Shown here: positions 1 through 64,000 of the stretch, piece by piece | Numbering within the stretch: the first letter of the stretch is position 1 | Layout of the letters: the number at the start of each line of letters is the position of its first letter | Origin: a virus | IMG/VR virus record: IMGVR_UViG_3300037147_000032 | Coordinates: 1 to 64,000 of that record | DNA length: 64,000 bases | Direction: 5' to 3' (one strand) | Translations under genes and position numbers: made by a program | The notes under the pieces: generated by a model | The model's database searches: none | Seen by the model: the letters and a program-made list of their open reading frames with translations, nothing else | Told to the model about the DNA's origin: nothing

Positions 1-2
1 CA

Positions 3-2048
<2,046 letters not shown>

Positions 2049-2049
2049 A

Positions 2050-2942
<893 letters not shown>

Positions 2943-2943
<1 letters not shown>

Positions 2944-3800
2944 TGACAACGTGTCAAGGATTGATGCTAGGCGATTGGCAAGGAGCTTCCGCAGGAGGGA
3001 CGTTTGCCATCTTCGCGCTGGGCGACAGCACTACGACCAACTCCTATACATATTCTGGCAACACGGTTGCTGCCGGGACAGTGCTGACGACTGCCCTCTC
3101 CGGAGGCGCGGCTGCGGGTAACGCTACTCTCGGTATTTTCGCGCTGGGCGGCAGCAGCGGCAGCACTACGACCAACTCCTATACATATTCTGGCAACACG
3201 GTTGCTGCCAGGACAGCGCTGTCAGGGGCCCTCTACTACGGCGCGGCTGCGGGTAACGCTACTCTCGGTATTTTCGCGCTGGGCGGCACAGGCGGCAGCA
3301 CTACGACCAACTCCTATACATATTCTGGCAACACGGTTGCTGCCGGGACAGCGCTGACGACTGCCTTCTACTTCGGCGCGGCTGCGGGTAACGCTACTCT
3401 CGGTATTTTCGCGCTGGGCGACAGCACTACGACCACCAACTCCTATACATATTCTGGCAACACGGTTGCTGCCGGGACAGTGCTGTCAGGGGTCTTCTAC
3501 TCCGGCGCGGCTGCGGGTAACGCTACTCTCGGTATTTTCACGCCGCTGGGCGGCAGCACTCCGACCAACTCCTATACATATTCTGGCAACACGGTTGCTG
3601 GCGGGACAGCGCTGACGACTGCCCTCTCCGCAGGCGCGGCTGCGGGTAACGCTACTCTCGGTATTTTCGCGCTGGGCGGCAGCACTACGACCAACTCCTA
3701 TACATATTCTGGCAACACGGTTGCTGCCGGGACAGCGCTGACGACTGCCCTCTACGGAGGCGCGGCTGCGAGCAACGGAACAACTGGGGTAAATATGTGA
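2943..3800 (+). CDS. Tandem-repeat (kelch-like) tail or surface protein
   Basis: 285 residues. The ATG at 2943 shares bases with the TGA of the preceding gene, implying coupled translation. Almost the whole protein is six copies of a 42-45 residue repeat with the core NSYTYSGNTVAAGT and GAAAGNATLGIF. Differences between copies are concentrated in the few residues after the GT and before GAAAG (TTALSG, SGALYY, TTAFYF, SGVFYS, TTALSA, TTALYG). This looks like a beta-propeller or beta-solenoid binding surface. No enzymatic motif is seen. Confidence 0.7.
3036..3780 (+). repeat. Six direct repeats of 126-135 bp
   Basis: Copies begin at 3036, 3171, 3306, 3435, 3564 and 3690 with an almost invariant block (accaactcctatacatattc). 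Periods are 135, 135, 129, 129 and 126 bp, all multiples of three, so copy number and linker length can change without breaking the frame. Confidence 0.9.
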
Positions 3801-3835
3801 TTGACAGCGTGGGGCTACGAGAGTAAGGAAATACG

Positions 3836-4435
3836 ATGGACAGTAAACCGCATCGAACCAATTCAGATTTCCAACTTCGCTATTTTATGGCCGGATCGTG
3901 TCACACGCCTGACGGCGCATGGATGCTGATGTACGGCCAGAAGATCATCATCGAGAGCAATCTCCGCAATGCGGAAGCGCAGCGCCTCCGTCGCGAAGCC
4001 AAGATCGAGGCAGCGGAATATGCGCTGACCCAGCCCATCCCGGATTTCCAGAGGAAATTAGCGATCGCTGACGTTCTGGAAGCCAACGCTGATCTCTCGA
4101 TCTGGGAGAACAACGTCAAGGCGGCGCAGGATGAGCTTGCGACCCTTGAAAAGCTGATGGCCGAACTGGAGCCGCAGCGGAAGTTTGCACATCTTCCGTT
4201 GCTGGAAGCCAACGAGGCGACGCAGCGTGGTGAATGGCTTGGCGAGCTAAAAGAGCGCGCGGAGAACTTCCTGCTTACGATGGGGACGATCCCGCACGAC
4301 CACTTCCATACTATGCGGTGTCACCCGGATTTTGAACAAGAGATCGTACCTCATATTCAGGCCATTACGACGAAAGTCAAATCAGGCGTGGATGTCCTCG
4401 GAAGTAGTACGCTTGCGCTGTCCAAACCTGAATAA
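3836..4435 (+). CDS. Conserved phage protein with coiled coil
   Basis: 199 residues, ATG preceded by AAGGAA. The central part (about 45-120) is rich in Glu, Ala, Leu and Arg and should form an alpha-helical coiled coil; a His-rich stretch (HDHFHTMRCH) lies near residue 165. It sits between fibre genes, so a fibre-associated or chaperone role is possible, but no family is recognised. Confidence 0.6.
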   Translation: MDSKPHRTNSDFQLRYFMAGSCHTPDGAWMLMYGQKIIIESNLRNAEAQRLRREAKIEAAEYALTQPIPDFQRKLAIADVLEANADLSIWENNVKAAQDELATLEKLMAELEPQRKFAHLPLLEANEATQRGEWLGELKERAENFLLTMGTIPHDHFHTMRCHPDFEQEIVPHIQAITTKVKSGVDVLGSSTLALSKPE

Positions 4436-4447
4436 GGAATATAAGAT

Positions 4448-5032
4448 ATGAACTACGTTATCGTAACTGGCGGCGCTGTCACGTCTCACATCACTGACGG
4501 CAGCAACATCCAATTTGCATCCAACGTCTTTCAGCCCGCGAGCACGTTATCAGCGGCGCAGATGACCCAGTTCGGTGTATTCTCTGTGACCCCCGCTGCT
4601 CAGCCTGCCTCTAATCCCCTGACGCAAACCTGTGTCGAGACCACGCCTACGCTTGTCGCTGGTGTCTGGACGCAGACATGGACAGTGAGCGCATTGCCAT
4701 CTGCACAGGCGGCGCAAAACCTCTACAGTGCCGCGATCGCGGCGGGCTTGGCAGTGGTCTCGACCGCGACACCCGCGCTCAACGGCACATATTCGGTAGC
4801 ACCGACTGCGGCTGCGAACATCACCGCCATTATGGCTGGAGCTGCCGCCGGCCTTGGGTTGCCGGGCAGCGGGACGACATTCGTCTACATGGACGCAAGC
4901 GGTTCGCCTCACACATTCACCGCCGCGCAATTCAGCACGCTCGCTGTCGCCGTTCGCGACTATGTCTATGCCCTCGATATGTTCGCTGCCGGGGTTGCCC
5001 CGCAGCCTGTCGCGGCTGTCACCATCCCATAG
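4448..5032 (+). CDS. Tail fibre-associated protein, DUF4376-like C-terminus
   Basis: 194 residues, ATG 13 bp after the previous stop. The last third (MDASGSPHTFTAAQFSTLA followed by a Val/Tyr-rich helix) resembles the DUF4376 type found in small proteins beside phage fibre genes, where a short sentence-like motif precedes an alpha-helical tail. A tail fibre assembly or tip role is inferred from that and from its location. Confidence 0.55.
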   Translation: MNYVIVTGGAVTSHITDGSNIQFASNVFQPASTLSAAQMTQFGVFSVTPAAQPASNPLTQTCVETTPTLVAGVWTQTWTVSALPSAQAAQNLYSAAIAAGLAVVSTATPALNGTYSVAPTAAANITAIMAGAAAGLGLPGSGTTFVYMDASGSPHTFTAAQFSTLAVAVRDYVYALDMFAAGVAPQPVAAVTIP

Positions 5033-5043
5033 GGAGAATTTTG

Positions 5044-5130
5044 ATGGCTGGAGCTAAAGGGCTTGCCCTTGCCCTTGCCCTAGTTGCCAGTTGTAGCCAC
5101 GGCGGTCGCCGTGGTAATCTGCGACTGTGA
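5044..5130 (+). CDS. Tiny lipoprotein-like peptide (28 aa)
   Basis: ATG at 5044 follows GGGAGA. The peptide has a Lys near the start, a Leu/Ala hydrophobic run and a VASC sequence that fits a lipobox, then a short basic tail. It could be a membrane-anchored phage lipopeptide, or an untranslated leader. Support is only the ribosome site and the signal-like sequence. Confidence 0.35.
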   Translation: MAGAKGLALALALVASCSHGGRRGNLRL

Positions 5131-5188
5131 ATTGGGAGCCATCACCAATTATGGCATGTCCCTTGCACACTTTTAGGAGAACACCTCT

Positions 5189-5551
5189 ATGGCTAATCCA
5201 TCAATCAAGCGTCTCTACGGTCCGGCCGCCTTGTCGGCGACCCTGACGACCAACCTCGTATCGACGGGAGCATTCTCCGGCGGTCCGCTCGGTGTTTATG
5301 GCTACGACATCGTCAAGCATATCCATGTCGTGAACAAGACCGGTGGGGCGGTAACGTTTTCGCTCTGGATCGGCGCGACCGCTGGTAACGCGGCGGGCAC
5401 CGAGTTCTTCAATGCTCACTCGGTCCCGGCGAACTCCGAATTCGATTGGTACGGCAACCTGAAGATGCTGTCCACCGACTTCCTCGTCGGCGGTGCCTCG
5501 GCCGGGACCTCGCTGACAATCGTCATCGAAGGTGAAAGCTACGTCGTCTGA
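5189..5551 (+). CDS. Small virion protein (decoration or head-associated candidate)
   Basis: 120 residues, ATG after TTTAGGAG. It is beta-rich (SLWIGATAGNAAGTEFF, LTIVIEGESYVV) with no charged catalytic pattern. It sits alone between two gene groups and is followed by a strong terminator, which suits an abundant structural protein. The specific role is not determined. Confidence 0.55.
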   Translation: MANPSIKRLYGPAALSATLTTNLVSTGAFSGGPLGVYGYDIVKHIHVVNKTGGAVTFSLWIGATAGNAAGTEFFNAHSVPANSEFDWYGNLKMLSTDFLVGGASAGTSLTIVIEGESYVV

Positions 5552-5581
5552 CCACTAAGGTGGTTCTGCATTTATCTCCGA

Positions 5582-5610
5582 CCGGCGGCGGCCACCCCGC
5601 CGCCGGTTTT
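5582..5610 (+). terminator. Rho-independent terminator
   Basis: A GC-rich stem (CCGGCGGCGG paired with CCGCCGCCGG, loop CCACC region) is followed directly by TTTTGTTT. It closes the transcript ending with the 5189-5551 gene. Confidence 0.8.
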
Positions 5611-5634
5611 GTTTCGTAAAGAGGGATACTCATC

Positions 5635-6009
5635 TTGGCCGCAACCGTCCTCATCTCCATCCTGAATAACACGTGGTTCGACAATGCATTCCAGTTCGGG
5701 GTGGCGGGCGATACGTCGTGGTCATTCGCCGGAAAAGAATTCCTTTGCGATCTGAAGAGCGACATTGACCAGCCCACTCCAGACCTTTCACTCTCTTCTG
5801 TCAGCCCGAGCCCGTCGACGATCCTGATTCTCGATCCGGTTTTGCGCACCCTCCAGTTCAACGTCACTGACCTCGTCATTCGCGCGAACCTTCAGGTAGG
5901 TCCATATCAATACGATCTGATCATGGTGGACATCGCGACTGGAGAGCGTGACGCGCTTATGGGCGGCGTCATAACTGTCGTGCAGGGCGTCACCCTTACC
6001 GGAGACTGA
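5635..6009 (+). CDS. Head or neck structural protein
   Basis: 124 residues, TTG start with GAGGGA upstream; no better ATG exists in frame. The sequence is beta-rich, with a PSPSTILILDPVLRTLQFNV segment and a C-terminal YDLIMVDIATGERDALMGGVI. It lies directly before the connector gene and is nearly contiguous with it. Function is inferred from position. Confidence 0.55.
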   Translation: MAATVLISILNNTWFDNAFQFGVAGDTSWSFAGKEFLCDLKSDIDQPTPDLSLSSVSPSPSTILILDPVLRTLQFNVTDLVIRANLQVGPYQYDLIMVDIATGERDALMGGVITVVQGVTLTGD

Positions 6010-6011
6010 TC

Positions 6012-6917
6012 ATGGCCGTAGTCTTCGCAATTCAGGATGAGACCGGTACCGTCGCCCAGCTAACCCTCTTGGCATCTCCAGCCAATCCGGTTGCAGTCGG
6101 CGATACCGGCATCTACGCGGGCGTGCCTGATGAAGGCACTGACCTGTTCATGACCCCGGTTTTCAATTCGCTTCCGTTCAACGTCAGTGGTGTCTTGAAC
6201 AGCACTCAGTTCTCGGTCGAGACTACGAATGCCAATATGGCTGACTGGCCTGCGAACGGGATGATCACGTGGGGGACCGGCGCGAATGCAGGACTGAATT
6301 CGACCGTCAGCAATATCGACGGCGCGAACGCATACATCAACACGACCTTCATGAAAACCTACCACGCGAGCCGGGGCAACATCCTCCCGTCTACAGCGAC
6401 GACCACAGCCATGCAAGCTGCCATCGTACAGGCAACTGATTATCTCGATGCGAAGTACCGCTACAAGGGGATCAAGCTGCTCCAGTCCATCGGCAACTCT
6501 ATCATGGACAGCAACGCGGTCTTCCTTGAAAGCTGGCTCACCCCCTACGCGCTCAACGGCATTTCCTACCTGACGCCAGCGACCACAACCCAGACCACGG
6601 AATGGCCGCGTCAGGGCGTTGTCGATTTCAACGGCGACACGATCAACGGCATCCCGAAGCAGATAATGATGGCTTGCGCAGAGCTTGCCATTCGCGTTCT
6701 CAATGGCGTGGCGCTCCAGCCTGACTACGATCCGACCATCGTGGGCGCTGGCGGCGTCGCATCATCCATCACCAAGAAAGTCGGTCCGCTGGAGACCGTC
6801 GTCTCTTACGATACCAAGTTCGGTCTCGGCTTCTTCGCCTCGTTCCCCATCGTGGATCGCATGCTTGGAAAGGCTGGCCTGCTCAACAACTCGGGCGGTC
6901 GGAGCGTGATGCGCTAA
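6012..6917 (+). CDS. Head-tail connector-like protein (phage DnaT-like/gp6-type domain)
   Basis: 301 residues, ATG 3 bp after the previous gene. The region 150-230 contains YLDAKYRYKG, EWPRQGVVD and GIPKQIMMACAELA, the pattern of the head-completion family often labelled DnaT-like ssDNA-binding. The N-terminal 110 residues are an additional domain. The 3' 156 bp are antisense to an HNH endonuclease gene. A connector role is inferred from family and position upstream of tail completion genes. Confidence 0.65.
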   Translation: MAVVFAIQDETGTVAQLTLLASPANPVAVGDTGIYAGVPDEGTDLFMTPVFNSLPFNVSGVLNSTQFSVETTNANMADWPANGMITWGTGANAGLNSTVSNIDGANAYINTTFMKTYHASRGNILPSTATTTAMQAAIVQATDYLDAKYRYKGIKLLQSIGNSIMDSNAVFLESWLTPYALNGISYLTPATTTQTTEWPRQGVVDFNGDTINGIPKQIMMACAELAIRVLNGVALQPDYDPTIVGAGGVASSITKKVGPLETVVSYDTKFGLGFFASFPIVDRMLGKAGLLNNSGGRSVMR

Positions 6918-7484
6918 GCGCTTGAGCAGATAGGACAGCGGACGGTTGCCTTTAATGCTGTTGCAGCGATGACAAATCATCATCGTGTTTTCAGGGACGT
7001 GATGGCCACCCTTGCTCAACGGGATAATGTGATCAGGAACTGGGGCATTTGGATCAGATATTCCTCCGCTGTGGTGCAAGCCGATCATAGGCACACGACA
7101 GTGCGGGCAGCTACTATCGGCAGGCATAGACGTCTCGTGCTCGACATAGAATAGTCCTAGCTTCAAGACGCGGCGCTTACGGCTCTTCTCACGCCCCCTC
7201 TCGGGATTTTCCTTAGCATATTTGGCTACCCACGCAGCAACACGTGTGGTGTTTTTCGTGCGGTATTCAGTTTTGTGCGCGGTGAGACGTTCGGCGTTTT
7301 CTTTGCGGTATATGGCTTGATATGTGGCGATGGCCTCACGATGCTCCTTGCGATATAGGGCTTGATAATCGGCTTGACGCGCGGCGATGCTCTCGCGATT
7401 TTTCTTATAGTATCTAGCGTTAGATGTGGCTTTGCGCGCTTTCTTCGCTTCCGGCGATTGATCAGTATGAGGTTTTCGAGCCAT
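6762..7484 (-). CDS. HNH homing endonuclease with YRKEN repeats, antisense insertion
   Basis: 240 residues on the strand opposite to its late-gene neighbours. Residues 20-105 are tandem repeats of about 13-15 residues with YRKEN/YQAIYRK cores, rich in Lys and Arg and probably DNA-contacting. The HNH zinc motif follows: CPHCRVPM, a DHIIPLSKGG core and MICHRCNSIKGNR. The last 50 residues overlap the 3' end of the connector gene antisense, so the natural end of the protein may be shorter. It is best explained as a free-standing homing endonuclease inserted between the connector gene and the following tail gene. Confidence 0.85.
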   Translation of the reverse strand: MARKPHTDQSPEAKKARKATSNARYYKKNRESIAARQADYQALYRKEHREAIATYQAIYRKENAERLTAHKTEYRTKNTTRVAAWVAKYAKENPERGREKSRKRRVLKLGLFYVEHETSMPADSSCPHCRVPMIGLHHSGGISDPNAPVPDHIIPLSKGGHHVPENTMMICHRCNSIKGNRPLSYLLKRLAHHAPTARVVEQASLSKHAIHDGERGEEAETELGIVRDDGLQRTDFLGDG

Positions 7485-7606
7485 AAACGGCGGGTTATCA
7501 GGTTAGCCAGCCTACGTCAAGTTGCCAGTTGTCTGGGGTTCCGTGGTGAGGTATTCTACGGCTCAGAATTCAACCCGGGATCAAATGAGCGCGGGGGCGC
7601 AAAAGG

Positions 7607-7990
7607 ATGGCTGCTCCTGTATTCAACTACCCGGCGATGCAACAAACGGCCGATGAATTGATACGCTATTTTGGAATGGCGGCAATCCTTCGGTCACTTA
7701 CGGGAACTCGGCCTGATCGCCCGTGTACGATAGCGATCATCGAGTATAATCCGCGAGAGAAGCCAAACGAAATGGCGAACCCGACTGATCGCAAGATCGT
7801 CATGTCGCCTCTCGACCCTACAACGGGGCTTGAATTGGTGCTTCCTCCGGATGACGAGCTTGATGCGCTGGTGACATTCGTCCAACCGGCGGGGACAGTC
7901 GAAAACGAGGTTCTACCGATGACGTGCAAGCCGAAGAAGACTTCGCCCGCCGGAATAGACTGTTTGTGGGAATTTACGGTAAGGCGCTAA
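7607..7990 (+). CDS. Head-tail joining/neck protein candidate
   Basis: 127 residues, ATG after AAAAGG. It starts with a segment (MQQTADELIRYFG) followed by an oligonucleotide-fold-like beta region, resembling the short neck or stopper proteins found between connector and tail terminator genes. It ends 1 bp before the next gene. Assignment is positional. Confidence 0.5.
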   Translation: MAAPVFNYPAMQQTADELIRYFGMAAILRSLTGTRPDRPCTIAIIEYNPREKPNEMANPTDRKIVMSPLDPTTGLELVLPPDDELDALVTFVQPAGTVENEVLPMTCKPKKTSPAGIDCLWEFTVRR

Positions 7991-7991
7991 G

Positions 7992-8519
7992 ATGACGACT
8001 ATCGTAGATCGACGCGCAATGATTATTGAACGGCTCGTGACGCTGTTCACAGGCTTCACGGTCCAACTGATCGGCGACCCGGTTCTGAGCCCGGGAGTGA
8101 GCATCACGGCGGGCAATGTTGTCCACAACCGCGATCAACTGCCGGCGGAGAAAGTCCCGGGCATCATCCTTTTGGACGCGGATGAGACCAAGGACCCGAG
8201 GGTTTTCGAGAGACCGCCGGGACGAGCGCTACCTGTCTCCCCGTGCCTGATGCGGATGACGCCTGAGATTTATGTCGTGCTGGATGTACGCACGCCAAAC
8301 AACGCGAACGTAGGCGAGGATTTGAATACGGCACGAGCCGCTCTTTTGGACCTCGTGCTGCACGACGCGACCCTTCTCCAGATAGTGGGCGCGAACGGAC
8401 AGATTATCTACGGCGGTTGCGTCACCGACTTGGCGCGCAACCGGACAATGCGGGGCCAAATGGGATGTATGGTCACTTTTGTATATCCATTTATTCCTAA
8501 CGCCTTAAGTGGTGCTTGA
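7992..8519 (+). CDS. Tail terminator/minor tail protein candidate
   Basis: 175 residues. An N-terminal helix (RRAMIIERLVTLF) is followed by alternating beta strands and a helix with AARAALLDLVLHDATLL, the layout of tail terminator proteins. It precedes the tail tube gene, from which it is separated only by an HNH gene. Role inferred. Confidence 0.5.
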   Translation: MTTIVDRRAMIIERLVTLFTGFTVQLIGDPVLSPGVSITAGNVVHNRDQLPAEKVPGIILLDADETKDPRVFERPPGRALPVSPCLMRMTPEIYVVLDVRTPNNANVGEDLNTARAALLDLVLHDATLLQIVGANGQIIYGGCVTDLARNRTMRGQMGCMVTFVYPFIPNALSGA

Positions 8520-8572
8520 TTTTACGAAGCTAAACATGATACGAATAGAGCTTCTTTAACAGGAGAAGTTCC

Positions 8573-9007
8573 ATGAGTGTCCCAAGAGACTGGATTATTT
8601 GCTCGACAAAGCTGCTTAAGCATTTTCGAGATAGGTATATGGATCACGCTACCCGCGCCAAAAGGCGTGGAATAGGTTTCGAGTTGACATATGAGCAGTG
8701 GATGGAAATCTGGCTCAAGTCAGGTCAGATATTAAATCGAGGAATGGAGTTAGGTCAGTATGTGATGGCTAGAAATAACGACACCGGCCCATATGCCGTT
8801 GGCAATGTTTCTATCATCATGGGAAGCCAGAATGTACATGATGCCAATCTCAGACTATCGCCCGGTTTTTATAAGCGATGGACACCTGAAAGGCGACTTC
8901 AGCATTCAAAAACCCTAACTGGTCGTAAGGTCTCCGAAGAGACGAGAGCTAAGATGGTTGACGCTGCGTATGCGACGTGGGCCGCCCGAAAAGCTGACAG
9001 CGACTAA
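8573..9007 (+). CDS. HNH-family homing endonuclease with NUMOD3-like tail
   Basis: 144 residues, ATG preceded by AACAGGAGAAG. The core RGIGFELTYEQWMEIW, a YVMARNNDTGPYAVGNV segment and a C-terminal GRKVSEETRAKM (NUMOD3-type DNA-binding motif) are typical of phage free-standing homing endonucleases. It is lower in GC than its neighbours and splits two tail genes, indicating acquisition. Confidence 0.8.
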   Translation: MSVPRDWIICSTKLLKHFRDRYMDHATRAKRRGIGFELTYEQWMEIWLKSGQILNRGMELGQYVMARNNDTGPYAVGNVSIIMGSQNVHDANLRLSPGFYKRWTPERRLQHSKTLTGRKVSEETRAKMVDAAYATWAARKADSD

Positions 9008-9021
9008 AATGGAGAAATGCT

Positions 9022-9591
9022 ATGGCAATTGGCGATCAGACGATTGAGGGCTCACTAAATTCGCCGAATATCGGAAATTACTACGTTGGAAAAGGTATCA
9101 TCAGTATCAAGTTGCTCGGTGAAAGCGTCTTCACAGACTGTGGCAACGTTCCGACGTTCGAGTTCATGGCCAAGGTGACGAACCTCGACCACTACTCTTC
9201 GCGAACCGGCGTCCGCGTCAAGGACTTCACCGCCGTCATCGAGATCAGCGGCTCCCTGACCATGGTCTTGGAAGAGTTGACCGCCCGCAACATGGGCTTT
9301 GCGATGCTCGGACTGGCAACTGGCGGACCGTCGCCGTCTCCGGACAGCATCGATATTTTGAGTTCGCCGGTTATTTACGGAACAGTGAAATTCGTCGGTA
9401 CGAACGATATCGGTCCGATCTGGACTGTTACCTTCCCGCTCGTGAAGCTGTCGCCTTCGAAGGCACTCGGCCTGATCCAGAATACGTGGGGCACCATCGA
9501 TCTTGAAGGTGACGTGCTGTTCGATCAATTGTCAAATAGTTTCGGCACCGCGACTGTCACGCAGCCGCTCAACCCGACTAACGTCCTCTGA
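9022..9591 (+). CDS. Major tail tube protein candidate
   Basis: 189 residues, ATG after TGGAGAAATG. The protein is beta-rich with evenly spaced strands and ends in a short Thr/Pro tail. Its size, its position before the assembly chaperones and tape measure, and the terminator-like hairpin behind it fit a tail tube subunit that must be highly expressed. No decisive motif is visible. Confidence 0.6.
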   Translation: MAIGDQTIEGSLNSPNIGNYYVGKGIISIKLLGESVFTDCGNVPTFEFMAKVTNLDHYSSRTGVRVKDFTAVIEISGSLTMVLEELTARNMGFAMLGLATGGPSPSPDSIDILSSPVIYGTVKFVGTNDIGPIWTVTFPLVKLSPSKALGLIQNTWGTIDLEGDVLFDQLSNSFGTATVTQPLNPTNVL

Positions 9592-9604
9592 TTTTCAGTC
9601 TGTG

Positions 9605-9656
9605 GCCTCATTTCAGCACGCGCTGAAACAGGCTGCGGCCTTATTTTTCACAACAG
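9605..9656 (+). terminator. Probable terminator after the tail tube gene
   Basis: GCCT-CA-TTTCAGC, loop ACGC, GCTGAAA-C-AGGC forms an imperfect 11-bp stem at 9605-9633, followed by a second GC patch and TATTTTT. The distance between stem and T run makes it less certain. Confidence 0.45.
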
Positions 9657-9668
9657 GAGAACACGCAC

Positions 9669-10157
9669 ATGACCGATCCAGTGGTTGAAGTACCCGCCGA
9701 TGGCGCACTGCCCGCTCCGAGCGCGGACAATATCGTAGGGACCTACTCGGCCCCGAACCCCGGCGCTCAGCCCGGCGAAGTCGCCGAACAGCCATTGACC
9801 GAAGGGTCGGCCGCCGATCCCAGTCCGACGCCCCTCGAAGTAGTCCCGGCTGAGGACAAAATCCAGACTGCTGATGACCCGGACCCCGAGGCAACTGCCA
9901 AGGGCGCGACGGACCCGGCAGTCCACAATCCACGCGGGCCAGTTGATGGCAGCGGCGTAGGAAACTTGGAAGGCGGGACAGCGTCGGCGGGCGTTGCGCC
10001 GATTGCTCCGACCAAGGTCGATGTGGACGAGCCGACCAACGAGGATACTCACCCGACCCACAATCGCGCCGCTCACAATCGGAATGCCAAGCGTGGCGTA
10101 CCGACAGGTCCGGCCCATACACAACACAGCCGCCCGGTTCGTCGCGGCGAAGTCTGA
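9669..10157 (+). CDS. Disordered Pro/Ala/Asp-rich protein
   Basis: 162 residues, ATG after ACAGGAGAACACGC. The composition is Pro, Ala, Asp, Glu and Thr with no predicted core, ending in a basic His/Asn/Arg-rich tail (NRAAHNRNAKRG). It sits between the tail tube gene and the chaperones. Function unknown; it may be a flexible virion or scaffold-like component. Confidence 0.6.
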   Translation: MTDPVVEVPADGALPAPSADNIVGTYSAPNPGAQPGEVAEQPLTEGSAADPSPTPLEVVPAEDKIQTADDPDPEATAKGATDPAVHNPRGPVDGSGVGNLEGGTASAGVAPIAPTKVDVDEPTNEDTHPTHNRAAHNRNAKRGVPTGPAHTQHSRPVRRGEV

Positions 10158-10168
10158 TTACTCCATAT

Positions 10169-10199
10169 GCCAGAATGGCCCTTCTGTGGTCATTCTGGC
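10169..10199 (+). terminator. Strong stem-loop without U tract
   Basis: GCCAGAATG-GCC pairs with GGT-CATTCTGGC around a 7-nt loop, giving a 12-bp stem, followed by GTAGAGG and no T run. It may attenuate transcription or protect the 3' end of the upstream message. Confidence 0.4.
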
Positions 10200-10218
10200 G
10201 TAGAGGATACACCACTCC

Positions 10219-10389
10219 ATGACCAAGCATCCTGTACAGAAGGCCGTTGAAAAACTGGCGGCCGAAGCAGCCGCCGCTGAGGCCGCCGCGCACGCCGCTG
10301 ATCCGGCGGACACCTTCGAAGACACCCTCATCGCTCCCGAGATCGAAGCCGGCAAGCCCAAACGGCACGGCAAGCACGGCAAGCGATAA
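10219..10389 (+). CDS. Small charged protein (56 aa)
   Basis: ATG at 10219 with GAGGA 11 bp upstream. The peptide has an Ala/Glu helix (AVEKLAAEAAAAEAAAHAAD) followed by a basic KPKRHGKHGKR end. It lies just after the stem-loop and before the chaperone gene. No family recognised. Confidence 0.5.
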   Translation: MTKHPVQKAVEKLAAEAAAAEAAAHAADPADTFEDTLIAPEIEAGKPKRHGKHGKR

Positions 10390-10435
10390 CTCATTTCCTA
10401 TTATCTGTCCCCTCAAAAATAAGGAAGAACCTATT

Positions 10436-10900
10436 ATGTCTGGAAGAAAGCCGGGTCTTAATTTGGCTGACCTTGCGCCAATGTCCGAAGACGTTCCAAT
10501 CGGTGATGATTTTCTCACAGTCTATGGCATCTCAGCCCGAGACGGTCTCCGCATCTTGCAGCAGTTTCCACAGGTCGCTACCATGGTTGACAAAGGTTTC
10601 AATCTTGGCAGCTTTCTCGCAGTCGCTCCCGACGCTGTTGCCGCTATCATCGCAACAGCAACCGGATGTGCTGGAGACGAGAAATCGGAAGAGAATGCCG
10701 GACGACTTGGGATTGAAACCCAATTCAATATCCTCGAAGCTATCGGGAGGTTGACCTTCACAAACGGGTTTGCCCCTTTCGTGGCGCGGATCATGGCTCT
10801 CGCCGACGCAGTGCCATCCGCCCCCTCTACAAAGGCACCGGCTATGAAATCGCCGCCTGTATCGAAGCCCTCATCGCCGGAGGACATCTCCCTGATGTAG
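10436..10900 (+). CDS. Tail assembly chaperone, short form (gpG-like)
   Basis: 154 residues, ATG preceded by AAGGAAGAA. Helical protein with a Ser/Pro/Lys-rich C-terminus. Position immediately upstream of the tape measure block and the existence of an overlapping -1 frame extension identify it as the short product of a chaperone frameshift pair. It should bind the tape measure during tail assembly. Confidence 0.7.
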   Translation: MSGRKPGLNLADLAPMSEDVPIGDDFLTVYGISARDGLRILQQFPQVATMVDKGFNLGSFLAVAPDAVAAIIATATGCAGDEKSEENAGRLGIETQFNILEAIGRLTFTNGFAPFVARIMALADAVPSAPSTKAPAMKSPPVSKPSSPEDISLM

Positions 10901-11067
10901 TCTGGGGTTATACGCCCCGGCAGATGTCGGCGTTCACGTTTCTCGCGGTCAAACGGATGAACCGCGAAGCTCATGGTAACCTCTCGGTGATGGCGCTCGC
11001 CAACAGTGGAGACGGTAAAGAGATCAACAAGCAGTTGGCGCACTGGGAGAAGGACGCGGACCTGTGA
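10436..11067 (+). CDS. Tail assembly chaperone, -1 frameshift product (gpGT-like)
   Basis: The -1 frame is open from 10717 to the TGA at 11065-11067 and lacks a plausible start codon before a late ATG. It encodes YEIAACIEALIAGGHLPDVV and WGYTPRQMSAF, conserved-looking sequence that would otherwise be untranslated. A canonical X XXY YYZ heptamer, C CCT TTC, lies at 10774-10780 in the overlap; slippage of both tRNAs to CCC and TTT gives a fusion of about 210 residues. The stop overlaps the next GTG start. Confidence 0.65.
10774..10780 (+). promoter_or_regulatory. Candidate -1 ribosomal slippery heptamer CCCTTTC
   Basis: In the zero frame it reads C CCT TTC. Re-pairing one base back gives CCC and TTT, both read by the same Pro and Phe tRNAs. 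It lies within the only interval (10717-10900) where a shift can join the two chaperone frames. Confidence 0.55.
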
Positions 11068-11588
11068 AACTTACCATCGATACCAACTACGAGCAGTTTC
11101 AGTCAAACTTCGACGAAGCCGCTGAAAAATTCGGTGTCGCGCTAGACACGGCCAAGAACATGGTTGCGTCGATGATCAAGAGCCGGGGCGAAGCTGATAT
11201 CATGGCTGCTGGTAACTTCGGCGAGGACTACACTGGAGCACTGACAGTGGAAGTGGATGGTAACACCATCACGACCACGCTCGACGCCCCCGGAGCCAGC
11301 ATCTTTGAAAGCGGCGGCACAATCCAAGGCAATCCGCTGCTCTGGATAGGGATCAGCGGCACGGATGCGGAGGGAACGAGGGCAGGCGCATATGGAGATG
11401 GTTTGTTCTCCGTCAATCGTAAAGCGGGAGGCGTCCCGCTCCTGTTCTCTGTGAGAGATCATGCTCCGAAGTTCTTTGGCGTTCCAAGTGTCTTCATCCC
11501 CAAGAAGTTTCATCTTGAGGAAATTCAGTTGGATGTGATGGAGCATTTCCGTGACGTATTCAATGCTGAGTTCAGGGGCGGCGCATAA
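11064..11588 (+). CDS. Minor tail protein
   Basis: 174 residues, GTG start overlapping the stop of the frameshift product (GTGA). N-terminal helix, then a beta domain containing the Gly-rich ASIFESGGTIQGNPLLWI, and FFGVPSVFIPKKFHLEE near the end. The segment resembles tail completion proteins that have a short motif of bulky residues before the C-terminus. It is coupled to the tape measure gene. Confidence 0.5.
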   Translation: MKLTIDTNYEQFQSNFDEAAEKFGVALDTAKNMVASMIKSRGEADIMAAGNFGEDYTGALTVEVDGNTITTTLDAPGASIFESGGTIQGNPLLWIGISGTDAEGTRAGAYGDGLFSVNRKAGGVPLLFSVRDHAPKFFGVPSVFIPKKFHLEEIQLDVMEHFRDVFNAEFRGGA

Positions 11589-13948
11589 TGGATGATGTAA
11601 TTCAGAAAATTCTGCTTGAGGGCGACGGTGAAATAGTCAGAGCCCTGCACACTATTGGCGAAGAAGGCTCTCGGGTTTTCGAAGCTCTGGAAAGAGCTTC
11701 GGCGGGTGGCGCGGGAAGTATGGAAGCGCTCGGAACCGCAGTCGGCGGCATCTTAACCATCATGTCTACGGCGACCGCTGCGTTGATTGGTTTTGTTGAA
11801 GCGCAGGACAGCGCAACACAAACCGCCGGGTTCCTTGCACAGGCGTTTGGCACAACCACAGCACAACTGGAGGGCCTTGAAGCCGGGTTCGCGGCAGCGG
11901 GTGTCAGCGCTCAGACCTTTGAACGATTTGCGCAACGGCTTACGAATACGATTGCCCAACAGTGGCCCCAGATCACGGCTGCCGTTCGCACCAGCACGAC
12001 GCAACAGAGCGAAGCGCATAACGCGGTTATAGGATCACTTCAGCGCGTCGCTGATGCAGAGCACGCTCTCCAGATGGAAGCATCCGAGACCGGGGCCAAG
12101 TTGACGAGTGCTTATCTTAGCTCCGCTAGCGCATCGTTGAGCCTCGAAACCGCTCAAGAAAAACTCAATACGTTGATGGGTAACCCGCCGACAGCAGCCC
12201 AGAAGCAAGCGCTGGCGCTTTCGGAAGCACAACTTGCTGTCAAGAAAGCGCATAACGCTCTGTACGAAGCCAGCCTAGCATCCGAGAAAGCAGAACAGGA
12301 GGCTGTAGAGGCCCATGCGAAAGCTGAGCTTGCCCTCTCGGAAGCACATGATCGTGCGGAAGGGGCGGCTGAAAAAGAATATCAGCAATCACTTACCAAC
12401 CTTCCGAAAATCGCGGGTGCGTTGAAGGGTGTCATCGCGGGTAACGAGGACCTCGCGAAGACTGTTGATCTTTCGGCGGTGTCCGTGCAGAAACTTGAGC
12501 AAGGTCTAATTCTCGCTGCGTCCACAGGCGACAAAGAGCCATCGGGCATTCAAACGTTGACAGCGGCATCCGATCTTCTTAGCTCCGCGACGGCCAAACT
12601 TATCCCAGAGCAAACCCAACTGGCTTTAGTGATGCGGCTTGGCGGTCAGCAGATGCGCTCGACCGGCGCATCGGCTGGTGAAATGCTCCATGTGCTGCAA
12701 TCGGGGAAGGCAGCTTTCGATGATTATGCAAAAGCGGCCGAAAGTTCGTTCTCCGCCAGCGCTGAGGGCAAGGATAACGTCGAAGCGTACCGGCAAGCTT
12801 TTGAGAAATTCAGTTATACGGTTTCGATTGCGAACCGCGATCTGGCGGCCATGGCGAGCCCGGCACTCACATCATTTCTCAGCCTGTTAGCTGACAGCAT
12901 CAAAAATACTGACGGTCTTCTACACAATATAATCGCGGCGTTCGAACAGCTAGGTAGGGCTGTGTCTACTGTAATCGGCGGCATTGTTAGCGGCTTTCAG
13001 GCGGCGAGCGAAGCGCTTGGCCTCGATAAATGGCAATTGCTCAAAATTGCCATTCTCGGCGTGATCGCAGTTGTCGCTCTGTTTGCAACTCCGTTTCTCG
13101 CGATCCCTGCGTACATCACAGCCATCGTTGTCGGAGCCGGGCTGCTGTATGACGAATTCTTCAAGGTCGGTCAAGCAATCGGAGCCATGTGGCTCAGAGT
13201 CAAAGATAGCTCCGTAGGCCAATTCATCTCAAAAATTATTGATGGGATGAGCCAAATCGTCCAACTGGCAGCAAAGCTTCTCGGCATTAAGGGTGGTGGC
13301 AGTGACGGACGGAGCGCTGATGTTAAAAAGGCTGATGCCGCACGCGATACGCAGTCCAATGCCAAGGAGCCGGATAATGCTGGCATCACTTCACATTCAG
13401 ACGACGCGGGAGAGGGATTGGATAAAGTAGCTACGTCGGCAGACAAAGCAGCTTCGGCGCTAGATAAGATCGTAAGCGGCAAGAGCAGCAGTAGCAGCAG
13501 CAGCAGCAGCAGCGGTGGTCGATATACATCTGATGGTGGCTCGAATACGTCGGGCTCGTGGCTGGGTGGATTGATACGCAGATTTGCAGAGGGTGGCGGC
13601 GCGGTCCATGGTGCGGGCAGCGGGACAAGCGACAGCATTCTCGCGCGGTTATCGAATGGCGAGTTCGTCGTAAGGGCGGCGGCGGTGCGGGCATACGGTG
13701 CGAACTTCCTGCACGCGATTAACAGCATGAGTTTCCCCGGCTTCGCCATGGGCGGTCTCGTGCCATCGCCCGTTCGTTTGGCTGGCAGTGGTGGAGCAGG
13801 GCAGGCTTCGAGCACGGTCAACCTGTCAATCGACGGCCACTCATTCAATGGTTTCCGTGGACCGAAGAACGTCGTTGACGAACTCACGAGTTATGCAATC
13901 GGTCGCCAGACTTCGGCGGCCGGCACAAACCCCTCGTGGCTCAAATGA
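11588..13948 (+). CDS. Tail tape measure protein
   Basis: 786 residues; its ATG overlaps the previous TAA. Residues 1-60 carry an early hydrophobic stretch (GGILTIMSTATAALIGFV), 150-270 form Ala/Glu/Lys coiled coil, about 485-530 hold two membrane-type segments, and a poly-Ser linker precedes a C-terminal domain with FAEGGGAVHGAGSGTSDS and SNGEFVVRAAAV, a common tape measure C-terminus. At roughly 0.15 nm per residue it predicts a tail a little over 100 nm. It sets tail length and is ejected into the cell envelope. Confidence 0.9.
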   Translation: MDDVIQKILLEGDGEIVRALHTIGEEGSRVFEALERASAGGAGSMEALGTAVGGILTIMSTATAALIGFVEAQDSATQTAGFLAQAFGTTTAQLEGLEAGFAAAGVSAQTFERFAQRLTNTIAQQWPQITAAVRTSTTQQSEAHNAVIGSLQRVADAEHALQMEASETGAKLTSAYLSSASASLSLETAQEKLNTLMGNPPTAAQKQALALSEAQLAVKKAHNALYEASLASEKAEQEAVEAHAKAELALSEAHDRAEGAAEKEYQQSLTNLPKIAGALKGVIAGNEDLAKTVDLSAVSVQKLEQGLILAASTGDKEPSGIQTLTAASDLLSSATAKLIPEQTQLALVMRLGGQQMRSTGASAGEMLHVLQSGKAAFDDYAKAAESSFSASAEGKDNVEAYRQAFEKFSYTVSIANRDLAAMASPALTSFLSLLADSIKNTDGLLHNIIAAFEQLGRAVSTVIGGIVSGFQAASEALGLDKWQLLKIAILGVIAVVALFATPFLAIPAYITAIVVGAGLLYDEFFKVGQAIGAMWLRVKDSSVGQFISKIIDGMSQIVQLAAKLLGIKGGGSDGRSADVKKADAARDTQSNAKEPDNAGITSHSDDAGEGLDKVATSADKAASALDKIVSGKSSSSSSSSSSGGRYTSDGGSNTSGSWLGGLIRRFAEGGGAVHGAGSGTSDSILARLSNGEFVVRAAAVRAYGANFLHAINSMSFPGFAMGGLVPSPVRLAGSGGAGQASSTVNLSIDGHSFNGFRGPKNVVDELTSYAIGRQTSAAGTNPSWLK

Positions 13949-14016
13949 GCTATACTGAAAAGAATGCGGTTCTGCCAACGCCGTCGAGAGCGAGAACGTG
14001 CGGAGATGCAAGATGA
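13945..14016 (+). CDS. Possible 23-aa coupling ORF
   Basis: ATG at 13945 overlaps the tape measure stop and its own TGA overlaps the ATG at 14013, so it could pass ribosomes between the two genes. There is no ribosome site of its own and the peptide has no recognisable feature. Confidence 0.25.
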   Translation: MSYTEKNAVLPTPSRARTCGDAR

Positions 14017-14483
14017 GTGACCCACTTGAAAACCTTCTGCCTGCAAACACTGATACGATCCTGTCAATCTCATCGTTCGGCACCATGCTTTATCAGGCGC
14101 GCGGTCTGACGCAAACGCTCGAAGTGATCGGCGCAGCGATGCAGCAAGAGCGCACTATCAATGGTATTCTGATCGATCTGTCTGTCCAGCAATTTCGAAA
14201 ATACGCATCCACGATCACATCTCCGAACGATGTCGAAGCACCTCCGCTCGATGGCGTCTGGCCCGGCATGACTGTCACTGTCGATTGCGCGGTCAGTCTC
14301 GCCTACCTCACGTCGGGAGGCAACGGCCCGTACAACAGACCTCAGGTTTCGGGTTCGTCCTACGTGCTGGGCTCATACACATTCTATCGTCCCGTGCTTA
14401 CCATGCTCGTCAAGAAAGTCCAAACGCACTTCGATGAATGGAAATGCAGTGTGGGGTGGACAATCGAATGTGAAGAGGTATGA
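14013..14483 (+). CDS. Tail tip/distal tail protein candidate
   Basis: 156 residues, ATG at 14013 with GCGGAG at proper distance; an in-frame GTG at 13998 is less likely. The protein is beta-rich with a membrane-neutral core and a final VGWTIECEEV. Position directly after the tape measure fits a distal tail or hub adaptor. No motif proves it. Confidence 0.5.
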   Translation: MSDPLENLLPANTDTILSISSFGTMLYQARGLTQTLEVIGAAMQQERTINGILIDLSVQQFRKYASTITSPNDVEAPPLDGVWPGMTVTVDCAVSLAYLTSGGNGPYNRPQVSGSSYVLGSYTFYRPVLTMLVKKVQTHFDEWKCSVGWTIECEEV

Positions 14484-14484
14484 T

Positions 14485-14586
14485 ATGAAAGACGCGCTCG
14501 GACACGGGAGCAATGCGGGCTCGCACTCCAGCGGCATTGAGCCGGATGCTGGCAAAGCATTTTGGGCTTCAAGGACTAAACGATGA
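14485..14586 (+). CDS. Small protein (33 aa) in the tail-tip operon
   Basis: ATG at 14485 follows GAAGAGG; the TGA overlaps the next gene start (ATGA). The peptide is Gly/Ser/His-rich with a basic end. The ribosome site and double coupling support translation; function unknown. Confidence 0.5.
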   Translation: MKDALGHGSNAGSHSSGIEPDAGKAFWASRTKR

Positions 14587-17222
14587 CATCATTTCCATTT
14601 ACCTTCTATTGGAGCGACGAAACGGAGACCACGTTCAACGCGAGCACGATGAACGTGTGCGACGAAGACATTATATCGTTTGTGATCAAGCACGATGAGG
14701 GACAAATCCCGACACTCGATATTGTCGTCAAGAACCCGCGCATCGGCTTGCTCGCGCCGGGCCGCAAAGTGTGGGCATGGTTTGGTTGGTTGAACGAGAA
14801 CGTTGCGCCAGCCGCCTATCAGCCGCTGTTTTTCGGTGTGCTCGTGGGTGTCCCGACCAGCCTGTTCCAAGAGAAGGTCACGCTCAAGTTTATCGCGCGC
14901 TCGCCAGACTTCATTCAGAACAAGCAGGCGCTCGCTGAAACCATGAAGACGGCGCCATATTACGATCCGATCTGGCTAGAAACCGGCAAGCGCGATGATC
15001 CTGATACAATTCTCGAAGCGTGGTCCGCTCTATGGCACATAGACAGATTGACGAATGTGATCACGCACTCGGATATCCTGACTGGCGAAGATGGCACTCT
15101 GGTGTTCACAGAGGCCGATGCGCTCTACGACAGTGTATCGCTGACACTTGGGCAGCCGCCGCTCACGAACATCCGCGTTGAAGCGACGACCAACTGGACC
15201 CAACGCTCGTCCGGCTTCATCACTGACATCCCACCGCTCAACATTTCCAGCTATACTGGCGATACCCTGATGTCCGACTGGCCAAAACCGGGCGCGGCTA
15301 TTGGCGGAGGATACAAGTGCGAAGCCAGCTACGTCATCGATACCTACTTCATCTCCGACACGCCGACTTTCAGTGTGAACTCGACGTTCACGTCTGGTGA
15401 TACCAACCCGGGCCAATGTGGAGTTTCATCCGAAACTATGAGTTCGAGTGGCCCTGCTCTTCTCGCTCCTAAATATCTGAGTGCAGTTCTCACAGGCTAC
15501 ATGAAAAGCGGCGTTTGCGATCCGGGTGCCGATCCCCCTGTGAACACACCATCGCAGATAACGAGTACGGGTATCATCGTTCCGCAGTGGAATGTCTCGA
15601 TGAGCATGACGCTTCGATACGATGCTTCGCGGCAGTATTCGGAAGTTCTGGCTTTCGACATGACGGCTGACACTCAGGCCATCTTGGCGTCGCCGACTGT
15701 ATCTCAGAACACCGAACTGCTCACACTTTCTTCCGTTGACGTGGGCCAGCCGCTTCTCGAAGTGGAGGCTTGGGATGATTTCTTGGGGCAATCGGTCGCG
15801 CTCGCTCAGATCATCTTCCCGAATAACCCAACTACTCCGGGCGGACTGGCCTATCAGATTTGTGTCACCGCCGGGACGGCCGGGACGACCGAACCTGTAT
15901 TCAGCGACATCGTTGGTACGACTACGGCAGACAACAGCGTCGTGTGGGCAAGTATGGGCGGAAGTCCGCTTACGACCGCGCCGAAATGGTCGCCGGCTTC
16001 GTTCGTCCCGCTCGGCCAGATCATCCTCTTGCAAAATCAGGTCTTCAATCCGGCCACTGGTGACTTTGAAGATATCCCGGGCGAGGGCGTCTATTACATC
16101 TGCACGTCCGCCGGGCAGACTAACAGCACGTACACGGAGTTCTCTTATACGCCGCCTGTCGTATCCAACGTCGAGGTGACACCGGCTGTCAAGTTTATCA
16201 ATTACATCAAGCCTCCCGCGTACGTCACGAGCGTCGGCGCGCAAGTAGCTGACAGTAGCAGCGGTGGTGAAATGGCGCTTCTGGGCGCTTACCCGATTGG
16301 GGGCAGCGGAGAAGGTGTTACGTGGACAGTACTCGGTACGACACCAGCTTTGCTGGGCATCCCGATCGGCGGCACGGCTGATACAGTCACCGCCAACTCA
16401 TATTTCCCGACTGCTCGCGGGTTACAGAGCGTCGAGTACCTGATCAGCAAGGCACGCGCCCGTCTGCGTTTTCGGGCACGCGCCGTGACGGTTGGATGGG
16501 ATTGTCTGATGGGGTTTGCGGCTGCTCTGACGTGCCGCTGGAACGCAACGCTGTCCGATCCCCGTTTCCCGGGTGGTAGTGTCACAGGCAAGATCACGAG
16601 TTATTCGATGACTGGTGACGGTAACGGCAAAGTTCGGGGCCACGTCGAGATCGGGTGCGCAGTAGGCTTCGGAAACAGCATCAACGAGATCACCGGAACA
16701 CCCGAATATGCTTCACCCGGCTACATGCAAGTCGGCTATCAAGTCTACGACGGAGCGACGGTTGCGCACGGCAGCGGCGAAACTACATACACGCTCCCGC
16801 AGTTCGGCGGCGGCTTCGATGACGGTTTGATCTTCCCACTGACATGGAGTGATATTAGCGATGGCGGCCTCATCAGTGGATCGCTGGCGGAGCAGGAAGC
16901 CGCGATTACAGCATCGTTCGTCGCTGCACGTATATTGGCATGGGACAATGCATTCATCGGCACCGTAGTCGGGACCGGCGGTACGGGAGCGGGGACCACG
17001 ACATCAGGTCTCAATCCTCAAATGGCGTGGTACGTCACTCAGGAAGAACTTGCACTCGCGTCTCAGAACACACCATATGTGATGGCCGCGAATTCCATCT
17101 CGTGGACAGCGTTGCTGAAACCGTGTTCGGGTAATGGGCCGTTCGGTGGATCATATAACATCATCGTTTCCCCGCTCGTCATCCCGATGGGCATCAACTT
17201 GGAGGCACCGTCATCGCCATGA
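14583..17222 (+). CDS. Large tail hub/central tail protein
   Basis: 879 residues. The N-terminus (VCDEDIISFVIKHDEGQIPT, then LDIVVKNPRIGLLAPGRKVW) has the look of the hub domain in which a beta barrel is followed by ruler-like strands. The remainder is long, beta-rich and Thr/Gly/Ser-rich. It is coupled on both sides by ATGA overlaps and lies between tape measure and fibres, so a hub or tip role is likely. Confidence 0.6.
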   Translation: MTSFPFTFYWSDETETTFNASTMNVCDEDIISFVIKHDEGQIPTLDIVVKNPRIGLLAPGRKVWAWFGWLNENVAPAAYQPLFFGVLVGVPTSLFQEKVTLKFIARSPDFIQNKQALAETMKTAPYYDPIWLETGKRDDPDTILEAWSALWHIDRLTNVITHSDILTGEDGTLVFTEADALYDSVSLTLGQPPLTNIRVEATTNWTQRSSGFITDIPPLNISSYTGDTLMSDWPKPGAAIGGGYKCEASYVIDTYFISDTPTFSVNSTFTSGDTNPGQCGVSSETMSSSGPALLAPKYLSAVLTGYMKSGVCDPGADPPVNTPSQITSTGIIVPQWNVSMSMTLRYDASRQYSEVLAFDMTADTQAILASPTVSQNTELLTLSSVDVGQPLLEVEAWDDFLGQSVALAQIIFPNNPTTPGGLAYQICVTAGTAGTTEPVFSDIVGTTTADNSVVWASMGGSPLTTAPKWSPASFVPLGQIILLQNQVFNPATGDFEDIPGEGVYYICTSAGQTNSTYTEFSYTPPVVSNVEVTPAVKFINYIKPPAYVTSVGAQVADSSSGGEMALLGAYPIGGSGEGVTWTVLGTTPALLGIPIGGTADTVTANSYFPTARGLQSVEYLISKARARLRFRARAVTVGWDCLMGFAAALTCRWNATLSDPRFPGGSVTGKITSYSMTGDGNGKVRGHVEIGCAVGFGNSINEITGTPEYASPGYMQVGYQVYDGATVAHGSGETTYTLPQFGGGFDDGLIFPLTWSDISDGGLISGSLAEQEAAITASFVAARILAWDNAFIGTVVGTGGTGAGTTTSGLNPQMAWYVTQEELALASQNTPYVMAANSISWTALLKPCSGNGPFGGSYNIIVSPLVIPMGINLEAPSSP

Positions 17223-17455
17223 CAAATTGGATGAATGAAAAAGTAGTCGTAGAGAACAACGTGACACCGCACGATCCGGTTGCGATGGTGCGAGGTATTG
17301 CCGACAGTATCGAAGGGTTTTGGGGCTACGTCGCGGCTCGAAGCTTCATTGAAAAAGGCCCGATCCCTAAGGATGACCACACAATGAAGATCGCGCACGA
17401 TGACGCGATGTGCTTGCGTGCGGTCGCGGATATGATGGAAGCAAACCGTGGGTAA
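17219..17455 (+). CDS. Small helical protein (78 aa)
   Basis: ATG overlaps the stop of the hub gene. Acidic, helical, with paired Met/Ala-rich segments (DDAMCLRAVADMMEA). Not recognised; small proteins of this kind often accompany tail tip genes. Confidence 0.55.
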   Translation: MTNWMNEKVVVENNVTPHDPVAMVRGIADSIEGFWGYVAARSFIEKGPIPKDDHTMKIAHDDAMCLRAVADMMEANRG

Positions 17456-17468
17456 GAGACCAGCCATA

Positions 17469-17618
17469 ATGCCCAGAGGACGACCGCTCGATATGAAACC
17501 GCACGGGCCAAAAGTTCTCCCGAAACTACATAGAGTGTGGTCTCGCGAACACGTCGAGCAGGCGGTCCAATTCAGGAAAGATCGCGAGGAAGCTAGGAGA
17601 AAGTACAATGGGTCTTGA
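17469..17618 (+). CDS. Small basic protein (49 aa)
   Basis: ATG at 17469 (an in-frame GTG at 17448 overlaps the previous stop and is an alternative). Rich in Arg, Lys and Pro (MPRGRPLDMKPHGPKVLPKL) with a charged helix. It overlaps the next gene by 11 bp. Function unknown. Confidence 0.5.
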   Translation: MPRGRPLDMKPHGPKVLPKLHRVWSREHVEQAVQFRKDREEARRKYNGS

Positions 17619-17841
17619 AGTAGTCATTCGTCCGTACAGCGCGCCTGACACCGGACCGACGCCATTCCATCCAGCCGGGGCATCCAGCGCACCGCCGGTT
17701 CGCCTTACCGTGGGTTTGGTCGGAGGCACCAAGACTTTCGCCTTCAGTCAGAGTGGATCAATCTCGACATACATGGCCGCTATCCACAAAGAAAAAGCGG
17801 TCACAGCTTTCGACATGACCACCGGAAAAGTAGCGCAATAA
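17608..17841 (+). CDS. Small tail protein (77 aa)
   Basis: ATG preceded by TAGGAGAAAG. Contains a Pro/Ser-rich start and a beta segment (VRLTVGLVGGTKTFAFSQSG). It is immediately followed by the repeat protein at 17843. Not assigned to a family. Confidence 0.55.
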   Translation: MGLEVVIRPYSAPDTGPTPFHPAGASSAPPVRLTVGLVGGTKTFAFSQSGSISTYMAAIHKEKAVTAFDMTTGKVAQ

Positions 17842-17842
17842 G

Positions 17843-19516
17843 ATGACTTTGACCAGACGATCTCACATAGTTCGCATTGGCATCGGTCCGCCACCGCAAG
17901 CCTATTATATTGACATGGAAGTGCTTGACGCCGTGTCGTTCAGAACGACCGGGGACAAGGAAATGGTTTTGAACCTTCCGGCGACTGATGCCGATCCCTA
18001 CATCGTAGATGATACCGGAGACAATAATCAGAAAACACCTTCGGTCGTAACTGCTACCCGCCGTTCTCACATGAAACGGATCACCGGAGCGCCAGATGAT
18101 ACGGAGTTTGTGGATGTTGAAGTTCTTGACGGCGTCGCTTTCCGGGATGATAGCGGAAAAGAGTGGGTCATGTATTTGCCGGATGATGACAACCTCGATG
18201 TCTACAACACGACAACAGGGCAGGGCGATATAAGCTCAACTCGCCGGGTCCACGATGAGCAACTCTATAGCGATCCAACAGACAAAACTTCGGCCTCCAT
18301 TACAGTCGAGCGATGCGATACGATGTGTTTCAGATCGACCGGCGGCGAAGAAATGGTTATCGTGATGCCTTCGAGTGATGACGGAGTAGACCCCGGCGCG
18401 CTGACAAACGGGGGTGATGTCCAGAGAGCGGACACGGTCACGACACCGCCTGATTATGATCCGAATGGCACCACCGTTGTCCCTCCGCCCAATACTGATC
18501 CGGACATTTACGCGATCTTCCCGCCGGGCAGCAAAGGCCCTCCGACCGGAGACAGCGGCTCTGACAAGACGAAAAATCCGAAGATCGCATGTGGTCCGCT
18601 ATGGTGGCCGCGTGGGATCAGCAAGAAGAGCGGACCATGGTACTGGTACATACCCGTTCAAACCACCATGACGTACAGCATCACGCACACACCGGGCAAG
18701 TATGATTGGGTTGGTGATCCGACTTCCTCCAGTTGGGCAGGGACCCCCTCGACATTGACGCTCGTCTATGCGCCGGGTTTCTTTTTCACAGGCGCGGACG
18801 GTAATGATGAATTCCATGCGTATTCACCTTGGGGCTGGCCAACGCTCGACGCTGCGATCTTAGGCGGCATAGATGGTCTGGATTGGGGCCTCGTAGACTA
18901 CGATGATACGCGGATCGATGATAACCAGCCGAATGGACTTAACGCCACACCCTGCATCCCGGGCGTGAGTGGTGATCCTGACATCTGGCAGATCACCGGC
19001 ATCAAAGCGCCCGATCTTATCAAGCCGATACCGCCCGCGATCAAATGGTCTCCCGGCTCGATCAGCCCGGCCCTCGCCAAGCAAGTAGCATTGGCGTGGC
19101 TCCAGCAATGGAATGCCACATCGACGAACTTCAATAGTATGCATGCGGGCCTAGCCGGGATATATACAGGCCACTACTACTTTATCACATGGCCTGTTGG
19201 GGTTGACAACGGAGGCACGCAGCGTTTCGGGGGAGCCGGCGAAGCGAAGATCGTTCCCTATGCATCAACATCGTTTCACGTTCCGTTGTGGGACCTTACT
19301 GTGTTTCCCGCTCTGACCGGCGGCCGATACATCGGCGGTCTTCCGGGTGATTTCTGGTCCCCTGTCACGAGCTTCACCGACCCAAACGACGGCAGCACCC
19401 ACGACGTTCAGGAGGGAGCAATGGACTACTATGCCGAGATACTCGGTGTGACACAACTCGATCCTAAGAAGTGGGACACGAGCAAACCAGAGAGCCCCAA
19501 ACTCAAGGGCACTTGA
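17843..19516 (+). CDS. Tail protein with three N-terminal repeats
   Basis: 557 residues. Residues 1-190 are three degenerate copies of a 60-70 residue unit that starts TRRSH or TRRVH, has a VEVLDGVAFR-like core and ends in a hydrophobic-LP segment. The rest is an aromatic, Pro-rich domain (GPWYWYIPVQTTMTY, HAYSPWGWPTLDAAI). A tail-tip or fibre base role is inferred from neighbours. Confidence 0.6.
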   Translation: MTLTRRSHIVRIGIGPPPQAYYIDMEVLDAVSFRTTGDKEMVLNLPATDADPYIVDDTGDNNQKTPSVVTATRRSHMKRITGAPDDTEFVDVEVLDGVAFRDDSGKEWVMYLPDDDNLDVYNTTTGQGDISSTRRVHDEQLYSDPTDKTSASITVERCDTMCFRSTGGEEMVIVMPSSDDGVDPGALTNGGDVQRADTVTTPPDYDPNGTTVVPPPNTDPDIYAIFPPGSKGPPTGDSGSDKTKNPKIACGPLWWPRGISKKSGPWYWYIPVQTTMTYSITHTPGKYDWVGDPTSSSWAGTPSTLTLVYAPGFFFTGADGNDEFHAYSPWGWPTLDAAILGGIDGLDWGLVDYDDTRIDDNQPNGLNATPCIPGVSGDPDIWQITGIKAPDLIKPIPPAIKWSPGSISPALAKQVALAWLQQWNATSTNFNSMHAGLAGIYTGHYYFITWPVGVDNGGTQRFGGAGEAKIVPYASTSFHVPLWDLTVFPALTGGRYIGGLPGDFWSPVTSFTDPNDGSTHDVQEGAMDYYAEILGVTQLDPKKWDTSKPESPKLKGT

Positions 19517-19541
19517 CAGTTCCATTAAAACATGGTTAACA
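19513..19541 (+). promoter_or_regulatory. Promoter candidate with perfect CtrA-type site
   Basis: TTGACA at 19513-19518 is followed 17 bp later by TTAACA. Bases 19525-19540 read TTAA, seven bases, TTAAC, a perfect match to the CtrA recognition element of alphaproteobacteria, lying over the spacer and -10 region. It precedes the fibre gene at 19566. Confidence 0.55.
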
Positions 19542-19565
19542 GACAACCCGAAAGGATTTCCCGCC

Positions 19566-20414
19566 ATGCCAATCACTACACTGACGTATCGAACGGCGGA
19601 CGCTACACGTTGGGGCGGCGGCCAAGGCTCTGACCTCGCGGCTGTGACCATCGATCTCAACTTCTGGGCTATTTACACTGCCATCAGTGCGCTCGAAGCT
19701 GCTTCACAGACCACGGTCAGCATCGACTACATTTCGCAGACAGCGGGCAATCAACTTTTCATCCATCTGACCAATCATGCTGTGCTCGGGCCGTTCATCA
19801 TCCCGACCACGCAATGGAACCCGCGTGGTCTCTGGCAGCCGATGACGCCTTATGCCCCGTTCGATGTTGTATCGGACGCTGGCAGTCTTTATCTCGTTAC
19901 GGCTTCGTTTACGAGTGCTTCTACATTCGACCCGCTTGCGACGGATGGGCTCGGCAACCAGCTCTACATTCTTATCCTGTTGCCGCCAGCGGACACGTTG
20001 CCGAACAACGGTGTTGTCGGACAGGGGCTCGTCTATACTGGCGGCTCTCCAGCTTTCGCGGCGTGGCAGTACCGGTATCGTGATCTCGCGCTCTTCATTC
20101 CGGGTCAGCCGCAAGCGGGCTCCGTCTTGATGCAGTATTGCGTCACTGAAGATATGTTTTTTCCGGTCGGGCTCGTGGGCTCAGTTGCATTTGCAGCGAT
20201 CCAAACCATTACGACGGTCTCCTACCCGCTGTTCAAAAACGGCAACGCCATCGGCGCGATCATCTTCAACGGTCCGTCGCCGGACAGCGTTGACGTGCAG
20301 TTCGTGGCGCAGGTTGACTTCGTCGCGGGCGACGTGATCACCATGAACGCTCCGGCGTCTCCGGATGCGCAACAGGCCGGCATTTCGTTCACGCTCGTCG
20401 CCACCTTGACCTGA
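19566..20414 (+). CDS. Tail fibre/spike protein
   Basis: 282 residues, start ATG after AAAGGATTTCCCGCC. Contains a LTNHAVLGPFIIPTTQW segment and a WQPMTPYAPFDVVSDAGSLY motif resembling the carbohydrate-binding-like modules (Y-x-P-x-D-V-V) of phage fibres, and a C-terminal beta domain of the type seen in fibre tips. A host-binding role is inferred. Confidence 0.6.
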   Translation: MPITTLTYRTADATRWGGGQGSDLAAVTIDLNFWAIYTAISALEAASQTTVSIDYISQTAGNQLFIHLTNHAVLGPFIIPTTQWNPRGLWQPMTPYAPFDVVSDAGSLYLVTASFTSASTFDPLATDGLGNQLYILILLPPADTLPNNGVVGQGLVYTGGSPAFAAWQYRYRDLALFIPGQPQAGSVLMQYCVTEDMFFPVGLVGSVAFAAIQTITTVSYPLFKNGNAIGAIIFNGPSPDSVDVQFVAQVDFVAGDVITMNAPASPDAQQAGISFTLVATLT

Positions 20415-20423
20415 GAGAAGTAA

Positions 20424-22058
20424 ATGACAGTCACTTGGAACCCATCAGACTGTTCGACTAACATCGCGCTGTCAGGTAGCAACCTGACGGCGACCAATAC
20501 CTCGGCGGGTGGCAATGGCGGCGTGCGCGCGAACGTCAGTCTAACGACGGGAAAGCTTTATTGGGAAACCCTGATCGTCGCCAACAATTATACCAACTAT
20601 AATACGGTCGGGGCTACCCTGCTTTCGACGGCCCTCTCCGGCGTGTACGAGGCGAACGGAGGCGTCGGCGTTGCAGCGGGTGGCGAGATTTATCTCAATG
20701 GCTCCGATTACTCTGTCACTATCGGGGATACAGTTGGGCAGGTTGTCTGCCATGCGCTTGATCTAGGGGCCATGCTCTATTGGGTGCGCCGAGGCGACGG
20801 CCCGTGGAATGCATCAGGCAGTGCCGATCCGGCAGCAGGAACCGGGGGCATTGATGTCAGCGCAGTCTTTACCGGCGCGGTAGCGCCTTGCATGGCGTCC
20901 TCTTCTTCGACTGCCGGTCAGATGGAAGTCACCGCCGACTTCGGCGCATCGACCTATGTCTGTATCGTACCATCCGGTTTTCTCAATGTGGATGGCAGCA
21001 CTCCAACGGGGCCAACTAATACCGCAGTTACGTGGGACCCGAATGACGCGGCTGTCGGGATCACGTTGTCCGGTGGCAATCTTACTGCCGCGAATGTCGC
21101 GTCAGCGGGAAACGTCGGCGTATACGCACTTACATCTCAAACGGCCGGCAAGTTTTACTTTGAGAGCTACTGCAATGCCAACGATACCAGCGTCTACAGC
21201 GTCGCCGGTGTGGCCCCGCGTTCCCTGTCGCTTAACAATCTTTATTCCGCAACCGGGGGCGTTGGTGTCGGCCAGAGCAGCGGCGTAGGCGAGATTATTC
21301 TCAATGCCACGCAGAACACCGCTTTGGCAACTACCAGCGTCCTGCATACCATTTGCCACGCTATCGACCTCACCGCCAAACTCTATTGGGCGAAAATCGA
21401 TGGCGGCCTCTGGAATAATTCTGGCACGGCTGATCCGGCAACCGGCGTAGGCGGCATCGATATCAGCAGCGTCTTCTCGGGACAGGCCGCCGCCCCCTTC
21501 ATGTCGTCTTCATCCGCCGGGACGGCTGGTACAAGTTTCACCGCAAACTTCGGGGGCACGAGCTACGCGTATACGGCTCCGTCCGGATTTGGAAATTGGC
21601 CCGTCCTTTCGTCGCCGGCATCGAATGTGTGGGCATCCACCGAGACCCCCGACAGTATGGTTTTCCTTGTGCGTAACGGCTATCCGGGCGTGGTCGCCGA
21701 TCTGGCAGTGACTGAAATCCTCGATGTGTTGGCTGCGGTGGGCTACCCGGCATCCGTAGGCACATGGATCGTACAGGAAACTCCGGACAGCATGAGCGCT
21801 CGCGTGATCCAGCCCTTGACGGGCACGCTCGCAACCACCGAAACTCTGGACACGTTCTTGGCGCACGGCGTCGGCTTCGGTGTGAATATCGATTTTAACC
21901 TGACAGAGCTACTTGACATCGCGCACTTTTTAGTAGATGCTGTCCAACCGACCAATGGTGTGCTCGCCGCGACAGAGACACCCGACCGCTTCCAAGCGTT
22001 GGGAGCCGGGGCCGTCAGGCCCTCTACTTCACAAACCGTCATTTTCTTTGTCGCCTAA
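20424..22058 (+). CDS. Tail fibre with two SPRY-like domains and TE-x-D repeats
   Basis: 544 residues. Two related domains, about 1-190 and 200-395, both start TWNPxD/TWDPND, have GKLYWE or GKFYFE and a conserved AxLYW segment, as in SPRY/concanavalin-like phage domains. The last 150 residues hold four or five short repeats built on TETPDxF or TEILD, commonly seen at the ends of phage tail proteins. Probable receptor-binding or adhesion protein. Confidence 0.65.
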   Translation: MTVTWNPSDCSTNIALSGSNLTATNTSAGGNGGVRANVSLTTGKLYWETLIVANNYTNYNTVGATLLSTALSGVYEANGGVGVAAGGEIYLNGSDYSVTIGDTVGQVVCHALDLGAMLYWVRRGDGPWNASGSADPAAGTGGIDVSAVFTGAVAPCMASSSSTAGQMEVTADFGASTYVCIVPSGFLNVDGSTPTGPTNTAVTWDPNDAAVGITLSGGNLTAANVASAGNVGVYALTSQTAGKFYFESYCNANDTSVYSVAGVAPRSLSLNNLYSATGGVGVGQSSGVGEIILNATQNTALATTSVLHTICHAIDLTAKLYWAKIDGGLWNNSGTADPATGVGGIDISSVFSGQAAAPFMSSSSAGTAGTSFTANFGGTSYAYTAPSGFGNWPVLSSPASNVWASTETPDSMVFLVRNGYPGVVADLAVTEILDVLAAVGYPASVGTWIVQETPDSMSARVIQPLTGTLATTETLDTFLAHGVGFGVNIDFNLTELLDIAHFLVDAVQPTNGVLAATETPDRFQALGAGAVRPSTSQTVIFFVA

Positions 22059-22076
22059 CCACCGGAGGATATCTCT

Positions 22077-22457
22077 ATGCCTGTAACCTACAACACGACG
22101 CTGCGCAACACGCGCATGACGGACGTGGTCACCGCAATCGGAACGGGTGGCTACCTCAACATCTACACGACGGGCCTCGGCACGTTGCTGTCATCCATTC
22201 CACTGGCGAACCCGGCGGGCACTGTGACGTCTGGCGTCCTCTCGTTCTCCGGCACTCCGCTCACGCAGAGTTCGGCTAACGCATCAGGCACCGCAGTCGC
22301 GGCGAACGTGACGACCGCAGTGAACGGCGGCGGCACAATCGTCATCAGCGGCCTGACGGTCGGCGTATCGGGTACCGACATCATCATGTCAAGCACGAGC
22401 ATCGTTGCTGGCCAGCCTGTCACGATCACGAGCGCGTCGATCACCGCTGGCTCCTAA
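22077..22457 (+). CDS. Small virion/tail protein
   Basis: 126 residues, ATG after CGGAGGATATCTCT. It starts with TYNTTLRNTRMTDVVTAIG and is otherwise Ser/Thr/Gly/Val rich, with an array of short strands. Such proteins occur among tail fibre genes; role not determined. Confidence 0.6.
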   Translation: MPVTYNTTLRNTRMTDVVTAIGTGGYLNIYTTGLGTLLSSIPLANPAGTVTSGVLSFSGTPLTQSSANASGTAVAANVTTAVNGGGTIVISGLTVGVSGTDIIMSSTSIVAGQPVTITSASITAGS

Positions 22458-22485
22458 CGTATACTCACGGATGGGAGTATAACGG

Positions 22486-24048
22486 GTGGGACAAACAGCC
22501 GTGGCCCCCGAAGAGGGCGTAGTCTTCAACGGCAGCACTTTGTCCGGCCCAACTCCCGGTCCGTTTGGATCGGCCGAAGGCGATGTGTTCAATGGAGTGT
22601 CGCTTCCCGGCGACAGCGGCGGCAGCAGCGGCAGCGGTGGTCTTGGTTTAGGCTACGGTACGAACCCTCCAGCGAGCCCCTTCCCGGTTGTTCCTACTCC
22701 CAGTGGTGGCCCGCTGGTCCTCACAGCCATGACACCGGGTCCCACTGCGGTCTTCACACCATACATGCAATACAACGCTGCGTCCGGTGGCACTCCTCCG
22801 TACTCATGGGAGCTAATCGGCGGCGCGCTTCCGTTGGGTACCGACCAGAAGATTTTATCGACGAACGGTGTCCTCGATCAGATTTACGGCAATTTTCTGC
22901 TCCAGACCGGACCATTCAGCTATACGCTCCAAGTCACCGACAGTTCTGGCGTTGTTTCCCTCGCCTATATCGGCAACGACACATATGCGAGCAATCCTAT
23001 CACCACTTTCTCGGGCGGCAGTCTTTCAACAACCAACGACAATCAACTTGCGATACTTGTGTTCGTCTCATCGAATGAAAGCGCCGCATCAGCAGTTGCC
23101 CAGATCACGTCGGTAACGACGAATGGTAACGTGCTGACATTCACGCGTGTCTTCCATGACGAGAGTTTCACCTTCTCTGACAGTGCGGGTGACAGCGGCG
23201 CTCCGGTAGCGACGATCTCAGTTGACATCTTCACTGCCCCCGTGCCTACGCAAATATCGTCCCTTGGTTGGACGGCGCACGGCAATGGCAACGTCGCTCA
23301 TGGCACTGTCATGAGGTTCACTGTCAACGGGCTGGCTGACATCAACCATCCATTCGATCCCGCATTCCCCAACGTCGCGAAGAACCTGACCGGCACGGCG
23401 AGTGCCCCGACGAACACCGGGATCACCACGAGTAATCCGGGAGGGCTTCTGTTCGGCATCACGATCAACCACACCACGGGCGGCGGTGTCGATACCACGC
23501 CTGTACCTGATCCGACTGGCTGGGTTCCGATCCCCGGCGGCACTCAAGACAATAGCGGCGGCTCCAGTGGCTTCTCCCTCATGGCTTCGAACAAAGAAGC
23601 TCCCACGGTGCTGAACAATATCACGGTCACTGATGGGTTCACGGACAATTTCTGGTATCAGGTCATCTTTGCATTCATCGGTTCTCCCGGCGGTTCGCAA
23701 CAGGTCGCTACGGCCACTATCACCGGGGATGTCACACCGGTCATGCCCGGCACTGTCACGTTTGATGGGCCTACGGGAGATGGGAGTGGGAATTTGATCA
23801 CGGGCAGTGGCACCGGTGCTTATTTCATCGTGCCCCCTTACAACATCCTCATGATCGAGATGTTCGCGGGCACTGATGGCCCCACCACCCTCGCATCTAC
23901 GCTAGGTGCACGTTTTTCGTCGGAAGGATCAGAGACAACTATCATTCTCACACCGAGCGATCCCGGCGCTCCGATTATAGGCGGCCCCATGCAATACGCC
24001 ATCGGTGGGGGCAGCCCCGCCGGTCATATCACCTTTACATGGAGTTGA
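22486..24048 (+). CDS. Tail protein with Ig-like (He_PIG-type) domain
   Basis: 520 residues, GTG start 28 bp after the previous gene. After a Gly/Ser-rich leader, residues 85-150 read like a putative Ig domain (GGTPPYSWELIGGALPLG, TLQVTDSSGVVS). A larger beta domain follows with DxFTDNFWYQVIFAFIGS, the signature of phage fibre lectin-like folds. Likely a host-binding tail protein closing the fibre set. Confidence 0.6.
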   Translation: MGQTAVAPEEGVVFNGSTLSGPTPGPFGSAEGDVFNGVSLPGDSGGSSGSGGLGLGYGTNPPASPFPVVPTPSGGPLVLTAMTPGPTAVFTPYMQYNAASGGTPPYSWELIGGALPLGTDQKILSTNGVLDQIYGNFLLQTGPFSYTLQVTDSSGVVSLAYIGNDTYASNPITTFSGGSLSTTNDNQLAILVFVSSNESAASAVAQITSVTTNGNVLTFTRVFHDESFTFSDSAGDSGAPVATISVDIFTAPVPTQISSLGWTAHGNGNVAHGTVMRFTVNGLADINHPFDPAFPNVAKNLTGTASAPTNTGITTSNPGGLLFGITINHTTGGGVDTTPVPDPTGWVPIPGGTQDNSGGSSGFSLMASNKEAPTVLNNITVTDGFTDNFWYQVIFAFIGSPGGSQQVATATITGDVTPVMPGTVTFDGPTGDGSGNLITGSGTGAYFIVPPYNILMIEMFAGTDGPTTLASTLGARFSSEGSETTIILTPSDPGAPIIGGPMQYAIGGGSPAGHITFTWS

Positions 24049-24049
24049 A

Positions 24050-25048
24050 ATGAGCCCGCATGTTTACGTACAGGGAATGCACGGCCTTGGCGATACGATC
24101 CATCAGCGCGCGGTCATCCGTCAAAAACTAGCAGCGGGAAACAAGGTCACGCTGGAAACATCGTGGCCGTCGCTGTATCACGATCTCGTCGGCGACAACT
24201 TCAAGCTCGCGCGACGTGGCAAGGTGGGGCTCCACTCTCAAGACAAGAACTCACAACGCGAGAGCGATAAGTTCTCCGCGATGCGCTTCGGCGTTGGCAT
24301 GCAGGCGATGCGCGTGGCCTATAGTGGCCAACAGGTGTTGCGCACACCGAGCAAGACAGTTCTGGAGGCGATGTGCAATGCGACGGGGACAAGCTACGAG
24401 GAGGCTGATTATCGCCTTCCTGTTCCGAGTATCTGGTACCGACTTCTTTGCGAAGCACTCGGACCGATCCCGGTCGCCGGCTACGAAAAACCGTGGCTCA
24501 TATATCGGCCCCTTGTCGCCCGACCTGAATGGCGCGGCTCAATACTCCGTAATGCTGACCCCGCGTCTTACTACACTCTCTTTGGAGAAATACGGGACCG
24601 CTATTTTGTCATCTCGATCGCGGACCTCGAAGCAGGCAAGGAATGGCTCGCGTACCCCGAACAAGAGATCAAAGCGGACTTGACTTTCCACCATGGAGAG
24701 TTGGTTTGCGAAGCTCTGGTTGCTCTTTTCAAGCAATCCGACCTCGTGTTCACTTCGAGCGGCTTCCCGGCTATCCTCGCGCCGGCAGTCGGAACGCCCT
24801 GCATTTCCATCGTTGGAGGCTACGAATACCCGGGCTGCCATGACAGCGCCGCGCGCTTCGCTCCCTATTTATCAATTGGCCCGAGAACCTCGTGCTCGTG
24901 CTGGACATCCACATGTCGTCAAGTGTGTGACAAGTCATTCGATCTTACGGTCGCTCGGGCCAAGATTGATAAGTTTCTGTCCAAAACAGTTATTCAAATC
25001 TCGTATCCCCAAGTTGGGGTCGAACGTACCCAGATTGGGGTCGTATGA
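24050..25048 (+). CDS. Glycosyltransferase family 9-like protein
   Basis: 332 residues, ATG at 24050 with GGAGTTGAA upstream. The N-terminus MHGLGDTIHQRAVIR matches the GDx(I/L) nucleotide-sugar transferase start of heptosyltransferase-like GT9 proteins, and FTSSGFPAILAPAVGTPCIS matches the C-terminal donor-binding region. It should transfer a sugar onto a glycan or protein. It opens the glycan cluster and overlaps the next gene by 4 bp. Confidence 0.7.
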   Translation: MSPHVYVQGMHGLGDTIHQRAVIRQKLAAGNKVTLETSWPSLYHDLVGDNFKLARRGKVGLHSQDKNSQRESDKFSAMRFGVGMQAMRVAYSGQQVLRTPSKTVLEAMCNATGTSYEEADYRLPVPSIWYRLLCEALGPIPVAGYEKPWLIYRPLVARPEWRGSILRNADPASYYTLFGEIRDRYFVISIADLEAGKEWLAYPEQEIKADLTFHHGELVCEALVALFKQSDLVFTSSGFPAILAPAVGTPCISIVGGYEYPGCHDSAARFAPYLSIGPRTSCSCWTSTCRQVCDKSFDLTVARAKIDKFLSKTVIQISYPQVGVERTQIGVV

Positions 25049-25683
25049 CTTTCGCTCACGTGCAACGCCCGCCAACATTCCGGCTCGTCCAGCGCGCACC
25101 GACCACGCAAGAGGCGGCCATAGTCATGGGTGGTGGCGGCGATCCGTTCGCGGAGTACGAACAGGCCCGCGATCTCTGCGCAAGGGCTGGCCGTACTGTC
25201 ACTATCTTCGCTGGCAACGACATGATAGAAAAGTTCCCACACTACGTCAATCACGCCGTCACTCTTCACCCTGATAAACTCCAGTTGTGGCTGCCTCGCC
25301 GCCGCGCCGCCGGGTTCAATGTCCCGGACAAGGTCTGGGCACATCGGGAGTACGCAGGCGCTGTGACGGACTGGACGCGGGACTGGGCTGGCTCAACCGG
25401 CCTGTTTTGCGGCAAGATCGCGCGGGAGCTAGGGTTCGTCCACATCATCCTGTGCGGCGTACCTATGACGGAAGAGGCGAACCACTTCATCCGCAATGAA
25501 CCGTGGAAACACGCCAACGGTTTTATTCGGGGCTGGAACGCGCATCTGGAAGAGTTGAGACCCTACGTCCGCAGTTACAGCGGATGGACGAAAGAACAAC
25601 TGGGAGAGCCTACCGAGCAATGGCTTCGAGAAACCATTGTTGATCAGCATTCGAACCTGCCGCAGACAGGACTACGAGCATGA
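25045..25683 (+). CDS. Conserved phage protein of the glycan cluster
   Basis: 212 residues, ATG overlapping the previous TGA. It has a Rossmann-like start (AAIVMGGGGDPFAEYEQARD) and repeated short conserved-looking blocks (TIFAGNDMIEKFP, LHPDKLQLWL, DWAGSTGLFCGKIA, LCGVPMTEEANHF). The pattern resembles MptE/DUF115-like sugar or glycan enzymes, but this is a weak call. Context suggests nucleotide-sugar or glycan handling. Confidence 0.5.
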   Translation: MTFAHVQRPPTFRLVQRAPTTQEAAIVMGGGGDPFAEYEQARDLCARAGRTVTIFAGNDMIEKFPHYVNHAVTLHPDKLQLWLPRRRAAGFNVPDKVWAHREYAGAVTDWTRDWAGSTGLFCGKIARELGFVHIILCGVPMTEEANHFIRNEPWKHANGFIRGWNAHLEELRPYVRSYSGWTKEQLGEPTEQWLRETIVDQHSNLPQTGLRA

Positions 25684-25802
25684 AACGAAATTTTGGTATT
25701 CCGTCAGAAGTCGGACCCGCAAAGCCGGGATGCGTGTTCTTGTACTTCGTGTTGGCAATGCTGTGCTTCATGGCCGCCGGGGCCGTCAAGTCGTGCACAT
25801 GA
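25680..25802 (+). CDS. Small membrane protein (40 aa)
   Basis: ATG and stop overlap the genes on both sides (ATGA, ATGA). One membrane segment, FLYFVLAMLCFMAAGAV, preceded by a Gly/Pro-rich N-terminus. Function unknown. Confidence 0.55.
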   Translation: MKRNFGIPSEVGPAKPGCVFLYFVLAMLCFMAAGAVKSCT

Positions 25803-25927
25803 AGCCCGACCCAGCTAATGACTACATCCTGCCGATCATCGGCATCTGTTTGCTGGTGTGGGTTGTCTATCGAGGCTGGCTACCGTTCGAAGTCGTGAAA
25901 GCAATGATCGAGGACATAACGAAATGA
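25799..25927 (+). CDS. Small membrane protein (42 aa)
   Basis: ATG overlaps the previous stop and its TGA overlaps the gmd start. One membrane segment ([19 protein letters not shown]) followed by an amphipathic helix. With the preceding gene it forms a coupled pair of single-pass peptides, perhaps anchoring the glycan enzymes to the membrane; this is inference. Confidence 0.55.
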
Positions 25928-26946
25928 CAACAGCTTTAATTACGGGTATTGCCGGACAGGACGGCAGTTACTTGGCCGAGTTGCTGCTCGACAAGGGCTA
26001 TGAGGTTCACGGCATCAAGCGGCGGGCTTCCAATTTCAACACCGCGCGCATCGATCATCTGCCTGATCTCAAGCTGCACTATGGCGACATGACGGATGGA
26101 TCGAGCCTGATACGCATCTTGGATAGCGTATGCCCGGATGAGATTTACAATCTCGCTGCACAGTCTCACGTGCAAGTCTCGTTCGAAACGCCGGAGTACA
26201 CTGCGAACGCTGACGGATTGGGTGCGATGCGTCTGCTTGAGGATATTCGCATAAGCGGAGCCAATGCGCGGCTCTATCAGGCCTCTACGTCAGAACTTTA
26301 CGGCAATGCTCTTGCAGGCGGCCACGGGGGAAGTCTTCTCAATGAAAAATCGCCGTTCATGCCGCGCTCGCCCTACGCAGTGGCGAAGCTCTATGCCTAC
26401 TGGATCACCGTGAACTATCGCGAGGCTTATGGCATCCATGCGTCGAATGGCATATTGTTCAACCATGAGAGCCCACGGCGTGGTCCGACGTTCGTGACGC
26501 GCAAGATCACTCAGGCGGTCGCCGCGATCTCGGAAGGCAAGCAGGACTGCATGTGGCTGGGCAACATAGACAGCCATCGGGACTGGGGCCACGCCCGCGA
26601 CTACGTCGAGGCGATGTGGCTGGCACTCCAGCAAGACAAGCCGGATGATTACGTCGTCGCGACTGGCGAAGCCTACTCCGTCCGCGAGTTCGTCGAGATA
26701 GCGTTCGAAATGGTTGGTATCGAAGTCGGCTGGTTCAACAAAGGCATCCATGAGATCGGCGTCAACACCAAGACCATGCGGCCGGTGGTTCGGATCGACC
26801 CGAAGTATTTTCGTCCGACTGAGGTTGACTTTCTACGTGGAGATGCTACCAAGGCGCGCGAAAAGCTCGGCTGGGCTCCCAAGGTCAGCTTCCGCGACCT
26901 TGTGCACGAGATGGTAGTCAGCGACGTGAAGGCATTGACCAAATGA
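25924..26946 (+). CDS. gmd: GDP-mannose 4,6-dehydratase
   Basis: 340 residues. It converts GDP-mannose to GDP-4-keto-6-deoxymannose. The Rossmann motif [15 protein letters not shown] at residues 8-22, [11 protein letters not shown] near 57, the STSELYG catalytic Ser/Thr-Glu region, the [11 protein letters not shown] (YxxxK) motif, [17 protein letters not shown] and [22 protein letters not shown] are all family hallmarks. Length is normal. It is coupled to neighbours on both sides and works with the fcl-type gene at 28636. Confidence 0.95.
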
Positions 26947-27752
26947 ATGAGGATACTCGCGTCGTAGTTTGCTGTTACGAGGGTGACAGCCATCAGGTCA
27001 TCGAAGCTTTGGAGTTCTTTCTCCATCACGGGTGCCCGCTCACGGTTCTGTCCCCTGAGGATAGCAAAGCCGATGTGCGATATCCCGGCGTCGATAATAT
27101 CTTTGGGGGCAAGCGCGCTTACATCGGACAGGACAGCCTTGATCGGCAGGCCATTCATCTTCGCCTCCTGTTACAGTATCCTGAGAACCACTTTCTGATC
27201 CACGACGCCGACAGCGTCTTGCTCGATCCGAAAATCCCTGACTATCTTTACGCCGAACCGGACGTAGTCTGGTCAAACCAAGTCGATGACGCGATCCCGG
27301 AGCATCAGGGCTCCTTTCCCGAAGGCTGGCCGCATGTCGCGTTTCAGCCGCCATATTTCTTGAGCCGCAAAACAATCGAAGCGATGCTAGTCCCATACGA
27401 TCAACATCACCCATTTACAGTCGCATCGCCCATGATGCCTTTCATCGATTTCTTCATGGTGCAGTTGACCATGTGCGCTGGCCTGCCGTGGAAGCGGATG
27501 ATGGACTGTATCTCCTGCCCGATCTCGATTGACCTACGCAAAGTCAATCCTCCCAAGACTGATCTCGACACGTATGACATGGGCATGAAGATCGCGATGG
27601 AAAGCGTTCTCAACCGGGGCACGAGCGTGCTTCACTCGGTCAAGAATTCGGTCGCCATCCGCAAGTTGGCGGCTGCACGTCAGGAATATCTCAAGAACCA
27701 CCCTGACGCCGCGCCAGTATTTTTCCCCGCCCCGGTGATCCGAAAGGGCTGA
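26943..27752 (+). CDS. GT-A-like glycosyltransferase
   Basis: 269 residues, ATG overlapping the gmd stop. [20 protein letters not shown] begins a nucleotide-sugar fold and [12 protein letters not shown] provides a DxD-type metal/nucleotide-sugar motif, followed by a region with conserved Trp/Pro. It probably transfers the sugar made by the adjacent enzymes. Family not fixed. Confidence 0.6.
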
Positions 27753-27754
27753 TC

Positions 27755-28639
27755 GTGCTCGACCTTCCCAACGTCACGCTGCTCTTCGTCGAAACCCGCG
27801 CGCACGGGATAACCGAGCGTGTGATCGCTGATTGTATCTCAAAGTGTAATTTCGGCGAGATTTTGCTTTATACCGACAAGCCTGATCTCATTCGGTTCAA
27901 TCCTAACAGCCGCGCACGCACTATCCTCGTGCCTGACTTCCCTGACAAGAGAGCGGCTGGACAGTTCTACTATCAGCATGCATGCGCTGGGATCACCACG
28001 GACTTCGCGCTGATGCTAGAATGGGACGCTGGCATCTATGACGCCTCGAAGTGGAAACCGGAATTCTTGGATTATGACTACGTCGGAGCGCCTTGGCAAG
28101 TGCGTCCCAACGAACGCGATGATGTAGGCAATGGTGGCTTCACGATCATGTCCAAGCGTCTCGGGACGTTCCTGCATGAGAACGCCGACCGCTATCCAGT
28201 CTACACGGATGTCGATCTCTGCCGCAGACATCGTGTGGGGCTGGAGGGCGAAGGTTTCAAGTGGCCATCCAACACTCTCGCCGGACAATTCTCATGGGAG
28301 CTTTTACCGCGTGACCCAGATCACTTTGGTTTCCACGGTACGTTCAACTGGCCCACCATGCTGCCCCGAAAAGAGATTATCGAACGGGCCAAGATCATGT
28401 TGACATCGCCTTACCTCATAGGCAAGATGCGCGACCTGATCATTCGTGGAAAAGCAACATGGCTTGAGAAAGAACTGGGCGAAGAGCTTTGGACAAAATA
28501 TCTCAGCTATCATCCGGCAATCCCAAACCGTCATGGACGTCCTCAATTCTCATCTCAACAACGTCAGAACATGGGCCGCCTTCTAGCGGAACGACAAGCG
28601 GCTCATATGGTTCTCCAATCGAAAGGGCTAAAAGCGTGA
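27755..28639 (+). CDS. DUF5672-type glycosyltransferase-like protein
   Basis: 294 residues, GTG start. LEWDAGIYDASKWKPEFLDY, DYVGAPWQVRPN and VGNGGFTIMSKRL are the signature of the DUF5672 family found in sugar-transfer contexts. Ends in a GTGA overlap with the fucose synthase gene. Donor and acceptor unknown. Confidence 0.7.
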   Translation: MLDLPNVTLLFVETRAHGITERVIADCISKCNFGEILLYTDKPDLIRFNPNSRARTILVPDFPDKRAAGQFYYQHACAGITTDFALMLEWDAGIYDASKWKPEFLDYDYVGAPWQVRPNERDDVGNGGFTIMSKRLGTFLHENADRYPVYTDVDLCRRHRVGLEGEGFKWPSNTLAGQFSWELLPRDPDHFGFHGTFNWPTMLPRKEIIERAKIMLTSPYLIGKMRDLIIRGKATWLEKELGEELWTKYLSYHPAIPNRHGRPQFSSQQRQNMGRLLAERQAAHMVLQSKGLKA

Positions 28640-29568
28640 TCAAATCAAACTCCTGTATCGTCGTCACCGGGGCGAACGGCCTCGCCGGCTCCGCCGTTGT
28701 CGATCACCTGAAAAAGGCCTACACGTGCGTCGTGCCTGTTACGCGTGGCGTCTGCGATCTCAAGAACCACGGGATGGTCGCAGAGACCTTCCGGCGTATC
28801 GGACCTGAGTATGTCTTCCACGCCGCCGCGACGGTCTATGGCTTGGGCGGTAACATGAGAAATCAGGGGAAGTCATTTCTCGAAAACACCCTGATCAATA
28901 CCGCCGTGATCGACGCGGCGCAGAAGTGCGGGGTCAAGAAGTTCATCGCCATGGGCACCAACGCGGTCTACCCGTGGCCGCCAGTTCTGCCATACCGTGA
29001 GGAAACCATCTTCGATGGTCGGCCGCACGATGGCGAAGCTGGATATGGTCACGCGAAGCGCCACATGCTTGCGATGCTCGAAGCATACAACGAGAGCTAC
29101 GGGATGGACTACACCTATCTTGTCTCTGGCAATCTCTTCGGCCCTCGCGATACATTCGATATCGAGAACGGCCACGTGCTGCCGTCCCTGATCGCGAAGT
29201 TCTATGAGGCGTCCCAAAGCTGGGACGAGCTGGTCAGCGTTTGGGGCGATGGTTCGCCGACACGAGACTTCATGTATAGCCTCGATCTTGCGCGCATCGT
29301 TCGCATGGTGCTGGAGAACGACACGACTGGAGCGATCAACATCGGCAGTGGCGACCGGCGCAGCATCGACTACGTCTGCCGGCGGCTGTGCAGCATCAGT
29401 GGTGTCGACTACGACCGCGTTCGCTATGACAAGACCAAGCCGAACGGGCGACCGGACTGCTACGCCGATCTCTCGAAGCTTCGAGCAGCCGGTTTTTCTC
29501 TGGAGTGGGGATTTGATGAGGCTTTGAAATCGACTTACAAGTGGTTCGCCGCTTCGCAGGCTGCCTAG
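28636..29568 (+). CDS. fcl: GDP-L-fucose synthase
   Basis: 310 residues from a GTG overlapping the previous stop; upstream in-frame codons only read antisense-free sequence of the previous gene. The GANGLAGSAVV nucleotide-binding motif, HAAATVYGLGGNM, YGHAKRHML (YxxxK), and GNLFGPRDTFD match the GDP-4-keto-6-deoxymannose epimerase/reductase. It completes GDP-L-fucose synthesis started by gmd. Confidence 0.92.
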   Translation: MIKSNSCIVVTGANGLAGSAVVDHLKKAYTCVVPVTRGVCDLKNHGMVAETFRRIGPEYVFHAAATVYGLGGNMRNQGKSFLENTLINTAVIDAAQKCGVKKFIAMGTNAVYPWPPVLPYREETIFDGRPHDGEAGYGHAKRHMLAMLEAYNESYGMDYTYLVSGNLFGPRDTFDIENGHVLPSLIAKFYEASQSWDELVSVWGDGSPTRDFMYSLDLARIVRMVLENDTTGAINIGSGDRRSIDYVCRRLCSISGVDYDRVRYDKTKPNGRPDCYADLSKLRAAGFSLEWGFDEALKSTYKWFAASQAA

Positions 29569-29647
29569 CGATAACTGCCAGTTGTTCCAATGGTCTGGGA
29601 ATGCTAAACAAGGGGGTCTCAAATCCCCTCGTGAAAGGCAGTCTCCC

Positions 29648-30037
29648 ATGTTGTCAGTCCTCACCGCTCTCGAAGTCAACCTGATTGTCGGCGTCGTGTG
29701 CCTTGTCTTGGGCATCGTTTTCTCGACCAAGCTTCTGGATACCTTGAAAGGCGTCCCGTCCGATCTGCGCACCGCGCTCAACAGCGTCGAAAAGAACGCC
29801 GTCGCGACAATCGCCGCTGCGAAAACTTCTGCCATCGCCGCTCTGCCTGTTGTCGCTGCCCTTCCGAAGGTCGCTGCGCCCGTCGTGAAGACCGCTGTTG
29901 CCGCCCCCGCCGCTGTTCTGGTCCCGGCCGCTCCCGTCGAGAAGGTGGCACTTGCACCCGGCTCCGCCGCTCCCATCGCCAACGCCGCAACGCCGACCAT
30001 CGTCAGTGGTCCCGGCCCCGGCCCCGCCGTCGTCTAA
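29648..30037 (+). CDS. Membrane protein with Pro/Ala-rich tail
   Basis: 129 residues, ATG at 29648; 80 bp leader contains the inverted pair GGGGGTCTCAAATCCCC. A single membrane segment (VNLIVGVVCLVLGIVFST) is followed by a helix and a long Ala/Pro/Val-rich tail. It begins the lysis block and is a holin or lysis-regulator candidate. Not proven. Confidence 0.5.
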   Translation: MLSVLTALEVNLIVGVVCLVLGIVFSTKLLDTLKGVPSDLRTALNSVEKNAVATIAAAKTSAIAALPVVAALPKVAAPVVKTAVAAPAAVLVPAAPVEKVALAPGSAAPIANAATPTIVSGPGPGPAVV

Positions 30038-30517
30038 ATGAGCGATGGTCGGATATACGTCATTTACGGACAGGGCGGCATCATCACCTCTGGCGGAATG
30101 AAGCTGCTCGCCAACCGAATACAGGCGCAATGGCCAAAATCGATCGTCACGACGCATTCATGGGACGATCCGAATGCAATCGCTGCGGATATGGCGCGCT
30201 ACACGTCGCTCGTTAAAATCCTGATCGGATACTCGCTCGGGGCAAACTGTGTGACATGGGTGGCTGATATCTTCAAAGGACCGATTGACCTCGCCGTATG
30301 CTACGATCCATCAGTACTGTCTATCGTGAAAAATCCGACTGCGAATGTAAAGCGGCTTATTCTCTATCACAACACCGATATCGAGCCCGAAGGTCACGCG
30401 GTATTTCTGGGTCCTCAAGTCGAGACGACGCAAATATCAATGGCGCATCTGGCGATCTGCTACAGCGAGATGTTGCACCAGAAGACGCTGGCGGCGATTG
30501 GAAAATGTTTGAACTGA
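30038..30517 (+). CDS. Alpha/beta-hydrolase-like protein in the lysis block
   Basis: 159 residues, ATG abutting the previous stop. VIYGQGGIITSGGMKLLA gives an oxyanion-type start, ILIGYSLGANCVTWVA contains the nucleophile elbow GYSLG, LAVCYDPS offers the acid, and AHLAICYSEMLH a late His. A compact esterase/lipase fold is likely. Lipases and esterases assist lysis in some phages, but no substrate is indicated. Confidence 0.6.
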   Translation: MSDGRIYVIYGQGGIITSGGMKLLANRIQAQWPKSIVTTHSWDDPNAIAADMARYTSLVKILIGYSLGANCVTWVADIFKGPIDLAVCYDPSVLSIVKNPTANVKRLILYHNTDIEPEGHAVFLGPQVETTQISMAHLAICYSEMLHQKTLAAIGKCLN

Positions 30518-30533
30518 TCTGGAGTTTCCCCCT

Positions 30534-31379
30534 ATGCAAAGCACCTATCTGGATTTCATGAACAACCGGCTGATCCCGAAGTACGAGGGGGGTTATGGAT
30601 GGTCCAAGGCTGACCCCGGCGGTCCGACCAAGTACGGCATCACGTGCTATGATCTCGCCGAGTTCGAGCACAAGAAAATGAACAGCATGTCGGCATGGGC
30701 TGAGCCTGTCAAGGAGATGCAGCTTTCCGTCGCCGACACGATCTATCAGAACAAGTACGCGAACGCCATCTATTACGCCGATCTTCCCGCCGGTCCGGAT
30801 GCATGCATCATGGACTACGGCGTCAACTCCGGCACGTCGCGTGTCGTGCGGGCATCCCGCGCGATCCTGAAGATCAAGGGCGGCGGGATCATGGATCAGT
30901 CGCTGCTTGACGCCATCAAGAAGACTGACCCCTCAGTTTTCGTCACCGCGCTGTGCGCTGAGCGCATGCACTTCCTGCACGGTCTCCGCACGTGGGGAAC
31001 GTTCGGTGGCGGCTGGACTTCGCGCGTCACCGATCTCAAGGCCTACTGCCTGCATCTGGCCGAGGGTGGCACTCCCGCTGCGGCTGTGGCTGCGGTTGAT
31101 CTCTCGCATGTCGTCATGCCCAAGGCGATCCACGTGCCTCGCACGGCTGGCGCTCCCACGGCTGGCGGTGCTGTCGCTGGCGGCGCGGCGGTCGCGGCTG
31201 CGGGCTTCCCGTGGTACTACATCGTTGCCGGTGTCCTCGTCCCCGTCATCGCGGGCGTCATCTACGAGGCCTACGAGGCGAACAACGCCTCGAACGCCAA
31301 CAACACCATCGTTCTCCCGGCCGGAATTGTGCTGCCTTCGGTGCCGGCAGCCCCGGTTGCCGCCTCACCGATCAAGTGA
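30534..31379 (+). CDS. Endolysin, GH108 N-acetylmuramidase with C-terminal membrane segment
   Basis: 281 residues, ATG preceded by TCTGGAGTTTCC. Residues 15-40 carry KYEGGYGWSKADPGGPTKYG, the EGGY/GGPTxYG signature of GH108 muramidases; a PG_binding_3-like region follows (YADLPAGPDACIMDYGVNSG). The last 80 residues include an Ala/Gly linker and a strong membrane segment (WYYIVAGVLVPVIAGVIYEA). This would tether the enzyme after export. Confidence 0.85.
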   Translation: MQSTYLDFMNNRLIPKYEGGYGWSKADPGGPTKYGITCYDLAEFEHKKMNSMSAWAEPVKEMQLSVADTIYQNKYANAIYYADLPAGPDACIMDYGVNSGTSRVVRASRAILKIKGGGIMDQSLLDAIKKTDPSVFVTALCAERMHFLHGLRTWGTFGGGWTSRVTDLKAYCLHLAEGGTPAAAVAAVDLSHVVMPKAIHVPRTAGAPTAGGAVAGGAAVAAAGFPWYYIVAGVLVPVIAGVIYEAYEANNASNANNTIVLPAGIVLPSVPAAPVAASPIK

Positions 31380-31388
31380 GGTAGCATT

Positions 31389-31739
31389 ATGATGTGGTCT
31401 TCACTTAGCAACGGCACCGCCGCTTTTCGGGCGACGTTCCACCAGTCCGCCGTGATCTGGTTTGCCCGGGTGCAGATATTGCTCGGAGCGATCTGGGCCG
31501 TCCTCGTGGCCACGGACCTCTCATCGGTAATTGGCAATCCGAAATACATCACCGGATGGCTTATATTCTCTGGTGTCGTCACCGAGATGACGCGTCGAGC
31601 GCGCACCGTACAAGACGATGATGGGCATCTGATCCCGCGACGCAATGACGATGACCATGTCACTGTGGTCGTGAACAATGCATCCGCTGCACCGGCCCCC
31701 GCGTCCCCGCTCGGGCCGTCTACGGGCGCAACGAAGTAA
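31389..31739 (+). CDS. Holin-like membrane protein
   Basis: 116 residues, ATG (alternative one codon later) after GTAGCATT. Two hydrophobic segments (VIWFARVQILLGAIWAVLVA and ITGWLIFSGVVTEMT) separated by a short loop, then a charged and Pro-rich tail. This is a class-II holin-like layout next to the endolysin. Confidence 0.5.
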   Translation: MMWSSLSNGTAAFRATFHQSAVIWFARVQILLGAIWAVLVATDLSSVIGNPKYITGWLIFSGVVTEMTRRARTVQDDDGHLIPRRNDDDHVTVVVNNASAAPAPASPLGPSTGATK

Positions 31740-31751
31740 AGGACAAAAGCC

Positions 31752-32036
31752 ATGATTAAACCAACTGTTGGGCGTGTAGTGTGGTTTACCCCTGCCACTG
31801 ACGATCAGACCTTTAGGGATTACAACCCGCCGTTCGCGGCGCACGTGGCATATGTATGGGGCGACACGTGCGTCAACCTCGCTGTCATTCTACCGGACGG
31901 CAGCGGATTTGTAGGTGAAACGTCGGTTACGCTGGTACAGTCCGACGAAGAAAAGGCGGCGCAAGTGTCCGGCCGATTTGCCGAATGGATGCCCTACCAG
32001 AAGGGCCAAGCCGCAAAACACGACGCCGCCGCTTAA
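31752..32036 (+). CDS. Conserved small phage protein (94 aa)
   Basis: Begins with a GRVVWFTPATDD segment and has a beta-rich body with NLAVILPDGSGF. Similar small proteins occur in lysis and late operons of other phages. Function unknown. It lies between two membrane protein genes. Confidence 0.55.
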   Translation: MIKPTVGRVVWFTPATDDQTFRDYNPPFAAHVAYVWGDTCVNLAVILPDGSGFVGETSVTLVQSDEEKAAQVSGRFAEWMPYQKGQAAKHDAAA

Positions 32037-32048
32037 AAGGGGTTCTCA

Positions 32049-32462
32049 ATGCTAGCACTGCTCGCAGCGATCCCGTCGCTCTTTGCCGGGATATTCGGGA
32101 CGATCAACTCGATCACGAACGCGATCTCGAACGAAAAGATCGCCGCGATCACTGCTACGACTGATGAGGCGCGGATCGCGTCTACCGAACGTGTGGCCCA
32201 GTTGCAGCAACAGCGGGACGTGCTGATCGCTGATAGCGCGCATAGCAGTCTCGATCTCTACATTCGTTCTTTCATCGCCATCGGTCCGGCGGCATACCTG
32301 CTCAAGATTTTTCTCTGGGACAAAGTTCTCGCCTACTGGACCAACGGCAGCACTGACCCAATCGATATGAACCTTTGGAACGTGGTAATGATAATCTTGG
32401 GCTTTTACTTCGTATCAGCCACGGCGACCACCGTGTCTCGTATCTTCGCCAGTCGAAAGTGA
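32049..32462 (+). CDS. Holin-like protein with three hydrophobic segments
   Basis: 137 residues. N-terminal membrane segment (LLAAIPSLFAGIFGTIN), a coiled region rich in Thr/Ala/Gln, and two further hydrophobic stretches (FIAIGPAAYLLKIFLW, NVVMIILGFYFVSATA). The arrangement is like the three-TM gene-transfer/phage holin type. GTGA overlap with the next gene. Confidence 0.55.
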   Translation: MLALLAAIPSLFAGIFGTINSITNAISNEKIAAITATTDEARIASTERVAQLQQQRDVLIADSAHSSLDLYIRSFIAIGPAAYLLKIFLWDKVLAYWTNGSTDPIDMNLWNVVMIILGFYFVSATATTVSRIFASRK

Positions 32463-32647
32463 AAGTGCTTGTCCTCGCGGTCTTGCTACTCGTCGGGCAC
32501 CGTACACACGCGCGATGCCCGGAGATCGTGAACGCGTATTATGACTTCGTCTATTCGTGGGGACAGGGCTACGGCTCGGATGTCCACCGAGATCAATTCA
32601 CAGGGAGATATCCCAAGCGGGTTCTGGTTTGCATACGGGGGATGTGA
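32459..32647 (+). CDS. Small exported protein (62 aa)
   Basis: GTG start overlapping the previous stop. A clear signal peptide (VLVLAVLLLVGH then THA cut site) is followed by about 45 residues with two Cys. It precedes the coiled-coil membrane protein and may be part of a spanin-like lysis pair. No family. Confidence 0.55.
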   Translation: MKVLVLAVLLLVGHRTHARCPEIVNAYYDFVYSWGQGYGSDVHRDQFTGRYPKRVLVCIRGM

Positions 32648-32648
32648 C

Positions 32649-33563
32649 ATGAGTAAAATACTAAGGGGAGTTCTCGTTGCATTACTCATGCTGACGACGT
32701 CAGCGTTGTTGACGGCGGCCCCTGCCGTGACGCAAGAAGCTCCGCCGCGTCCCTCTTATAGTCAAGCTGATACTAAAGTCGATCCGACCGAGAACGTCAA
32801 GGCATTGAATGCCGCTGAGGCCAAGCGGCAGGACGATTTGCGATTGCAGCAAGAGAAGTATTTTGATGCCAAGCTGAAAGACCTTGATGAAATCAGCGCC
32901 TTGCGCGAGAAGACCAATGCCCAGTTGCGCGACAGCGAGATTGTGCGCATCGACAGTGAAATGAAACTGCGGGCCGAATTTAACGAGAAATTGCAGATCG
33001 CCGAAGCCCACCGTATCGACGCCATTCGGGCCGTGGACGTCAACGCCGTCACGGTCGCTTCGCAACGAGCGAGCGATCAGGCCTTGGCGTTGCAGAAGAA
33101 AGGTGACGACAGCGCGTTGGTCCTGAGCGCGCAGGTTACCAAGAGCGCTGACGACGTGCGAACGCTGGTCAAGACGACGGCCGACGAACAGTCCCGAAAC
33201 CTGCAACAGCAATTCGCTGCCATTCAGGTGCAGTTCACCGGACTTGCTACGCGGCTATCGACGCTTGAACAGACCGGCTCGGAAAGTCTGGGCAAGTCGA
33301 AATATGCCGACCCGGCTCTGGCGGCATTGGTGACCGAAGTGCAGAAGCTCAGCCGGACGCAACAGGATACTGCCGGGCAAGGTACCGGCCGCAGCGATCT
33401 GACTGGGTGGATCGTCGGTGGCGTCATGCTGTTGCTGGCGCTTGGCACATTTGCGATGCTGGCGTTTCGCAGCCGACCGCAGCCGCAGCGTGTCGAAGAG
33501 TATTATGAACCGAGGGTTCAGCGTCCATCGCCGCGCCGTGCAGCGACAACGAGCGAAGAGTAA
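32649..33563 (+). CDS. Periplasm-spanning coiled-coil protein, spanin-like
   Basis: 304 residues, ATG at 32649, one base after the previous stop. N-terminal export signal (GVLVALLMLTTSALLTAA), about 200 residues of coiled coil (Lys/Glu/Gln/Asp-rich), then a C-terminal membrane segment (WIVGGVMLLLALGTFAMLAF) and a basic tail. Topology resembles a unimolecular spanin, but no lipobox Cys is present. A spanin or lysis-timing role is inferred. Confidence 0.5.
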   Translation: MSKILRGVLVALLMLTTSALLTAAPAVTQEAPPRPSYSQADTKVDPTENVKALNAAEAKRQDDLRLQQEKYFDAKLKDLDEISALREKTNAQLRDSEIVRIDSEMKLRAEFNEKLQIAEAHRIDAIRAVDVNAVTVASQRASDQALALQKKGDDSALVLSAQVTKSADDVRTLVKTTADEQSRNLQQQFAAIQVQFTGLATRLSTLEQTGSESLGKSKYADPALAALVTEVQKLSRTQQDTAGQGTGRSDLTGWIVGGVMLLLALGTFAMLAFRSRPQPQRVEEYYEPRVQRPSPRRAATTSEE

Positions 33564-33565
33564 AC

Positions 33566-33820
33566 ATGTGGACAGGCTACACCAGTCTCCTGACAGCGCA
33601 TATCATTTACCGCCGACCGGATCATCTATGGCTTCTCCAAGAGTACATCTATCAGGATTATGACGTGCTCCCGGACTTTCCCCGGCTGATGAAGTTCCTG
33701 CGCTTCTGGCGAGACAAACTCGATGGACCGCTCGTCGCGGTCCGGGTCGGGCACGTTCTCGACCGCGCGCAGATCGTTCTCGATCTTCACGACTTTCAAT
33801 TCGCGGGTCGGCCTCACTGA
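33566..33820 (+). CDS. Conserved small phage protein (84 aa)
   Basis: ATG 2 bp after the spanin-like gene. Aromatic N-terminal half (MWTGYTSLLTAHIIYRRPD, LLQEYIYQDYDVLPDFPRLM) and a helical second half (FLRFWRDKLDGPLVAVRVGH). Not recognised as any known family. Confidence 0.6.
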   Translation: MWTGYTSLLTAHIIYRRPDHLWLLQEYIYQDYDVLPDFPRLMKFLRFWRDKLDGPLVAVRVGHVLDRAQIVLDLHDFQFAGRPH

Positions 33821-33828
33821 AATACCAA

Positions 33829-33857
33829 TTGCCCGAACGATCCGCTTGTGCTAGTGT
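33829..33857 (+). promoter_or_regulatory. Promoter candidate upstream of the 33884 gene
   Basis: TTGCCC, 17 bp, TAGTGT, located 27 bp before the ATG. The GTGCTAG core also occurs in the + promoter candidate at 62735-62763. The match to a sigma-70 consensus is weak. Confidence 0.3.
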
Positions 33858-33883
33858 TCACCCCAACATGAAGGATTTACCCA

Positions 33884-34327
33884 ATGGCTGATGAAGGATT
33901 TTCTGGCGAGGGCTCCCCCATGCACTTCCTCAGACACGAACTCGACGCCATTGCTGACTATATCGCCGCCCGGCTCGACGGTACTCTTCGCGCCATCATC
34001 CGAGAGGAACTCAAAATGACCGACCAAGCCATCCTAGACCTCACCGCCGCCGACAACGCCATCCTCGCCGAACTGAGCCTCGTGGTTTCCACGGTTCAGA
34101 CCGACGCGGCTGCCCTTGCCACCCTGCTCGCCAGTTCCGGCACCTCGCTCGATCCGGCCATTGAAGCACAGGTCGCCGTCCTGACTGCCGGCACCGCCGC
34201 CGCCGTCGCTGCCATGGCTGCCCTCGTGCCCCAGAGCCCGGGCGCCGCAGGTGCCTCCGGTGCCTCCGGCGCGACTGCCGCTACGGGTGCCACTGCCGCC
34301 GCTGCTTCTGGCGCCGTCACTGCCTAA
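33884..34327 (+). CDS. Ala-rich protein, possible fibre/virion accessory
   Basis: 147 residues. A helical N-terminus (MHFLRHELDAIADYIAARL) and a long heptad-like middle (LTAADNAILAELSLVVSTV) precede an Ala/Gly/Ser C-terminal tail with collagen-like GA-x repeats. It is the last gene of the + block, before the bidirectional terminator. Function unknown. Confidence 0.6.
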   Translation: MADEGFSGEGSPMHFLRHELDAIADYIAARLDGTLRAIIREELKMTDQAILDLTAADNAILAELSLVVSTVQTDAAALATLLASSGTSLDPAIEAQVAVLTAGTAAAVAAMAALVPQSPGAAGASGASGATAATGATAAAASGAVTA

Positions 34328-34375
34328 ACCGCACCCACGGGGCACGGCAGCCTCGGGAAACGGCATTCTAGACAA

Positions 34376-34406
34376 AAGAAAAGGCCCCGGACTCCGGGGC
34401 CTTTCA
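34376..34406 (+). terminator. Bidirectional rho-independent terminator between convergent blocks
   Basis: AAGGCCCCGG and CCGGGGCCTT pair around ACT; on the + strand CTTTCACG follows, on the - strand CCTTTTCTTTTG. It lies between the last + gene and the first convergent - gene, separating late and early transcripts. Confidence 0.85.
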
Positions 34407-34441
34407 CGTTGTGTGATATATTTGTCACGACCGGCGCTTTC

Positions 34442-34543
34442 TCAGGAGCAGCTTCCAAGCTTGAGAAAGAACCACACGACTGTGATCAGCGTAAAACAAA
34501 ACAAAATCATAACGGCAATACCTGCCTGTGCATCTTTGTTCAT
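34442..34543 (-). CDS. Small membrane protein (33 aa)
   Basis: ATG at 34543 with AGGA 8 bp upstream. One hydrophobic segment (GIAVMILFCFTLITVVWFFL) and a short Cys-containing end. It is the most distal gene of the - block. Function unknown. Confidence 0.5.
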   Translation of the reverse strand: MNKDAQAGIAVMILFCFTLITVVWFFLKLGSCS

Positions 34544-34621
34544 GTCAGATTATCCTAAATGCGAGTTCCATGACTTTCCACCGGGCCGGATCGGAAGGTA
34601 CGAGTTTGATCCGGGTCGACG

Positions 34622-35026
34622 TCATCGCAGGATTTTGCCCCGGCCGCTTTCCTCGTAGCCGGTCACAAGGCCACAGACAATGTGCTGCATTGCGTAGGCT
34701 TCGAATTCGGATGATGGCTTGCGCTCGCCGATGTACTTGAGCGTCTGACGCCAGACATGCATGCCCTCGTGGGTGAGGAGTGCAAGCGCGGCTTCGGACG
34801 ACCGCTTCTTGTGGTTCAGGGTGACGATTGAGCACGCGTGCCCGTCACCGTCGTTTGTGAAGTGTGCGCAATTGCCATCGCTGTCCGGATACGGCTCCCA
34901 TGGTGACATGTTGAAGCGCTTCATCTCTTTATCCCACGCTATCTCATTCGGGCAGAACCCGAAGTAGTAGGGAAGCCAACTAATTTTGCGCCATACCGTC
35001 TTCATATGATAGGGTTGGCCCTTCAT
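34622..35026 (-). CDS. HExxH zinc metallopeptidase-like protein
   Basis: 134 residues from an ATG overlapping the previous stop. LLTHEGMHVWRQ gives the zinc motif HEGMH, and SSEFEAYAMQ downstream offers a Glu as third ligand, a gluzincin-like arrangement. The protein lacks an obvious signal. A zinc-dependent protease is inferred; substrate unknown. Confidence 0.6.
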   Translation of the reverse strand: MKGQPYHMKTVWRKISWLPYYFGFCPNEIAWDKEMKRFNMSPWEPYPDSDGNCAHFTNDGDGHACSIVTLNHKKRSSEAALALLTHEGMHVWRQTLKYIGERKPSSEFEAYAMQHIVCGLVTGYEESGRGKILR

Positions 35027-35493
35027 TTCATATCCGCCGGTTTGAGTTGACAGGACATCGCGGTCCATCCATTGCCGTGATCTCGATCCGTGAGGAAGCC
35101 GAAGCGGTTAAAATATTGCGGCTTCTGTGTCACGAGCAGCACGGATGTGCCGTCATGCTCCCGGACGTAGTCGAGCCGGTGCTCGGTGAGCAACGTGCCA
35201 AGACCTTTGCTCTGATGTTTCTGGTCGAGCGCGACCCAGATGAACTCCCAGAAGCCTTGCATCATCATGGTTTTGCGAAGCGCGCAAAAGCCTGCGGTCT
35301 CATCCGTAGCGTAATGATCGGCGATGAAAAACCTCGGAGCGTACTCGCCACCCTTAAAACCTTCGACGAATTGCTTGAAGCACCGGTCGGCGCTCACGTC
35401 GCCCCAATTCTCACGCACGAGATGAACGCACGCACCCATGTCCGAATACTGCGGGTGACGAATGTGATACGCGCTATTTGATCCTGTAAACAT
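35023..35493 (-). CDS. GNAT-family acetyltransferase
   Basis: About 156 residues. The start is uncertain: ATG at 35493 has GGAAG upstream, ATGs at 35505/35508 are alternatives. HQSKGLGTLLTEHRLDY is the acetyl-CoA binding motif A, preceded by EFIWVALDQKHQ, and YFNRFGF is motif B. Ends in an ATGA overlap with the metallopeptidase gene. Target unknown; phage GNATs can modify host proteins or nucleotides. Confidence 0.8.
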   Translation of the reverse strand: MFTGSNSAYHIRHPQYSDMGACVHLVRENWGDVSADRCFKQFVEGFKGGEYAPRFFIADHYATDETAGFCALRKTMMMQGFWEFIWVALDQKHQSKGLGTLLTEHRLDYVREHDGTSVLLVTQKPQYFNRFGFLTDRDHGNGWTAMSCQLKPADMK

Positions 35494-35731
35494 TGTAACT
35501 TCCATCATGCTCTTCGACGGTGTAAACACTTTTTCCGTAGTTGATGCAAGCCCGAAATATATCATAGGTTGATCTGCCCGGAATGTAGTGCTTGGAGCCT
35601 TCACTCATTTTCTCGTATGGGGCTACGGGCGGAAACGCAAGCTCGACAATGTTCGTAAAGAACGATTGAGAGCCCCCGACCACGAGTGCGGCGCACGCTT
35701 TGCCGATGTACTCTCGTTCGGCGTCACTCAA
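35474..35731 (-). CDS. Hypothetical protein (85 aa)
   Basis: TTG start at 35731 overlapping the previous stop (TTGA) with GGAG 7 bp upstream, which decides the start. Contains an N-terminal helix and a C-terminal beta-rich end (SVYTVEEHDGSYNVYRI). Not recognised. Confidence 0.55.
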   Translation of the reverse strand: MSDAEREYIGKACAALVVGGSQSFFTNIVELAFPPVAPYEKMSEGSKHYIPGRSTYDIFRACINYGKSVYTVEEHDGSYNVYRIK

Positions 35732-35946
35732 CTTGCATCTCCGCTATACTGAGCGCGTTTGCGCGCTTCCCAACCCGCTACGAACGCAGCCCGAGCCGCC
35801 TCATGGTCATGAGGTATCCAATTGGCATCTACCTTGTTGCAATACTCCTGCCACGCCCTGAAACGTGCGGGATGTGATTTGGGAACGGGCTCACGCGCGG
35901 CTTCCATGACCTCGTGAAGCGCGGCATCCGAGATTTTGTCTGTCAT
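35728..35946 (-). CDS. Hypothetical protein (72 aa)
   Basis: ATG at 35946 overlaps the stop of the deoxyribosyltransferase gene. Helical and basic, with FRAWQEYCNKVDANWIPHD and AARAAFVAGWEARKRA, a pattern seen in many small phage proteins. Function unknown. Confidence 0.6.
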   Translation of the reverse strand: MTDKISDAALHEVMEAAREPVPKSHPARFRAWQEYCNKVDANWIPHDHEAARAAFVAGWEARKRAQYSGDAS

Positions 35947-36434
35947 AGCCGGTTTTGCTCCCATGCAGCGGCCTTGACGCCGTCCGCGAACGTATCCCAT
36001 GCGCTCTTCGTCGTTGTCTGCCAGCGGGTTTCAATTTCGTTGTTAACCGCTTCAGCGAGTAACACGGCTGACATCTTCGGTTTGAGAAGAGTGAAATAGG
36101 CGCACTCCGTCATCATGAGATTGATCGGGTCGAAGCCTTCGTGGATACGGACGTCCGTCCGGTACACACCGATATGGCACCCTTTGGCGAAGCCGTAGCC
36201 AATCTCCCAGCACGTGCCGCTGTCCGGGTCGGGTCCATCGAGATTGGCAAGCACTAGCTCAGCCCATTCAATGCCGCCGATATCCGACCGGAAGATCTTG
36301 CCCGCGTTGTCTCCCTGTTCATTCTCCTGCGGCAGAAAGACTTCATGACCAAGCTCGCGCAGACAATACGCGAGTTGAGCATTCCAGTTGCACTCTGATG
36401 TGGAAAACAAAGGCCCAGCCATGTATATTTTCAT
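35943..36434 (-). CDS. Nucleoside 2-deoxyribosyltransferase
   Basis: 163 residues. YMAGPLFSTSECNWNAQLA, GHEVFLPQENEQGD, a DGPDPDSGTCWEIGYGFA active-site/ligand loop and IGVYRTDVR fit the family that exchanges bases on deoxynucleosides. It probably salvages or remodels the nucleotide pool during phage replication. Overlaps its neighbours by a few bases. Confidence 0.85.
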   Translation of the reverse strand: MKIYMAGPLFSTSECNWNAQLAYCLRELGHEVFLPQENEQGDNAGKIFRSDIGGIEWAELVLANLDGPDPDSGTCWEIGYGFAKGCHIGVYRTDVRIHEGFDPINLMMTECAYFTLLKPKMSAVLLAEAVNNEIETRWQTTTKSAWDTFADGVKAAAWEQNRL

Positions 36435-36607
36435 CAGATTTTCGCTTTTTCTAACTCTTTGATGATCCAGTTTTCATATCCGAGCGAAGCGACTACCGCT
36501 TTCGCGGCATACTGTTCGGCCTCCAGACGGGTATCAAAGGGACCGACCGCGACCCCGATGATCGGCGGCGCTCCGGTGTTGACCACAACCTTGATGACGA
36601 TCCACAC
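36434..36607 (-). CDS. Small protein with SPOR-like motif (57 aa)
   Basis: GTG start at 36607 with GGAG 7 bp upstream; TGATG junction to the next gene. A hydrophobic beginning (VWIVIKVVV) is followed by GVAVGPFDTRLEAEQYAAK, like the G-V-x-V-G-P-F motif of SPOR and related domains. Function unknown. Confidence 0.5.
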   Translation of the reverse strand: MWIVIKVVVNTGAPPIIGVAVGPFDTRLEAEQYAAKAVVASLGYENWIIKELEKAKI

Positions 36608-36664
36608 CAGCCAACTCCAAAATGGGTTTCGCCCCGCGCTTGTTAGCCCGGGATTTTGGTGTTG

Positions 36665-37795
36665 TCAAACGATTTTTGGTTTATTACTGTCCCAAGACAG
36701 CCAAGCACTCGATCCGGGCTTGCGTCTCTCTGCGCCATCAAGGTACACGGGCCATGAGGCTGTGATCCCGTGCTTCGGATGGACGAACGTCAGGGACTGC
36801 AACGGTCGCGTCGGCCGGGTACGCAACACCAGCCGGGCGTATTCGTTGTATCCGATCAGCGAACCGTTGACGATCACAGGCACCGCATCATTGTAACCGA
36901 TGTACGTGTGATAGTGCCCGATCAGCAGCGTATCGAAATCCCGGCCACACTGCGCCTCCGAAGCTCCAACCTTGAGCGTGCCGCGAGCGATGGGGCCGAG
37001 CGCGCCGATGATGCCGTCGCCACCCTTCACACCGAGCGTATCGCCATGCGTGAGCATGAAGCGCCGGCCATAGATCGCGAAGTGGGCATCGACCTCGTTC
37101 GGGACATGGATGGTAACACGCGGATCGTCAGCAAACCACTTTTCGATATGCTGAAAGATGACCCATTCCCAGCTATCGAATACGCGGTTCTTGGCCCGTG
37201 GCTTCAACGTGGTGCGTCCGTGATTACCGGGTACGCACGGAACGAAGACCTTGCCAAACTTGTCGGCGAGCATCGTGATGATGCCGATCAGCATTTCCTC
37301 GACTTCGACCACGGCCAAGGTCACTGGCCCGTCATTGGTCTCGCGAAGGTCTTCGTGGATGCCGCCAGTGATCATGTCACCGCCGACCGCAAAGACACAC
37401 CCCGGATACGTCGGAGTTGTCATGTGATTGAAGCAGAGATCGATGATCGTCTCACCGAAACGCTGGACCCTCTGTTTACTGATCTTCCGGTTGAAGGCAT
37501 TCATGCCTCCGACCTGATCAGGGTCCACCATCTCGCCATGGTGCCAGTCTGATGCGAGGATCAGAGGAACGCCAGTGATCGAGCTAGTCTTGTGCGGCTT
37601 GGTGAGCCAGACCGGCGGTTCGCGCGTGTAGGCGTCGAGCCCGAAGATTTCCTGCCTCAGGCTTTCGGCAGTGTCATGTTCTTGAGTTCGGCTGCGGAGT
37701 TCTTTTTCGAGGGCCTTGATCTGGTTTTGCTTGCCACGGATAATTTCGTTGGCATCAGCAAGGCGTTCGCTATCCGTCTTTTGTTTCGGGTCCAT
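36665..37795 (-). CDS. Metallophosphoesterase (calcineurin-like)
   Basis: 376 residues. The N-terminal 60 residues are a coiled coil. Then ILASDWHHGEMV (DxH), FAVGGDMITGG (GD), CVPGNHGRT (GNH), THGDTLG and GHYHTYIGY (GHxH) give the five metal-binding motifs. Such phage enzymes act as nucleases or phosphodiesterases in DNA metabolism. Its 5' end overlaps the truncated repeat protein gene. Confidence 0.8.
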   Translation of the reverse strand: MDPKQKTDSERLADANEIIRGKQNQIKALEKELRSRTQEHDTAESLRQEIFGLDAYTREPPVWLTKPHKTSSITGVPLILASDWHHGEMVDPDQVGGMNAFNRKISKQRVQRFGETIIDLCFNHMTTPTYPGCVFAVGGDMITGGIHEDLRETNDGPVTLAVVEVEEMLIGIITMLADKFGKVFVPCVPGNHGRTTLKPRAKNRVFDSWEWVIFQHIEKWFADDPRVTIHVPNEVDAHFAIYGRRFMLTHGDTLGVKGGDGIIGALGPIARGTLKVGASEAQCGRDFDTLLIGHYHTYIGYNDAVPVIVNGSLIGYNEYARLVLRTRPTRPLQSLTFVHPKHGITASWPVYLDGAERRKPGSSAWLSWDSNKPKIV

Positions 37796-37965
37796 TGTTT
37801 ATATTCCCTGTCTGTAGCCAATCCCTTTGGCGATGATTGATAGGTACGTTTTCGTTCAAGATACTTCGGCGAACTATTGTAGCGCCGCACGGCCTCGCGA
37901 CCTTTCGGGCTTCTTTTGTAGCGAGTTTGTCTCTCGTTCTTTTTCTTCTTCTTGTCTTCTGCCAT
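37657..37965 (-). CDS. SPKG-repeat protein, probable truncated endonuclease relative
   Basis: 102 residues. Residues 10-60 are repeats of 12-13 residues with RYxxSPKG cores, as in the longer protein at 45037-45531. Its last 45 residues run into the start of the metallophosphoesterase gene in another frame, so the natural gene may be a shortened remnant of a homing-endonuclease-type protein. Basic and probably DNA-binding. Confidence 0.5.
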   Translation of the reverse strand: MAEDKKKKKNERQTRYKRSPKGREAVRRYNSSPKYLERKRTYQSSPKGLATDREYKQWTRNKRRIANALLMPTKLSVASKTRSRPSKKNSAAELKNMTLPKA

Positions 37966-38624
37966 TAGTCTTCTGGGCGATGAGGCAAATTGAATTTCTG
38001 TTTGGACAGGTAGAGCGATAGCCCTGTCAGTTGCTCCGCTGACAGCATGCTGTATTCAGGGAATTTACGTCTAACTATTCGCGCGATCTGCTTGAAACTG
38101 TAGCCAAGTCCGACTTCGTCTGCGATGAGCAACAGAGAACGAGCATAATCGCGAGCGAGAACTTTCGATGACCGGCGGCGCACTGGCATCTGACATCGGG
38201 ACCCGTTGAGCGCGTAGGCTACCATCTGCAATGAACGGAGCGACGTGCGATAGGCTGGCCAGTTTGCCGACCCATTCGGGAAACTCTCGTGGAGCTTCTT
38301 GAGAATAGCCCGATACGTCAGACCGACCCGGCGACCATAAACATCGACGTAGCTGACTTGCATCAGCAAATCCTCCGCCGCTTCCTTGATTGTCTTGTAC
38401 TTCTTACGTGCTCTTGAAGGCGCCCTACGAGGTTTAACGTGCTCATGAGTGCACTTCGATTTGGCAATCTTCCTCAGCGCTCGGCTAGTCGCCCGGCTAC
38501 ATTCGACACAATTACCACTCGCTGTATATCGGTATGGCTTGTGACCATGCTTGCAGCGCTCTCCAGTCCAATATGTCGTCAAACCTTCTTGGATCGCCGC
38601 AATTCTTATTTGAGTATCATTCAT
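37965..38624 (-). CDS. Zinc-finger protein with two related helical domains
   Basis: 219 residues. The N-terminus has TYWTGERCKHGHKPYRY and CVECSRATSRAL, a zinc-binding module like that at the start of 45037-45531 and of phage HNH proteins. Two later segments look related (GLTYRAILKKLHESFP and GLGYSFKQIARIVRRKFP), each like a helix-turn-helix. DNA-binding regulator or endonuclease-derived protein. Confidence 0.55.
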   Translation of the reverse strand: MNDTQIRIAAIQEGLTTYWTGERCKHGHKPYRYTASGNCVECSRATSRALRKIAKSKCTHEHVKPRRAPSRARKKYKTIKEAAEDLLMQVSYVDVYGRRVGLTYRAILKKLHESFPNGSANWPAYRTSLRSLQMVAYALNGSRCQMPVRRRSSKVLARDYARSLLLIADEVGLGYSFKQIARIVRRKFPEYSMLSAEQLTGLSLYLSKQKFNLPHRPED

Positions 38625-39062
38625 TTACCAGCCCTCACATGCTCTTAAGAGCACTTTAGCCAGATCGGCTTCAGGATCGACAACGCTCAATCGCGCGAGA
38701 TCGGTCTCGGTCGCGATGACCTCGTCGTAGAACGAGCCCGGGATCAGATAGAGCTTCGCGGTGTGCGCGTGTCCGACTTGGATCAGGACCCAATGCATTC
38801 TGCAACCCGCGTCGGTCCGTGCCCTGTGCCAGATGGATTGACTTTCGCGCGTCTTCGAGCGGATAGGGGTGCCGGGTCGCTTCGGTCGAAGGTTGCTTTT
38901 TAGCTCGATCCAACAACTCTGACCTTCGATAACTCCCTCAACATCCGGATTGCCTTCGCCCACAGAATTCTCCAATCGACAGAAGTGCGTTTTATGCCCG
39001 CACTTATTAAGGTGTTTGATGCCGCTTTTCACCCGCTGCCACAGTGACTTTTCTAAAGCCAT
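38625..39062 (-). CDS. PD-(D/E)XK nuclease-like protein, complete copy
   Basis: 145 residues. GEGNPDVEGVIEGQSCWIEL K contains the D-x(8-12)-E-x-K signature typical of VRR-NUC/Holliday junction-type nucleases. Its ATG overlaps the end of the GIY-YIG gene. Its first 44 codons are also present, diverged, as a separate fragment at 39672-39815. It may be the restored copy after endonuclease insertion. Confidence 0.75.
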   Translation of the reverse strand: MALEKSLWQRVKSGIKHLNKCGHKTHFCRLENSVGEGNPDVEGVIEGQSCWIELKSNLRPKRPGTPIRSKTRESQSIWHRARTDAGCRMHWVLIQVGHAHTAKLYLIPGSFYDEVIATETDLARLSVVDPEADLAKVLLRACEGW

Positions 39063-39679
39063 TGGGTTATCTCTCGTTTCTTATATGGTCCTCGGGCTCC
39101 TCGGGGACCGTGCGAGACGGCCGACCACAGACTTCCAGCGGCTCTCCTAACAGCTATTGTCGCTCGCATGCTCTCTGCTCGCCTCATTAGGCTATCAGCA
39201 GACGGGTGGCATCGGGATTTAGCTTTCGCAGACAGCTTTGCTCGTGTTTCCGCCGAGCGCTTCATCCCCCGATGTCCGGTGGCAGTTTTCAAGACTGATA
39301 CGCTAGAGCGTTTCTGTCCTCGGCGAGACCGGTTCAACTCGGCTAAATGAGGATTTTGGTGACCCATGTTAGCCGCGCTGATTTTCGCTCGTGTTTCCGG
39401 AAGAGGATCACGACATCCAAACCCTCCCGCAGAAACATTAAGCCCAGCCGGGAAACGCGTACCAAATATCTCTATGGCCTTTGCCTCCAATTCGTAAATG
39501 TAATCACGCGCCCCCCGTGCCAAAACTTGAACTCTGACACTTTCAAACCCAACCTCGCGTATCGCAACTCCTATTGGATGCAGCGACCGTCTATGGTTTC
39601 GAACTCGTATCTGTAACACTTTCGAGACACCAATATACGCTCGGCCGTCTGGCATCGTGATCTTATAAAGCTCAAACAT
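39053..39679 (-). CDS. GIY-YIG homing endonuclease
   Basis: 208 residues. LYKITMPDGRAYIGVSK is the GIY-YIG start, a later Arg and Glu (YELEAKAIEIFGTRFPAG) complete the catalytic core, and LPETRAKISAANMGHQ and RSAETRAKLSAKAK are NUMOD3 repeats binding DNA. It lies exactly between the truncated and the complete copy of the nuclease gene. Confidence 0.9.
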   Translation of the reverse strand: MFELYKITMPDGRAYIGVSKVLQIRVRNHRRSLHPIGVAIREVGFESVRVQVLARGARDYIYELEAKAIEIFGTRFPAGLNVSAGGFGCRDPLPETRAKISAANMGHQNPHLAELNRSRRGQKRSSVSVLKTATGHRGMKRSAETRAKLSAKAKSRCHPSADSLMRRAESMRATIAVRRAAGSLWSAVSHGPRGARGPYKKREITQWL

Positions 39680-39815
39680 TGATCACTCCCTCGACATCGG
39701 GGTTGCCTTCGCCGGCTGAGTTCTCCAGTCGGCAGAAGTGCGTCAGGTGTCCGCACTTCTTGAGATGTGTGATGCCTTTCTTGCATCGGTCCCAGAGTGA
39801 TTTTTCTTTAGCCAC
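39672..39815 (-). pseudogene. Truncated 5' copy of the nuclease gene
   Basis: GTG at 39815 begins 47 codons, ending at TGA 39674-39672. From the second residue, 36 of 44 residues match the start of the complete nuclease at 39062, yet many codons differ at the third position. It stops just where the GIY-YIG start codon begins. It is a leftover of the original gene's 5' end. Confidence 0.85.
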
Positions 39816-40371
39816 TCGGCAAATCCCTGATGCCGCGTCCCGTGATTAGCCCGATCGGGTCAGCGACATCACGCTTGTGCGCCTCGCTATCCGTCGCGCG
39901 CTTGACCCCTGCCTCTTCAGCAAACCATGGCTGTAGCGACTCTTCGATCTTGAAGCGAGCCCCTGTGGCTTCCTGCGGGGCCTGCTCGCCGTTCGGACCG
40001 ACAAGCGAATTGGTTTCCCTGAACGCACGGGGATCGACCACGCCCTCGGGAAGCGTCAGGCCGTGCTTGCGCTCCAGAAATTCCTGACAGAGCGCCATCG
40101 CGCGCCACACCAGAGCGACAACCTCTTCACAGTCGCCGTCCATGCCTTTGTAATTTGACACGTGGCGAATGATGCAGTCGGTATGATCCGTGCTCTTGCC
40201 GCGTGCATGGTGCAGCGGCTCACCCGGGTTGTGCTTCTCATTGCCCCTGTATGAATGCTCGGCAACCGCCGCGCATGCATCCGGGAAATATGCTATCAGG
40301 CCGGAGTACATCGGGACCTTTTTTCGGGAAGAACTATCGAAGAGAGACAAATATCTCTTATCCTTAGGCAT
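39808..40371 (-). CDS. dATP/dGTP diphosphohydrolase-like protein
   Basis: 187 residues, ATG at 40371 with AGAGGA 6 bp upstream. YFPDACAAVAEHSYRGN, EKHNPGEPLHHARGKSTDHT and DCIIRHVSNYKG with DGDCEEVVALVWRAMALCQ match the pattern of phage dATP/dGTP diphosphohydrolase proteins (PF18909-like). Such enzymes hydrolyse dATP or dGTP; in 2-aminoadenine phages they purify the nucleotide pool. Role here inferred. Confidence 0.6.
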   Translation of the reverse strand: MPKDKRYLSLFDSSSRKKVPMYSGLIAYFPDACAAVAEHSYRGNEKHNPGEPLHHARGKSTDHTDCIIRHVSNYKGMDGDCEEVVALVWRAMALCQEFLERKHGLTLPEGVVDPRAFRETNSLVGPNGEQAPQEATGARFKIEESLQPWFAEEAGVKRATDSEAHKRDVADPIGLITGRGIRDLPSG

Positions 40372-40384
40372 AGATGATCCTCTC

Positions 40385-40410
40385 ATGAAAATGCCCGCTG
40401 CTTAGCGGGC
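40385..40410 (-). terminator. Terminator after the 40411-40602 gene
   Basis: On the - strand GCCCGCT, loop AAGC, AGCGGGC is followed by ATTTTC. It lies between the small gene upstream and the diphosphohydrolase gene, so it may partly terminate or attenuate. Confidence 0.55.
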
Positions 40411-40602
40411 TCAGGCTCGTGTCCCATGACGCAGTGAACGGATGTCTTCGAGGATGCCGTCCAAGAAACCAACTAGGAAGGACGGGTCGTTGTCTTCACT
40501 CATCTCTTCGGCGATGCCGACGAAGTCTCGAATGGTATGGCCGGCGCGATACGAAGCCAAGCCCTGAATGTAGCGAGCTTCTTCAATGATATGCTTTGAC
40601 AT
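40411..40602 (-). CDS. Hypothetical protein (63 aa)
   Basis: ATG at 40602 with GGAGAG 11 bp upstream. Acidic, helical peptide (EEARYIQGLASYRAGHTIRD). No family recognised. It has its own upstream spacer and the terminator behind it. Confidence 0.55.
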   Translation of the reverse strand: MSKHIIEEARYIQGLASYRAGHTIRDFVGIAEEMSEDNDPSFLVGFLDGILEDIRSLRHGTRA

Positions 40603-40929
40603 AGGCGGGGGCTCTCCAAATATGGTTAATATCTGAAGTGCCTACACGAACTTAGGAAGGAATGCAAGAGGAAAAACAAAAACGCCGCCGAAGACCTTTT
40701 GGGCATCGACGGCGGCGCTCTGGTAATACATAGCCTATTCCGTTGCATCCCGGCTTGAGTTTTAAGCCCTCGGAGAAAAATGCAATTCGTTCGCCCGAGT
40801 TCATCCGGCGGGGTTGGCCATTCGCGAGTACATCGCATATTTCGGCGATGCTGTCAACCCCGAAAACACTCTGTGATCATATTCGCTGAATAGCCTATAT
40901 TCGCTGGCGAGTAAATATTATCCCATTGT
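40603..40929 (-). promoter_or_regulatory. 327-bp non-coding spacer with promoter, direct repeat and terminator
   Basis: No convincing gene. On the - strand a perfect TTGACA lies at 40857-40852 with a weak -10 GATGTA 17 bp downstream, inside CATCG...CGATG inverted repeats. A direct repeat ATATTCGCTG occurs at 40879 and 40897. A strong terminator lies at 40679-40722. The ~110-nt interval between could be a small RNA. Confidence 0.4.
40679..40722 (-). terminator. Strong rho-independent terminator on the - strand
   Basis: CGCCGCCG and CGGCGGCG pair around a 16-nt loop, and TTTTTGTTTTT follows on the - strand. It ends transcripts coming from the 40930-41427 side, or a short RNA from the TTGACA promoter. 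Confidence 0.75.
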
Positions 40930-41427
40930 TCAAATCTTCATTTCTGGATGCGGCACGTTGACGAGCACGCTACAGATCAGCAAAATATCGCGCGGCGAGA
41001 TATGGTGAAACGGAACGGTCATCGGCCACGACAAAATTTCTCCCTTGCGCATCGCCGCCGCAGTTACCGCAGAACAGATCAGATCGCCGGCCTTATGTTT
41101 ATTCCAAGACGGGATCACGAAGCTGATGATCGACTGGAAGTCATATGGCATGCCGAGCTTGCTTTCGAGGTAGCTGTAGTAGGCGTCAGCTTGAGCTTGA
41201 GTGCATGGAATTTCAACAAAAAAGTCTGCAATCGTATGCACCGCGTCGTATCCCTTCGGTCGTTTCTCCAGCCCTCCAGTCATGCGCTCGCCATAATACC
41301 ACTGACCGTCCGGCGAAACGCTCTCCACATGGTTTGGCGTGAATGGCATCGCGATGCCCGCCTGATAGCGGATGAGCCGCGAGATGAGACCTTTCCCGGC
41401 GCAGAACCTGATAACGATCTTGCTCAT
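40930..41427 (-). CDS. YiiX-like permuted papain-fold cysteine peptidase
   Basis: 165 residues, ATG at 41427 with AGAGGAAA upstream. NHVESVSPDGQWYYGERMTGG provides the His, LGMPYDFQSIISFVI a conserved segment and DLICSAVTAAAM the Cys. This is the order of the NlpC/P60-like permuted family found in phages. Substrate may be peptidoglycan or a lipid-linked target. Overlaps the upstream gene (ATGA). Confidence 0.7.
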   Translation of the reverse strand: MSKIVIRFCAGKGLISRLIRYQAGIAMPFTPNHVESVSPDGQWYYGERMTGGLEKRPKGYDAVHTIADFFVEIPCTQAQADAYYSYLESKLGMPYDFQSIISFVIPSWNKHKAGDLICSAVTAAAMRKGEILSWPMTVPFHHISPRDILLICSVLVNVPHPEMKI

Positions 41428-41705
41428 CAAATTTCCTCTTCTTTCCATGGGTTATTGCGAAACAACCATATCGCGAACGCGCGCGCCTCGTTGCTCGTGA
41501 ACGACGCGCGCGTGCGCGCCTCGACGGGGCGCTTGAGGGGGACCGGGGCGCCCCGAGCCCGATGGACGCCCCGGTCGGCATCCCGCTGTGAACGGACTAC
41601 GAGATCAGTCAGGTCCTCCTGACCAACCTCATGGCGCATCGCGTCAAGCTTGTCCGGGGTGATCAGTGCGTAAAAATCGTATGGCGGGTCGGTTCGGTGA
41701 GCCAT
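41427..41705 (-). CDS. Hypothetical protein (92 aa)
   Basis: ATG 4 bp after the upstream gene. Basic, with an EARAFAIWLFRNNPWKEEE end typical of small phage proteins that end just before a coupled gene. Contains a low-complexity RAR/GAPVP linker. Not recognised. Confidence 0.55.
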   Translation of the reverse strand: MAHRTDPPYDFYALITPDKLDAMRHEVGQEDLTDLVVRSQRDADRGVHRARGAPVPLKRPVEARTRASFTSNEARAFAIWLFRNNPWKEEEI

Positions 41706-41708
41706 CTT

Positions 41709-42191
41709 TTAATCTCCTACCTCGATAGCTTGACAGCCGGCGAGCATGTCCATCTTGGTGCGGCCATGCTCTTCAATTATCTCCCGGTAGAACCATTTGT
41801 GATCGGAAGCACGATTGAAGATACGTCCGGCCATGATGACGTTCGGGTTTCTTGTCAGGACACCTACCCATGTCGCATCAAGCTTGCCCGGCTCTTGCTC
41901 TAGCTTGCTGTAACCGTACTGCTCTGACCTGACGTAGTGCTTGCCGAACACGGAATTATGGATCACTTCCATGTTGGTCAGATTGCCCGCGTCATTCACT
42001 TTAACAGTAATCGTGATGGTCTTGATCGGATCACGATCACCATCCGGCGGCCTCAATGAGATAACGCCGCACTCGAATGCGCCATCGACCGGCCAAAACG
42101 GTGGCGAGGCTGACGGCGCAACTTGAAAATCGGCAAACGCGACTGTGCTGAATAGCAGCGCCGCCAAAGCGAAACAGATTATACGATACAT
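41709..42191 (-). CDS. Exported protein (160 aa)
   Basis: Signal peptide MYRIICFALAALLFSTVAFA with a typical AFA cut site, then a beta-rich domain of 140 residues with one Cys near 40 and one near 154. It should be periplasmic. It could alter the host envelope or exclude other phages; nothing identifies it. Confidence 0.65.
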   Translation of the reverse strand: MYRIICFALAALLFSTVAFADFQVAPSASPPFWPVDGAFECGVISLRPPDGDRDPIKTITITVKVNDAGNLTNMEVIHNSVFGKHYVRSEQYGYSKLEQEPGKLDATWVGVLTRNPNVIMAGRIFNRASDHKWFYREIIEEHGRTKMDMLAGCQAIEVGD

Positions 42192-42192
42192 T

Positions 42193-42411
42193 TCATTTTG
42201 TCCAGTGTTGTCGGTCAGGTGTTTCCCATACGCAGCGGGGGACTGTCAGGATTATCGTGTTGATTACCCCAGCATCCTCCACACAGTCAAGCATTTCGAG
42301 CGCGTTGATCAGCTTTCTTTTGTTCTGGTACAGCACGAGGTTTCGCGCTGCCAGCGCCTGACGCTCTTCGGATATCCCGGCTGCAACACGGTATTCGTGC
42401 GGTTTCTTCAT
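42193..42411 (-). CDS. Hypothetical protein (72 aa)
   Basis: ATG at 42411, followed 1 bp beyond its stop by the exported-protein gene. Helical first half and a Val/Ile-rich second half (DAGVINTIILTVPRCVWET). No family recognised. Confidence 0.5.
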   Translation of the reverse strand: MKKPHEYRVAAGISEERQALAARNLVLYQNKRKLINALEMLDCVEDAGVINTIILTVPRCVWETPDRQHWTK

Positions 42412-42424
42412 GCCGTCTTTTCCT

Positions 42425-42661
42425 TTAGTAGCGCCTATCGGCGAAGCAGCGGCAGTAAACAGGCGTTAACTTCCGCCGTGACAAGGCCGCGTTCCTAGCC
42501 AGCCATTGTCTTTTGTGTTGACGCTCCCGGTCGTATTCACGCTGGCGATCCTGTCTCTCGTCGGCGGTTCTCATTCGCTCGAACATCCGCTCTATGCGCG
42601 CGGCTTCGCGATAGTCGTTGCGCGCCAGAATTTCCTCATGGGTCAGTGTCCGTTGTGCCAC
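42425..42661 (-). CDS. Small basic coiled-coil protein (78 aa)
   Basis: GTG at 42661 with GGAGG 7 bp upstream, which decides the start inside a longer open frame. Arg/Glu/Gln-rich helix (REAARIERMFERMRTADERQ) followed by a basic end. May bind nucleic acid. It overlaps the upstream gene by 19 bp. Confidence 0.55.
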   Translation of the reverse strand: MAQRTLTHEEILARNDYREAARIERMFERMRTADERQDRQREYDRERQHKRQWLARNAALSRRKLTPVYCRCFADRRY

Positions 42662-42987
42662 GTTTCGCCTCCGTCGTGCGAGTGTACACCTTGGCCGATT
42701 ACCTGCCGGTTCACCGTGCGACCGGCGAGAGCTTCGGCCTGAGCGATTTTGGCCTTGGCTAGCGCGGAGCCTGAAACCATGATGCGGCGGTAGATGCACG
42801 CGTCGGTCACGTCGTCGCGCAGGTTCGGGTCAATCCCCTCGAAGGCGATTGCACCGGTCTTCTTGTCGATCTTCGGCTTGACCTTGCCGGCGGCAATCAA
42901 GCTGTTGACGTCGGCGGCCACTTGTGCAACTTCCTGCTTGCGCAGGGAAATGGACTGGCCTCTTTTTCGTCTGGTATCGCAAGGCAT
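42643..42987 (-). CDS. Hypothetical protein (114 aa)
   Basis: ATG at 42987 with AACAGGAG upstream. Basic start (MPCDTRRKRGQSISLRKQEV), central helix and a C-terminal GQGVHSHDGGETWH motif. Not recognised; several small phage proteins share this size and place. Confidence 0.55.
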   Translation of the reverse strand: MPCDTRRKRGQSISLRKQEVAQVAADVNSLIAAGKVKPKIDKKTGAIAFEGIDPNLRDDVTDACIYRRIMVSGSALAKAKIAQAEALAGRTVNRQVIGQGVHSHDGGETWHNGH

Positions 42988-43055
42988 CCTACTTCTCCTG
43001 TTGCGGTCTTTAGCGGAGCCGGGACGACCCGTCAAGGGTCATCCCGGATATTGGG

Positions 43056-43412
43056 TTAAGCCAGCATATCTTCGAGATCAAGTTCCCGAATTGAGGTATC
43101 CATTGCAGCCGCATTCTCATCGAAGGCGGCCTCAACCTCAGGATCGAGATCGATAGCGCGGGCGGTTGCCTCAGTGTCCTTGACTTCGCTTTCGCCATCG
43201 AGGTCCAAGAAAGCGGTGCGGGAGCCGGCCAACGACGCGAGGGTCTGTTCGTCAAGAAGTGGGTCGACGTCCCAGATGCGCTTGGCGTAGCAATCGGTGA
43301 GCTGGCAGCCGTGGCGCTTGGCATAGTCCTTGCGGGCGAGGAAGCTATTCTCGGCCTGCATCCGCTCGATCGGAAGGGGGAAAGCGATACACCGGACTTG
43401 ATACGTGTTCAC
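43056..43412 (-). CDS. Hypothetical protein (118 aa), acidic C-terminus
   Basis: GTG start overlapping the stop of the 30-aa gene. First half basic/aromatic (IAFPLPIERMQAENSFLARK), second half strongly acidic (EVEAAFDENAAAMDTSIREL). The acidic tail suggests protein or DNA-mimic interaction, but nothing more is seen. Confidence 0.55.
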   Translation of the reverse strand: MNTYQVRCIAFPLPIERMQAENSFLARKDYAKRHGCQLTDCYAKRIWDVDPLLDEQTLASLAGSRTAFLDLDGESEVKDTEATARAIDLDPEVEAAFDENAAAMDTSIRELDLEDMLA

Positions 43413-43501
43413 TGCCTGTCTCCGGGGTTGAAGGTTACGCTATCGAGCCGGCGCGCGTTCATGCGCGCCAGCTCTTCGAGAATGTTCCAGATCGTTTTCA
43501 T
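43409..43501 (-). CDS. Small protein (30 aa) in a coupled chain
   Basis: ATG at 43501 overlaps the upstream stop (ATGA) and its TGA overlaps the next GTG (GTGA). Peptide MKTIWNILEELARMNARRL is an amphipathic helix. Coupling on both sides supports translation. Confidence 0.5.
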   Translation of the reverse strand: MKTIWNILEELARMNARRLDSVTFNPGDRQ

Positions 43502-43875
43502 CGGTTTTGTTCCTCCACTAGGTACCCTTCCCCGTCGCCATCATAAAGCACCGTTGGCACGGGAAGCTCGCAAGCCTTGTTGCACTTCCCCTTGTGCGCC
43601 CAAACGACGTTTGCTTCGATACCACGCCAGTCGTCGAGCCATTCGATAGAGAAGCCCGCGCGGTAGCCCCGTTTTCTGGGGATGCGGTGCGAGGCTTCAA
43701 ATGGGACCTCTGGGGTTTCGTGACCACCGCAATGGAAGCAGGTTTCCGCTACATGGAAGCCTTGCTTTATGTAATTCCGACGACAAGAATGGCGACGTCC
43801 GCCGCCATACGACGGATACAATTCTCGTAACATCGTTAGATGTGCGAACGGAATGAGTTTCTTTGGGGTGGTCAT
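43498..43875 (-). CDS. HNH/zinc-finger-like protein (125 aa)
   Basis: Residues 45-110 show CFHCGGHETPEVPFEASHRIP and WAHKGKCNKACELP, a Cys-x2-Cys...His...His...Cys pattern resembling an HNH-type zinc nuclease, though the core is not canonical. Starts with an ATGA overlap. A nuclease role is only suggested. Confidence 0.45.
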   Translation of the reverse strand: MTTPKKLIPFAHLTMLRELYPSYGGGRRHSCRRNYIKQGFHVAETCFHCGGHETPEVPFEASHRIPRKRGYRAGFSIEWLDDWRGIEANVVWAHKGKCNKACELPVPTVLYDGDGEGYLVEEQNR

Positions 43876-44027
43876 CGGTTCTGGCCTCGTGCCTCAACGC
43901 GCTTGCCGTGCAAGGCCTGTAATTCGGCCGGGGTACGGAGGACCCGCTTCGCGTTCTCTTGCGCGTAGAATTGCAGGACACGGACCACCGCGTTTCGGTA
44001 CTTGCGCTGTTTCTGGGTAACGGTCAT
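43872..44027 (-). CDS. Small basic protein (51 aa)
   Basis: ATG at 44027. Its C-terminal LRTPAELQALHGKRVEARGQ closely resembles the start of the 44359-44706 protein (MRTPEETQRLHGERVEARQR), suggesting duplication of a short module. Overlaps the next gene (ATGA). Confidence 0.5.
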   Translation of the reverse strand: MTVTQKQRKYRNAVVRVLQFYAQENAKRVLRTPAELQALHGKRVEARGQNR

Positions 44028-44358
44028 TTGCTATTCCGATGTTCCGGGGTTTCTGGGATCGGCCCCACGCCGTACTTTTTCGGGCGTGTCCGACATCCAC
44101 AACATACACCCCCCGATCAGGACTGCAAGCGGAGCCTGAGTTGATGGTTAACAAATGGTAAAGGCCCGCGCGTTTCCGCAGCGGGCCTGTTACCTCTCGA
44201 CAGAGGGATCGATAACACTTTGCCGCGTCTGCGGTATCCTTGAGCGTTTATGCGTTTCGATCTCGCGATCTCCGCACGGCCCGTGAGTATGCGAGGGCTT
44301 ATCCGCAGGATGCCTTTCGTTGCCGAGCGACGAACCCGACTGCAACGCCCTCGCCGGG
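44028..44358 (-). promoter_or_regulatory. 331-bp spacer with stem-loop and CtrA-like element
   Basis: No gene is supported. The - strand carries TTTA, CCATTTG, TTAAC at about 44143-44158, one mismatch from the CtrA element, upstream of the 44027 gene. A stem-loop (AGGCCCGC / GCGGGCCT) sits at 44162-44188. Bases 44190-44358 hold short open frames without starts or ribosome sites. Confidence 0.4.
44162..44188 (-). terminator. Terminator-like stem-loop
   Basis: AGGCCCGC pairs with GCGGGCCT over an 11-nt loop; on the - strand CTTTACC follows, a weak T tract. It would end the transcript of the 44359-44706 gene. Confidence 0.5.
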
Positions 44359-44706
44359 CTAGCGACGATCCTCCAAATGTTTCTTGGCCCGCTCCGCTCC
44401 GCGAAGCGCGGCCTCGGAAGTGGCGTAAGCTATCGGGTGTCCGGCCGAACTATGGACAGTGCGCCAGTCAGCGCCATCGCGGAACTGGGCATGATAGAAG
44501 CCCGGGATCGCGCGCAGATGGGGGTCGGAGGGCGAACCATTGGTTTCGTCGCCGGCAATGGCTTGCGTGATGAGGTCGAGCAGCATTTCGGCGAGAATAT
44601 ACTCCCTCGCCGCCTCCGCTGCCAAATCGGGAGTGTCGGCACGTTCCCGTTGTCGAGCTTCAACTCGCTCGCCATGCAGGCGTTGTGTTTCTTCGGGGGT
44701 ACGCAT
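44359..44706 (-). CDS. Hypothetical protein (115 aa)
   Basis: ATG at 44706 with CGGAG 7 bp upstream, inside a longer frame. N-terminus RTPEETQRLHGERVEARQ is shared with the 43872 protein; the rest is a charged helix and IPGFYHAQFRDGADWRTVHS. Not recognised. Confidence 0.55.
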   Translation of the reverse strand: MRTPEETQRLHGERVEARQRERADTPDLAAEAAREYILAEMLLDLITQAIAGDETNGSPSDPHLRAIPGFYHAQFRDGADWRTVHSSAGHPIAYATSEAALRGAERAKKHLEDRR

Positions 44707-44785
44707 TTGTTTCTCCGTTTGGGTTTGTGATGACTTGCCTTTAGCGGTGATCCATAAACACGTCAATAGCTTTGTTTGTGGTTGG

Positions 44786-45040
44786 TTAATGGCTCACTTC
44801 TTCCCAGTCTTGCGTCACGTGTCCCGGCGTAGCGTAAATATCAGCGGGACCGCATCCGGTAACATGGAAGCATTCATCATCTGGATCGTTGCCGACCCAG
44901 AGCACGACTTTCGCCGCGCGTCCGGGCATGGTCGTAGGTGTGTTGCTCATGTCGTACATGCTAATCACCGGCCGCCACTGACCGCCCCAGAGCATCTGGT
45001 ATTTCGTATTGGGTGTCTTGTCGTCCCATGGTCCGCTCAC
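44786..45040 (-). CDS. Hypothetical protein (84 aa)
   Basis: GTG start at 45040 in a GTGA overlap with the SPKG-repeat gene and with GGGAGGAG upstream. Aromatic start (MLWGGQWRPVISMYDMSN), beta-rich middle (AAKVVLWVGNDPDDECFHV). Not recognised. Confidence 0.5.
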   Translation of the reverse strand: MSGPWDDKTPNTKYQMLWGGQWRPVISMYDMSNTPTTMPGRAAKVVLWVGNDPDDECFHVTGCGPADIYATPGHVTQDWEEVSH

Positions 45041-45531
45041 AGACAATACTCCTCCCGTTGGTATGCATGAGCAAGTAAGAGCGCTGCCCGTGCCGGATTG
45101 AAATCATCTCTCGTTGTGTCAAGCGCCCGTTCTAGTAAGCGTTCATGTCTTGCATCACGGTTTCTTTCGAGACCTTTCGGACTGCTATCGTATCGGTGTT
45201 TTGCTTCTTGACCTTTCGGGCTGTCCTTATATCGGCGATCTGTCTCATGACCTTTCGGACTGTCATCATATCGGCGATGCGCTTCGATGCCCTTCGGACT
45301 GACAGCATATCGGCGATGCGCTTCAACCCCATTCGGGCCGGTGTTATATCTACGTCTCGCTTTCCGGCCTTTCGGAGATTTATCAAACCGTGAATGAGAG
45401 TTGCGAGCACATTCCACACAAGTGCAGGAAAACGTATAGCGCTCACAAATATGACCACGGCGACATGGTCTCCCAGTGTACCGAGTGAGCCCTAACTCAA
45501 TTGCTTTTGCCCGACTAATCTTCTTCTTCAT
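45037..45531 (-). CDS. Zinc-finger protein with SPKG tandem repeats
   Basis: 164 residues. Residues 10-45 form a zinc module (YTGRPCRRGHICERY, CTCVECARN). Residues 48-130 are six repeats of 13 residues built on RRYxxSPKGxEA. The repeat is basic and likely winds on DNA. Related to the truncated protein at 37657 and to the repeats of the HNH gene at 6762; a homing-endonuclease relative that has lost or never had its nuclease. Confidence 0.6.
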   Translation of the reverse strand: MKKKISRAKAIELGLTRYTGRPCRRGHICERYTFSCTCVECARNSHSRFDKSPKGRKARRRYNTGPNGVEAHRRYAVSPKGIEAHRRYDDSPKGHETDRRYKDSPKGQEAKHRYDSSPKGLERNRDARHERLLERALDTTRDDFNPARAALLLAHAYQREEYCL

Positions 45532-45782
45532 TTTAGAACCGCGCGCCCGCCAACATATTTGTAGTCGCTCGGTGGATGACCAGACTGCCTCGAAGCTCGA
45601 TCTATTGCGCGCTTGACAGGCCCCATCGCCTCTCGCTTTTTACCCGCCACGGTAAGTTCTTCGGAATTTTTCTTCATATGACCACGCTCGCGCAAGATCG
45701 CAACGGCCTCCGTATGGGCATCGTATTTCTCGTTACCGATCTGGCGCGTCAGTCGTGTGAGCAGTGGGAGATGTTTGGCCAT
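45528..45782 (-). CDS. Hypothetical protein (84 aa)
   Basis: ATG at 45782 with TGGAGAA 8 bp upstream. Basic, helical, with a GKKREAMGPVKRAIDRASRQ segment and a YKYVGGRAVLK end. Overlaps the upstream gene by 50 bp and the next by 4 bp. Not recognised. Confidence 0.5.
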   Translation of the reverse strand: MAKHLPLLTRLTRQIGNEKYDAHTEAVAILRERGHMKKNSEELTVAGKKREAMGPVKRAIDRASRQSGHPPSDYKYVGGRAVLK

Positions 45783-46038
45783 GTTGATTTCTCCATGTGA
45801 ATATTCGTCGAGGATTGACTTTGGCTGCTTTACATTCATCGACGTATTTCCTCAGCTTGACTGCGATCTCCGGATCGAAAACACCGGTCTTGATGAACTG
45901 GTCACAGTAGGCAGTGCGGAGGGCTTTGATGTGAAGCGGTAACTTGGTCTTGCGGCGCTTGGGGCCAGCGGCCTTGCACGCGGCAACGCGCTCTGGATAC
46001 TTCTTGCGGTACGTGGCTTGTCTCGTGGCCCCACTCAT
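45733..46038 (-). CDS. Small basic protein with YRKKYPER motif (101 aa)
   Basis: ATG at 46038 with GAGGAG upstream; that ribosome site lies inside the leftover helicase 3' end, and the ATG overlaps its stop (ATGA). RQATYRKKYPERVAACKAAG resembles the YRKEN repeats of the 6762 HNH protein. The remainder is helical and basic. May be a DNA-binding relic of an endonuclease. Confidence 0.5.
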   Translation of the reverse strand: MSGATRQATYRKKYPERVAACKAAGPKRRKTKLPLHIKALRTAYCDQFIKTGVFDPEIAVKLRKYVDECKAAKVNPRRIFTWRNQHGQTSPTAHTTDAPDR

Positions 46039-46118
46039 ATATCGGTACTCCTCAAAAGGTCTCTGAGCCCTGTGCCCGAGACAGTGTCTGCTAACGTGAC
46101 CTTGCCGTCTACGATACC
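46035..46118 (-). pseudogene. Leftover 3' end of a helicase gene copy
   Basis: Reading 46118 to 46035 gives IVDGKVTLADTVSGTGLRDL and an ending LRSTDI-stop. 21 of 26 residues match the C-terminus of the complete helicase (46619-48166), with many synonymous codon differences. It lies just beyond the endonuclease VII-like gene and keeps the ATGA coupling to the 45733 gene. It is the displaced original helicase end. Confidence 0.85.
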
Positions 46119-46622
46119 CTAATCGTATCTTTCTCGATATGCAATCGCCAGTCTCATCTTTTCGACGCTGTCTTTGAACGCCCCGAGCCCTAGATTGCAG
46201 CACTGACAAAGCCAACCACGAAATTTTCCAGTTACATGATCATGGTCGGCGTGGAGCTTAGCGATTTCATTGCATGACTGACAGCGACTATCTTCCGGCA
46301 TAGAGAATGCTTGTTCGACTGTCATCCCGTACCGATTGCGGCGCTTATAGATTGTCGTTCGGTGGACCCCAACGGCTTCGGCTCGGGCTGTTATGCCTGT
46401 TGTGCGAGAGGGTCTAGATAATGCCTGTTCCAATGTCTCCCCAGCTTGATGTACTCGTTTCCACACTGTCTTAGGATTTATGCCAAGTTCAAGCGCCCGT
46501 CGTCGTAACTCTGGCGTCACAAAAACCGTTCGTTTATAGAGTGGATCGGTAAGCGCCAATTCACGCGAGCGTCCAGACCGAATTCGTTTCCGGATCGTAG
46601 CTGCTTTAAGTGCAGTCATCAT
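46119..46622 (-). CDS. Endonuclease VII-like HNH homing endonuclease
   Basis: 167 residues. Residues 30-105 have helix-turn-helix-type segments (LRRRALELGINPKTVWKRVH, AEAVGVHRTTIYKRRNRYG). Residues 110-160 give CQSCNEI, HADHDHVTGKFRGWLC and CCNLGLGAF, the endonuclease VII/HNH core. ATG overlaps the helicase stop; its own stop is followed at once by the leftover helicase end. Confidence 0.85.
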   Translation of the reverse strand: MMTALKAATIRKRIRSGRSRELALTDPLYKRTVFVTPELRRRALELGINPKTVWKRVHQAGETLEQALSRPSRTTGITARAEAVGVHRTTIYKRRNRYGMTVEQAFSMPEDSRCQSCNEIAKLHADHDHVTGKFRGWLCQCCNLGLGAFKDSVEKMRLAIAYRERYD

Positions 46623-48166
46623 ATATCCGTTTTCATCAAGAGGTCTCGGAGCCCGGTCCCAGATACAGTATCCGCCAAAGAGATTTTACCATCAATGATT
46701 TCATAATTGCGGTCATCGACCGTCCCGATGGTTCTCATCCGAACGACGCTGACAGAGTGGCCAGCGATTTGTGTCCCGCGTTCCTTGGCTTGCACGTATT
46801 GAGTTGCGTCCGGCGTCGAAGAGAAGAACATGATCGTGTCCGCTGCACTGAAGTCGCGGCCTTCTCCACCAGCGCCGGGCTGGCCAACAAGCGGGTTATA
46901 TTTCGGATCATTCTGGAATGCAAGCCTGATCCCTTCGCGCTTGTCCGTGGGCACTCCGCCATGAAATTCAAGGGGCTTGAACCAATATGACCTGAGCTTG
47001 CTGAGCACCCGGCGGATGTCTTCCCGGTAGCGGCACCAGATGATGGTTTTACCCGGCAACGTTCCATAGACTTCCTCAATCATCGCTTGGTAGATCGGAG
47101 CATCTTCGTCGATAGTGATGATCTCGGTATCGAGCTTGACATAGCCATTAAGAATTTGCTGGAGCTTCATCACGCGAGCACCCGCATCTGGCGCGGCGAC
47201 GGTCGGCATGTTCTCGATCTCGACAAGATGCCGAGAGACCATTTCCAGATAGGCGCGGCGCTGCTTTTCACTCATGACGATGAGACGTGAGGTCTCCAGT
47301 AGCTCGGGCATGTCGCCGACGTCCTTGCGAAGCACGACCGATGAGTACTTGGAGATTTTATCCCGGAGCACATCGAGGTTCTTGTAGCGCGCGATCTTCT
47401 TGTATGCGCGACTGTGCCGCTTGAACGTCGGATTATTTTCTTTTATCCGCTCAACCTCAAACTCGGCGTAGTATTGGGCGAATTTTTCATATGAGTTGCC
47501 TGCATACTCCGATCCGAACGCGAGATCGTCGCCGATCTTGAACATCGAGTACGCTCGTAGCGGAGAATTCAGGATAGGGGTGCCCGTCTCAATCGTGACA
47601 AACTTCGCCATGTGTCCCAACTGCCGGGCGAGCCGCGTCCGTTTCGTACCGGCGTGCCCGAAGTGATGCGCCTCGGAAATCACGAGCATGAACTTCTTGT
47701 GACAGGATTTCTTGAACTCGTTCACCGCTCGGAGAATGGAGCTATTGGCCTCGGAGACAGCCCCGAACGCCTCCATGTTGACCGCCAGCCATTTGAGGCC
47801 GCCCGTGTGTTCGTTGAGCGCTTTGAGTCCAGCGATAGCGTCCCAGTCAGCGCGCTTCGGCGTTTGCCAAGCGAAAGCCATGTGCTGACCATTCTCGGGC
47901 CATGACCATCGTGGCAATTCGTTGAGGCAATAATTAATATGAATTCCATTTGGGGCGAGCAAGATCACACCCTCGATATTGCCCTGCGCGAATTGATATT
48001 CGGCTTTGTCGATCACGGCTCTGGATTTGCCGGTGCGCATCGCCCACAAAAGAGCGCGAAATCTGTCGTCTTTATGCTCGTCGAACTCTTTCTTCTGGTG
48101 CGCCCATTGAACCTGTTTAGCGGGTTCCGGGCCTAAAAGCTCTGCAAGATCGATATCGCTTATCAT
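46619..48166 (-). CDS. SNF2-like superfamily 2 helicase, complete copy
   Basis: 515 residues. WAMRTGKSRAVIDKAEYQ (motif I), TGTPILNSPLRAYSMF (motif III-like), IIWCRYREDIRRVL (IV), LVGQPGAGGEGRDFSAAD (V) and QYVQAKERGTQIAGH (VI) define it. Motif II reads ISEAHHFG instead of DExx, so the metal-binding Asp is a Ser. The C-terminal 26 residues also exist as a second diverged copy beyond the next gene. Confidence 0.8.
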   Translation of the reverse strand: MISDIDLAELLGPEPAKQVQWAHQKKEFDEHKDDRFRALLWAMRTGKSRAVIDKAEYQFAQGNIEGVILLAPNGIHINYCLNELPRWSWPENGQHMAFAWQTPKRADWDAIAGLKALNEHTGGLKWLAVNMEAFGAVSEANSSILRAVNEFKKSCHKKFMLVISEAHHFGHAGTKRTRLARQLGHMAKFVTIETGTPILNSPLRAYSMFKIGDDLAFGSEYAGNSYEKFAQYYAEFEVERIKENNPTFKRHSRAYKKIARYKNLDVLRDKISKYSSVVLRKDVGDMPELLETSRLIVMSEKQRRAYLEMVSRHLVEIENMPTVAAPDAGARVMKLQQILNGYVKLDTEIITIDEDAPIYQAMIEEVYGTLPGKTIIWCRYREDIRRVLSKLRSYWFKPLEFHGGVPTDKREGIRLAFQNDPKYNPLVGQPGAGGEGRDFSAADTIMFFSSTPDATQYVQAKERGTQIAGHSVSVVRMRTIGTVDDRNYEIIDGKISLADTVSGTGLRDLLMKTDI

Positions 48167-48702
48167 CGGCGGCTCGCATAATTCGCGAGAGCGCGCAACT
48201 CCGTCGCGCTTGCATCCGCTTTGAGCTTATTCGCTCGCCAACTTATGATAGCCACGTTGCCGGAGACATAGCCCTCGCAATTGTCGATCCGATCAAGGGT
48301 AGCGCGGGCAGCGTCGTACCCGGAGCCACTGTATTTAAGTTTGCATCCGAGAACCGGGCAACGTGATGGCAGTTTGCCGCCGATAAGGAGATCACGCTCA
48401 GAGATCATAAATGGAAGGTGTCGGCGTTTCGCGCTACTCCGGCTGTTCTTGAGCATGTGAGCAAGGGGCCGGGTTCTTCGCCGTTTGTCATAGGCTCGCT
48501 TATTAGACGCGCTAACGTTCTTCGGGTGCGAACGCCGCCACGCGACGGACATCCGAGCACACTTCTCCGGGTTTTTCTCGCGGTACTTTTTATTGGCCGT
48601 CCGATGGGTTCGGCGGGCTTTTATCGGATGGTCAAGACGATACGAAGCGGCCCGAAGTCGGGCCGCTTCGCGTCTCTGCTCTGGCGTGTGGATAAGACGC
48701 AT
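48163..48702 (-). CDS. HNH endonuclease upstream of the helicase
   Basis: 179 residues. A basic first half with NKKYREKNPEKCARMSVAWR repeats is followed by SRCPVLGCKLKYSG, ARATLDRIDNCEGYVSGN and ISWRANKLKADA, the HNH core used by phage homing endonucleases. Its stop overlaps the helicase ATG (ATGATA). Confidence 0.85.
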   Translation of the reverse strand: MRLIHTPEQRREAARLRAASYRLDHPIKARRTHRTANKKYREKNPEKCARMSVAWRRSHPKNVSASNKRAYDKRRRTRPLAHMLKNSRSSAKRRHLPFMISERDLLIGGKLPSRCPVLGCKLKYSGSGYDAARATLDRIDNCEGYVSGNVAIISWRANKLKADASATELRALANYASRR

Positions 48703-48718
48703 CAGTCAGGTAACGGCC

Positions 48719-48793
48719 TCAAGGCCGGGGCCCTGTCCGAAAGCGCGCAACCCGAATTCGCGTCGTCGTGAAGTTTTGTTTAGCGTTAGGCAT
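48719..48793 (-). CDS. Possible tiny protein (24 aa)
   Basis: ATG at 48793 with CGGAG upstream. MPNAKQNFTTTRIRVARFRT is basic. It may be a real leader peptide or the truncated start of a displaced gene. Low support. Confidence 0.3.
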   Translation of the reverse strand: MPNAKQNFTTTRIRVARFRTGPRP

Positions 48794-48876
48794 TTTTAAT
48801 CTCCGGTTGGGTTTTGAGTGTCACAATTCACACCCTAGACCACAGGCCTCGTGATCCGTCAAGCACTAAATCCGTC

Positions 48877-49095
48877 TTATTCGATATATTTTCGATGGGT
48901 AAGATTGGCAAGAGCTTGCACCGTGTTAGGTGATTGCGCACGCGCCCCACTGTCAATGGTCTCGATAGGCGGAGACAGCCTGTCCGCTACAGGCGTCGCC
49001 TCTTGCGGCACAGGCCGAGGAAACGGTTTAATGGTTTTAGATATGTCTACCATTCTAGGGGCTGTCGAGAGATGCCTCGCGCGAACATTTTTCAT
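48877..49095 (-). CDS. Hypothetical protein (72 aa)
   Basis: ATG at 49095 with GAGAGGAT upstream. Pro/Ser/Ala-rich, with PFPRPVPQEATPVADRLSPP. No family recognised. It lies between the possible helicase 5' scar and the HNH gene. Confidence 0.45.
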   Translation of the reverse strand: MKNVRARHLSTAPRMVDISKTIKPFPRPVPQEATPVADRLSPPIETIDSGARAQSPNTVQALANLTHRKYIE

Positions 49096-49107
49096 TGTTT
49101 CATCCTC

Positions 49108-49191
49108 TCACGCTACTCGGGCAGCGGGCTCAGGCTCCGGCCCAAGAAGTTCTTCAAGGTCAATTTCGTCGGAACGGATTTCCACGATCAT
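49108..49191 (-). pseudogene. Possible leftover 5' end of a helicase gene copy
   Basis: ATG at 49191 encodes 27 residues ending RVA. SDEIDLEELLGPEP matches the start of the complete helicase (SDIDLAELLGPEP) with one gap and one change. The HNH gene lies between the two. It could also be an independent short peptide with a common motif, so this is the weakest of the three scars. Confidence 0.5.
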
Positions 49192-49384
49192 CCCTATCGG
49201 TCGCCGCGCAATCCGGGCATAGATGCTCACTGTCGTGAATGCGCCAGCCTTCTTCGTGCATGACTGACCAGCACGCGGGGTAATTTCTCACGTTGTCCCC
49301 CTCGGATTTCAAGAAGTCGCGCGTTTCAAAACAGACGTCGCATTGGAAAGTAAGGACATCTTTGGCCGGCCGTTCTGTGCTCAT
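49160..49384 (-). CDS. Small zinc-finger-like protein (74 aa)
   Basis: CDVCFETRDFLKSEGD and HLCPDCAATDRD carry CxxC pairs for zinc. Overlaps its neighbours by a few bases. No clear homologue; may bind nucleic acid. Confidence 0.6.
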   Translation of the reverse strand: MSTERPAKDVLTFQCDVCFETRDFLKSEGDNVRNYPACWSVMHEEGWRIHDSEHLCPDCAATDRDDRGNPFRRN

Positions 49385-49518
49385 TGTTCCAGCGCCCCCT
49401 TTATTGCTTCAAGTAGTTTCTTGGCATCGACGCGGTCCGCTACGAGGCTGCATTCACGGATGTATGAGACGAGCGGACGATCCAAATTCTCCATCTGCTG
49501 GCTCATAATCTCAGCCAT
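49381..49518 (-). CDS. Hypothetical acidic protein, start uncertain
   Basis: The frame is open far upstream but lacks a clear start. ATG at 49518 (45 residues) is used; protein-like sequence extends back to a GADGTPRLPETEEEAC region with GAGGAGG upstream, overlapping the 49578 gene. The helical end (AKKLLEAIKGALEQ) looks real. A frameshift or non-standard start is possible. Confidence 0.4.
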   Translation of the reverse strand: MAEIMSQQMENLDRPLVSYIRECSLVADRVDAKKLLEAIKGALEQ

Positions 49519-49577
49519 GATCGCGACCGAGCACGCCTCCTCCTCGGTCTCCGGGAGCCGGGGCGTTCCATCAGCCC

Positions 49578-49766
49578 CTATGATGCATCCGAGTTGGCGG
49601 TCTTGAGTTGGGCACAGACGCGCAAGGCGGCGCAGGCCGCCTCCACTATTTCGCCCGTCGCCAACTTTATTTTCCGGCCCCTCGTGAATTCGTACTGGGG
49701 CTTTTCCAGTATGCTGGCGTATGTCAACAACGTTTCCGGGGAGGGCATCTGTTCCAGTGTCTTCAT
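49578..49766 (-). CDS. Hypothetical protein (62 aa)
   Basis: ATG at 49766 directly after the HD gene stop with GGAGCGGAG upstream. Helical, ending in Cys and Ser/Asp-rich residues. Not recognised. Confidence 0.55.
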   Translation of the reverse strand: MKTLEQMPSPETLLTYASILEKPQYEFTRGRKIKLATGEIVEAACAALRVCAQLKTANSDAS

Positions 49767-50678
49767 TCATCTCCGCTCCATGACTTCGAACTTGCCGTGC
49801 ATCCACTTCCACTGCGGACGTGGGAATACACCGCCGGTCGTATCGCGAACCAAGATGCCTTCGCCATCGCGAAGCTTGATGCGCGCAACACGACCTCGCA
49901 CATCAAGCTCCATCACGTCAAGCACCGATTTCATGTCGCTGTTGACGACGGCCAAGCCCGGCATATTTCCCCAGTCGTAATTGATATACTGGTGCGAACC
50001 GTAGACCGATTTTGAGTACGCAGCATACATCATCAAGAAAGTCTGTTCGGCTTCGACAGGCGTCCAGTGGGTGATCTCGATGCCAAGCGGCACCAGATGG
50101 TGACCCCAATCGAGATTGCTGCGCGACATCAGCGCCGCCCGTTCATCAACGATGATCCGGCTGTCGATTTCATCCTGTATCTCCGGCATGGGCAAATCTT
50201 TCCAGCCCATCCACTCCCGGACCACTTCGTTGATCTCGTGATCCCAGAAGCGGTATTCAGGCATGAATTGCTTGACCGGGCGCGGGATATCCACGAGGTA
50301 GGCCTCGGGTGCATCGTGCATCAGAATTTGAAGGCAATCGAGTGCTGAACCACCATGGTCCGAAAGCCATTTGGCGAGCAGGCAGCAGTGCTGTGCCACA
50401 CTGAAGTGCCATTGAGTATGACCTGAGTAGCGGCACTGATTGGACAGCCCGTGGGCGATGTCGATGATCGACAGTGCGTCCGGTGTCGGCTCCAGCGGCC
50501 AGAATGCACGGCCGGTGTAGGTTTCGATAAACGTCGCGGCCTTGTACCGTGTGTCGGTTTTCAGGATCGTGACATCGTCGGCTTGAGTGACGGTGGGCAA
50601 TGAACGTGGCGAGGGCGCGGGGTGAGATTTCTTGTACGCGATATCCTCCGGCGACATGCCGTTTACTTTGGGAGACAT
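49767..50678 (-). CDS. HD-domain phosphohydrolase
   Basis: 303 residues, ATG at 50678 with AAAGGATC upstream. TYTGRAFWPLEPTPDALSI, HFSVAQHCCLLAKWL and LMHDAPEAYLVDIPRPVK contain the H...HD...D residues of the phage HD family related to dNTP phosphohydrolases such as DatZ. An extra C-terminal domain of about 90 residues is present. Likely shapes the dNTP pool during replication. Confidence 0.75.
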   Translation of the reverse strand: MSPKVNGMSPEDIAYKKSHPAPSPRSLPTVTQADDVTILKTDTRYKAATFIETYTGRAFWPLEPTPDALSIIDIAHGLSNQCRYSGHTQWHFSVAQHCCLLAKWLSDHGGSALDCLQILMHDAPEAYLVDIPRPVKQFMPEYRFWDHEINEVVREWMGWKDLPMPEIQDEIDSRIIVDERAALMSRSNLDWGHHLVPLGIEITHWTPVEAEQTFLMMYAAYSKSVYGSHQYINYDWGNMPGLAVVNSDMKSVLDVMELDVRGRVARIKLRDGEGILVRDTTGGVFPRPQWKWMHGKFEVMERR

Positions 50679-50691
50679 AGCAGTGATCCTT

Positions 50692-50910
50692 TCAGAGCCC
50701 CTCAAGTTTATCGTATGCCCGCAAAAGTCGCTGGGCAAATTCATAGCCCCCGTAGCTGTCGGTCGTGAACGTGCTCAGCAACCCGGCTTCATCGTGAAAT
50801 TGAATACGCATGCTGTCTTCGTCGATGTTGATGTTGATGCTGTATTTGGTAGCATCCATGTCGTCATCCAGCAATTCCACCAGAAGCTCGTCCTTGATGG
50901 CTTGGGTCAT
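50692..50910 (-). CDS. Hypothetical acidic protein (72 aa)
   Basis: ATG at 50910 with AAGGGGAAA upstream. Acidic helix then a beta-rich end (YGGYEFAQRLLRAYDKL). It sits just after the polymerase gene. Not recognised. Confidence 0.55.
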   Translation of the reverse strand: MTQAIKDELLVELLDDDMDATKYSININIDEDSMRIQFHDEAGLLSTFTTDSYGGYEFAQRLLRAYDKLEGL

Positions 50911-50924
50911 TTTGTTTCCCCTTC

Positions 50925-53900
50925 TTATTTCCGAAGCCGGGGCCCTGCCCAGCCTTCGGCGGCGATTGGCATTCCGGGACACCAGACCGGCACGATGGAC
51001 ATGATACACTCAAATTCCTTCACTGTGCAACTGCCTATTGCAGCTTGGGCGATGACCTCATCGTGTATTGATAAAAGCAGATCGAACTCAGGCATTTCGT
51101 CTACACGAAACATAGCTTCGGCGAGAAGATCGCGCGAGCTAGCCTGATCGTAGTTCTCAACGAGCGAACCTCCGTGCGTGCCGCAACGCTTCCATTTTTT
51201 AGTATAGGTATCCCTGCCCATGAAAGACAGATGCGGCGAGACAAAACTCTCCGGCGGATCAGGCAGCAAGCGCTTGTGTTGTTTCTCCGCGAGCTTCTCC
51301 GCATGCCAGCGGACGCGATGCTGTGGTACGCTCTTCTTGGCTGGAAAGTTGACAGTCGTCGGCTTCCCGCGCTCATTGATGGCAGCGAAGCGGTACGTGA
51401 CGCGCTGGCGGACTTGCGGATCGAGATAGGCGAGCAGGCGGCCCGAGGGCAGGCGGCAATGCAGGAAGCGGCCGGCCATGAAGTAGCTGACCGAGCCAAT
51501 GCCGAACTCATCCCCGCCGCAATAGTATTCCCCGCCGCAATAGTATTCCCCGCCGGGATCGAGCACGGCGGAGATCGCAGCCTTCTCGGTGTCGCGCCAG
51601 AGTTGGGGGATTTCGGGGTAGAGGTCTTTGCGATAAATGCGCACTACTTCCTGACAAAACTCATCCTCAAGCCAGATACCCTCATCCGCCAACACAGTGG
51701 CTTGGAATTTTTCCCAGCCCATCGCGTAGCCCAGCCCGAGTATTGAGTTATGAACTAGAAGCGGTCCGCGATCAGTCAGGATTGTGAAGCGATGACGCGG
51801 CCCCGCATTTGCAAGATCGTAAACATGCTTCAAGTTTGTTGATGCGTTCCTGCATCTCAAAAATCTGGCGTCGGTTTTGTAAGTTGACTTGTTTGGTACA
51901 GAACCGTAAATTACCCGGCTCATAGCCTCGCTCATTCTTGATCCGATCAAGCTCAAGAGCGGGTTGATCCCAACCGTCAAGCGTGATGATATACTGCAAG
52001 AACTGTCGTCGATCTGTACGCCATGGTTCATGAACGAAGATACCTCTTCCTCCATAGTGGTGGAACACATCGCATGTCTTGGTGTGACAGCGTTGAATGC
52101 AACTTGAGATGCGATTGAGAAGCCGAGCCCTATCAGCTTCATCAGGGACGATGTCTGCGTATCCGTAATACTTCTTACGCCAATAGGCGGCTTTCTTTTT
52201 GGCGCATGCATTGCATCGTGTAGACTTTCCGGACAAGAGGTTGGTTGACAAAAGGGAGTGAACCGAAGCCCCGCATGAGCATTGGACGAGCATGCGAGCA
52301 ACGCCTCCACGCTCTCCGTAGGTATATCCAACCACGGTAAGTTCTCCGAACCGTGTCCCAATGCTCGGCATTGTAATTTTTCGTTTTGCGCCACATCGAG
52401 GGCCGAATGCCAACGGCAGCCCTCCGATATCGGATGGTCGTAAGTCATATCTACACCCATCATATCGAGTGTTGGTTTCGTACCTTGGTCTAGTAGCCCC
52501 TGATGACTTACCCATTCAATCCCATCCCATAACTGATCTTCTAACGTGATCTTGGTTATAGGATGGAAGCCTCGCCGCGTCAAGACAAGAGTATCGGCCC
52601 CGAGGCATTTCTTTCCGAGGGCTCGCTCGGTTTTGTCAGCTTTGGTGATCTGACGTTTATAGATCGCGCTTCCCATATCGATGTATGGGTCACCGCCGCT
52701 GTTGAACAGGTCGAGCAGACGTGAGCAGCCCGACAGCCACGCGAGCTTGCGGGCTTCGATGGCGTTGAAGTCGGCGGCGTATAGCTCGTTCCCCGGTCGT
52801 GCGATCAGTGCGCCACGGCATGCCTTGGCGAGCATGACCATCGGCTCGCCCCAGATCATCGTGATCAGATCATGGTCGAGCCCCATGATATCATCCCACG
52901 CTTCAACCATATCCTTGGAGTAGCCACGAACGAAGTTGTGCGGCTGGACACCCTTGCCAGACCACCGGCCGGTTCGATCCGCGCCGTTGAAGAGCATGAT
53001 ATCGTGGAGCGCATCATCGTCCGGACAGACACTGTTGCGCATCTGCTTATACTTGGCGACAGATGACCGGTTGACTTCCATGCAGATACGGAGCGACCGC
53101 TCGATATTCTCCGCTTCGGGACCGAGCGCGTCCCACTTCTCCCGGGCAGCGGGGGCGTTGTGCTCACGGGCCTCTTCGCCAGCCTTGGTCGGAACCCCGT
53201 CGAGCGCAAAACTGAGCGTGTCGGCCTTGGTGTCGAGCAAGGGCTCGCCACCGACCTCAGCGAGCCGCTCATTCACCCATTTCAGGAAGGCTTGGCGTTG
53301 GGAGCCCTTCTGGATAGCCCCACCGGTGAGGTCGCTAAGCTCTTCATTGAGCCTCTTGGCCTCTTGGCCTGCATATTCGAAAGCCGTATTGGCGCCCGAG
53401 ATGTCGAGCGCGATGCCTCGAAGGTTCATCCGCTGGTCCATAAGCCAGTATTCACGTTCGCGTGGGATCATTTCTGGACAGAAATTGGACAAGCCGCGTT
53501 CGGCCCGCACGTCCTGTTTGCAGTATTCCCAGTTTGCGCGGTGCTCGTGCTCTTCCTCACAGAACTCTATAATTCCGTCGCCACGTTTCTTGCCACGTCG
53601 GACCATCGGCTTCGAGAGCTTATTGATCAGACGTCTGCCATCCGCAATCTTACGGTCGGGTAATCCGAGCGCGTCAACGGCGTCATCGAGAGAGCGGGGC
53701 AGAGACAAACATGAGGCTTTTGCCGCCGAACAGTACAACTGGTCCAGCGTGAGCTTGACATTGAATTCGGGAAATTCGACTGTGAAGCACTCATTCCATA
53801 TATTGAATTCGAAGCCGGCATTGTGTGCTTCGACTGGCTCACCGCTTCGGATGCGTTCGATTAGCTCGTCAGGGCGCTTGCTCTTGGGCATCGGCGTGGC

Positions 53901-54059
53901 CCATGTCGGGTGGGCACGGTGCCAGAGATAAACTTTTTCCTCCTGATCGAATGACCAAGCAAGGCAAAGTGCTTGCGTGCTCGTGTCGAGCGCGTAGCGA
54001 CGCGCGCCCCAACGTTTTAAGTCAGCAGCACTTCGGGTTTCAAAGTCCAAGAAAATCAC
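50925..54059 (-). CDS. PolA-type DNA polymerase with intein
   Basis: 1044 residues with intein, 757 after splicing. GTG start overlaps the upstream stop. A DEDDy 3'-5' exonuclease spans residues 1-200 (MIFLDFETRSA; AHNAGFEFNIWN; YCKQDVRAE). Polymerase motif A is ADFNAIEARKLAW, motif B is RALGKK interrupted by the intein then SILGLGYAMG, motif C is LLLSIHDEVIA. It replicates the phage DNA and is active only after splicing. A six-residue GGEYYC duplication lies in the fingers-palm region. Confidence 0.9.
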   Translation of the reverse strand: MIFLDFETRSAADLKRWGARRYALDTSTQALCLAWSFDQEEKVYLWHRAHPTWATPMPKSKRPDELIERIRSGEPVEAHNAGFEFNIWNECFTVEFPEFNVKLTLDQLYCSAAKASCLSLPRSLDDAVDALGLPDRKIADGRRLINKLSKPMVRRGKKRGDGIIEFCEEEHEHRANWEYCKQDVRAERGLSNFCPEMIPREREYWLMDQRMNLRGIALDISGANTAFEYAGQEAKRLNEELSDLTGGAIQKGSQRQAFLKWVNERLAEVGGEPLLDTKADTLSFALDGVPTKAGEEAREHNAPAAREKWDALGPEAENIERSLRICMEVNRSSVAKYKQMRNSVCPDDDALHDIMLFNGADRTGRWSGKGVQPHNFVRGYSKDMVEAWDDIMGLDHDLITMIWGEPMVMLAKACRGALIARPGNELYAADFNAIEARKLAWLSGCSRLLDLFNSGGDPYIDMGSAIYKRQITKADKTERALGKKCLGADTLVLTRRGFHPITKITLEDQLWDGIEWVSHQGLLDQGTKPTLDMMGVDMTYDHPISEGCRWHSALDVAQNEKLQCRALGHGSENLPWLDIPTESVEALLACSSNAHAGLRFTPFCQPTSCPESLHDAMHAPKRKPPIGVRSITDTQTSSLMKLIGLGFSIASQVAFNAVTPRHAMCSTTMEEEVSSFMNHGVQIDDSSCSISSRLTVGINPLLSLIGSRMSEAMSRVIYGSVPNKSTYKTDARFLRCRNASTNLKHVYDLANAGPRHRFTILTDRGPLLVHNSILGLGYAMGWEKFQATVLADEGIWLEDEFCQEVVRIYRKDLYPEIPQLWRDTEKAAISAVLDPGGEYYCGGEYYCGGDEFGIGSVSYFMAGRFLHCRLPSGRLLAYLDPQVRQRVTYRFAAINERGKPTTVNFPAKKSVPQHRVRWHAEKLAEKQHKRLLPDPPESFVSPHLSFMGRDTYTKKWKRCGTHGGSLVENYDQASSRDLLAEAMFRVDEMPEFDLLLSIHDEVIAQAAIGSCTVKEFECIMSIVPVWCPGMPIAAEGWAGPRLRK
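51514..51549 (-). repeat. Perfect 18-bp tandem duplication in the polymerase gene
   Basis: Two adjacent copies (51514-51531, 51532-51549) encode GGEYYC twice. The perfect identity indicates a recent in-frame slippage. Confidence 0.85.
51747..52607 (-). mobile_element. Intein in polymerase motif B
   Basis: 287 residues. It starts with Cys1 (CLGADTLVLTRRGFHPIT, block A), has block B TYDHPISEGCRWH with its His, and ends with VYDLANAGPRHRFTILTDRG then LLVHN (blocks F and G), followed by Ser+1. All splicing residues (Cys1, block B His, penultimate His, Asn, Ser+1) are present. The central ~180 residues look unlike any intein domain because that DNA encodes an endonuclease in another frame. Confidence 0.9.
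51772..52371 (-). CDS. HNH endonuclease nested inside the intein, other frame
   Basis: 199 residues from ATG 52371 (MPSIGTRFGELTVV); a longer frame starts at ATG 52515 with a G-rich ribosome-like site. Zinc-finger start with CSCGASVHS and CNACAKKK, then RCHTKTCDVFHHYGGRGIFV, LELDRIKNERGYEPGNLRFC and QVNLQNRRQ, the typical phage HNH homing domain. It lies wholly within the 51747-52607 intein, in a different frame from the polymerase. Confidence 0.85.
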   Translation of the reverse strand: MPSIGTRFGELTVVGYTYGERGGVARMLVQCSCGASVHSLLSTNLLSGKSTRCNACAKKKAAYWRKKYYGYADIVPDEADRARLLNRISSCIQRCHTKTCDVFHHYGGRGIFVHEPWRTDRRQFLQYIITLDGWDQPALELDRIKNERGYEPGNLRFCTKQVNLQNRRQIFEMQERINKLEACLRSCKCGAASSLHNPD

Positions 54060-54310
54060 AGGCCCATGCCTTCAATGCCCATGCCGCCATATGGCGCCTT
54101 TTCAGATGGCAGGCCGTTGAGGACGCGGAGGGTTGGCGTGAGAAGCACTTTGAACGCTCGGGACAGGATCGCTCGCGCGTCCACTAGATTTTTGGTGGCC
54201 ATGGCTCGGTCATGTTCATCGAGCGCGCCAGAGCATAGGACGACCTGAGCGAGCATGAGGGCTTCAAGAGCTTCCGTGATAAGCTCAATCTTCGTTTCAA
54301 TAGTTGTCAT
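54056..54310 (-). CDS. Hypothetical protein (84 aa)
   Basis: ATG at 54310 with GGGAG 8 bp upstream. An Ala/Leu/Glu helix (ELITEALEALMLAQVVLCS) forms most of it. It directly precedes the polymerase gene and overlaps it by 4 bp. Not recognised. Confidence 0.55.
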   Translation of the reverse strand: MTTIETKIELITEALEALMLAQVVLCSGALDEHDRAMATKNLVDARAILSRAFKVLLTPTLRVLNGLPSEKAPYGGMGIEGMGL

Positions 54311-54374
54311 CGGCAGCACTCCCATTTTTATGAGAGGTTCACAGAGCACAAAATCGGAAGGCTGTCAAATGGTT

Positions 54375-54405
54375 GGGGCGCGATATCGTGGAGATACCGC
54401 GCCCC
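54375..54405 (-). terminator. Stem-loop between the SSB-like gene and the polymerase operon
   Basis: GGGGCGCG pairs with CGCGCCCC, and TATC with GATA in the inner part, without a clear T tract on the - strand. May stabilise or attenuate. Confidence 0.35.
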
Positions 54406-54463
54406 TCTCATGCGACCGTGCAGTGATATCACCGGCTTGCGCCGGGCTTATGAGGCGTCCCCC

Positions 54464-55114
54464 TTACGCGGTCGGATCGTCGTTGTCGCCGACGCCGTCG
54501 AAATCTTCGTCGTCGTCTCCGGTGTCAAAGCCTTCCTCCGGCTCGCTACCGAAATCATCCTCGGCGGATGTGAAGCCGTCGAACCTGTCGCCATCGGCGA
54601 GCTTCTTCAGGTTGACAAGACCGATAGCCAATCCCTTGCCGATGTTGTCAAAGGCGTAGGGGTTGACGCTCGCACGCGCCCAGCAGCCGGCGTAGAACTC
54701 TTCCGGGCTATCCGAGTTGTCCGCAGTGATCTTGAGGCCCTTGAGATCGACGATTTCCGGGCGCTTCATCGAGTTGGCCATGGAGAAGTAGACCATGTTC
54801 GGATCGCCGTATCCCTTATAGGTCTTGTCACTGCCCTTGTGGAACGGGATTTTGAAAGAGCGATCCTCTTTCATGGTCTTGAGGTCTTTCTTGAAAAATT
54901 CCTTACAGACTTCGTTGAGCCGCACCTTGATGGCGGTCCACTTGGCCTTGTCCTTTTCCGAGAAATCAGCCGGAAAGAACAGGCCGGTCACCGAATAACG
55001 GAGCGTCCCGTTATTGTAGGATGACTTTTCGAAGACTTGGGGGAAGCTCACGCGAAATTTCGGGGTGAGCAGGCGGGTGCCCTTTTGGAGCGCAGTTATA
55101 GCGGTGGTTGCCAT
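54464..55114 (-). CDS. Single-stranded DNA-binding protein (DUF2815-like)
   Basis: 216 residues. The N-terminus (KFRVSFPQVFEKSSYNNGTL) and FFPADFSEKDKAKWTAIKVR match the phage DUF2815 SSB-like family, with PYAFDNIGKGLAIGLVNLKK later. The last 35 residues are highly acidic (DTGDDDEDFDGVGDNDD), as in SSB proteins where the tail binds partners. It lies upstream of the polymerase. Confidence 0.8.
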   Translation of the reverse strand: MATTAITALQKGTRLLTPKFRVSFPQVFEKSSYNNGTLRYSVTGLFFPADFSEKDKAKWTAIKVRLNEVCKEFFKKDLKTMKEDRSFKIPFHKGSDKTYKGYGDPNMVYFSMANSMKRPEIVDLKGLKITADNSDSPEEFYAGCWARASVNPYAFDNIGKGLAIGLVNLKKLADGDRFDGFTSAEDDFGSEPEEGFDTGDDDEDFDGVGDNDDPTA

Positions 55115-55166
55115 GGGGGGTATTCCTTTCGATTTGATGTGATTGATGAAACTTTTGGCAGGATCA

Positions 55167-55195
55167 CCGTTAGCAGGCCGTTAACCATGTGTCAA
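55167..55195 (-). promoter_or_regulatory. Promoter candidate with CtrA-like element upstream of the SSB gene
   Basis: On the - strand TTGACA (55195-55190) is followed 17 bp later by TAACGG. The site TTAG, seven bases, TTAAC at 55170-55185 is one mismatch from the CtrA element and covers the spacer and -10, the same geometry as the site at 19513. The same TTGACA-N17-TAACGG pair is at 62598-62626. Confidence 0.5.
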
Positions 55196-55221
55196 CCCTT
55201 GAGACGCGGGCTTTTCGCTTT

Positions 55222-55314
55222 TTAATCGTTGTGTGTCGTTGTCCAGAAAAACCAGATCACTCCGGCTATCACGCATGCAAGTACAGCGCCCGACACCATC
55301 AGGAGATCAGTCAT
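55222..55314 (-). CDS. Small membrane protein (30 aa)
   Basis: ATG at 55314 overlaps the stop of the hydroxylase gene. One membrane segment (LLMVSGAVLACVIAGVIWFF). It may partner the membrane hydroxylase. Confidence 0.5.
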   Translation of the reverse strand: MTDLLMVSGAVLACVIAGVIWFFWTTTHND

Positions 55315-55847
55315 TTTGGAAAGCTTTCTACTTTGCCCGGCGGGATGTAGCTCCGGAAGATGTGGTCCCATAAATTCGTGCTCACACCGAAATTGGCTTC
55401 GACCCCTTTGTGGTGCATCTCGTGCGTCGCGCGAAGCTTGGCGACTTCCGAGCCTGACGTATGATGGATCGAAAAGTGAATGATGATGTAGGAAAAATAG
55501 CCGAAGGCAAAGCCCGCGAACAGCATGCCGCCATATCCCCAGCCTAGTTGCAGCGCGAACAGATAGACTATCGCGAGCACCAAGCCGGTCAGGAGCGGTG
55601 GCACCCCGATCCAATCCAACGGTCGGCGATGATGGCGCCAGTGTTCTTCCTTGTAGAGCCAGTGAAACAGCCACCGATGCGTGACGTATTCTGCCAGCGT
55701 CCACGCGGTCACACCACCGCAGAACAGGAAAAGCCACTCCATGGTCGGCGTCCCGAAGACGAACGCACTGATGACTGCGACGGCGATGTACAGCGGCACC
55801 AGAACAAAGTCGGCGAGATACGACATTCGTGAAAGACGAAAATCCAT
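55311..55847 (-). CDS. Fatty acid hydroxylase/sterol desaturase family membrane enzyme
   Basis: 178 residues with about four membrane segments. His boxes HRWLFHWLYKEEHWRHH, HFSIHHTSG and HEMHHKGVEANFG provide the eight-plus His residues of the di-iron membrane hydroxylase family. It probably oxidises a membrane lipid or carotenoid-like substrate. Such a gene is unusual in a phage and is a possible auxiliary metabolic gene. Confidence 0.75.
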   Translation of the reverse strand: MDFRLSRMSYLADFVLVPLYIAVAVISAFVFGTPTMEWLFLFCGGVTAWTLAEYVTHRWLFHWLYKEEHWRHHRRPLDWIGVPPLLTGLVLAIVYLFALQLGWGYGGMLFAGFAFGYFSYIIIHFSIHHTSGSEVAKLRATHEMHHKGVEANFGVSTNLWDHIFRSYIPPGKVESFPK

Positions 55848-55849
55848 GA

Positions 55850-56068
55850 TTAGTCCTTATCCAATTCTCCGCGCGCAATGGCTTCGTCCCGGAGCCGCTT
55901 GAATATGTCATTAATCGGCTTCATAGGGCGGGCCGCCCATTCCTTGGTAGCCTCGATCATGATCCGGCTCAGCACACGACGCTGTTCGCAACCGTGACAG
56001 GGCTTCCCCCGAACGATTTCAAGAGCCTCATTGAGACCTCCGGCTATCTTGTCGAACGCTTTGCTCAT
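55850..56068 (-). CDS. Hypothetical protein (72 aa)
   Basis: ATG at 56068 with GGAGGG upstream, ATGA overlap with the previous gene. Contains CHGCEQRRVLSRI with a Cys pair and a charged helix. Not recognised. Confidence 0.6.
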   Translation of the reverse strand: MSKAFDKIAGGLNEALEIVRGKPCHGCEQRRVLSRIMIEATKEWAARPMKPINDIFKRLRDEAIARGELDKD

Positions 56069-56889
56069 GATCCCTCCGGCAGTGGCGCGAAGCAGTATGC
56101 ATACCCCGGCTTGGGAAGGGGAACCCCGTTCGGCAAGCCGCCTGTGTAGTCTCGCGCTACCGACACAAACACCCATGCATGGCCCGTTGGGTTGCCCATG
56201 GTCTCGCTCGGCGGATTAATCTTGTTCCAAGGCACGTGGATGACGCTTCCATTCTCGATCTCCGGGCGTTCCGTTCCATCGGGAAATGTGACCGCAGCCC
56301 CATCAGTAATCGTCACGTCGTAAGAGCCGTCCTTGTTCCTTGTGTAGGTATCGGCGACGTAGGCGTCGGCTTTGCCGCAGCACGGTTCAGGCATCTTGTC
56401 GTGTCGTAGCAACTGCCCAAACCATTTGGTCGCCGGATCATATGGATCGAAGCCGTGATCAAACGCGAATGCATGACTGATGCCCCAGATCAGCGAGAAC
56501 ACAACGAGCGCGGCGCAGAGCAATGATGCAATGAAACAGCCGCCCCTCGTCGGCGGTTCGAGATCAAATAGCTGGAACCGTCCCGGCTGATCGCAGCCGT
56601 CCGGACAGCCCGGGTAATCGCACATCATGAAGCGGTTTTGGTCTCCATCACAGATCGGGCATTGATACGGCGTCGTTGGCACGTGCCAATAGCGATCTTT
56701 GTACTGTGCATCCCGTGCCTCGGCGGCTCTGATGCGCCGATGAAACTCGGAGACATTCGCAGGATCGTGCTCTGGCAGCGGGTTGCGCCCGGGACAATTG
56801 TCTCGGATGCACCATTGATCCACACCGCGACTGCGGCATATGCGGCACTGCGGCTCGGGATACGCAGGTCCGTGTTCGTCATAGCCCAT
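56065..56889 (-). CDS. Membrane protein with Cys-rich N-terminus
   Basis: 274 residues from ATG 56889. Residues 1-110 contain many CxxC pairs (CRICRSRGVDQWCIRDNC, YQCPICDG), a zinc-ribbon-like region. A membrane segment (CFIASLLCAALVVFSLIWGI) and an exported domain with EPCCGKADAYVADTY and NPTGHAWVFVS follow. This last part resembles small exported proteins of rhizobia and their phages. Confidence 0.5.
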   Translation of the reverse strand: MGYDEHGPAYPEPQCRICRSRGVDQWCIRDNCPGRNPLPEHDPANVSEFHRRIRAAEARDAQYKDRYWHVPTTPYQCPICDGDQNRFMMCDYPGCPDGCDQPGRFQLFDLEPPTRGGCFIASLLCAALVVFSLIWGISHAFAFDHGFDPYDPATKWFGQLLRHDKMPEPCCGKADAYVADTYTRNKDGSYDVTITDGAAVTFPDGTERPEIENGSVIHVPWNKINPPSETMGNPTGHAWVFVSVARDYTGGLPNGVPLPKPGYAYCFAPLPEGS

Positions 56890-56891
56890 GA

Positions 56892-57233
56892 TCAATCAAG
56901 CTCCACGTTGGCATCGTAGTCGTCGCCATGAGCTTCCTCGTTGATTGTGATCCCGGCCTTCTCGCGCGTAGGAGGCTGATCGACCGGGGGCACGACGTAG
57001 GCGCGCATGACACACTGATTGGGAATGGAGAGCCCGATCTCGATGCCACCGCCTGCATTGAGCATGAGCAGTTCGTCGTCGTCCGGCTTCCACGTGCTAA
57101 CGCACTCAATGACTTTGTCAACACCGTACAGGTCAACGCGGACCATGAGATCGCCGCATTCTCCGTTCGCGTCGTTCCAGTTCTCGGGAGCCGCATACCT
57201 GTGGGTCGCGTCGCGCGTGATTGTCGGTCTCAT
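56892..57233 (-). CDS. Hypothetical protein (113 aa)
   Basis: Start ATG at 57233 overlaps the upstream stop. Beta-rich with VSTWKPDDDELLMLNAGGGI; it ends in an acidic tail. Not recognised. Confidence 0.55.
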   Translation of the reverse strand: MRPTITRDATHRYAAPENWNDANGECGDLMVRVDLYGVDKVIECVSTWKPDDDELLMLNAGGGIEIGLSIPNQCVMRAYVVPPVDQPPTREKAGITINEEAHGDDYDANVELD

Positions 57234-57502
57234 GATTTGGGTCTCCTGTGATAATCGACGGCCTTCAAAGCCTCGGCAACGAGATGCCAGACGTGGAGGT
57301 CATCGCGGGGATAATCGTGTACTTCCCCATGCCTGTTAAAAATATACTTGTCAAGAGCTTCCTTGCACCGGCCGCGCACCGTGCGGACACGATAGTTTCC
57401 ACATGCGTTTGTACCGCCGATGTTATCGATGACCATCCGAGCAAGCTCTTTGCTGCGACTGGCGTCGATGGCGCTCTCTAGACGGACGCTGACGACTATC
57501 AT
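57230..57502 (-). CDS. Hypothetical protein (90 aa)
   Basis: Overlaps both neighbours by 4 bp. Contains RTVRGRCKEALDKYIFNRHG and a His-rich middle. Function unknown. Confidence 0.55.
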   Translation of the reverse strand: MIVVSVRLESAIDASRSKELARMVIDNIGGTNACGNYRVRTVRGRCKEALDKYIFNRHGEVHDYPRDDLHVWHLVAEALKAVDYHRRPKS

Positions 57503-57684
57503 TGTGCCTCGAAGATTGTCTCTGGCAACGACGGTTGATAGATTGATTGAACCACGTAATCACGCGGACCAAGCCGGGCGACAGGAAGCGTGATGGTGCG
57601 TCCCGGCTTGGCCTCAGGGGTCGGTATCCATGTGACCCTATTCCAGCCAGCGGCGTCCCGTATGCGGCATTGGTTGAACATCAT
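57499..57684 (-). CDS. Hypothetical protein (61 aa)
   Basis: ATG at 57684, sharing one base with the end of the nuclease gene. Basic, with two short beta segments (RTITLPVARLGPRDYVVQSI). Not recognised. Confidence 0.5.
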   Translation of the reverse strand: MMFNQCRIRDAAGWNRVTWIPTPEAKPGRTITLPVARLGPRDYVVQSIYQPSLPETIFEAQ

Positions 57685-58955
57685 CAGAAGTCATCCTCAT
57701 CGTCGGCGAATTCATTCACAGCCTCATCGGCTGCGCTCGTTGCTGCGCGCGGATCATAGCCCGGGGCAATAGTTAGCTTGCCCTGCGGCATGAAGGCCAA
57801 CTCTTCAACAGCTAGCTTGACGAGCTTGCGCTGATCTCTGCCAACACCGAGCTTCTCCATCTGGGCCGGTGATTTCAATTTCGGCGCGACCAAGAGATCA
57901 TCCTCAGGCAACCCGATCTCATCGGTGAATTTTTCCTTGACTGCCTCTGTGTCGATCCATCGGCGTTTGGACTGGCCACGCACGAGCTTCCAGTCGCCCA
58001 CCGCATTGCCATTCTCAAGTTCGCGCTGGATATCACCCTTGATGTTGTTGCACCACGCCTCGATCACGTTAAGCCACTTCGCCTTGTGCGCAAGCTCTTC
58101 GGTGGACTTCGGCAACGGCAGTTGAACTGGCGGTTCGTCTTCCTCGAAGTCGGCGTTCGCTTCTCTGAGCAGCATGGCATCATACTCGGGACAGCGCGTC
58201 TTTGCCGGGCACCACAGGCACCAGTCTCCAGCGCGGAGCGGCGCGTTCGGCGCATCGATCGCGTCGGCCGCTTCCTTCATCCTGATCTCGAAGAGCTTGA
58301 GTTGGTCTATCGTGTACGTCTCGGATCGGATCAGGCCCTCTTTGTGTGGAGCGTTCGGTTGCGAGATCGTGACCGTGACCTCTTCGCAGTCCTCATGCTC
58401 ATGTGCGGCAAGGACTGCGTATTGAGCCAACTGCTCGTTGTCTTTCGCCTCGACAAGGATGTAACCGTTCTTGTGGTCAACGATATTGAGCTTGCCGTAA
58501 GGCTCAGCGAGACGGACGTCGATAGAGCCGCCGAACCGGGGATCGAGCCACGCACCGCTGATGTAAACTTCTGAGAAGACCTCTGGGTGATACATTTCCT
58601 CGCGAAGCCGCGCCACTTCATCAATGGTTTGTTGCACGCCCTCGATCATCTTCTCATCGGCGACGAACATGAACCAACCCGGACGGGCTTGCTTAGGGTC
58701 GAGCGCCGGGGTGCCCGGCGGATAATACTCGGTCTCTTCTTCGCCAGCAGCTTGCACGAGGAACGTGCCGCCGGCATACTCGCGCGCATCGTCCTGACCC
58801 GCGATGATCATAAGCTCGATCATCTTGTGGGCGGCGGTGCCAAGCATAGCGGCTTGATTTGTAGTGGAGCTTTCATCTCCGATAAGCGCCACGCTTCCCG
58901 GACAGGACATCCACCTATGAGAACTACTCGGGCTTAATTTAGAATGGAATGCCAT
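57684..58955 (-). CDS. DUF2800-type PD-(D/E)XK nuclease (Cas4/RecB-like)
   Basis: 423 residues. SPSSSHRWMSCPGSVAL with the early Cys, LGTAAHKMIELM, GGSIDVRLAEPYGKLNIVDH (D...), KNGYILVEAKDNEQLAQYAV (VDHK, ExK region) and CLWCPAKTRCP (late Cys cluster) match DUF2800 nucleases with an iron-sulfur cluster. Probably processes DNA ends for recombination or replication. Confidence 0.8.
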   Translation of the reverse strand: MAFHSKLSPSSSHRWMSCPGSVALIGDESSTTNQAAMLGTAAHKMIELMIIAGQDDAREYAGGTFLVQAAGEEETEYYPPGTPALDPKQARPGWFMFVADEKMIEGVQQTIDEVARLREEMYHPEVFSEVYISGAWLDPRFGGSIDVRLAEPYGKLNIVDHKNGYILVEAKDNEQLAQYAVLAAHEHEDCEEVTVTISQPNAPHKEGLIRSETYTIDQLKLFEIRMKEAADAIDAPNAPLRAGDWCLWCPAKTRCPEYDAMLLREANADFEEDEPPVQLPLPKSTEELAHKAKWLNVIEAWCNNIKGDIQRELENGNAVGDWKLVRGQSKRRWIDTEAVKEKFTDEIGLPEDDLLVAPKLKSPAQMEKLGVGRDQRKLVKLAVEELAFMPQGKLTIAPGYDPRAATSAADEAVNEFADDEDDF

Positions 58956-58974
58956 TTCATCTTCCTAAGTTTAG

Positions 58975-59046
58975 AGAGCCGGGCCGGTGCTGCCCCGGCT
59001 CATAGGGGTTTTGCAGACCCCCGCGTTCCGGTTTCGCCACCGGCTC
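58975..59046 (-). tRNA. tRNA-Cys (GCA), atypical T-loop
   Basis: Acceptor GAGCCGG pairs with CCGGCTC and the discriminator is U73, the Cys identity base. D stem GCG/CGC has a loop with GG. Anticodon stem GGGGT/ACCCC holds CTGCAAA, anticodon GCA. T stem GCCGG/CCGGC encloses GGCAGCA, lacking the usual TTC. No CCA is encoded. Located between two - strand genes. Confidence 0.65.
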
Positions 59047-59053
59047 TATAAAA

Positions 59054-59434
59054 TCATTCGACCATGAAGGGGAATGTGATGTACTTGACCGGGCCGTCAC
59101 CCAGAAGCGGCGCGTTAGCCCCATCGAGCACGATCCACGCACGTGTCTCATCCTTGAATACATTTGAGCAGCGATTATTCCGCCAAAGCGGAGACCCATT
59201 AGCCTCATCCCATTCGTCGTCCTCGCCGGTCAACGGTGTGAGCGGCAAGTGCTGAACAAGAAGCTTGAAGAGATTGACCGTCTCTTCGGCACTCCCGCCG
59301 GAGTGATCATAGGCGCAGAATGTTTCCATCAGCGCCATGACTTGCACGGCAACATCGCCGTCGTAGTCAGCATCAGGATCGAACAGACCGGCGCGGCGGA
59401 GTTCGGACTTGGCGTGTTGTAGAAGACTGCTCAT
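59054..59434 (-). CDS. Conserved phage protein (126 aa)
   Basis: Helical first half (LLQHAKSELRRAGLFDPDAD, VMALMETFCAYDHSGGSA) and a beta end with PVKYITFPFMVE. Similar small proteins with a GSP-xWRNN segment are common in phages. Function unknown. Confidence 0.6.
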   Translation of the reverse strand: MSSLLQHAKSELRRAGLFDPDADYDGDVAVQVMALMETFCAYDHSGGSAEETVNLFKLLVQHLPLTPLTGEDDEWDEANGSPLWRNNRCSNVFKDETRAWIVLDGANAPLLGDGPVKYITFPFMVE

Positions 59435-59721
59435 TTGAACCTCTTTATGACCTTTCCACGAATGATGGCCCGGCGGAGCCGGGTTGAGATTTGGCTGCCA
59501 TCGTGGTCGCCATCGTCTTCGTCGTTCTTGGTGATGTGCGCCACTGTGGTGATGTGGTTTGGCGTGACCTCGACAACAAAGCCTGTCGTCTCACAGAAAG
59601 ACCCTGTCAGCATCTTTGGGATATTCCTGATCGGCTCCCATTCGCATCCGCGATAAGAGCAATGGTCCTCCCACTCGAAATAAACGAGGTCGCCGACCTT
59701 CGGGTTGAACTTAGTAGCCAT
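59431..59721 (-). CDS. Hypothetical protein (96 aa)
   Basis: ATG at 59721. KFNPKVGDLVYFEWEDHCSY resembles the small barrel of SH3-like phage proteins, and CSYRGCEWEP holds two Cys. C-terminal end basic. Overlaps its neighbours by a few bases. Confidence 0.55.
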   Translation of the reverse strand: MATKFNPKVGDLVYFEWEDHCSYRGCEWEPIRNIPKMLTGSFCETTGFVVEVTPNHITTVAHITKNDEDDGDHDGSQISTRLRRAIIRGKVIKRFK

Positions 59722-59950
59722 CGGTTTTGTCCGTGTACACGATCTCGATGACGCGGTTCTCGCGCGCCACGAATGAAATGGCTTGGTTCGGTCCCGGCGG
59801 CACGAGCCGCACGCGTACCGTGTCATCGCCCGCATCGGATGAGACCATGATCTCGGGATTGATCCCTCCAAACACGATAACATTGTAGCCCGGCTCAGGC
59901 TCGACGCGAATGATGTTCTTGGTGACGTGCCTGACGTTCACGATGCTCAA
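59711..59950 (-). CDS. Hypothetical protein (79 aa)
   Basis: ATG overlaps the stop of the upstream gene. All-beta composition (IVNVRHVTKNIIRVEPEPGY). No family recognised. Confidence 0.55.
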   Translation of the reverse strand: MSIVNVRHVTKNIIRVEPEPGYNVIVFGGINPEIMVSSDAGDDTVRVRLVPPGPNQAISFVARENRVIEIVYTDKTDGY

Positions 59951-60276
59951 TTAACTGTCTCCTGCGCGGCGATCATCGCCATCTTGCGGTTATGATCATC
60001 AAGCTTGATCATTTCCTTGAGCCTGACCTGTTTGGCCAGCATGTCCCTGATCGCTGGCGGGTAGCTTTCGAAAGTGAAATCGCCGATATGCGTGGAGACC
60101 GTGCGCCATTCAAAGATGGCCTGCTTATAGCGCGAGCTATCCAGTTGTTCAACACGAAATTTGAGATTGGCATCGTCGGCGACGATGCGAAAGGCCCGCG
60201 TCGGCACCGCGACCGCGAGCACGTGCCAGCCATCAGGGGCGTTGCTGATAATCTGATCGGCCTGAGCGTCGTCCAT
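59947..60276 (-). CDS. Hypothetical protein (109 aa)
   Basis: Mixed alpha/beta with a C-terminal helix (LAKQVRLKEMIKLDDHNRKM). Overlaps the downstream gene by 4 bp. Not recognised. Confidence 0.55.
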   Translation of the reverse strand: MDDAQADQIISNAPDGWHVLAVAVPTRAFRIVADDANLKFRVEQLDSSRYKQAIFEWRTVSTHIGDFTFESYPPAIRDMLAKQVRLKEMIKLDDHNRKMAMIAAQETVN

Positions 60277-60284
60277 TGTCTACC

Positions 60285-60641
60285 TTAAAACATATGCGGG
60301 TCGAGACCAAAACACTTGCAGAGCCCCTTGGCCGATTTGTGGAACGCCGCGTTGTGTTCGGCGTGCGGGGTCTCCATCCCGGATGTCGCCTGATGAATGT
60401 GTAGCATTTCGTGTATCATGACGCGGACAAGCTCATTAATCCAGCCGCAGCATACACTGCTAATCCCGATCTCATGCTTGCCATTGCGTCTTAGGTAGTG
60501 TCCTGATGTAGTCTTCGACCGGGTGATCTTGAACGTGATCTCGGCGCTAGCTGGCATATTTTTCCAGTGACAGAACGGCTTGCACTCCACGAGGAAACCG
60601 TAGAGCAGCGCCAGACGTTCTTTGTTAAGCGCAAGGGTCAT
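60285..60641 (-). CDS. SprT-like zinc metalloprotease
   Basis: 118 residues. VRVMIHEMLHIHQATSG carries HExxH, and HAEHNAAFHKSAKGLCK is the downstream third ligand segment of SprT-family proteins. It is a second HExxH protein in the window after 34622-35026. Spartan/SprT-type proteases act on proteins bound to DNA, so a role at the fork is possible. Confidence 0.75.
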   Translation of the reverse strand: MTLALNKERLALLYGFLVECKPFCHWKNMPASAEITFKITRSKTTSGHYLRRNGKHEIGISSVCCGWINELVRVMIHEMLHIHQATSGMETPHAEHNAAFHKSAKGLCKCFGLDPHMF

Positions 60642-60942
60642 CCTCTATTTCCCACTCGACTACGATGACGCCGGTCCCCGCAAATCTGGGGTCACGCGAC
60701 TTGTGCGCCATGACCTTGTTGCCTGCATCCATCAGCGGCGCGATCTCGGCGGCGAAACCGCGTGGGAAGTGCCCCAACTGTTGGTTGAAGATATGAACGG
60801 AGATGGTATTCGTATCGTATTTGTTCTTGGGCTCACGTTCAACTCGCAATTGCTGACCGGGTCGCATGCGGGCTAATTGCTCTCCAGCGCCGGGATAGAA
60901 GCTGGAACCCATTATTTGTACTCGCTTTTTCTGGCTGGCCAT
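60625..60942 (-). CDS. HIRAN-domain protein (105 aa)
   Basis: GSSFYPGAGEQLARMRPGQQ, LRVEREPKNKYDTNTISVHI, LGHFPRGFAAEIAPLMDAG form the HIRAN pattern that binds DNA ends in helicases and nucleases. Stand-alone form is common in phages. Overlaps the SprT-like gene by 17 bp, suggesting a linked DNA-repair role. Confidence 0.75.
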   Translation of the reverse strand: MASQKKRVQIMGSSFYPGAGEQLARMRPGQQLRVEREPKNKYDTNTISVHIFNQQLGHFPRGFAAEIAPLMDAGNKVMAHKSRDPRFAGTGVIVVEWEIEDDPCA

Positions 60943-60959
60943 TTCAAAACCTTTTGGGG

Positions 60960-60986
60960 GCTCGGTATCGTCTGTGGATACCGAGC
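60960..60986 (-). terminator. Stem-loop between the HIRAN and upstream gene
   Basis: GCTCGGTATC pairs with GATACCGAGC over a 7-nt loop, with no T tract. A transcript-processing or attenuation element is possible. Confidence 0.35.
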
Positions 60987-60993
60987 GACCCAG

Positions 60994-61485
60994 CTACATG
61001 AGGTCGTCTTCGGGGGTCGTGGCAGCGGGGGCAGAGCCCTCGGTCTGCAACGCGACCTGACAGGCCTCATAGACCTTGTCGTAGTTTTCCGGCTTGAGGT
61101 CCGTGACCTTCTTCACGCCGCCGCCATCCTGATCGAGGATGTCAGCCGCGTCCTGCTTGCCAAGGCTGGCATTGGTCGCGACATCCCGAATTTTCTCCCG
61201 GACCTGTTCGATGGTATATTTGCCGTTCGGTCCTTTGGTGCCAGCCGGCGGGCCACCTTTGGTCTTCGCAGCGGTAGCAGCGGCGGCGTCGGCCTTCGCC
61301 TTGACTTCGGCAGCGGCCTTAGCGGCAGCGGCCTTGGCATCGGGCGTGGCAGTCGTCCCGGGCTTGCCAGCGCCGGCAACAGTGGCAGGACCGGGCTTGA
61401 GAGCGACGGGGGCTGGAGCCTTGAGCACAGCAGCATGGATATCACTGAGCTTTTTCGAGATTTCGGTGAGAAGGGCGTCGGACAT
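60994..61485 (-). CDS. Ala/Lys-rich protein with conserved C-terminal domain
   Basis: 163 residues from ATG 61485 with GGAG upstream. A helical start, a long Ala/Lys/Pro linker (KAAAAKAAAEVKAKADAAAA), and a C-terminal YTIEQVREKIRDVATN...LKPENYDKVYEACQ domain seen in other phage early proteins. Function unknown. It lies just below a CtrA-type site. Confidence 0.6.
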   Translation of the reverse strand: MSDALLTEISKKLSDIHAAVLKAPAPVALKPGPATVAGAGKPGTTATPDAKAAAAKAAAEVKAKADAAAATAAKTKGGPPAGTKGPNGKYTIEQVREKIRDVATNASLGKQDAADILDQDGGGVKKVTDLKPENYDKVYEACQVALQTEGSAPAATTPEDDLM

Positions 61486-61500
61486 AGGGGACAACTCCGG

Positions 61501-61516
61501 TTAAGAATTCATTAAC
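61501..61516 (+). promoter_or_regulatory. Perfect CtrA-type element upstream of the 61485 gene
   Basis: TTAA, GAATTCA, TTAAC. It lies 16-31 bp upstream of the ATG of the - strand gene at 61485, between its ribosome site and a TTGACA on the - strand at about 61559-61554. Binding there would affect the early operon. Confidence 0.6.
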
Positions 61517-61539
61517 GATGTGGGATGGCACATAGACTG

Positions 61540-61565
61540 AAAAGCCCGGTTTTGTCAACCGGGTT
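61540..61565 (-). terminator. Terminator of the upstream gene, overlapping a promoter
   Basis: On the - strand AACCCGGTT, loop GACAA, AACCGGGCTTTTC. It ends the 61578-62039 transcript; its loop is part of a TTGACA box that may begin the next transcript. Confidence 0.6.
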
Positions 61566-61577
61566 CACAGGTTTATT

Positions 61578-62039
61578 TCATTCGAGCGTGGGGAGAGCCG
61601 CGCTCCATGTCGGCTCTGCCATCCCACCAACTGCTTCCTCGGATGACATGGCGGGCTGCGCCGTGGTGTAAGGCTCGCCGCGCTTGGATCGCGTGGTGTC
61701 TTCGCCATTGGCTACGCGGCGTTTGATCTCATTGCGCAGGAACGCAGCGGCGACCACGAGGTTCGCAACCATGGAGCCATAGGTCCGGAATGCGCCTTGA
61801 TCCCAGTCCTCGGGATAGCAGGCATCCAGCGTAATTTCGAGCGCCTCCTCCAGCGGACAGCCATCTTCGAGCAGCTTCACGAGGAGGATTTGGGCGGCAC
61901 TCGCGGCCAGCAATTGCCCACCGCTGTCAGCGTCAAGCCGCTCTTCGGACGAGCCCCACATTTTCTCCTGTACGAAGACTTCGGTCGAGATCAGTGCGTC
62001 GGTCGTATTACCGGCGACGTAGCTTTCATTTTTGGTCAT
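61578..62039 (-). CDS. Hypothetical protein (153 aa)
   Basis: ATG at 62039. Acidic N-terminal half and a helix with EEALEITLDACYPEDWDQGA and AFRTYGSMVANLVVAAAFLR. Not recognised. Overlaps the upstream gene by 14 bp. Confidence 0.55.
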   Translation of the reverse strand: MTKNESYVAGNTTDALISTEVFVQEKMWGSSEERLDADSGGQLLAASAAQILLVKLLEDGCPLEEALEITLDACYPEDWDQGAFRTYGSMVANLVVAAAFLRNEIKRRVANGEDTTRSKRGEPYTTAQPAMSSEEAVGGMAEPTWSAALPTLE

Positions 62040-62505
62040 GGTATTCTCCTGTTAAGTGGTTTTGGGATGTCGGCATTGCCCATTCAGGGTCAGTGCGAAC
62101 TGGCAGGGGCAAAGCTTCGAGAGCCTTGATGTAGCATCGGCCGCGCGGTGTCGCCATGTACGCCCAGCCGGCGTGACGTGCGCGCTGCGCCTTGGTCGGG
62201 CGCTCGATCATGTCGTCGCGTAGAAGCTCGCGGACGAACGTGACGTAGGCTTCTGACCTTCGTTGCTCTTCCGGCGCGAATGGTCCGAGCGATGTAGCGA
62301 AGTGCAGCATCATCTTGATTTTCATCGGGGGCATGGCAGCATTGCTCCGTGCTCGGAATAGAGCGCGCTGACAGGCTCGGTAGATCGGCTTCCACTCATC
62401 GGTCGTCATGTACGCGCGACCGTTCACGGCAACGGCCCGGCCAAGATCGGGATGATTAGCTACCTCGTGCAAAGCGTTGCGCATCGCTTCGAGTGTGGGA
62501 GCCAT
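62026..62505 (-). CDS. First gene of the - early operon, hypothetical (159 aa)
   Basis: ATG at 62505 with ACAGGAAAG upstream. Basic, with helices (LEAMRNALHEVANHPDLGRA, RRSEAYVTFVRELLRDDMIE) and a winged-helix-like GWAYMATPRGRCYIKALEAL. Position as the first early gene makes a regulatory DNA-binding role plausible, but this is inference. Confidence 0.55.
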   Translation of the reverse strand: MAPTLEAMRNALHEVANHPDLGRAVAVNGRAYMTTDEWKPIYRACQRALFRARSNAAMPPMKIKMMLHFATSLGPFAPEEQRRSEAYVTFVRELLRDDMIERPTKAQRARHAGWAYMATPRGRCYIKALEALPLPVRTDPEWAMPTSQNHLTGEYHDQK

Positions 62506-62539
62506 GTGACTTTCCTGTGTGATTGTTTTTCTCAGCACA

Positions 62540-62581
62540 ACGCCGCGCATCCATAAATTGTCCAGTTGGGGTGCGCGGCGT
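62540..62581 (-). promoter_or_regulatory. 5'-UTR stem-loop of the early transcript
   Basis: ACGCCGCGCA pairs with TGCGCGGCGT, ten pairs, with a ~22-nt loop, placed between the promoter (62598-62626) and the ribosome site of the first gene. It may stabilise the mRNA 5' end or regulate it. Confidence 0.4.
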
Positions 62582-62597
62582 GTGGGGCATTTTCAAA

Positions 62598-62626
62598 CCG
62601 TTATTTGATTTCAATCCGAATGTCAA
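62598..62626 (-). promoter_or_regulatory. Early promoter candidate, TTGACA-N17-TAACGG
   Basis: On the - strand TTGACA at 62626-62621 and TAACGG at 62603-62598, the same -35 and -10 as the candidate upstream of the SSB gene. Located 93 bp before the first early gene, in a divergent spacer of 283 bp that holds no supported ORF. Confidence 0.55.
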
Positions 62627-62734
62627 TGGGGTCAGGCTTTACATTTTATTTTCCTTCCGCGTGTCAGTCACGCTATCCATGGTAGTCAGCGCGGGGCACC
62701 ATACACAACGCAAGAGCCATGTCAAGCAAAGACC

Positions 62735-62763
62735 TTGCAATGGTTAACGAGAAGTGCTAGGCA
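62735..62763 (+). promoter_or_regulatory. Promoter candidate for the right-edge + operon
   Basis: TTGCAA, 17 bp containing TGGTTAAC, TAGGCA, 26 bp upstream of the GIY-YIG ATG. The -10 match is weak. Confidence 0.3.
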
Positions 62764-62788
62764 TCTCGTCCCCTCAGGAGAGCCATCT

Positions 62789-63532
62789 ATGTATTTTCTC
62801 TATCTGATCCGCACTGCGCTCGGTAATTATATTGGTGTCTCGAAGAACACCCAACGACGTTTTGGTCGCCACCGACATAGTCGATTTCCAGTTGGTGATG
62901 CAGTTCGCCATGATTTAGCTTGCACAGTTCAAACTTTATGTGCCGGAAACCGGGAATACATCTATCAACTAGAGCCATTAGCTATCACTAGATTTGAAAC
63001 ACGATGGCCAAACGGATTTAATCTCGCTGCTGGTGGTCATGGCGGGCGTCAGCATCTTCCTCAAACAAAATCTAAAATAGCAAAGACCAAGATTGGACGA
63101 AGTCGCTCTCCGGAAACCTGCGCAAAAATATCCGCCGCGAAAAAGGGGCTCCCGCTTCATCCTGCATTTCTCGCGGCTTCACTAGCTGCTAATACCGGAC
63201 GAAGACCATCTCCCGCAACTATCAACGCCATGAGAGTAGCTAACACCGGCCGAAGTCGCTCTCCTGAAACCCGCGCAAAAATATCCGCTGCAACTAAAGG
63301 CAAAAAGCGGGGGCCACTCAGCACTGAGCATATAGCTAACCTGAAACTAGCAAGAGCTAATCGAGCGCCAACATCGGCCGAAACGCGGGCAAAAATATCA
63401 GCCGCTCAGCTAGGGAAAACACGCGGACCTCAGTCTATTGAGCACCGTACTAGACTATCAGTGAGCTTGACACGTGCCATTAAAGAAAAACAAGATAACG
63501 GTATAGCATGGGGGCGAGGATATAGGACATGA
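62789..63532 (+). CDS. GIY-YIG homing endonuclease with NUMOD3 repeats
   Basis: 247 residues, ATG at 62789 after CAGGAG. YFLYLIRTALGNYIGVSK is the GIY-YIG start; LEPLAITRFETRWPNGFNLA contains the catalytic region. Five NUMOD3-type repeats (PETRAKISAATKGKKRG, SAETRAKISAAQLGKTRG and relatives) follow. Lower GC than the rest of the genome. It precedes the primase gene by an ATGA overlap. Confidence 0.9.
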   Translation: MYFLYLIRTALGNYIGVSKNTQRRFGRHRHSRFPVGDAVRHDLACTVQTLCAGNREYIYQLEPLAITRFETRWPNGFNLAAGGHGGRQHLPQTKSKIAKTKIGRSRSPETCAKISAAKKGLPLHPAFLAASLAANTGRRPSPATINAMRVANTGRSRSPETRAKISAATKGKKRGPLSTEHIANLKLARANRAPTSAETRAKISAAQLGKTRGPQSIEHRTRLSVSLTRAIKEKQDNGIAWGRGYRT

Positions 63533-64000
63533 CATTTAACAGTGAAGAACTAGCGATATCCTACATCGATCAGCATTTTGGCACACGCTATCTATGTCCT
63601 ATCGCCCCATTGAAGAAGTACCCGCCTTGTCACAAGGACAACCTTGATACTGGCGCGACCAACAACCCTGCTGTGATCAAGAGATGGGTCGAGAAATACG
63701 GTCAAGTGAATTGGGCCGTAGTCCACAGGAAGTCTCGCCTGATGGTCATCGACATCGATACAAATCCTGTCAAGAATAAGCAAGGCCAGATCACGTACGA
63801 CGCGCTCGACCTGATGTATGGCTGGCCCGAAACAGAGAAGACCACGACGCCGAGCGGCGGGTTTCATGTGATCTATGAGGGATGGGGCGACACGCCACAC
63901 ATCATGGCGCTTGGCAAAAACGGTCTTGGGCTCGACATCGACAGCCCGAACTACACGCTGATCCCCGGCTGCGTGTTCGCCGATGGCACTTCTTATGTCG
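63529..64000 (+). CDS. Bifunctional primase-polymerase (PrimPol), partial at the right edge
   Basis: 157 residues visible. ATG overlaps the previous stop. VNWAVVHRKSRLMVIDIDTN carries the DxD metal motif, and TTTPSGGFHVIYEG contains the SxGxH motif of archaeo-eukaryotic PrimPol, with YTLIPGCVFADG following. It primes, or partly synthesises, phage DNA. Continues past the window. Confidence 0.85.
   Translation, partial: MTFNSEELAISYIDQHFGTRYLCPIAPLKKYPPCHKDNLDTGATNNPAVIKRWVEKYGQVNWAVVHRKSRLMVIDIDTNPVKNKQGQITYDALDLMYGWPETEKTTTPSGGFHVIYEGWGDTPHIMALGKNGLGLDIDSPNYTLIPGCVFADGTSYV

Follow-up and report, generated by a model that had tools for sequence, protein, structure and literature searches.

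The locus considered here raises the question of whether a phage can tie the expression of its late genes to the cell cycle of its host. The stretch analysed, called the window in the following, comprises 64,000 nucleotides of a 64,542-bp virus contig. In it a preliminary description had noticed a perfect match to the recognition sequence of CtrA, which in alphaproteobacteria is the master regulator of the cell cycle, in the promoter of a tail-fibre gene. Our data indicate that a CtrA operator is likely to lie over the -10 element of this sigma-70-type late promoter and that CtrA of the host would repress it. Since the CtrA word is found over the fibre promoter and before other phage genes as well, late gene expression of the phage is probably gated by the cell-cycle state of the host.

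The fibre promoter and other sites in the window

A TTGACA promoter with TTAA-N7-TTAAC over its spacer and -10 was confirmed at 19513-19541. The -35 hexamer TTGACA (19513..19518, plus strand) shares bases with the stop codon of the gene before it and is followed at 17 bp by TTAACA (19536..19541, plus strand), a candidate -10 by sequence and spacing that is a poor match to the sigma-70 -10. The full CtrA-type dyad TTAA-N7-TTAAC, with the sequence TTAAAACATGGTTAAC, occupies 19525..19540 (plus strand) and its left TTAA (19525-19528) is specific to the window. The CtrA half-site, ATGGTTAAC (its reverse complement being GTTAACCAT), covers the -10 at 19532..19540 (plus strand) and is the conserved element. 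Downstream there is a Shine-Dalgarno-like AAAGGA (19551-19556), followed by the ATG at 19566 of a tail-fibre-like gene of 282 aa (19566..20414, plus strand). The naming of this gene as a late fibre gene is reasonable, being weakly supported by its place within a structural block and by a match to PHROG tail fibre (E=1.6e-7). Orthologues of the fibre gene in the related contigs G002, G003 and G004 are 49-54% identical, and no nucleotide match to positions 10000-34000 of the window was found among 50,697 phage records.

It had been estimated that a perfect match is expected by chance about 0.5 times per window. This is too high, as the window has a GC content of 56.6%, and shuffling gives about 0.1. 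TTAA-N7-TTAAC has three matches in the window, namely the 19525 site and a palindrome at 61500-61516 counted on both strands, against a mean of 0.10 in dinucleotide shuffles, none of 100 of which reached three. For TTAA-N7-TTAA, two sites were observed with 0.11 expected, and again none of 100 shuffles reached two. The comparison with shuffled sequence that had been proposed thus bears out the site, with two independent sites in the window against about 0.1 per shuffled window. Half-sites occur six times in the window, where 0.53 would be expected.

The palindromic full site GTTAATGAATTCTTAAC (61500..61516, minus strand) lies at about +8 to +22 of a TTGACA(61558-61553)-N17-CTATGT promoter, before a phrog_7721 gene to which no function is assigned (60994..61485, minus strand). 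It is kept in G002, where the gene product is 60% identical, and is absent from G003 and G004, and so appears operator-like yet evolutionarily labile. At 55180..55188 (minus strand) ATGGTTAAC follows TTGACA (55195-55190) without a gap, and the -10 holds a partial second half (CTAAC, N7). The gene served by this promoter encodes a Gp2.5-like ssDNA-binding protein (54464-55114), and TTAA-type sites are present at its promoter in G002, G003 and G004 also. Another copy of ATGGTTAAC (62740..62748, plus strand) is found directly behind a TTGCAA -35, before a NUMOD3 (homing-endonuclease-type) gene; the window encodes three NUMOD3 proteins, one of them at 62735-63532 (plus strand). Two further half-sites carry no strand assignment. 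One (40622..40630) is close to the start site of the minus-strand gene 40411-40602, an arrangement common to G002 and G006. The other (44144..44152) lies upstream of a minus-strand TTGCAG...GTATGT promoter, and related arrangements in G002 and G022 carry the full N7 dyad.

Conservation and enrichment of the half-site in related phages

Searches of IMG/VR with the fibre protein and the upstream proteins found no relatives, and an alignment search with the tail protein gave 62 related loci. The fibre gene was located in 24 of 34 contigs; three very distant matches were set aside and 20 distinct upstream regions were compared. In ten of the 20, TTGACN is followed 12-15 nt on by GGTTAAY. The latter stands directly behind TTGAC in two (L123, L128), is inverted in another two (L122, L130) and is absent from six. 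When the ten promoters of the first kind, that of the window included, were aligned, TTGAC and GGTTAA were found to be invariant, a YGGTTAAY core lay over the -10 in all ten and ATGGTTAAY was present in nine. The fibre orthologues behind them share about 49-64% protein identity. The left TTAA was not found in the nine other promoters, so that the two dyad halves are not conserved together at N7 in orthologous promoters, and the full N7 dyad was ruled out as the conserved unit. As GGTTAA is invariant and no aligned promoter but that of the window has the left TTAA, it is the half-site and not the N7 dyad that defines the element. The reverse complement of ATGGTTAAY is TTAACCAT, which matches the published CtrA half-site (PMC3692519, PMC6180460). 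The CtrA reading of the preliminary description is therefore supported in part, for the half-site, which is enriched and conserved, whereas the full TTAA-N7-TTAAC dyad has not been kept in evolution.

The words were counted in 15 contigs of the phage group (1.12 Mb), several of them fragments, with a home-made gene caller. In noncoding DNA 56 copies of TTAACCAT were found where 2.4 are expected, the relatives not being phylogenetically independent in such counts, and coding DNA held 8, which makes the word 32-fold denser in noncoding than in coding DNA; of 69 half-sites, 56 were noncoding. An unbiased count of noncoding 8-mers placed TTAACCAT among the three most enriched, and the two ranked above it, TAACCTTA and TTAACCTT, come from arrays of TTAACC. 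Within 100 bp of a gene start were 38 of the 56 noncoding half-sites, compared with 37% of random noncoding positions, and with its flanks the word has the majority consensus AANATGGTTAAYR. The N7 spacing also stands out, with 22 TTAA pairs in the 15 contigs against 0-5 at N4-N6, N8 and N10-N14, spacings that the arrays do not use, and TTAA-N7-TTAAC has 24 matches in 34 relatives against 3 for the reversed control. The link to CtrA had been made to depend on an enrichment of sites upstream of genes in this phage or its relatives; the enrichment is strong and the link stands.

The half-site word occurs in both orientations and in several places: over the -10, between the -35 and the -10, ahead of the -35, and past the start. 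Its position and orientation differ even between the promoters of orthologous genes. A gene with a product starting MALPDKHPEY has the motif before it in G002, G004, G006, G014 and G022; in G002 a gene adjoining this site (56669-58378) matches the portal of phage phiCbK. In the portal-type promoters of G002, G006 and G014, and also in L123, the word stands directly behind TTGAC and a separate -10 follows downstream.

The relatives G002-G005 contain gaps of about 1.0-1.35 kb between mostly divergent genes, packed with TTAACC repeats (G002 84867-86210; G003 24949-26020; G004 22551-23582; G005 7973-9277). These arrays are made up of TTAACCTTAA-N3-TTAAGGTTAA palindromes at spacings of N2, N3, N9 and N15, not N7. 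The 1312-bp gap of Brevundimonas phage Delta has a TTAACCTTAA/TTAAGGTTAA array with the same unit design. It was suspected from the N2 and N9 spacing that the gap array is unrelated to CtrA; the array of Delta, with its shown CtrA binding, weakens this doubt and does not settle it.

Probable CtrA control and rival explanations

Control of alphaproteobacterial phages by host CtrA was published in 2022, when Mascolo et al. showed that CtrA binds and regulates in phiCbK, Delta and Cp1R7A-A1, with repression in Delta and activation in phiCbK and Cp1R7A-A1 (PMC9437464). CtrA binding and repression were shown for the gap promoter of Delta, and most of the published phage sites are located in terminal repeats or gaps, close to genes without a known function (PMC9437464). 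What is new here is an uncultivated phage group with conserved putative half-sites on the promoters of virion and replication genes. The same predicted operator layout is present in the Caulobacter phages phiCbK and CcrColossus and in Delta. The first 50 kb of phiCbK hold four half-sites (0.16 expected; 26-fold) and three N7 dyads. CcrColossus has TTGACA-N12-ATGGTTAACAG and TTGACA-TTAACCAT, and the portal gene of both phiCbK and CcrColossus is preceded by TTGACA-N7/8-TTAACCAT. Delta has six half-sites, and TTAACCAT lies between its gp14 and major capsid genes. No half-site was found in 50-kb stretches of the beta-/gammaproteobacterial and Rhodobacterales comparison phages RDJL3, RcRudolph, AAT-1 and Donnerlittchen. 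RDJL3 and RcRudolph, the closest named phages by replication genes, infect alphaproteobacteria, yet lack the word in these stretches.

The phages with lytic deferment (the LPEG phages phiCbK, vB_BsubS-Delta and Mesorhizobium phage Cp1R7A-A1) are alike to the present group in their over-represented intergenic CtrA sites near promoters. Theirs are full dyads, concentrated in gaps or terminal repeats next to genes whose function is not known (PMC9437464), whereas here conserved half-sites lie over or beside the core promoters of fibre, portal and ssDNA-binding protein genes; also, the gap region is missing from the window contig, the array being known from relatives. Sphingomonas phage vB_StuS_MMDA13, compared by its description in PMC9437464, has a 12-bp gap repeat that ends in GTTAACCAT and overlaps predicted CtrA sites, but this is a cluster of direct repeats as against single sites in many promoters here. 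In Caulobacter, half-sites over the -10 mark CtrA-repressed promoters, such as ctrA P1 and mipZ P2, with TTAA at -14 in ctrA P1 (PMC4287350). TTAA is likewise found over the -10 of the fibre promoter and is conserved in ten orthologues; it would lie at about -13 if the start is taken as 35 bp from the -35. In this case the promoter is a predicted one and belongs to a phage. That the phage group works in the manner of CtrA control is supported by these sequence features. In the Rhodobacter gene transfer agent, too, host CtrA influences the expression of phage-like structural genes, in that case via a separate activator and not via an operator in the structural promoter.

The best reading of the GGTTAA element is that of an operator and not only a -10, because the word takes varied positions and orientations, even in orthologous promoters, and matches the published CtrA half-site. 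A sigma-70-type late promoter, TTGACA-N17-TTAACA, would drive the tail-fibre-like gene, with the half-site ATGGTTAAC (GTTAACCAT on the other strand) as the functional core and the neighbouring TTAA completing a dyad in the window phage. In a host that is presumably an alphaproteobacterium with CtrA, the phosphorylated protein could cover the -10 and block RNA polymerase while CtrA is high, and the promoter would fire when CtrA falls, so that virion gene expression would be gated by the cell-cycle or motility state of the host. A half-site over the -10 predicts such repression by CtrA~P, after the published Caulobacter transcription start site data (PMC4287350); the direction of regulation at the fibre promoter is inferred from position. 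Half-sites behind the -35, upstream of it or downstream of the start may give other outputs of CtrA at other phage genes.

It could be argued that GGTTAAY is the plain -10 of the late promoters of this group, read by the housekeeping sigma factor or a modified polymerase, with no regulator involved. Its position 12-15 nt behind TTGACN in ten fibre orthologues is where a -10 is expected, and -10 matches score higher in promoters with GGTTAA than in those without. We consider this explanation unlikely, as TTAACR makes a poor -10, the same word follows TTGAC immediately and is itself followed by a separate -10 in G002, G006, G014 and L123, it is inverted in L122 and elsewhere is placed ahead of the -35 or past the start, it recurs inside the gap array of Delta, and most TTGAC promoters of the group do without GGTTAA. 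A comparably small likelihood is given to an operator for a repressor or activator that the phages encode themselves. Many of their proteins have no known function, the word is specific to the phage group and dense TTAACC arrays between divergent genes are what an autoregulated phage system might have. Against this, no CtrA-type DNA-binding domain (Trans_reg_C, PF00486) was found in 14 contigs, on which ground a phage-encoded CtrA-like regulator was rejected; the same word, equal to the published half-site, is present in phiCbK, CcrColossus and Delta despite largely different gene content; and at the gap promoter of Delta it is CtrA that binds and represses (PMC9437464).

Chance, by which one perfect match in 64 kb would have no function, is very improbable. 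A single dyad match has about a 10% chance of arising per window and the left half is not conserved, but there are two dyad sites in the window, both in promoters, the right half is conserved in ten orthologues that have diverged to about 49-64% protein identity, and relatives hold many times the expected noncoding copies (56 against 2.4). It should be noted that this refutes chance for the half-site only, not for the extra left TTAA of the window copy.

Earlier examples of CtrA control in phages concern a few promoters, those of genes without a known function. Should half-sites over or beside the -10 prove to gate identified virion genes in this uncultivated group, and in phiCbK-like phages also, 'lytic deferment' would become directly testable. 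We tentatively propose, at somewhat less than even likelihood, that several groups of phages with CtrA-bearing hosts, namely phiCbK/CcrColossus, Delta and the uncultivated group, have in common a composite operator, 'TTGAC + CtrA half-site', before virion genes such as portal, capsid and fibre. The host cell cycle would then license virion production itself, in addition to early genes whose function is not known. The half-site layout could further serve as a sequence signature for finding CtrA-controlled phages and guessing their hosts.

The host and other genes of the window

The pointers to an alphaproteobacterial host are indirect. For the helicase, polymerase, nuclease and ssDNA-binding protein, Roseobacter and Rhodobacter phages are among the best relatives that have a name. 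A Usg-family gene (PF06233) at 33575-33754 (33566-33820, plus strand) is present in the window phage and four relatives (5 of 17 phage contigs), and among 14 control genomes only Caulobacter has Usg. No related prophages were found in GTDB genomes. A GDP-mannose dehydratase gene was considered as a pointer to the host and rejected; plasmids of alphaproteobacteria make up most of its top matches, but it is a widespread gene. The nucleotide-sugar genes at 25858-29568 (plus strand; GDP-mannose 4,6-dehydratase and its neighbours) lie inside the structural block and are conserved in relatives. The tail protein at 9022-9591 (plus strand) matches 10 Ruegeria phage records and is weakly similar (~28%) to the major tail proteins of Salmonella phages of the Siskin-/BSPM4 type, which may hint at a Chi-like flagellotropic tail.

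GANTC occurs five times in the window where 318 copies are expected. In several relatives not one copy of GANTC occurs over 60-94 kb, and G023 lacks only GAWTC. This near-absence was not accepted as evidence of CcrM/GcrA since it is not specific; CCWGG (one copy), CTCGAG, CTGCAG, GGATCC and GAGCTC (none) are avoided in the window too, so that general restriction avoidance is likelier than a CcrM/GcrA link.

The DNA polymerase gene (50925-54059, minus strand) has an insertion of ~285 aa after about residue 484 that is absent from relatives; it begins with CLGADTLV and ends with VHN|S, as is typical of an intein. One protein of the window matches Tad3, an anti-defence inhibitor of type I Thoeris (PF25185, E=2.5e-27).

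Follow-up and report, generated by a model that had tools for sequence, protein, structure and literature searches.

How can a single insert in a phage DNA polymerase gene leave the host reading frame intact and, on the same DNA, hold an HNH-family endonuclease gene in another frame? This question is raised by a locus in the window analysed here, a stretch of 64,000 nucleotides that belongs to an IMG/VR virus record of 64.5 kb (IMGVR_UViG_3300037147_000032). The ORF that carries the insert matched the Pfam DNA_pol_A and PHROG DNA polymerase families. A sequence-only reading of the locus had described an 861-bp insert with complete intein ends, placed exactly at polymerase motif B, through which the polymerase frame remains open, and our analysis bore out each of these points (Table 1).

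Table 1. Positions of the polymerase, intein and HNH-family features in the window.
Feature	Position	Strand	Details
Family A DNA polymerase precursor ORF (exteins and intein)	50925..54059	-	1044 aa, GTG start, open throughout
Intein, Cys1 to Asn287, Ser at +1	51747..52607	-	287 aa, inserted at polymerase motif B
N-terminal splicing half, residues 1-93	52329..52607	-	Predicted Hint fold, pLDDT ~97; match to PI-MtuI RecA mini-intein
Linker in intein frame, residues 94-254	51846..52328	-	Predicted disordered; same DNA as most of the HNH core
C-terminal splicing half, residues about 255-287	51747..51845	-	Block F VYDLANAGPRHRF, block G LLVHN
Shine-Dalgarno-like GGGATGGGA upstream of proposed HNH start	52520..52528	-	Also codes W-D-G of the intein
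Proposed HNH start codon ATG	52513..52515	-	Overlaps E-W codons of intein motif LWDGxEWV
HNH-family endonuclease ORF, -1 frame	51772..52515	-	247 codons; ATG 52515-52513, stop TGA 51774-51772
HNH core: zinc-finger and YGGRGI/DRI/YEPGN region	51775..52371	-	AF2 pLDDT 91

The insert lies between ERALGKK and SILGLGY and begins CLGADTLVLT. It has the hallmarks of a class 1-type intein: Cys1, a TxxH block B (here TYDH), block F, a block G that closes with His-Asn, and Ser at +1. C1, T55, H58 and N287 were invariant in the intein alignment, and H286 was nearly so. In the AlphaFold2 model of the intein frame, the two end segments (residues 1-93 and 256-287) both reached a pLDDT of ~97 and are predicted to adopt the Hint fold, and most of residues 94-254 scored below 50; this predicted disorder agrees with the earlier remark that the linker translation resembles no intein domain. 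Inteins and further domains of Hint type made up most of the top Foldseek matches of the model, the best of which had E = 2e-3 (none fell below 1e-3), and a profile comparison matched the intein to the PI-MtuI RecA intein (E = 1.7e-4). The sequence suggests that the intein undergoes protein splicing. Further downstream, the C-extein carries an 18-bp tandem duplication at 51515-51553 (GEYYCG twice).

In the -1 frame, the insert contains an ORF that starts within the N-intein and stops within block F of the C-intein. Its product carries C-x-C-G...C-x-x-C followed by YGGRGI...ELDRI...YEPGNLRF, and it matched phrog_374, 'HNH endonuclease' (E = 8.9e-34), and phrog_2081 (9e-19); relatives in this frame are named HNH in GenBank. 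AlphaFold2 modelled the protein with a mean pLDDT of 91. No Pfam match was found for it, and comparison with the PDB gave no confident match by fold and no meaningful match by profile. Where classical HNH motifs have the catalytic His, this family has an invariant Asp142-Arg143, and no His is invariant; the canonical catalytic His of the beta-beta-alpha metal motif is missing from the window protein, and DRI is found in other family members as well. Read as a motif, the Asp-Arg position may be equivalent to the classical catalytic His. Since neither a Pfam match nor the classical His is present, the nuclease assignment rests on the PHROG and GenBank family names. The zinc-finger and HNH-family protein postulated from the letters alone was recovered, and the accompanying picture of a gene confined to the middle of the intein needs amendment: the core does lie in linker DNA, but the ORF also overlaps both splicing halves.

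To place the locus among its relatives, we searched phage records and then scanned IMG/VR and GTDB contigs with profiles. The arrangement recurs, its HNH gene always keeping this frame relationship to the polymerase, in Vibrio phage 97.13, EBPR siphovirus 2, Pseudomonas phage MR14, Salmonella phage SETP3, Shigella phage EP23 and Sodalis phage SO-1. After removal of identical DNA, 84 distinct inteins carried the HNH gene at offset 2, and the 81 with a full N-terminus formed 53 clusters at 70% and 31 at 60% HNH identity. Across the HNH cores of the 84, the polymerase frame contained no stop codon and the third frame 1005, with 3.15 (synonymous shuffling) or 5.24 (recoding with extein codon usage) polymerase-frame stops expected per gene. 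For the window alone, zero stops had a probability of ~0.12 under within-gene synonymous shuffling, which is conservative, and of ~0.01 under recoding with extein codon usage. HNH relatives that do not lie in inteins of this kind (L110, L123, L127-L131 and second copies from L010 and L122; five in annotated genes) had 7-15 stops in the equivalent frame. These stop counts, together with the codon-position signal described below, rule out a chance ORF. The comparison of sequences confirms that the double-frame use noticed in the window, with one stretch kept stop-free in both frames, belongs to a conserved class shared by scores of unrelated phages and is not a single case. One Jerseyvirus-type copy (L121) has its N- and C-intein in different frames and is broken or mis-sequenced.

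We consider it very probable that the phage PolA gene carries a two-layer homing element, with an intein in the polymerase frame and an HNH-family homing endonuclease gene in the -1 frame. In the first layer, the end Hint halves of a minimal class 1-type intein would fold together and self-excise; the middle would be a mere stop-free disordered linker, with intein-frame stops selected against because the polymerase must be completed. The second layer would be a separate zinc-finger/HNH-family homing endonuclease gene that is initiated internally at the ATG over Glu-Trp of LWDGxEWV, ends inside block F and has its amino-acid sequence maintained in its own frame. We infer that its product would cleave motif B of polA copies that have no intein, and that the entire element would then be copied into the break during repair. 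Deletion of the HNH gene would let the intein frame survive as a mini-intein, and after breakage of the intein frame related loci would persist in the form of split inteins that flank the HNH gene.

In 78 of 81 inteins, the start proposed for the second layer (ATG 55, GTG 16, TTG 7) sits at one place, where it overlaps the Trp codon of LWDGxEWV, and from there the HNH frame is open through to the core in nearly all of the 81 loci. HNH starts may differ in the exceptions, namely L094 and L098, where both the Trp and a start at EW are missing, and L027 and L109, which have one stop between start and core. The preceding fourfold codon ends in A, giving ATG, in 10 of 12 cases against 1.8 expected from the exteins (p = 3e-7, uncorrected for relatedness). 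Duplexes of the upstream GGGAYGG with the anti-Shine-Dalgarno sequence had a mean energy of -6.9 kcal/mol, compared with -2.7 kcal/mol in the exteins; as the Shine-Dalgarno-like sequence is largely forced by the G-rich WDG codons, this is weak evidence. Translation of the HNH gene probably begins internally at the EW ATG. Alternatively, programmed -1 ribosomal frameshifting could yield an IntN-HNH fusion, and in nearly all loci the -1 frame does remain open upstream into the N-intein. However, no more than 12 of the 78 loci contain a usable X XXY YYZ heptamer, its position varies and none is conserved, and both the fixed position of the start codon and the preference for A at fourfold sites speak against frameshifting, which we regard as improbable.

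For the HNH gene in the -1 frame, the distribution of substitutions indicates which product is conserved where. We compared 85 pairs of 70-98% identity, which are phylogenetically non-independent, by codon position. At polymerase positions 1/2/3, differences amounted to 0.17/0.12/0.48 and 0.21/0.15/0.49 in the exteins, 0.14/0.10/0.33 in N-intein-only DNA and 0.08/0.05/0.38 in C-intein-only DNA. The HNH core gave 0.10/0.38/0.17, with the peak at HNH codon position 3 (0.383 vs 0.103 and 0.165), and the two overlap zones gave damped or intein-like patterns (0.14/0.15/0.23 and 0.10/0.10/0.28). This pattern implies that conservation acts on the HNH protein in the centre and on the intein at the ends, so the stronger constraint once suggested for the HNH frame holds for the middle of the insert, with the intein frame prevailing on both sides. 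Wobble-T was not depleted in the HNH core, which leads us to reject selection on linker composition and leaves stop avoidance as the sole effect seen on the linker. Such a strong purifying pattern in the HNH frame makes it highly unlikely that the HNH gene is a decaying passenger of an intein that alone is functional; loss of the gene in some relatives (mini-inteins) and a stop in the HNH core of L122 would fit decay, but that stop is the sole internal one among the distinct inteins scanned.

Splicing could also occur at the RNA level. HNH ORFs are common in phage introns, and in Sodalis phage SO-1 (L006; gp38/gp39) the nested HNH gene at gp39 is annotated as an intron, with a GenBank note reading 'type I self-splicing intron'. 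A group I intron with an HNH ORF nevertheless has very little probability, given the complete intein blocks and a polymerase frame that is always open. No Rfam group I intron matched the window or eight homologs at permissive thresholds, nor was a conserved intron RNA found; for SO-1 itself, the intein blocks and the lack of an Rfam intron argue for an intein. Finally, an ordinary in-frame HNH intein in which two compensating indels (sequencing error or recent frameshift) mimic separate frames is formally possible for a single metagenomic contig, but its probability is next to nil, being refuted by homologs: offset and open frame are identical in the 84 distinct inteins, isolate genomes included, and no in-frame endonuclease was found in two N-intein searches, in each of which the best-matching 80 loci were kept. 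The first sample comprised 70+2 offset-2, four offset-1 and four mini loci and the second 53+2 offset-2, 14 offset-1, four split and six mini loci and one locus cut by the contig end; both hold the best matches to this intein type and are therefore not representative of inteins at large. A polymerase frame broken in reality and relatives with a normal in-frame endonuclease, raised by the sequence-only reading as threats to its own interpretation, were thus both looked for, and neither turned up.

The two-layer arrangement has counterparts in the other out-of-frame register. An HNH gene at offset 1 occupies the motif-B site in Spirochaetaceae, Allobaculum and Streptococcus phage loci, and a different HNH type, likewise at offset 1, occupies a second PolA site (between YGGK and CENxxQA, and similar) in APSE-3 and many contigs. 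In L031 and L046, the motif-B offset-2 HNH gene is accompanied by a second, downstream HNH gene with the opposite frame open, so the polymerases with two HNH genes (L031, L046/L047) probably contain two overprinted inteins. In another polymerase (L233, host ORF 1645-5394), a second intein start, YGGKL/CIAAGTPVLT (slash, insertion point), follows the motif-B intein. We think it likelier that the two registers reflect independent captures than that a single ancestor changed frame, since a newly shifted frame would at first contain many stops. We lean slightly towards a broader generalization, in which phage PolA inteins would include a large class that is overprinted as a rule: at least two endonuclease types would have been captured independently, at several PolA sites and in either of the out-of-frame registers; in the main class, the DNA coding for LWDGxEW would also provide the start codon and the ribosome-binding site; and host-frame breakage would give rise to split inteins.

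The distribution of the element points to mobility. The site is empty in L011-L023 (GKK/AILGLGY). It is empty in the twelve polymerases nearest to that of the window (61-77% identical), and the next one (L030, 57%) has the intein; the insertion is precise, in frame and absent from close homologs. The closest HNH (62%, L060) resides in a polymerase 26% identical to the window polymerase, and HNH and extein identities correlate weakly (Spearman 0.31). These sequence relationships demonstrate horizontal spread of the element, for which homing would be the likely route. Other segments vary among these polymerases as well: L016, L018, L021 and L022 have unrelated-looking stretches of 70-79 aa after residue 184 (L011 frame) that are absent from the window, and L020, a close relative of the window polymerase, has an intein-like in-frame insert of ~305 aa (PVSGDAEVLT...TGN) after residue 386 in the same numbering.

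Derivative states were also found. Three mini-inteins (L163, L189, L190), 408-414 nt long up to the +1 residue and intact in the intein frame, still have, on either side of a deletion, the two end portions of the HNH gene at offset 2, which identifies them as deletion derivatives. The capture of a free-standing HNH gene by a mini-intein, as first proposed, predicted relatives without the central segment; the segment is indeed gone from these three, but the remnants mark a loss. Because the closely read minis carry HNH remnants, an original recipient of mini-intein type stays a supposition. In L243, L248/L252 and L277, IntN ends at a stop, the HNH gene forms its own ORF, and IntC lies with the rest of PolA in a separate ORF; these loci look like split inteins around the HNH gene.

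Among known systems, the ShiLan domain/Pacc40 insertion is an out-of-frame HNH insertion with stop-free read-through in the host frame and a homing-like distribution in phages, has neither intein splicing blocks nor a detectable ribosome-binding site, and has been proposed to remain part of the methylase (Arsenault, Gosselin, Gogarten 2025, PMC11855218). The window element shares with it the stop-free host frame across the insert, the HNH gene hidden in another frame and the homing-like phage distribution, but differs in that both complete Hint halves, as modelled by AF2, flank the HNH gene and the hosts are PolA genes. In canonical inteins the endonuclease usually sits in frame between blocks B and F (PMC6801210). 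The window element resembles these (e.g. PI-SceI) in its self-splicing-type Hint halves and in the placement of the endonuclease between the same blocks; unlike them, it has the endonuclease as a separate gene, in another frame and outside the spliced-out polypeptide. The 'fractured genes' of Dassa et al. 2009 are reportedly split inteins whose halves are separated by a free-standing endonuclease gene. They too keep the endonuclease gene separate from the intein halves, and L243, L248/L252 and L277, where the host gene is in two ORFs, share their layout; the window and most relatives instead have one continuous intein ORF overlapped by the endonuclease gene. We judge the overprinted intein to be a variation on known systems, with ShiLan and the fractured-gene split inteins as its nearest published relatives. 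Literature searches found no description of an intein with an overprinted endonuclease; a 2025 preprint by Gosselin, Arsenault and Gogarten on actinobacteriophage inteins with 'non-canonical architecture' (bioRxiv 10.1101/2025.01.02.630785) may, to judge from its title, cover related arrangements and overlap with the present findings, so priority is uncertain.

In this element, nature provides a clean and replicated example of protein splicing and DNA cleavage, two functions with no relation to each other, being kept in different frames of the same DNA. With the full series of states available (empty site, overprinted intein, deletion-derived mini-intein, split intein), the homing cycle and the origin of split inteins become directly testable, for example in SETP3 and EP23. 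Some phage inteins catalogued without an endonuclease do carry one: in well-known Salmonella phages the HNH frame is mostly unannotated, and the Jerseyvirus PolA intein of vB_SenS-Ent1 (NC_019539), a member of the same element family, is recorded in GenBank as a mature peptide, 'intein', 'encoding splicing domains', with the overlapping HNH gene left without annotation.
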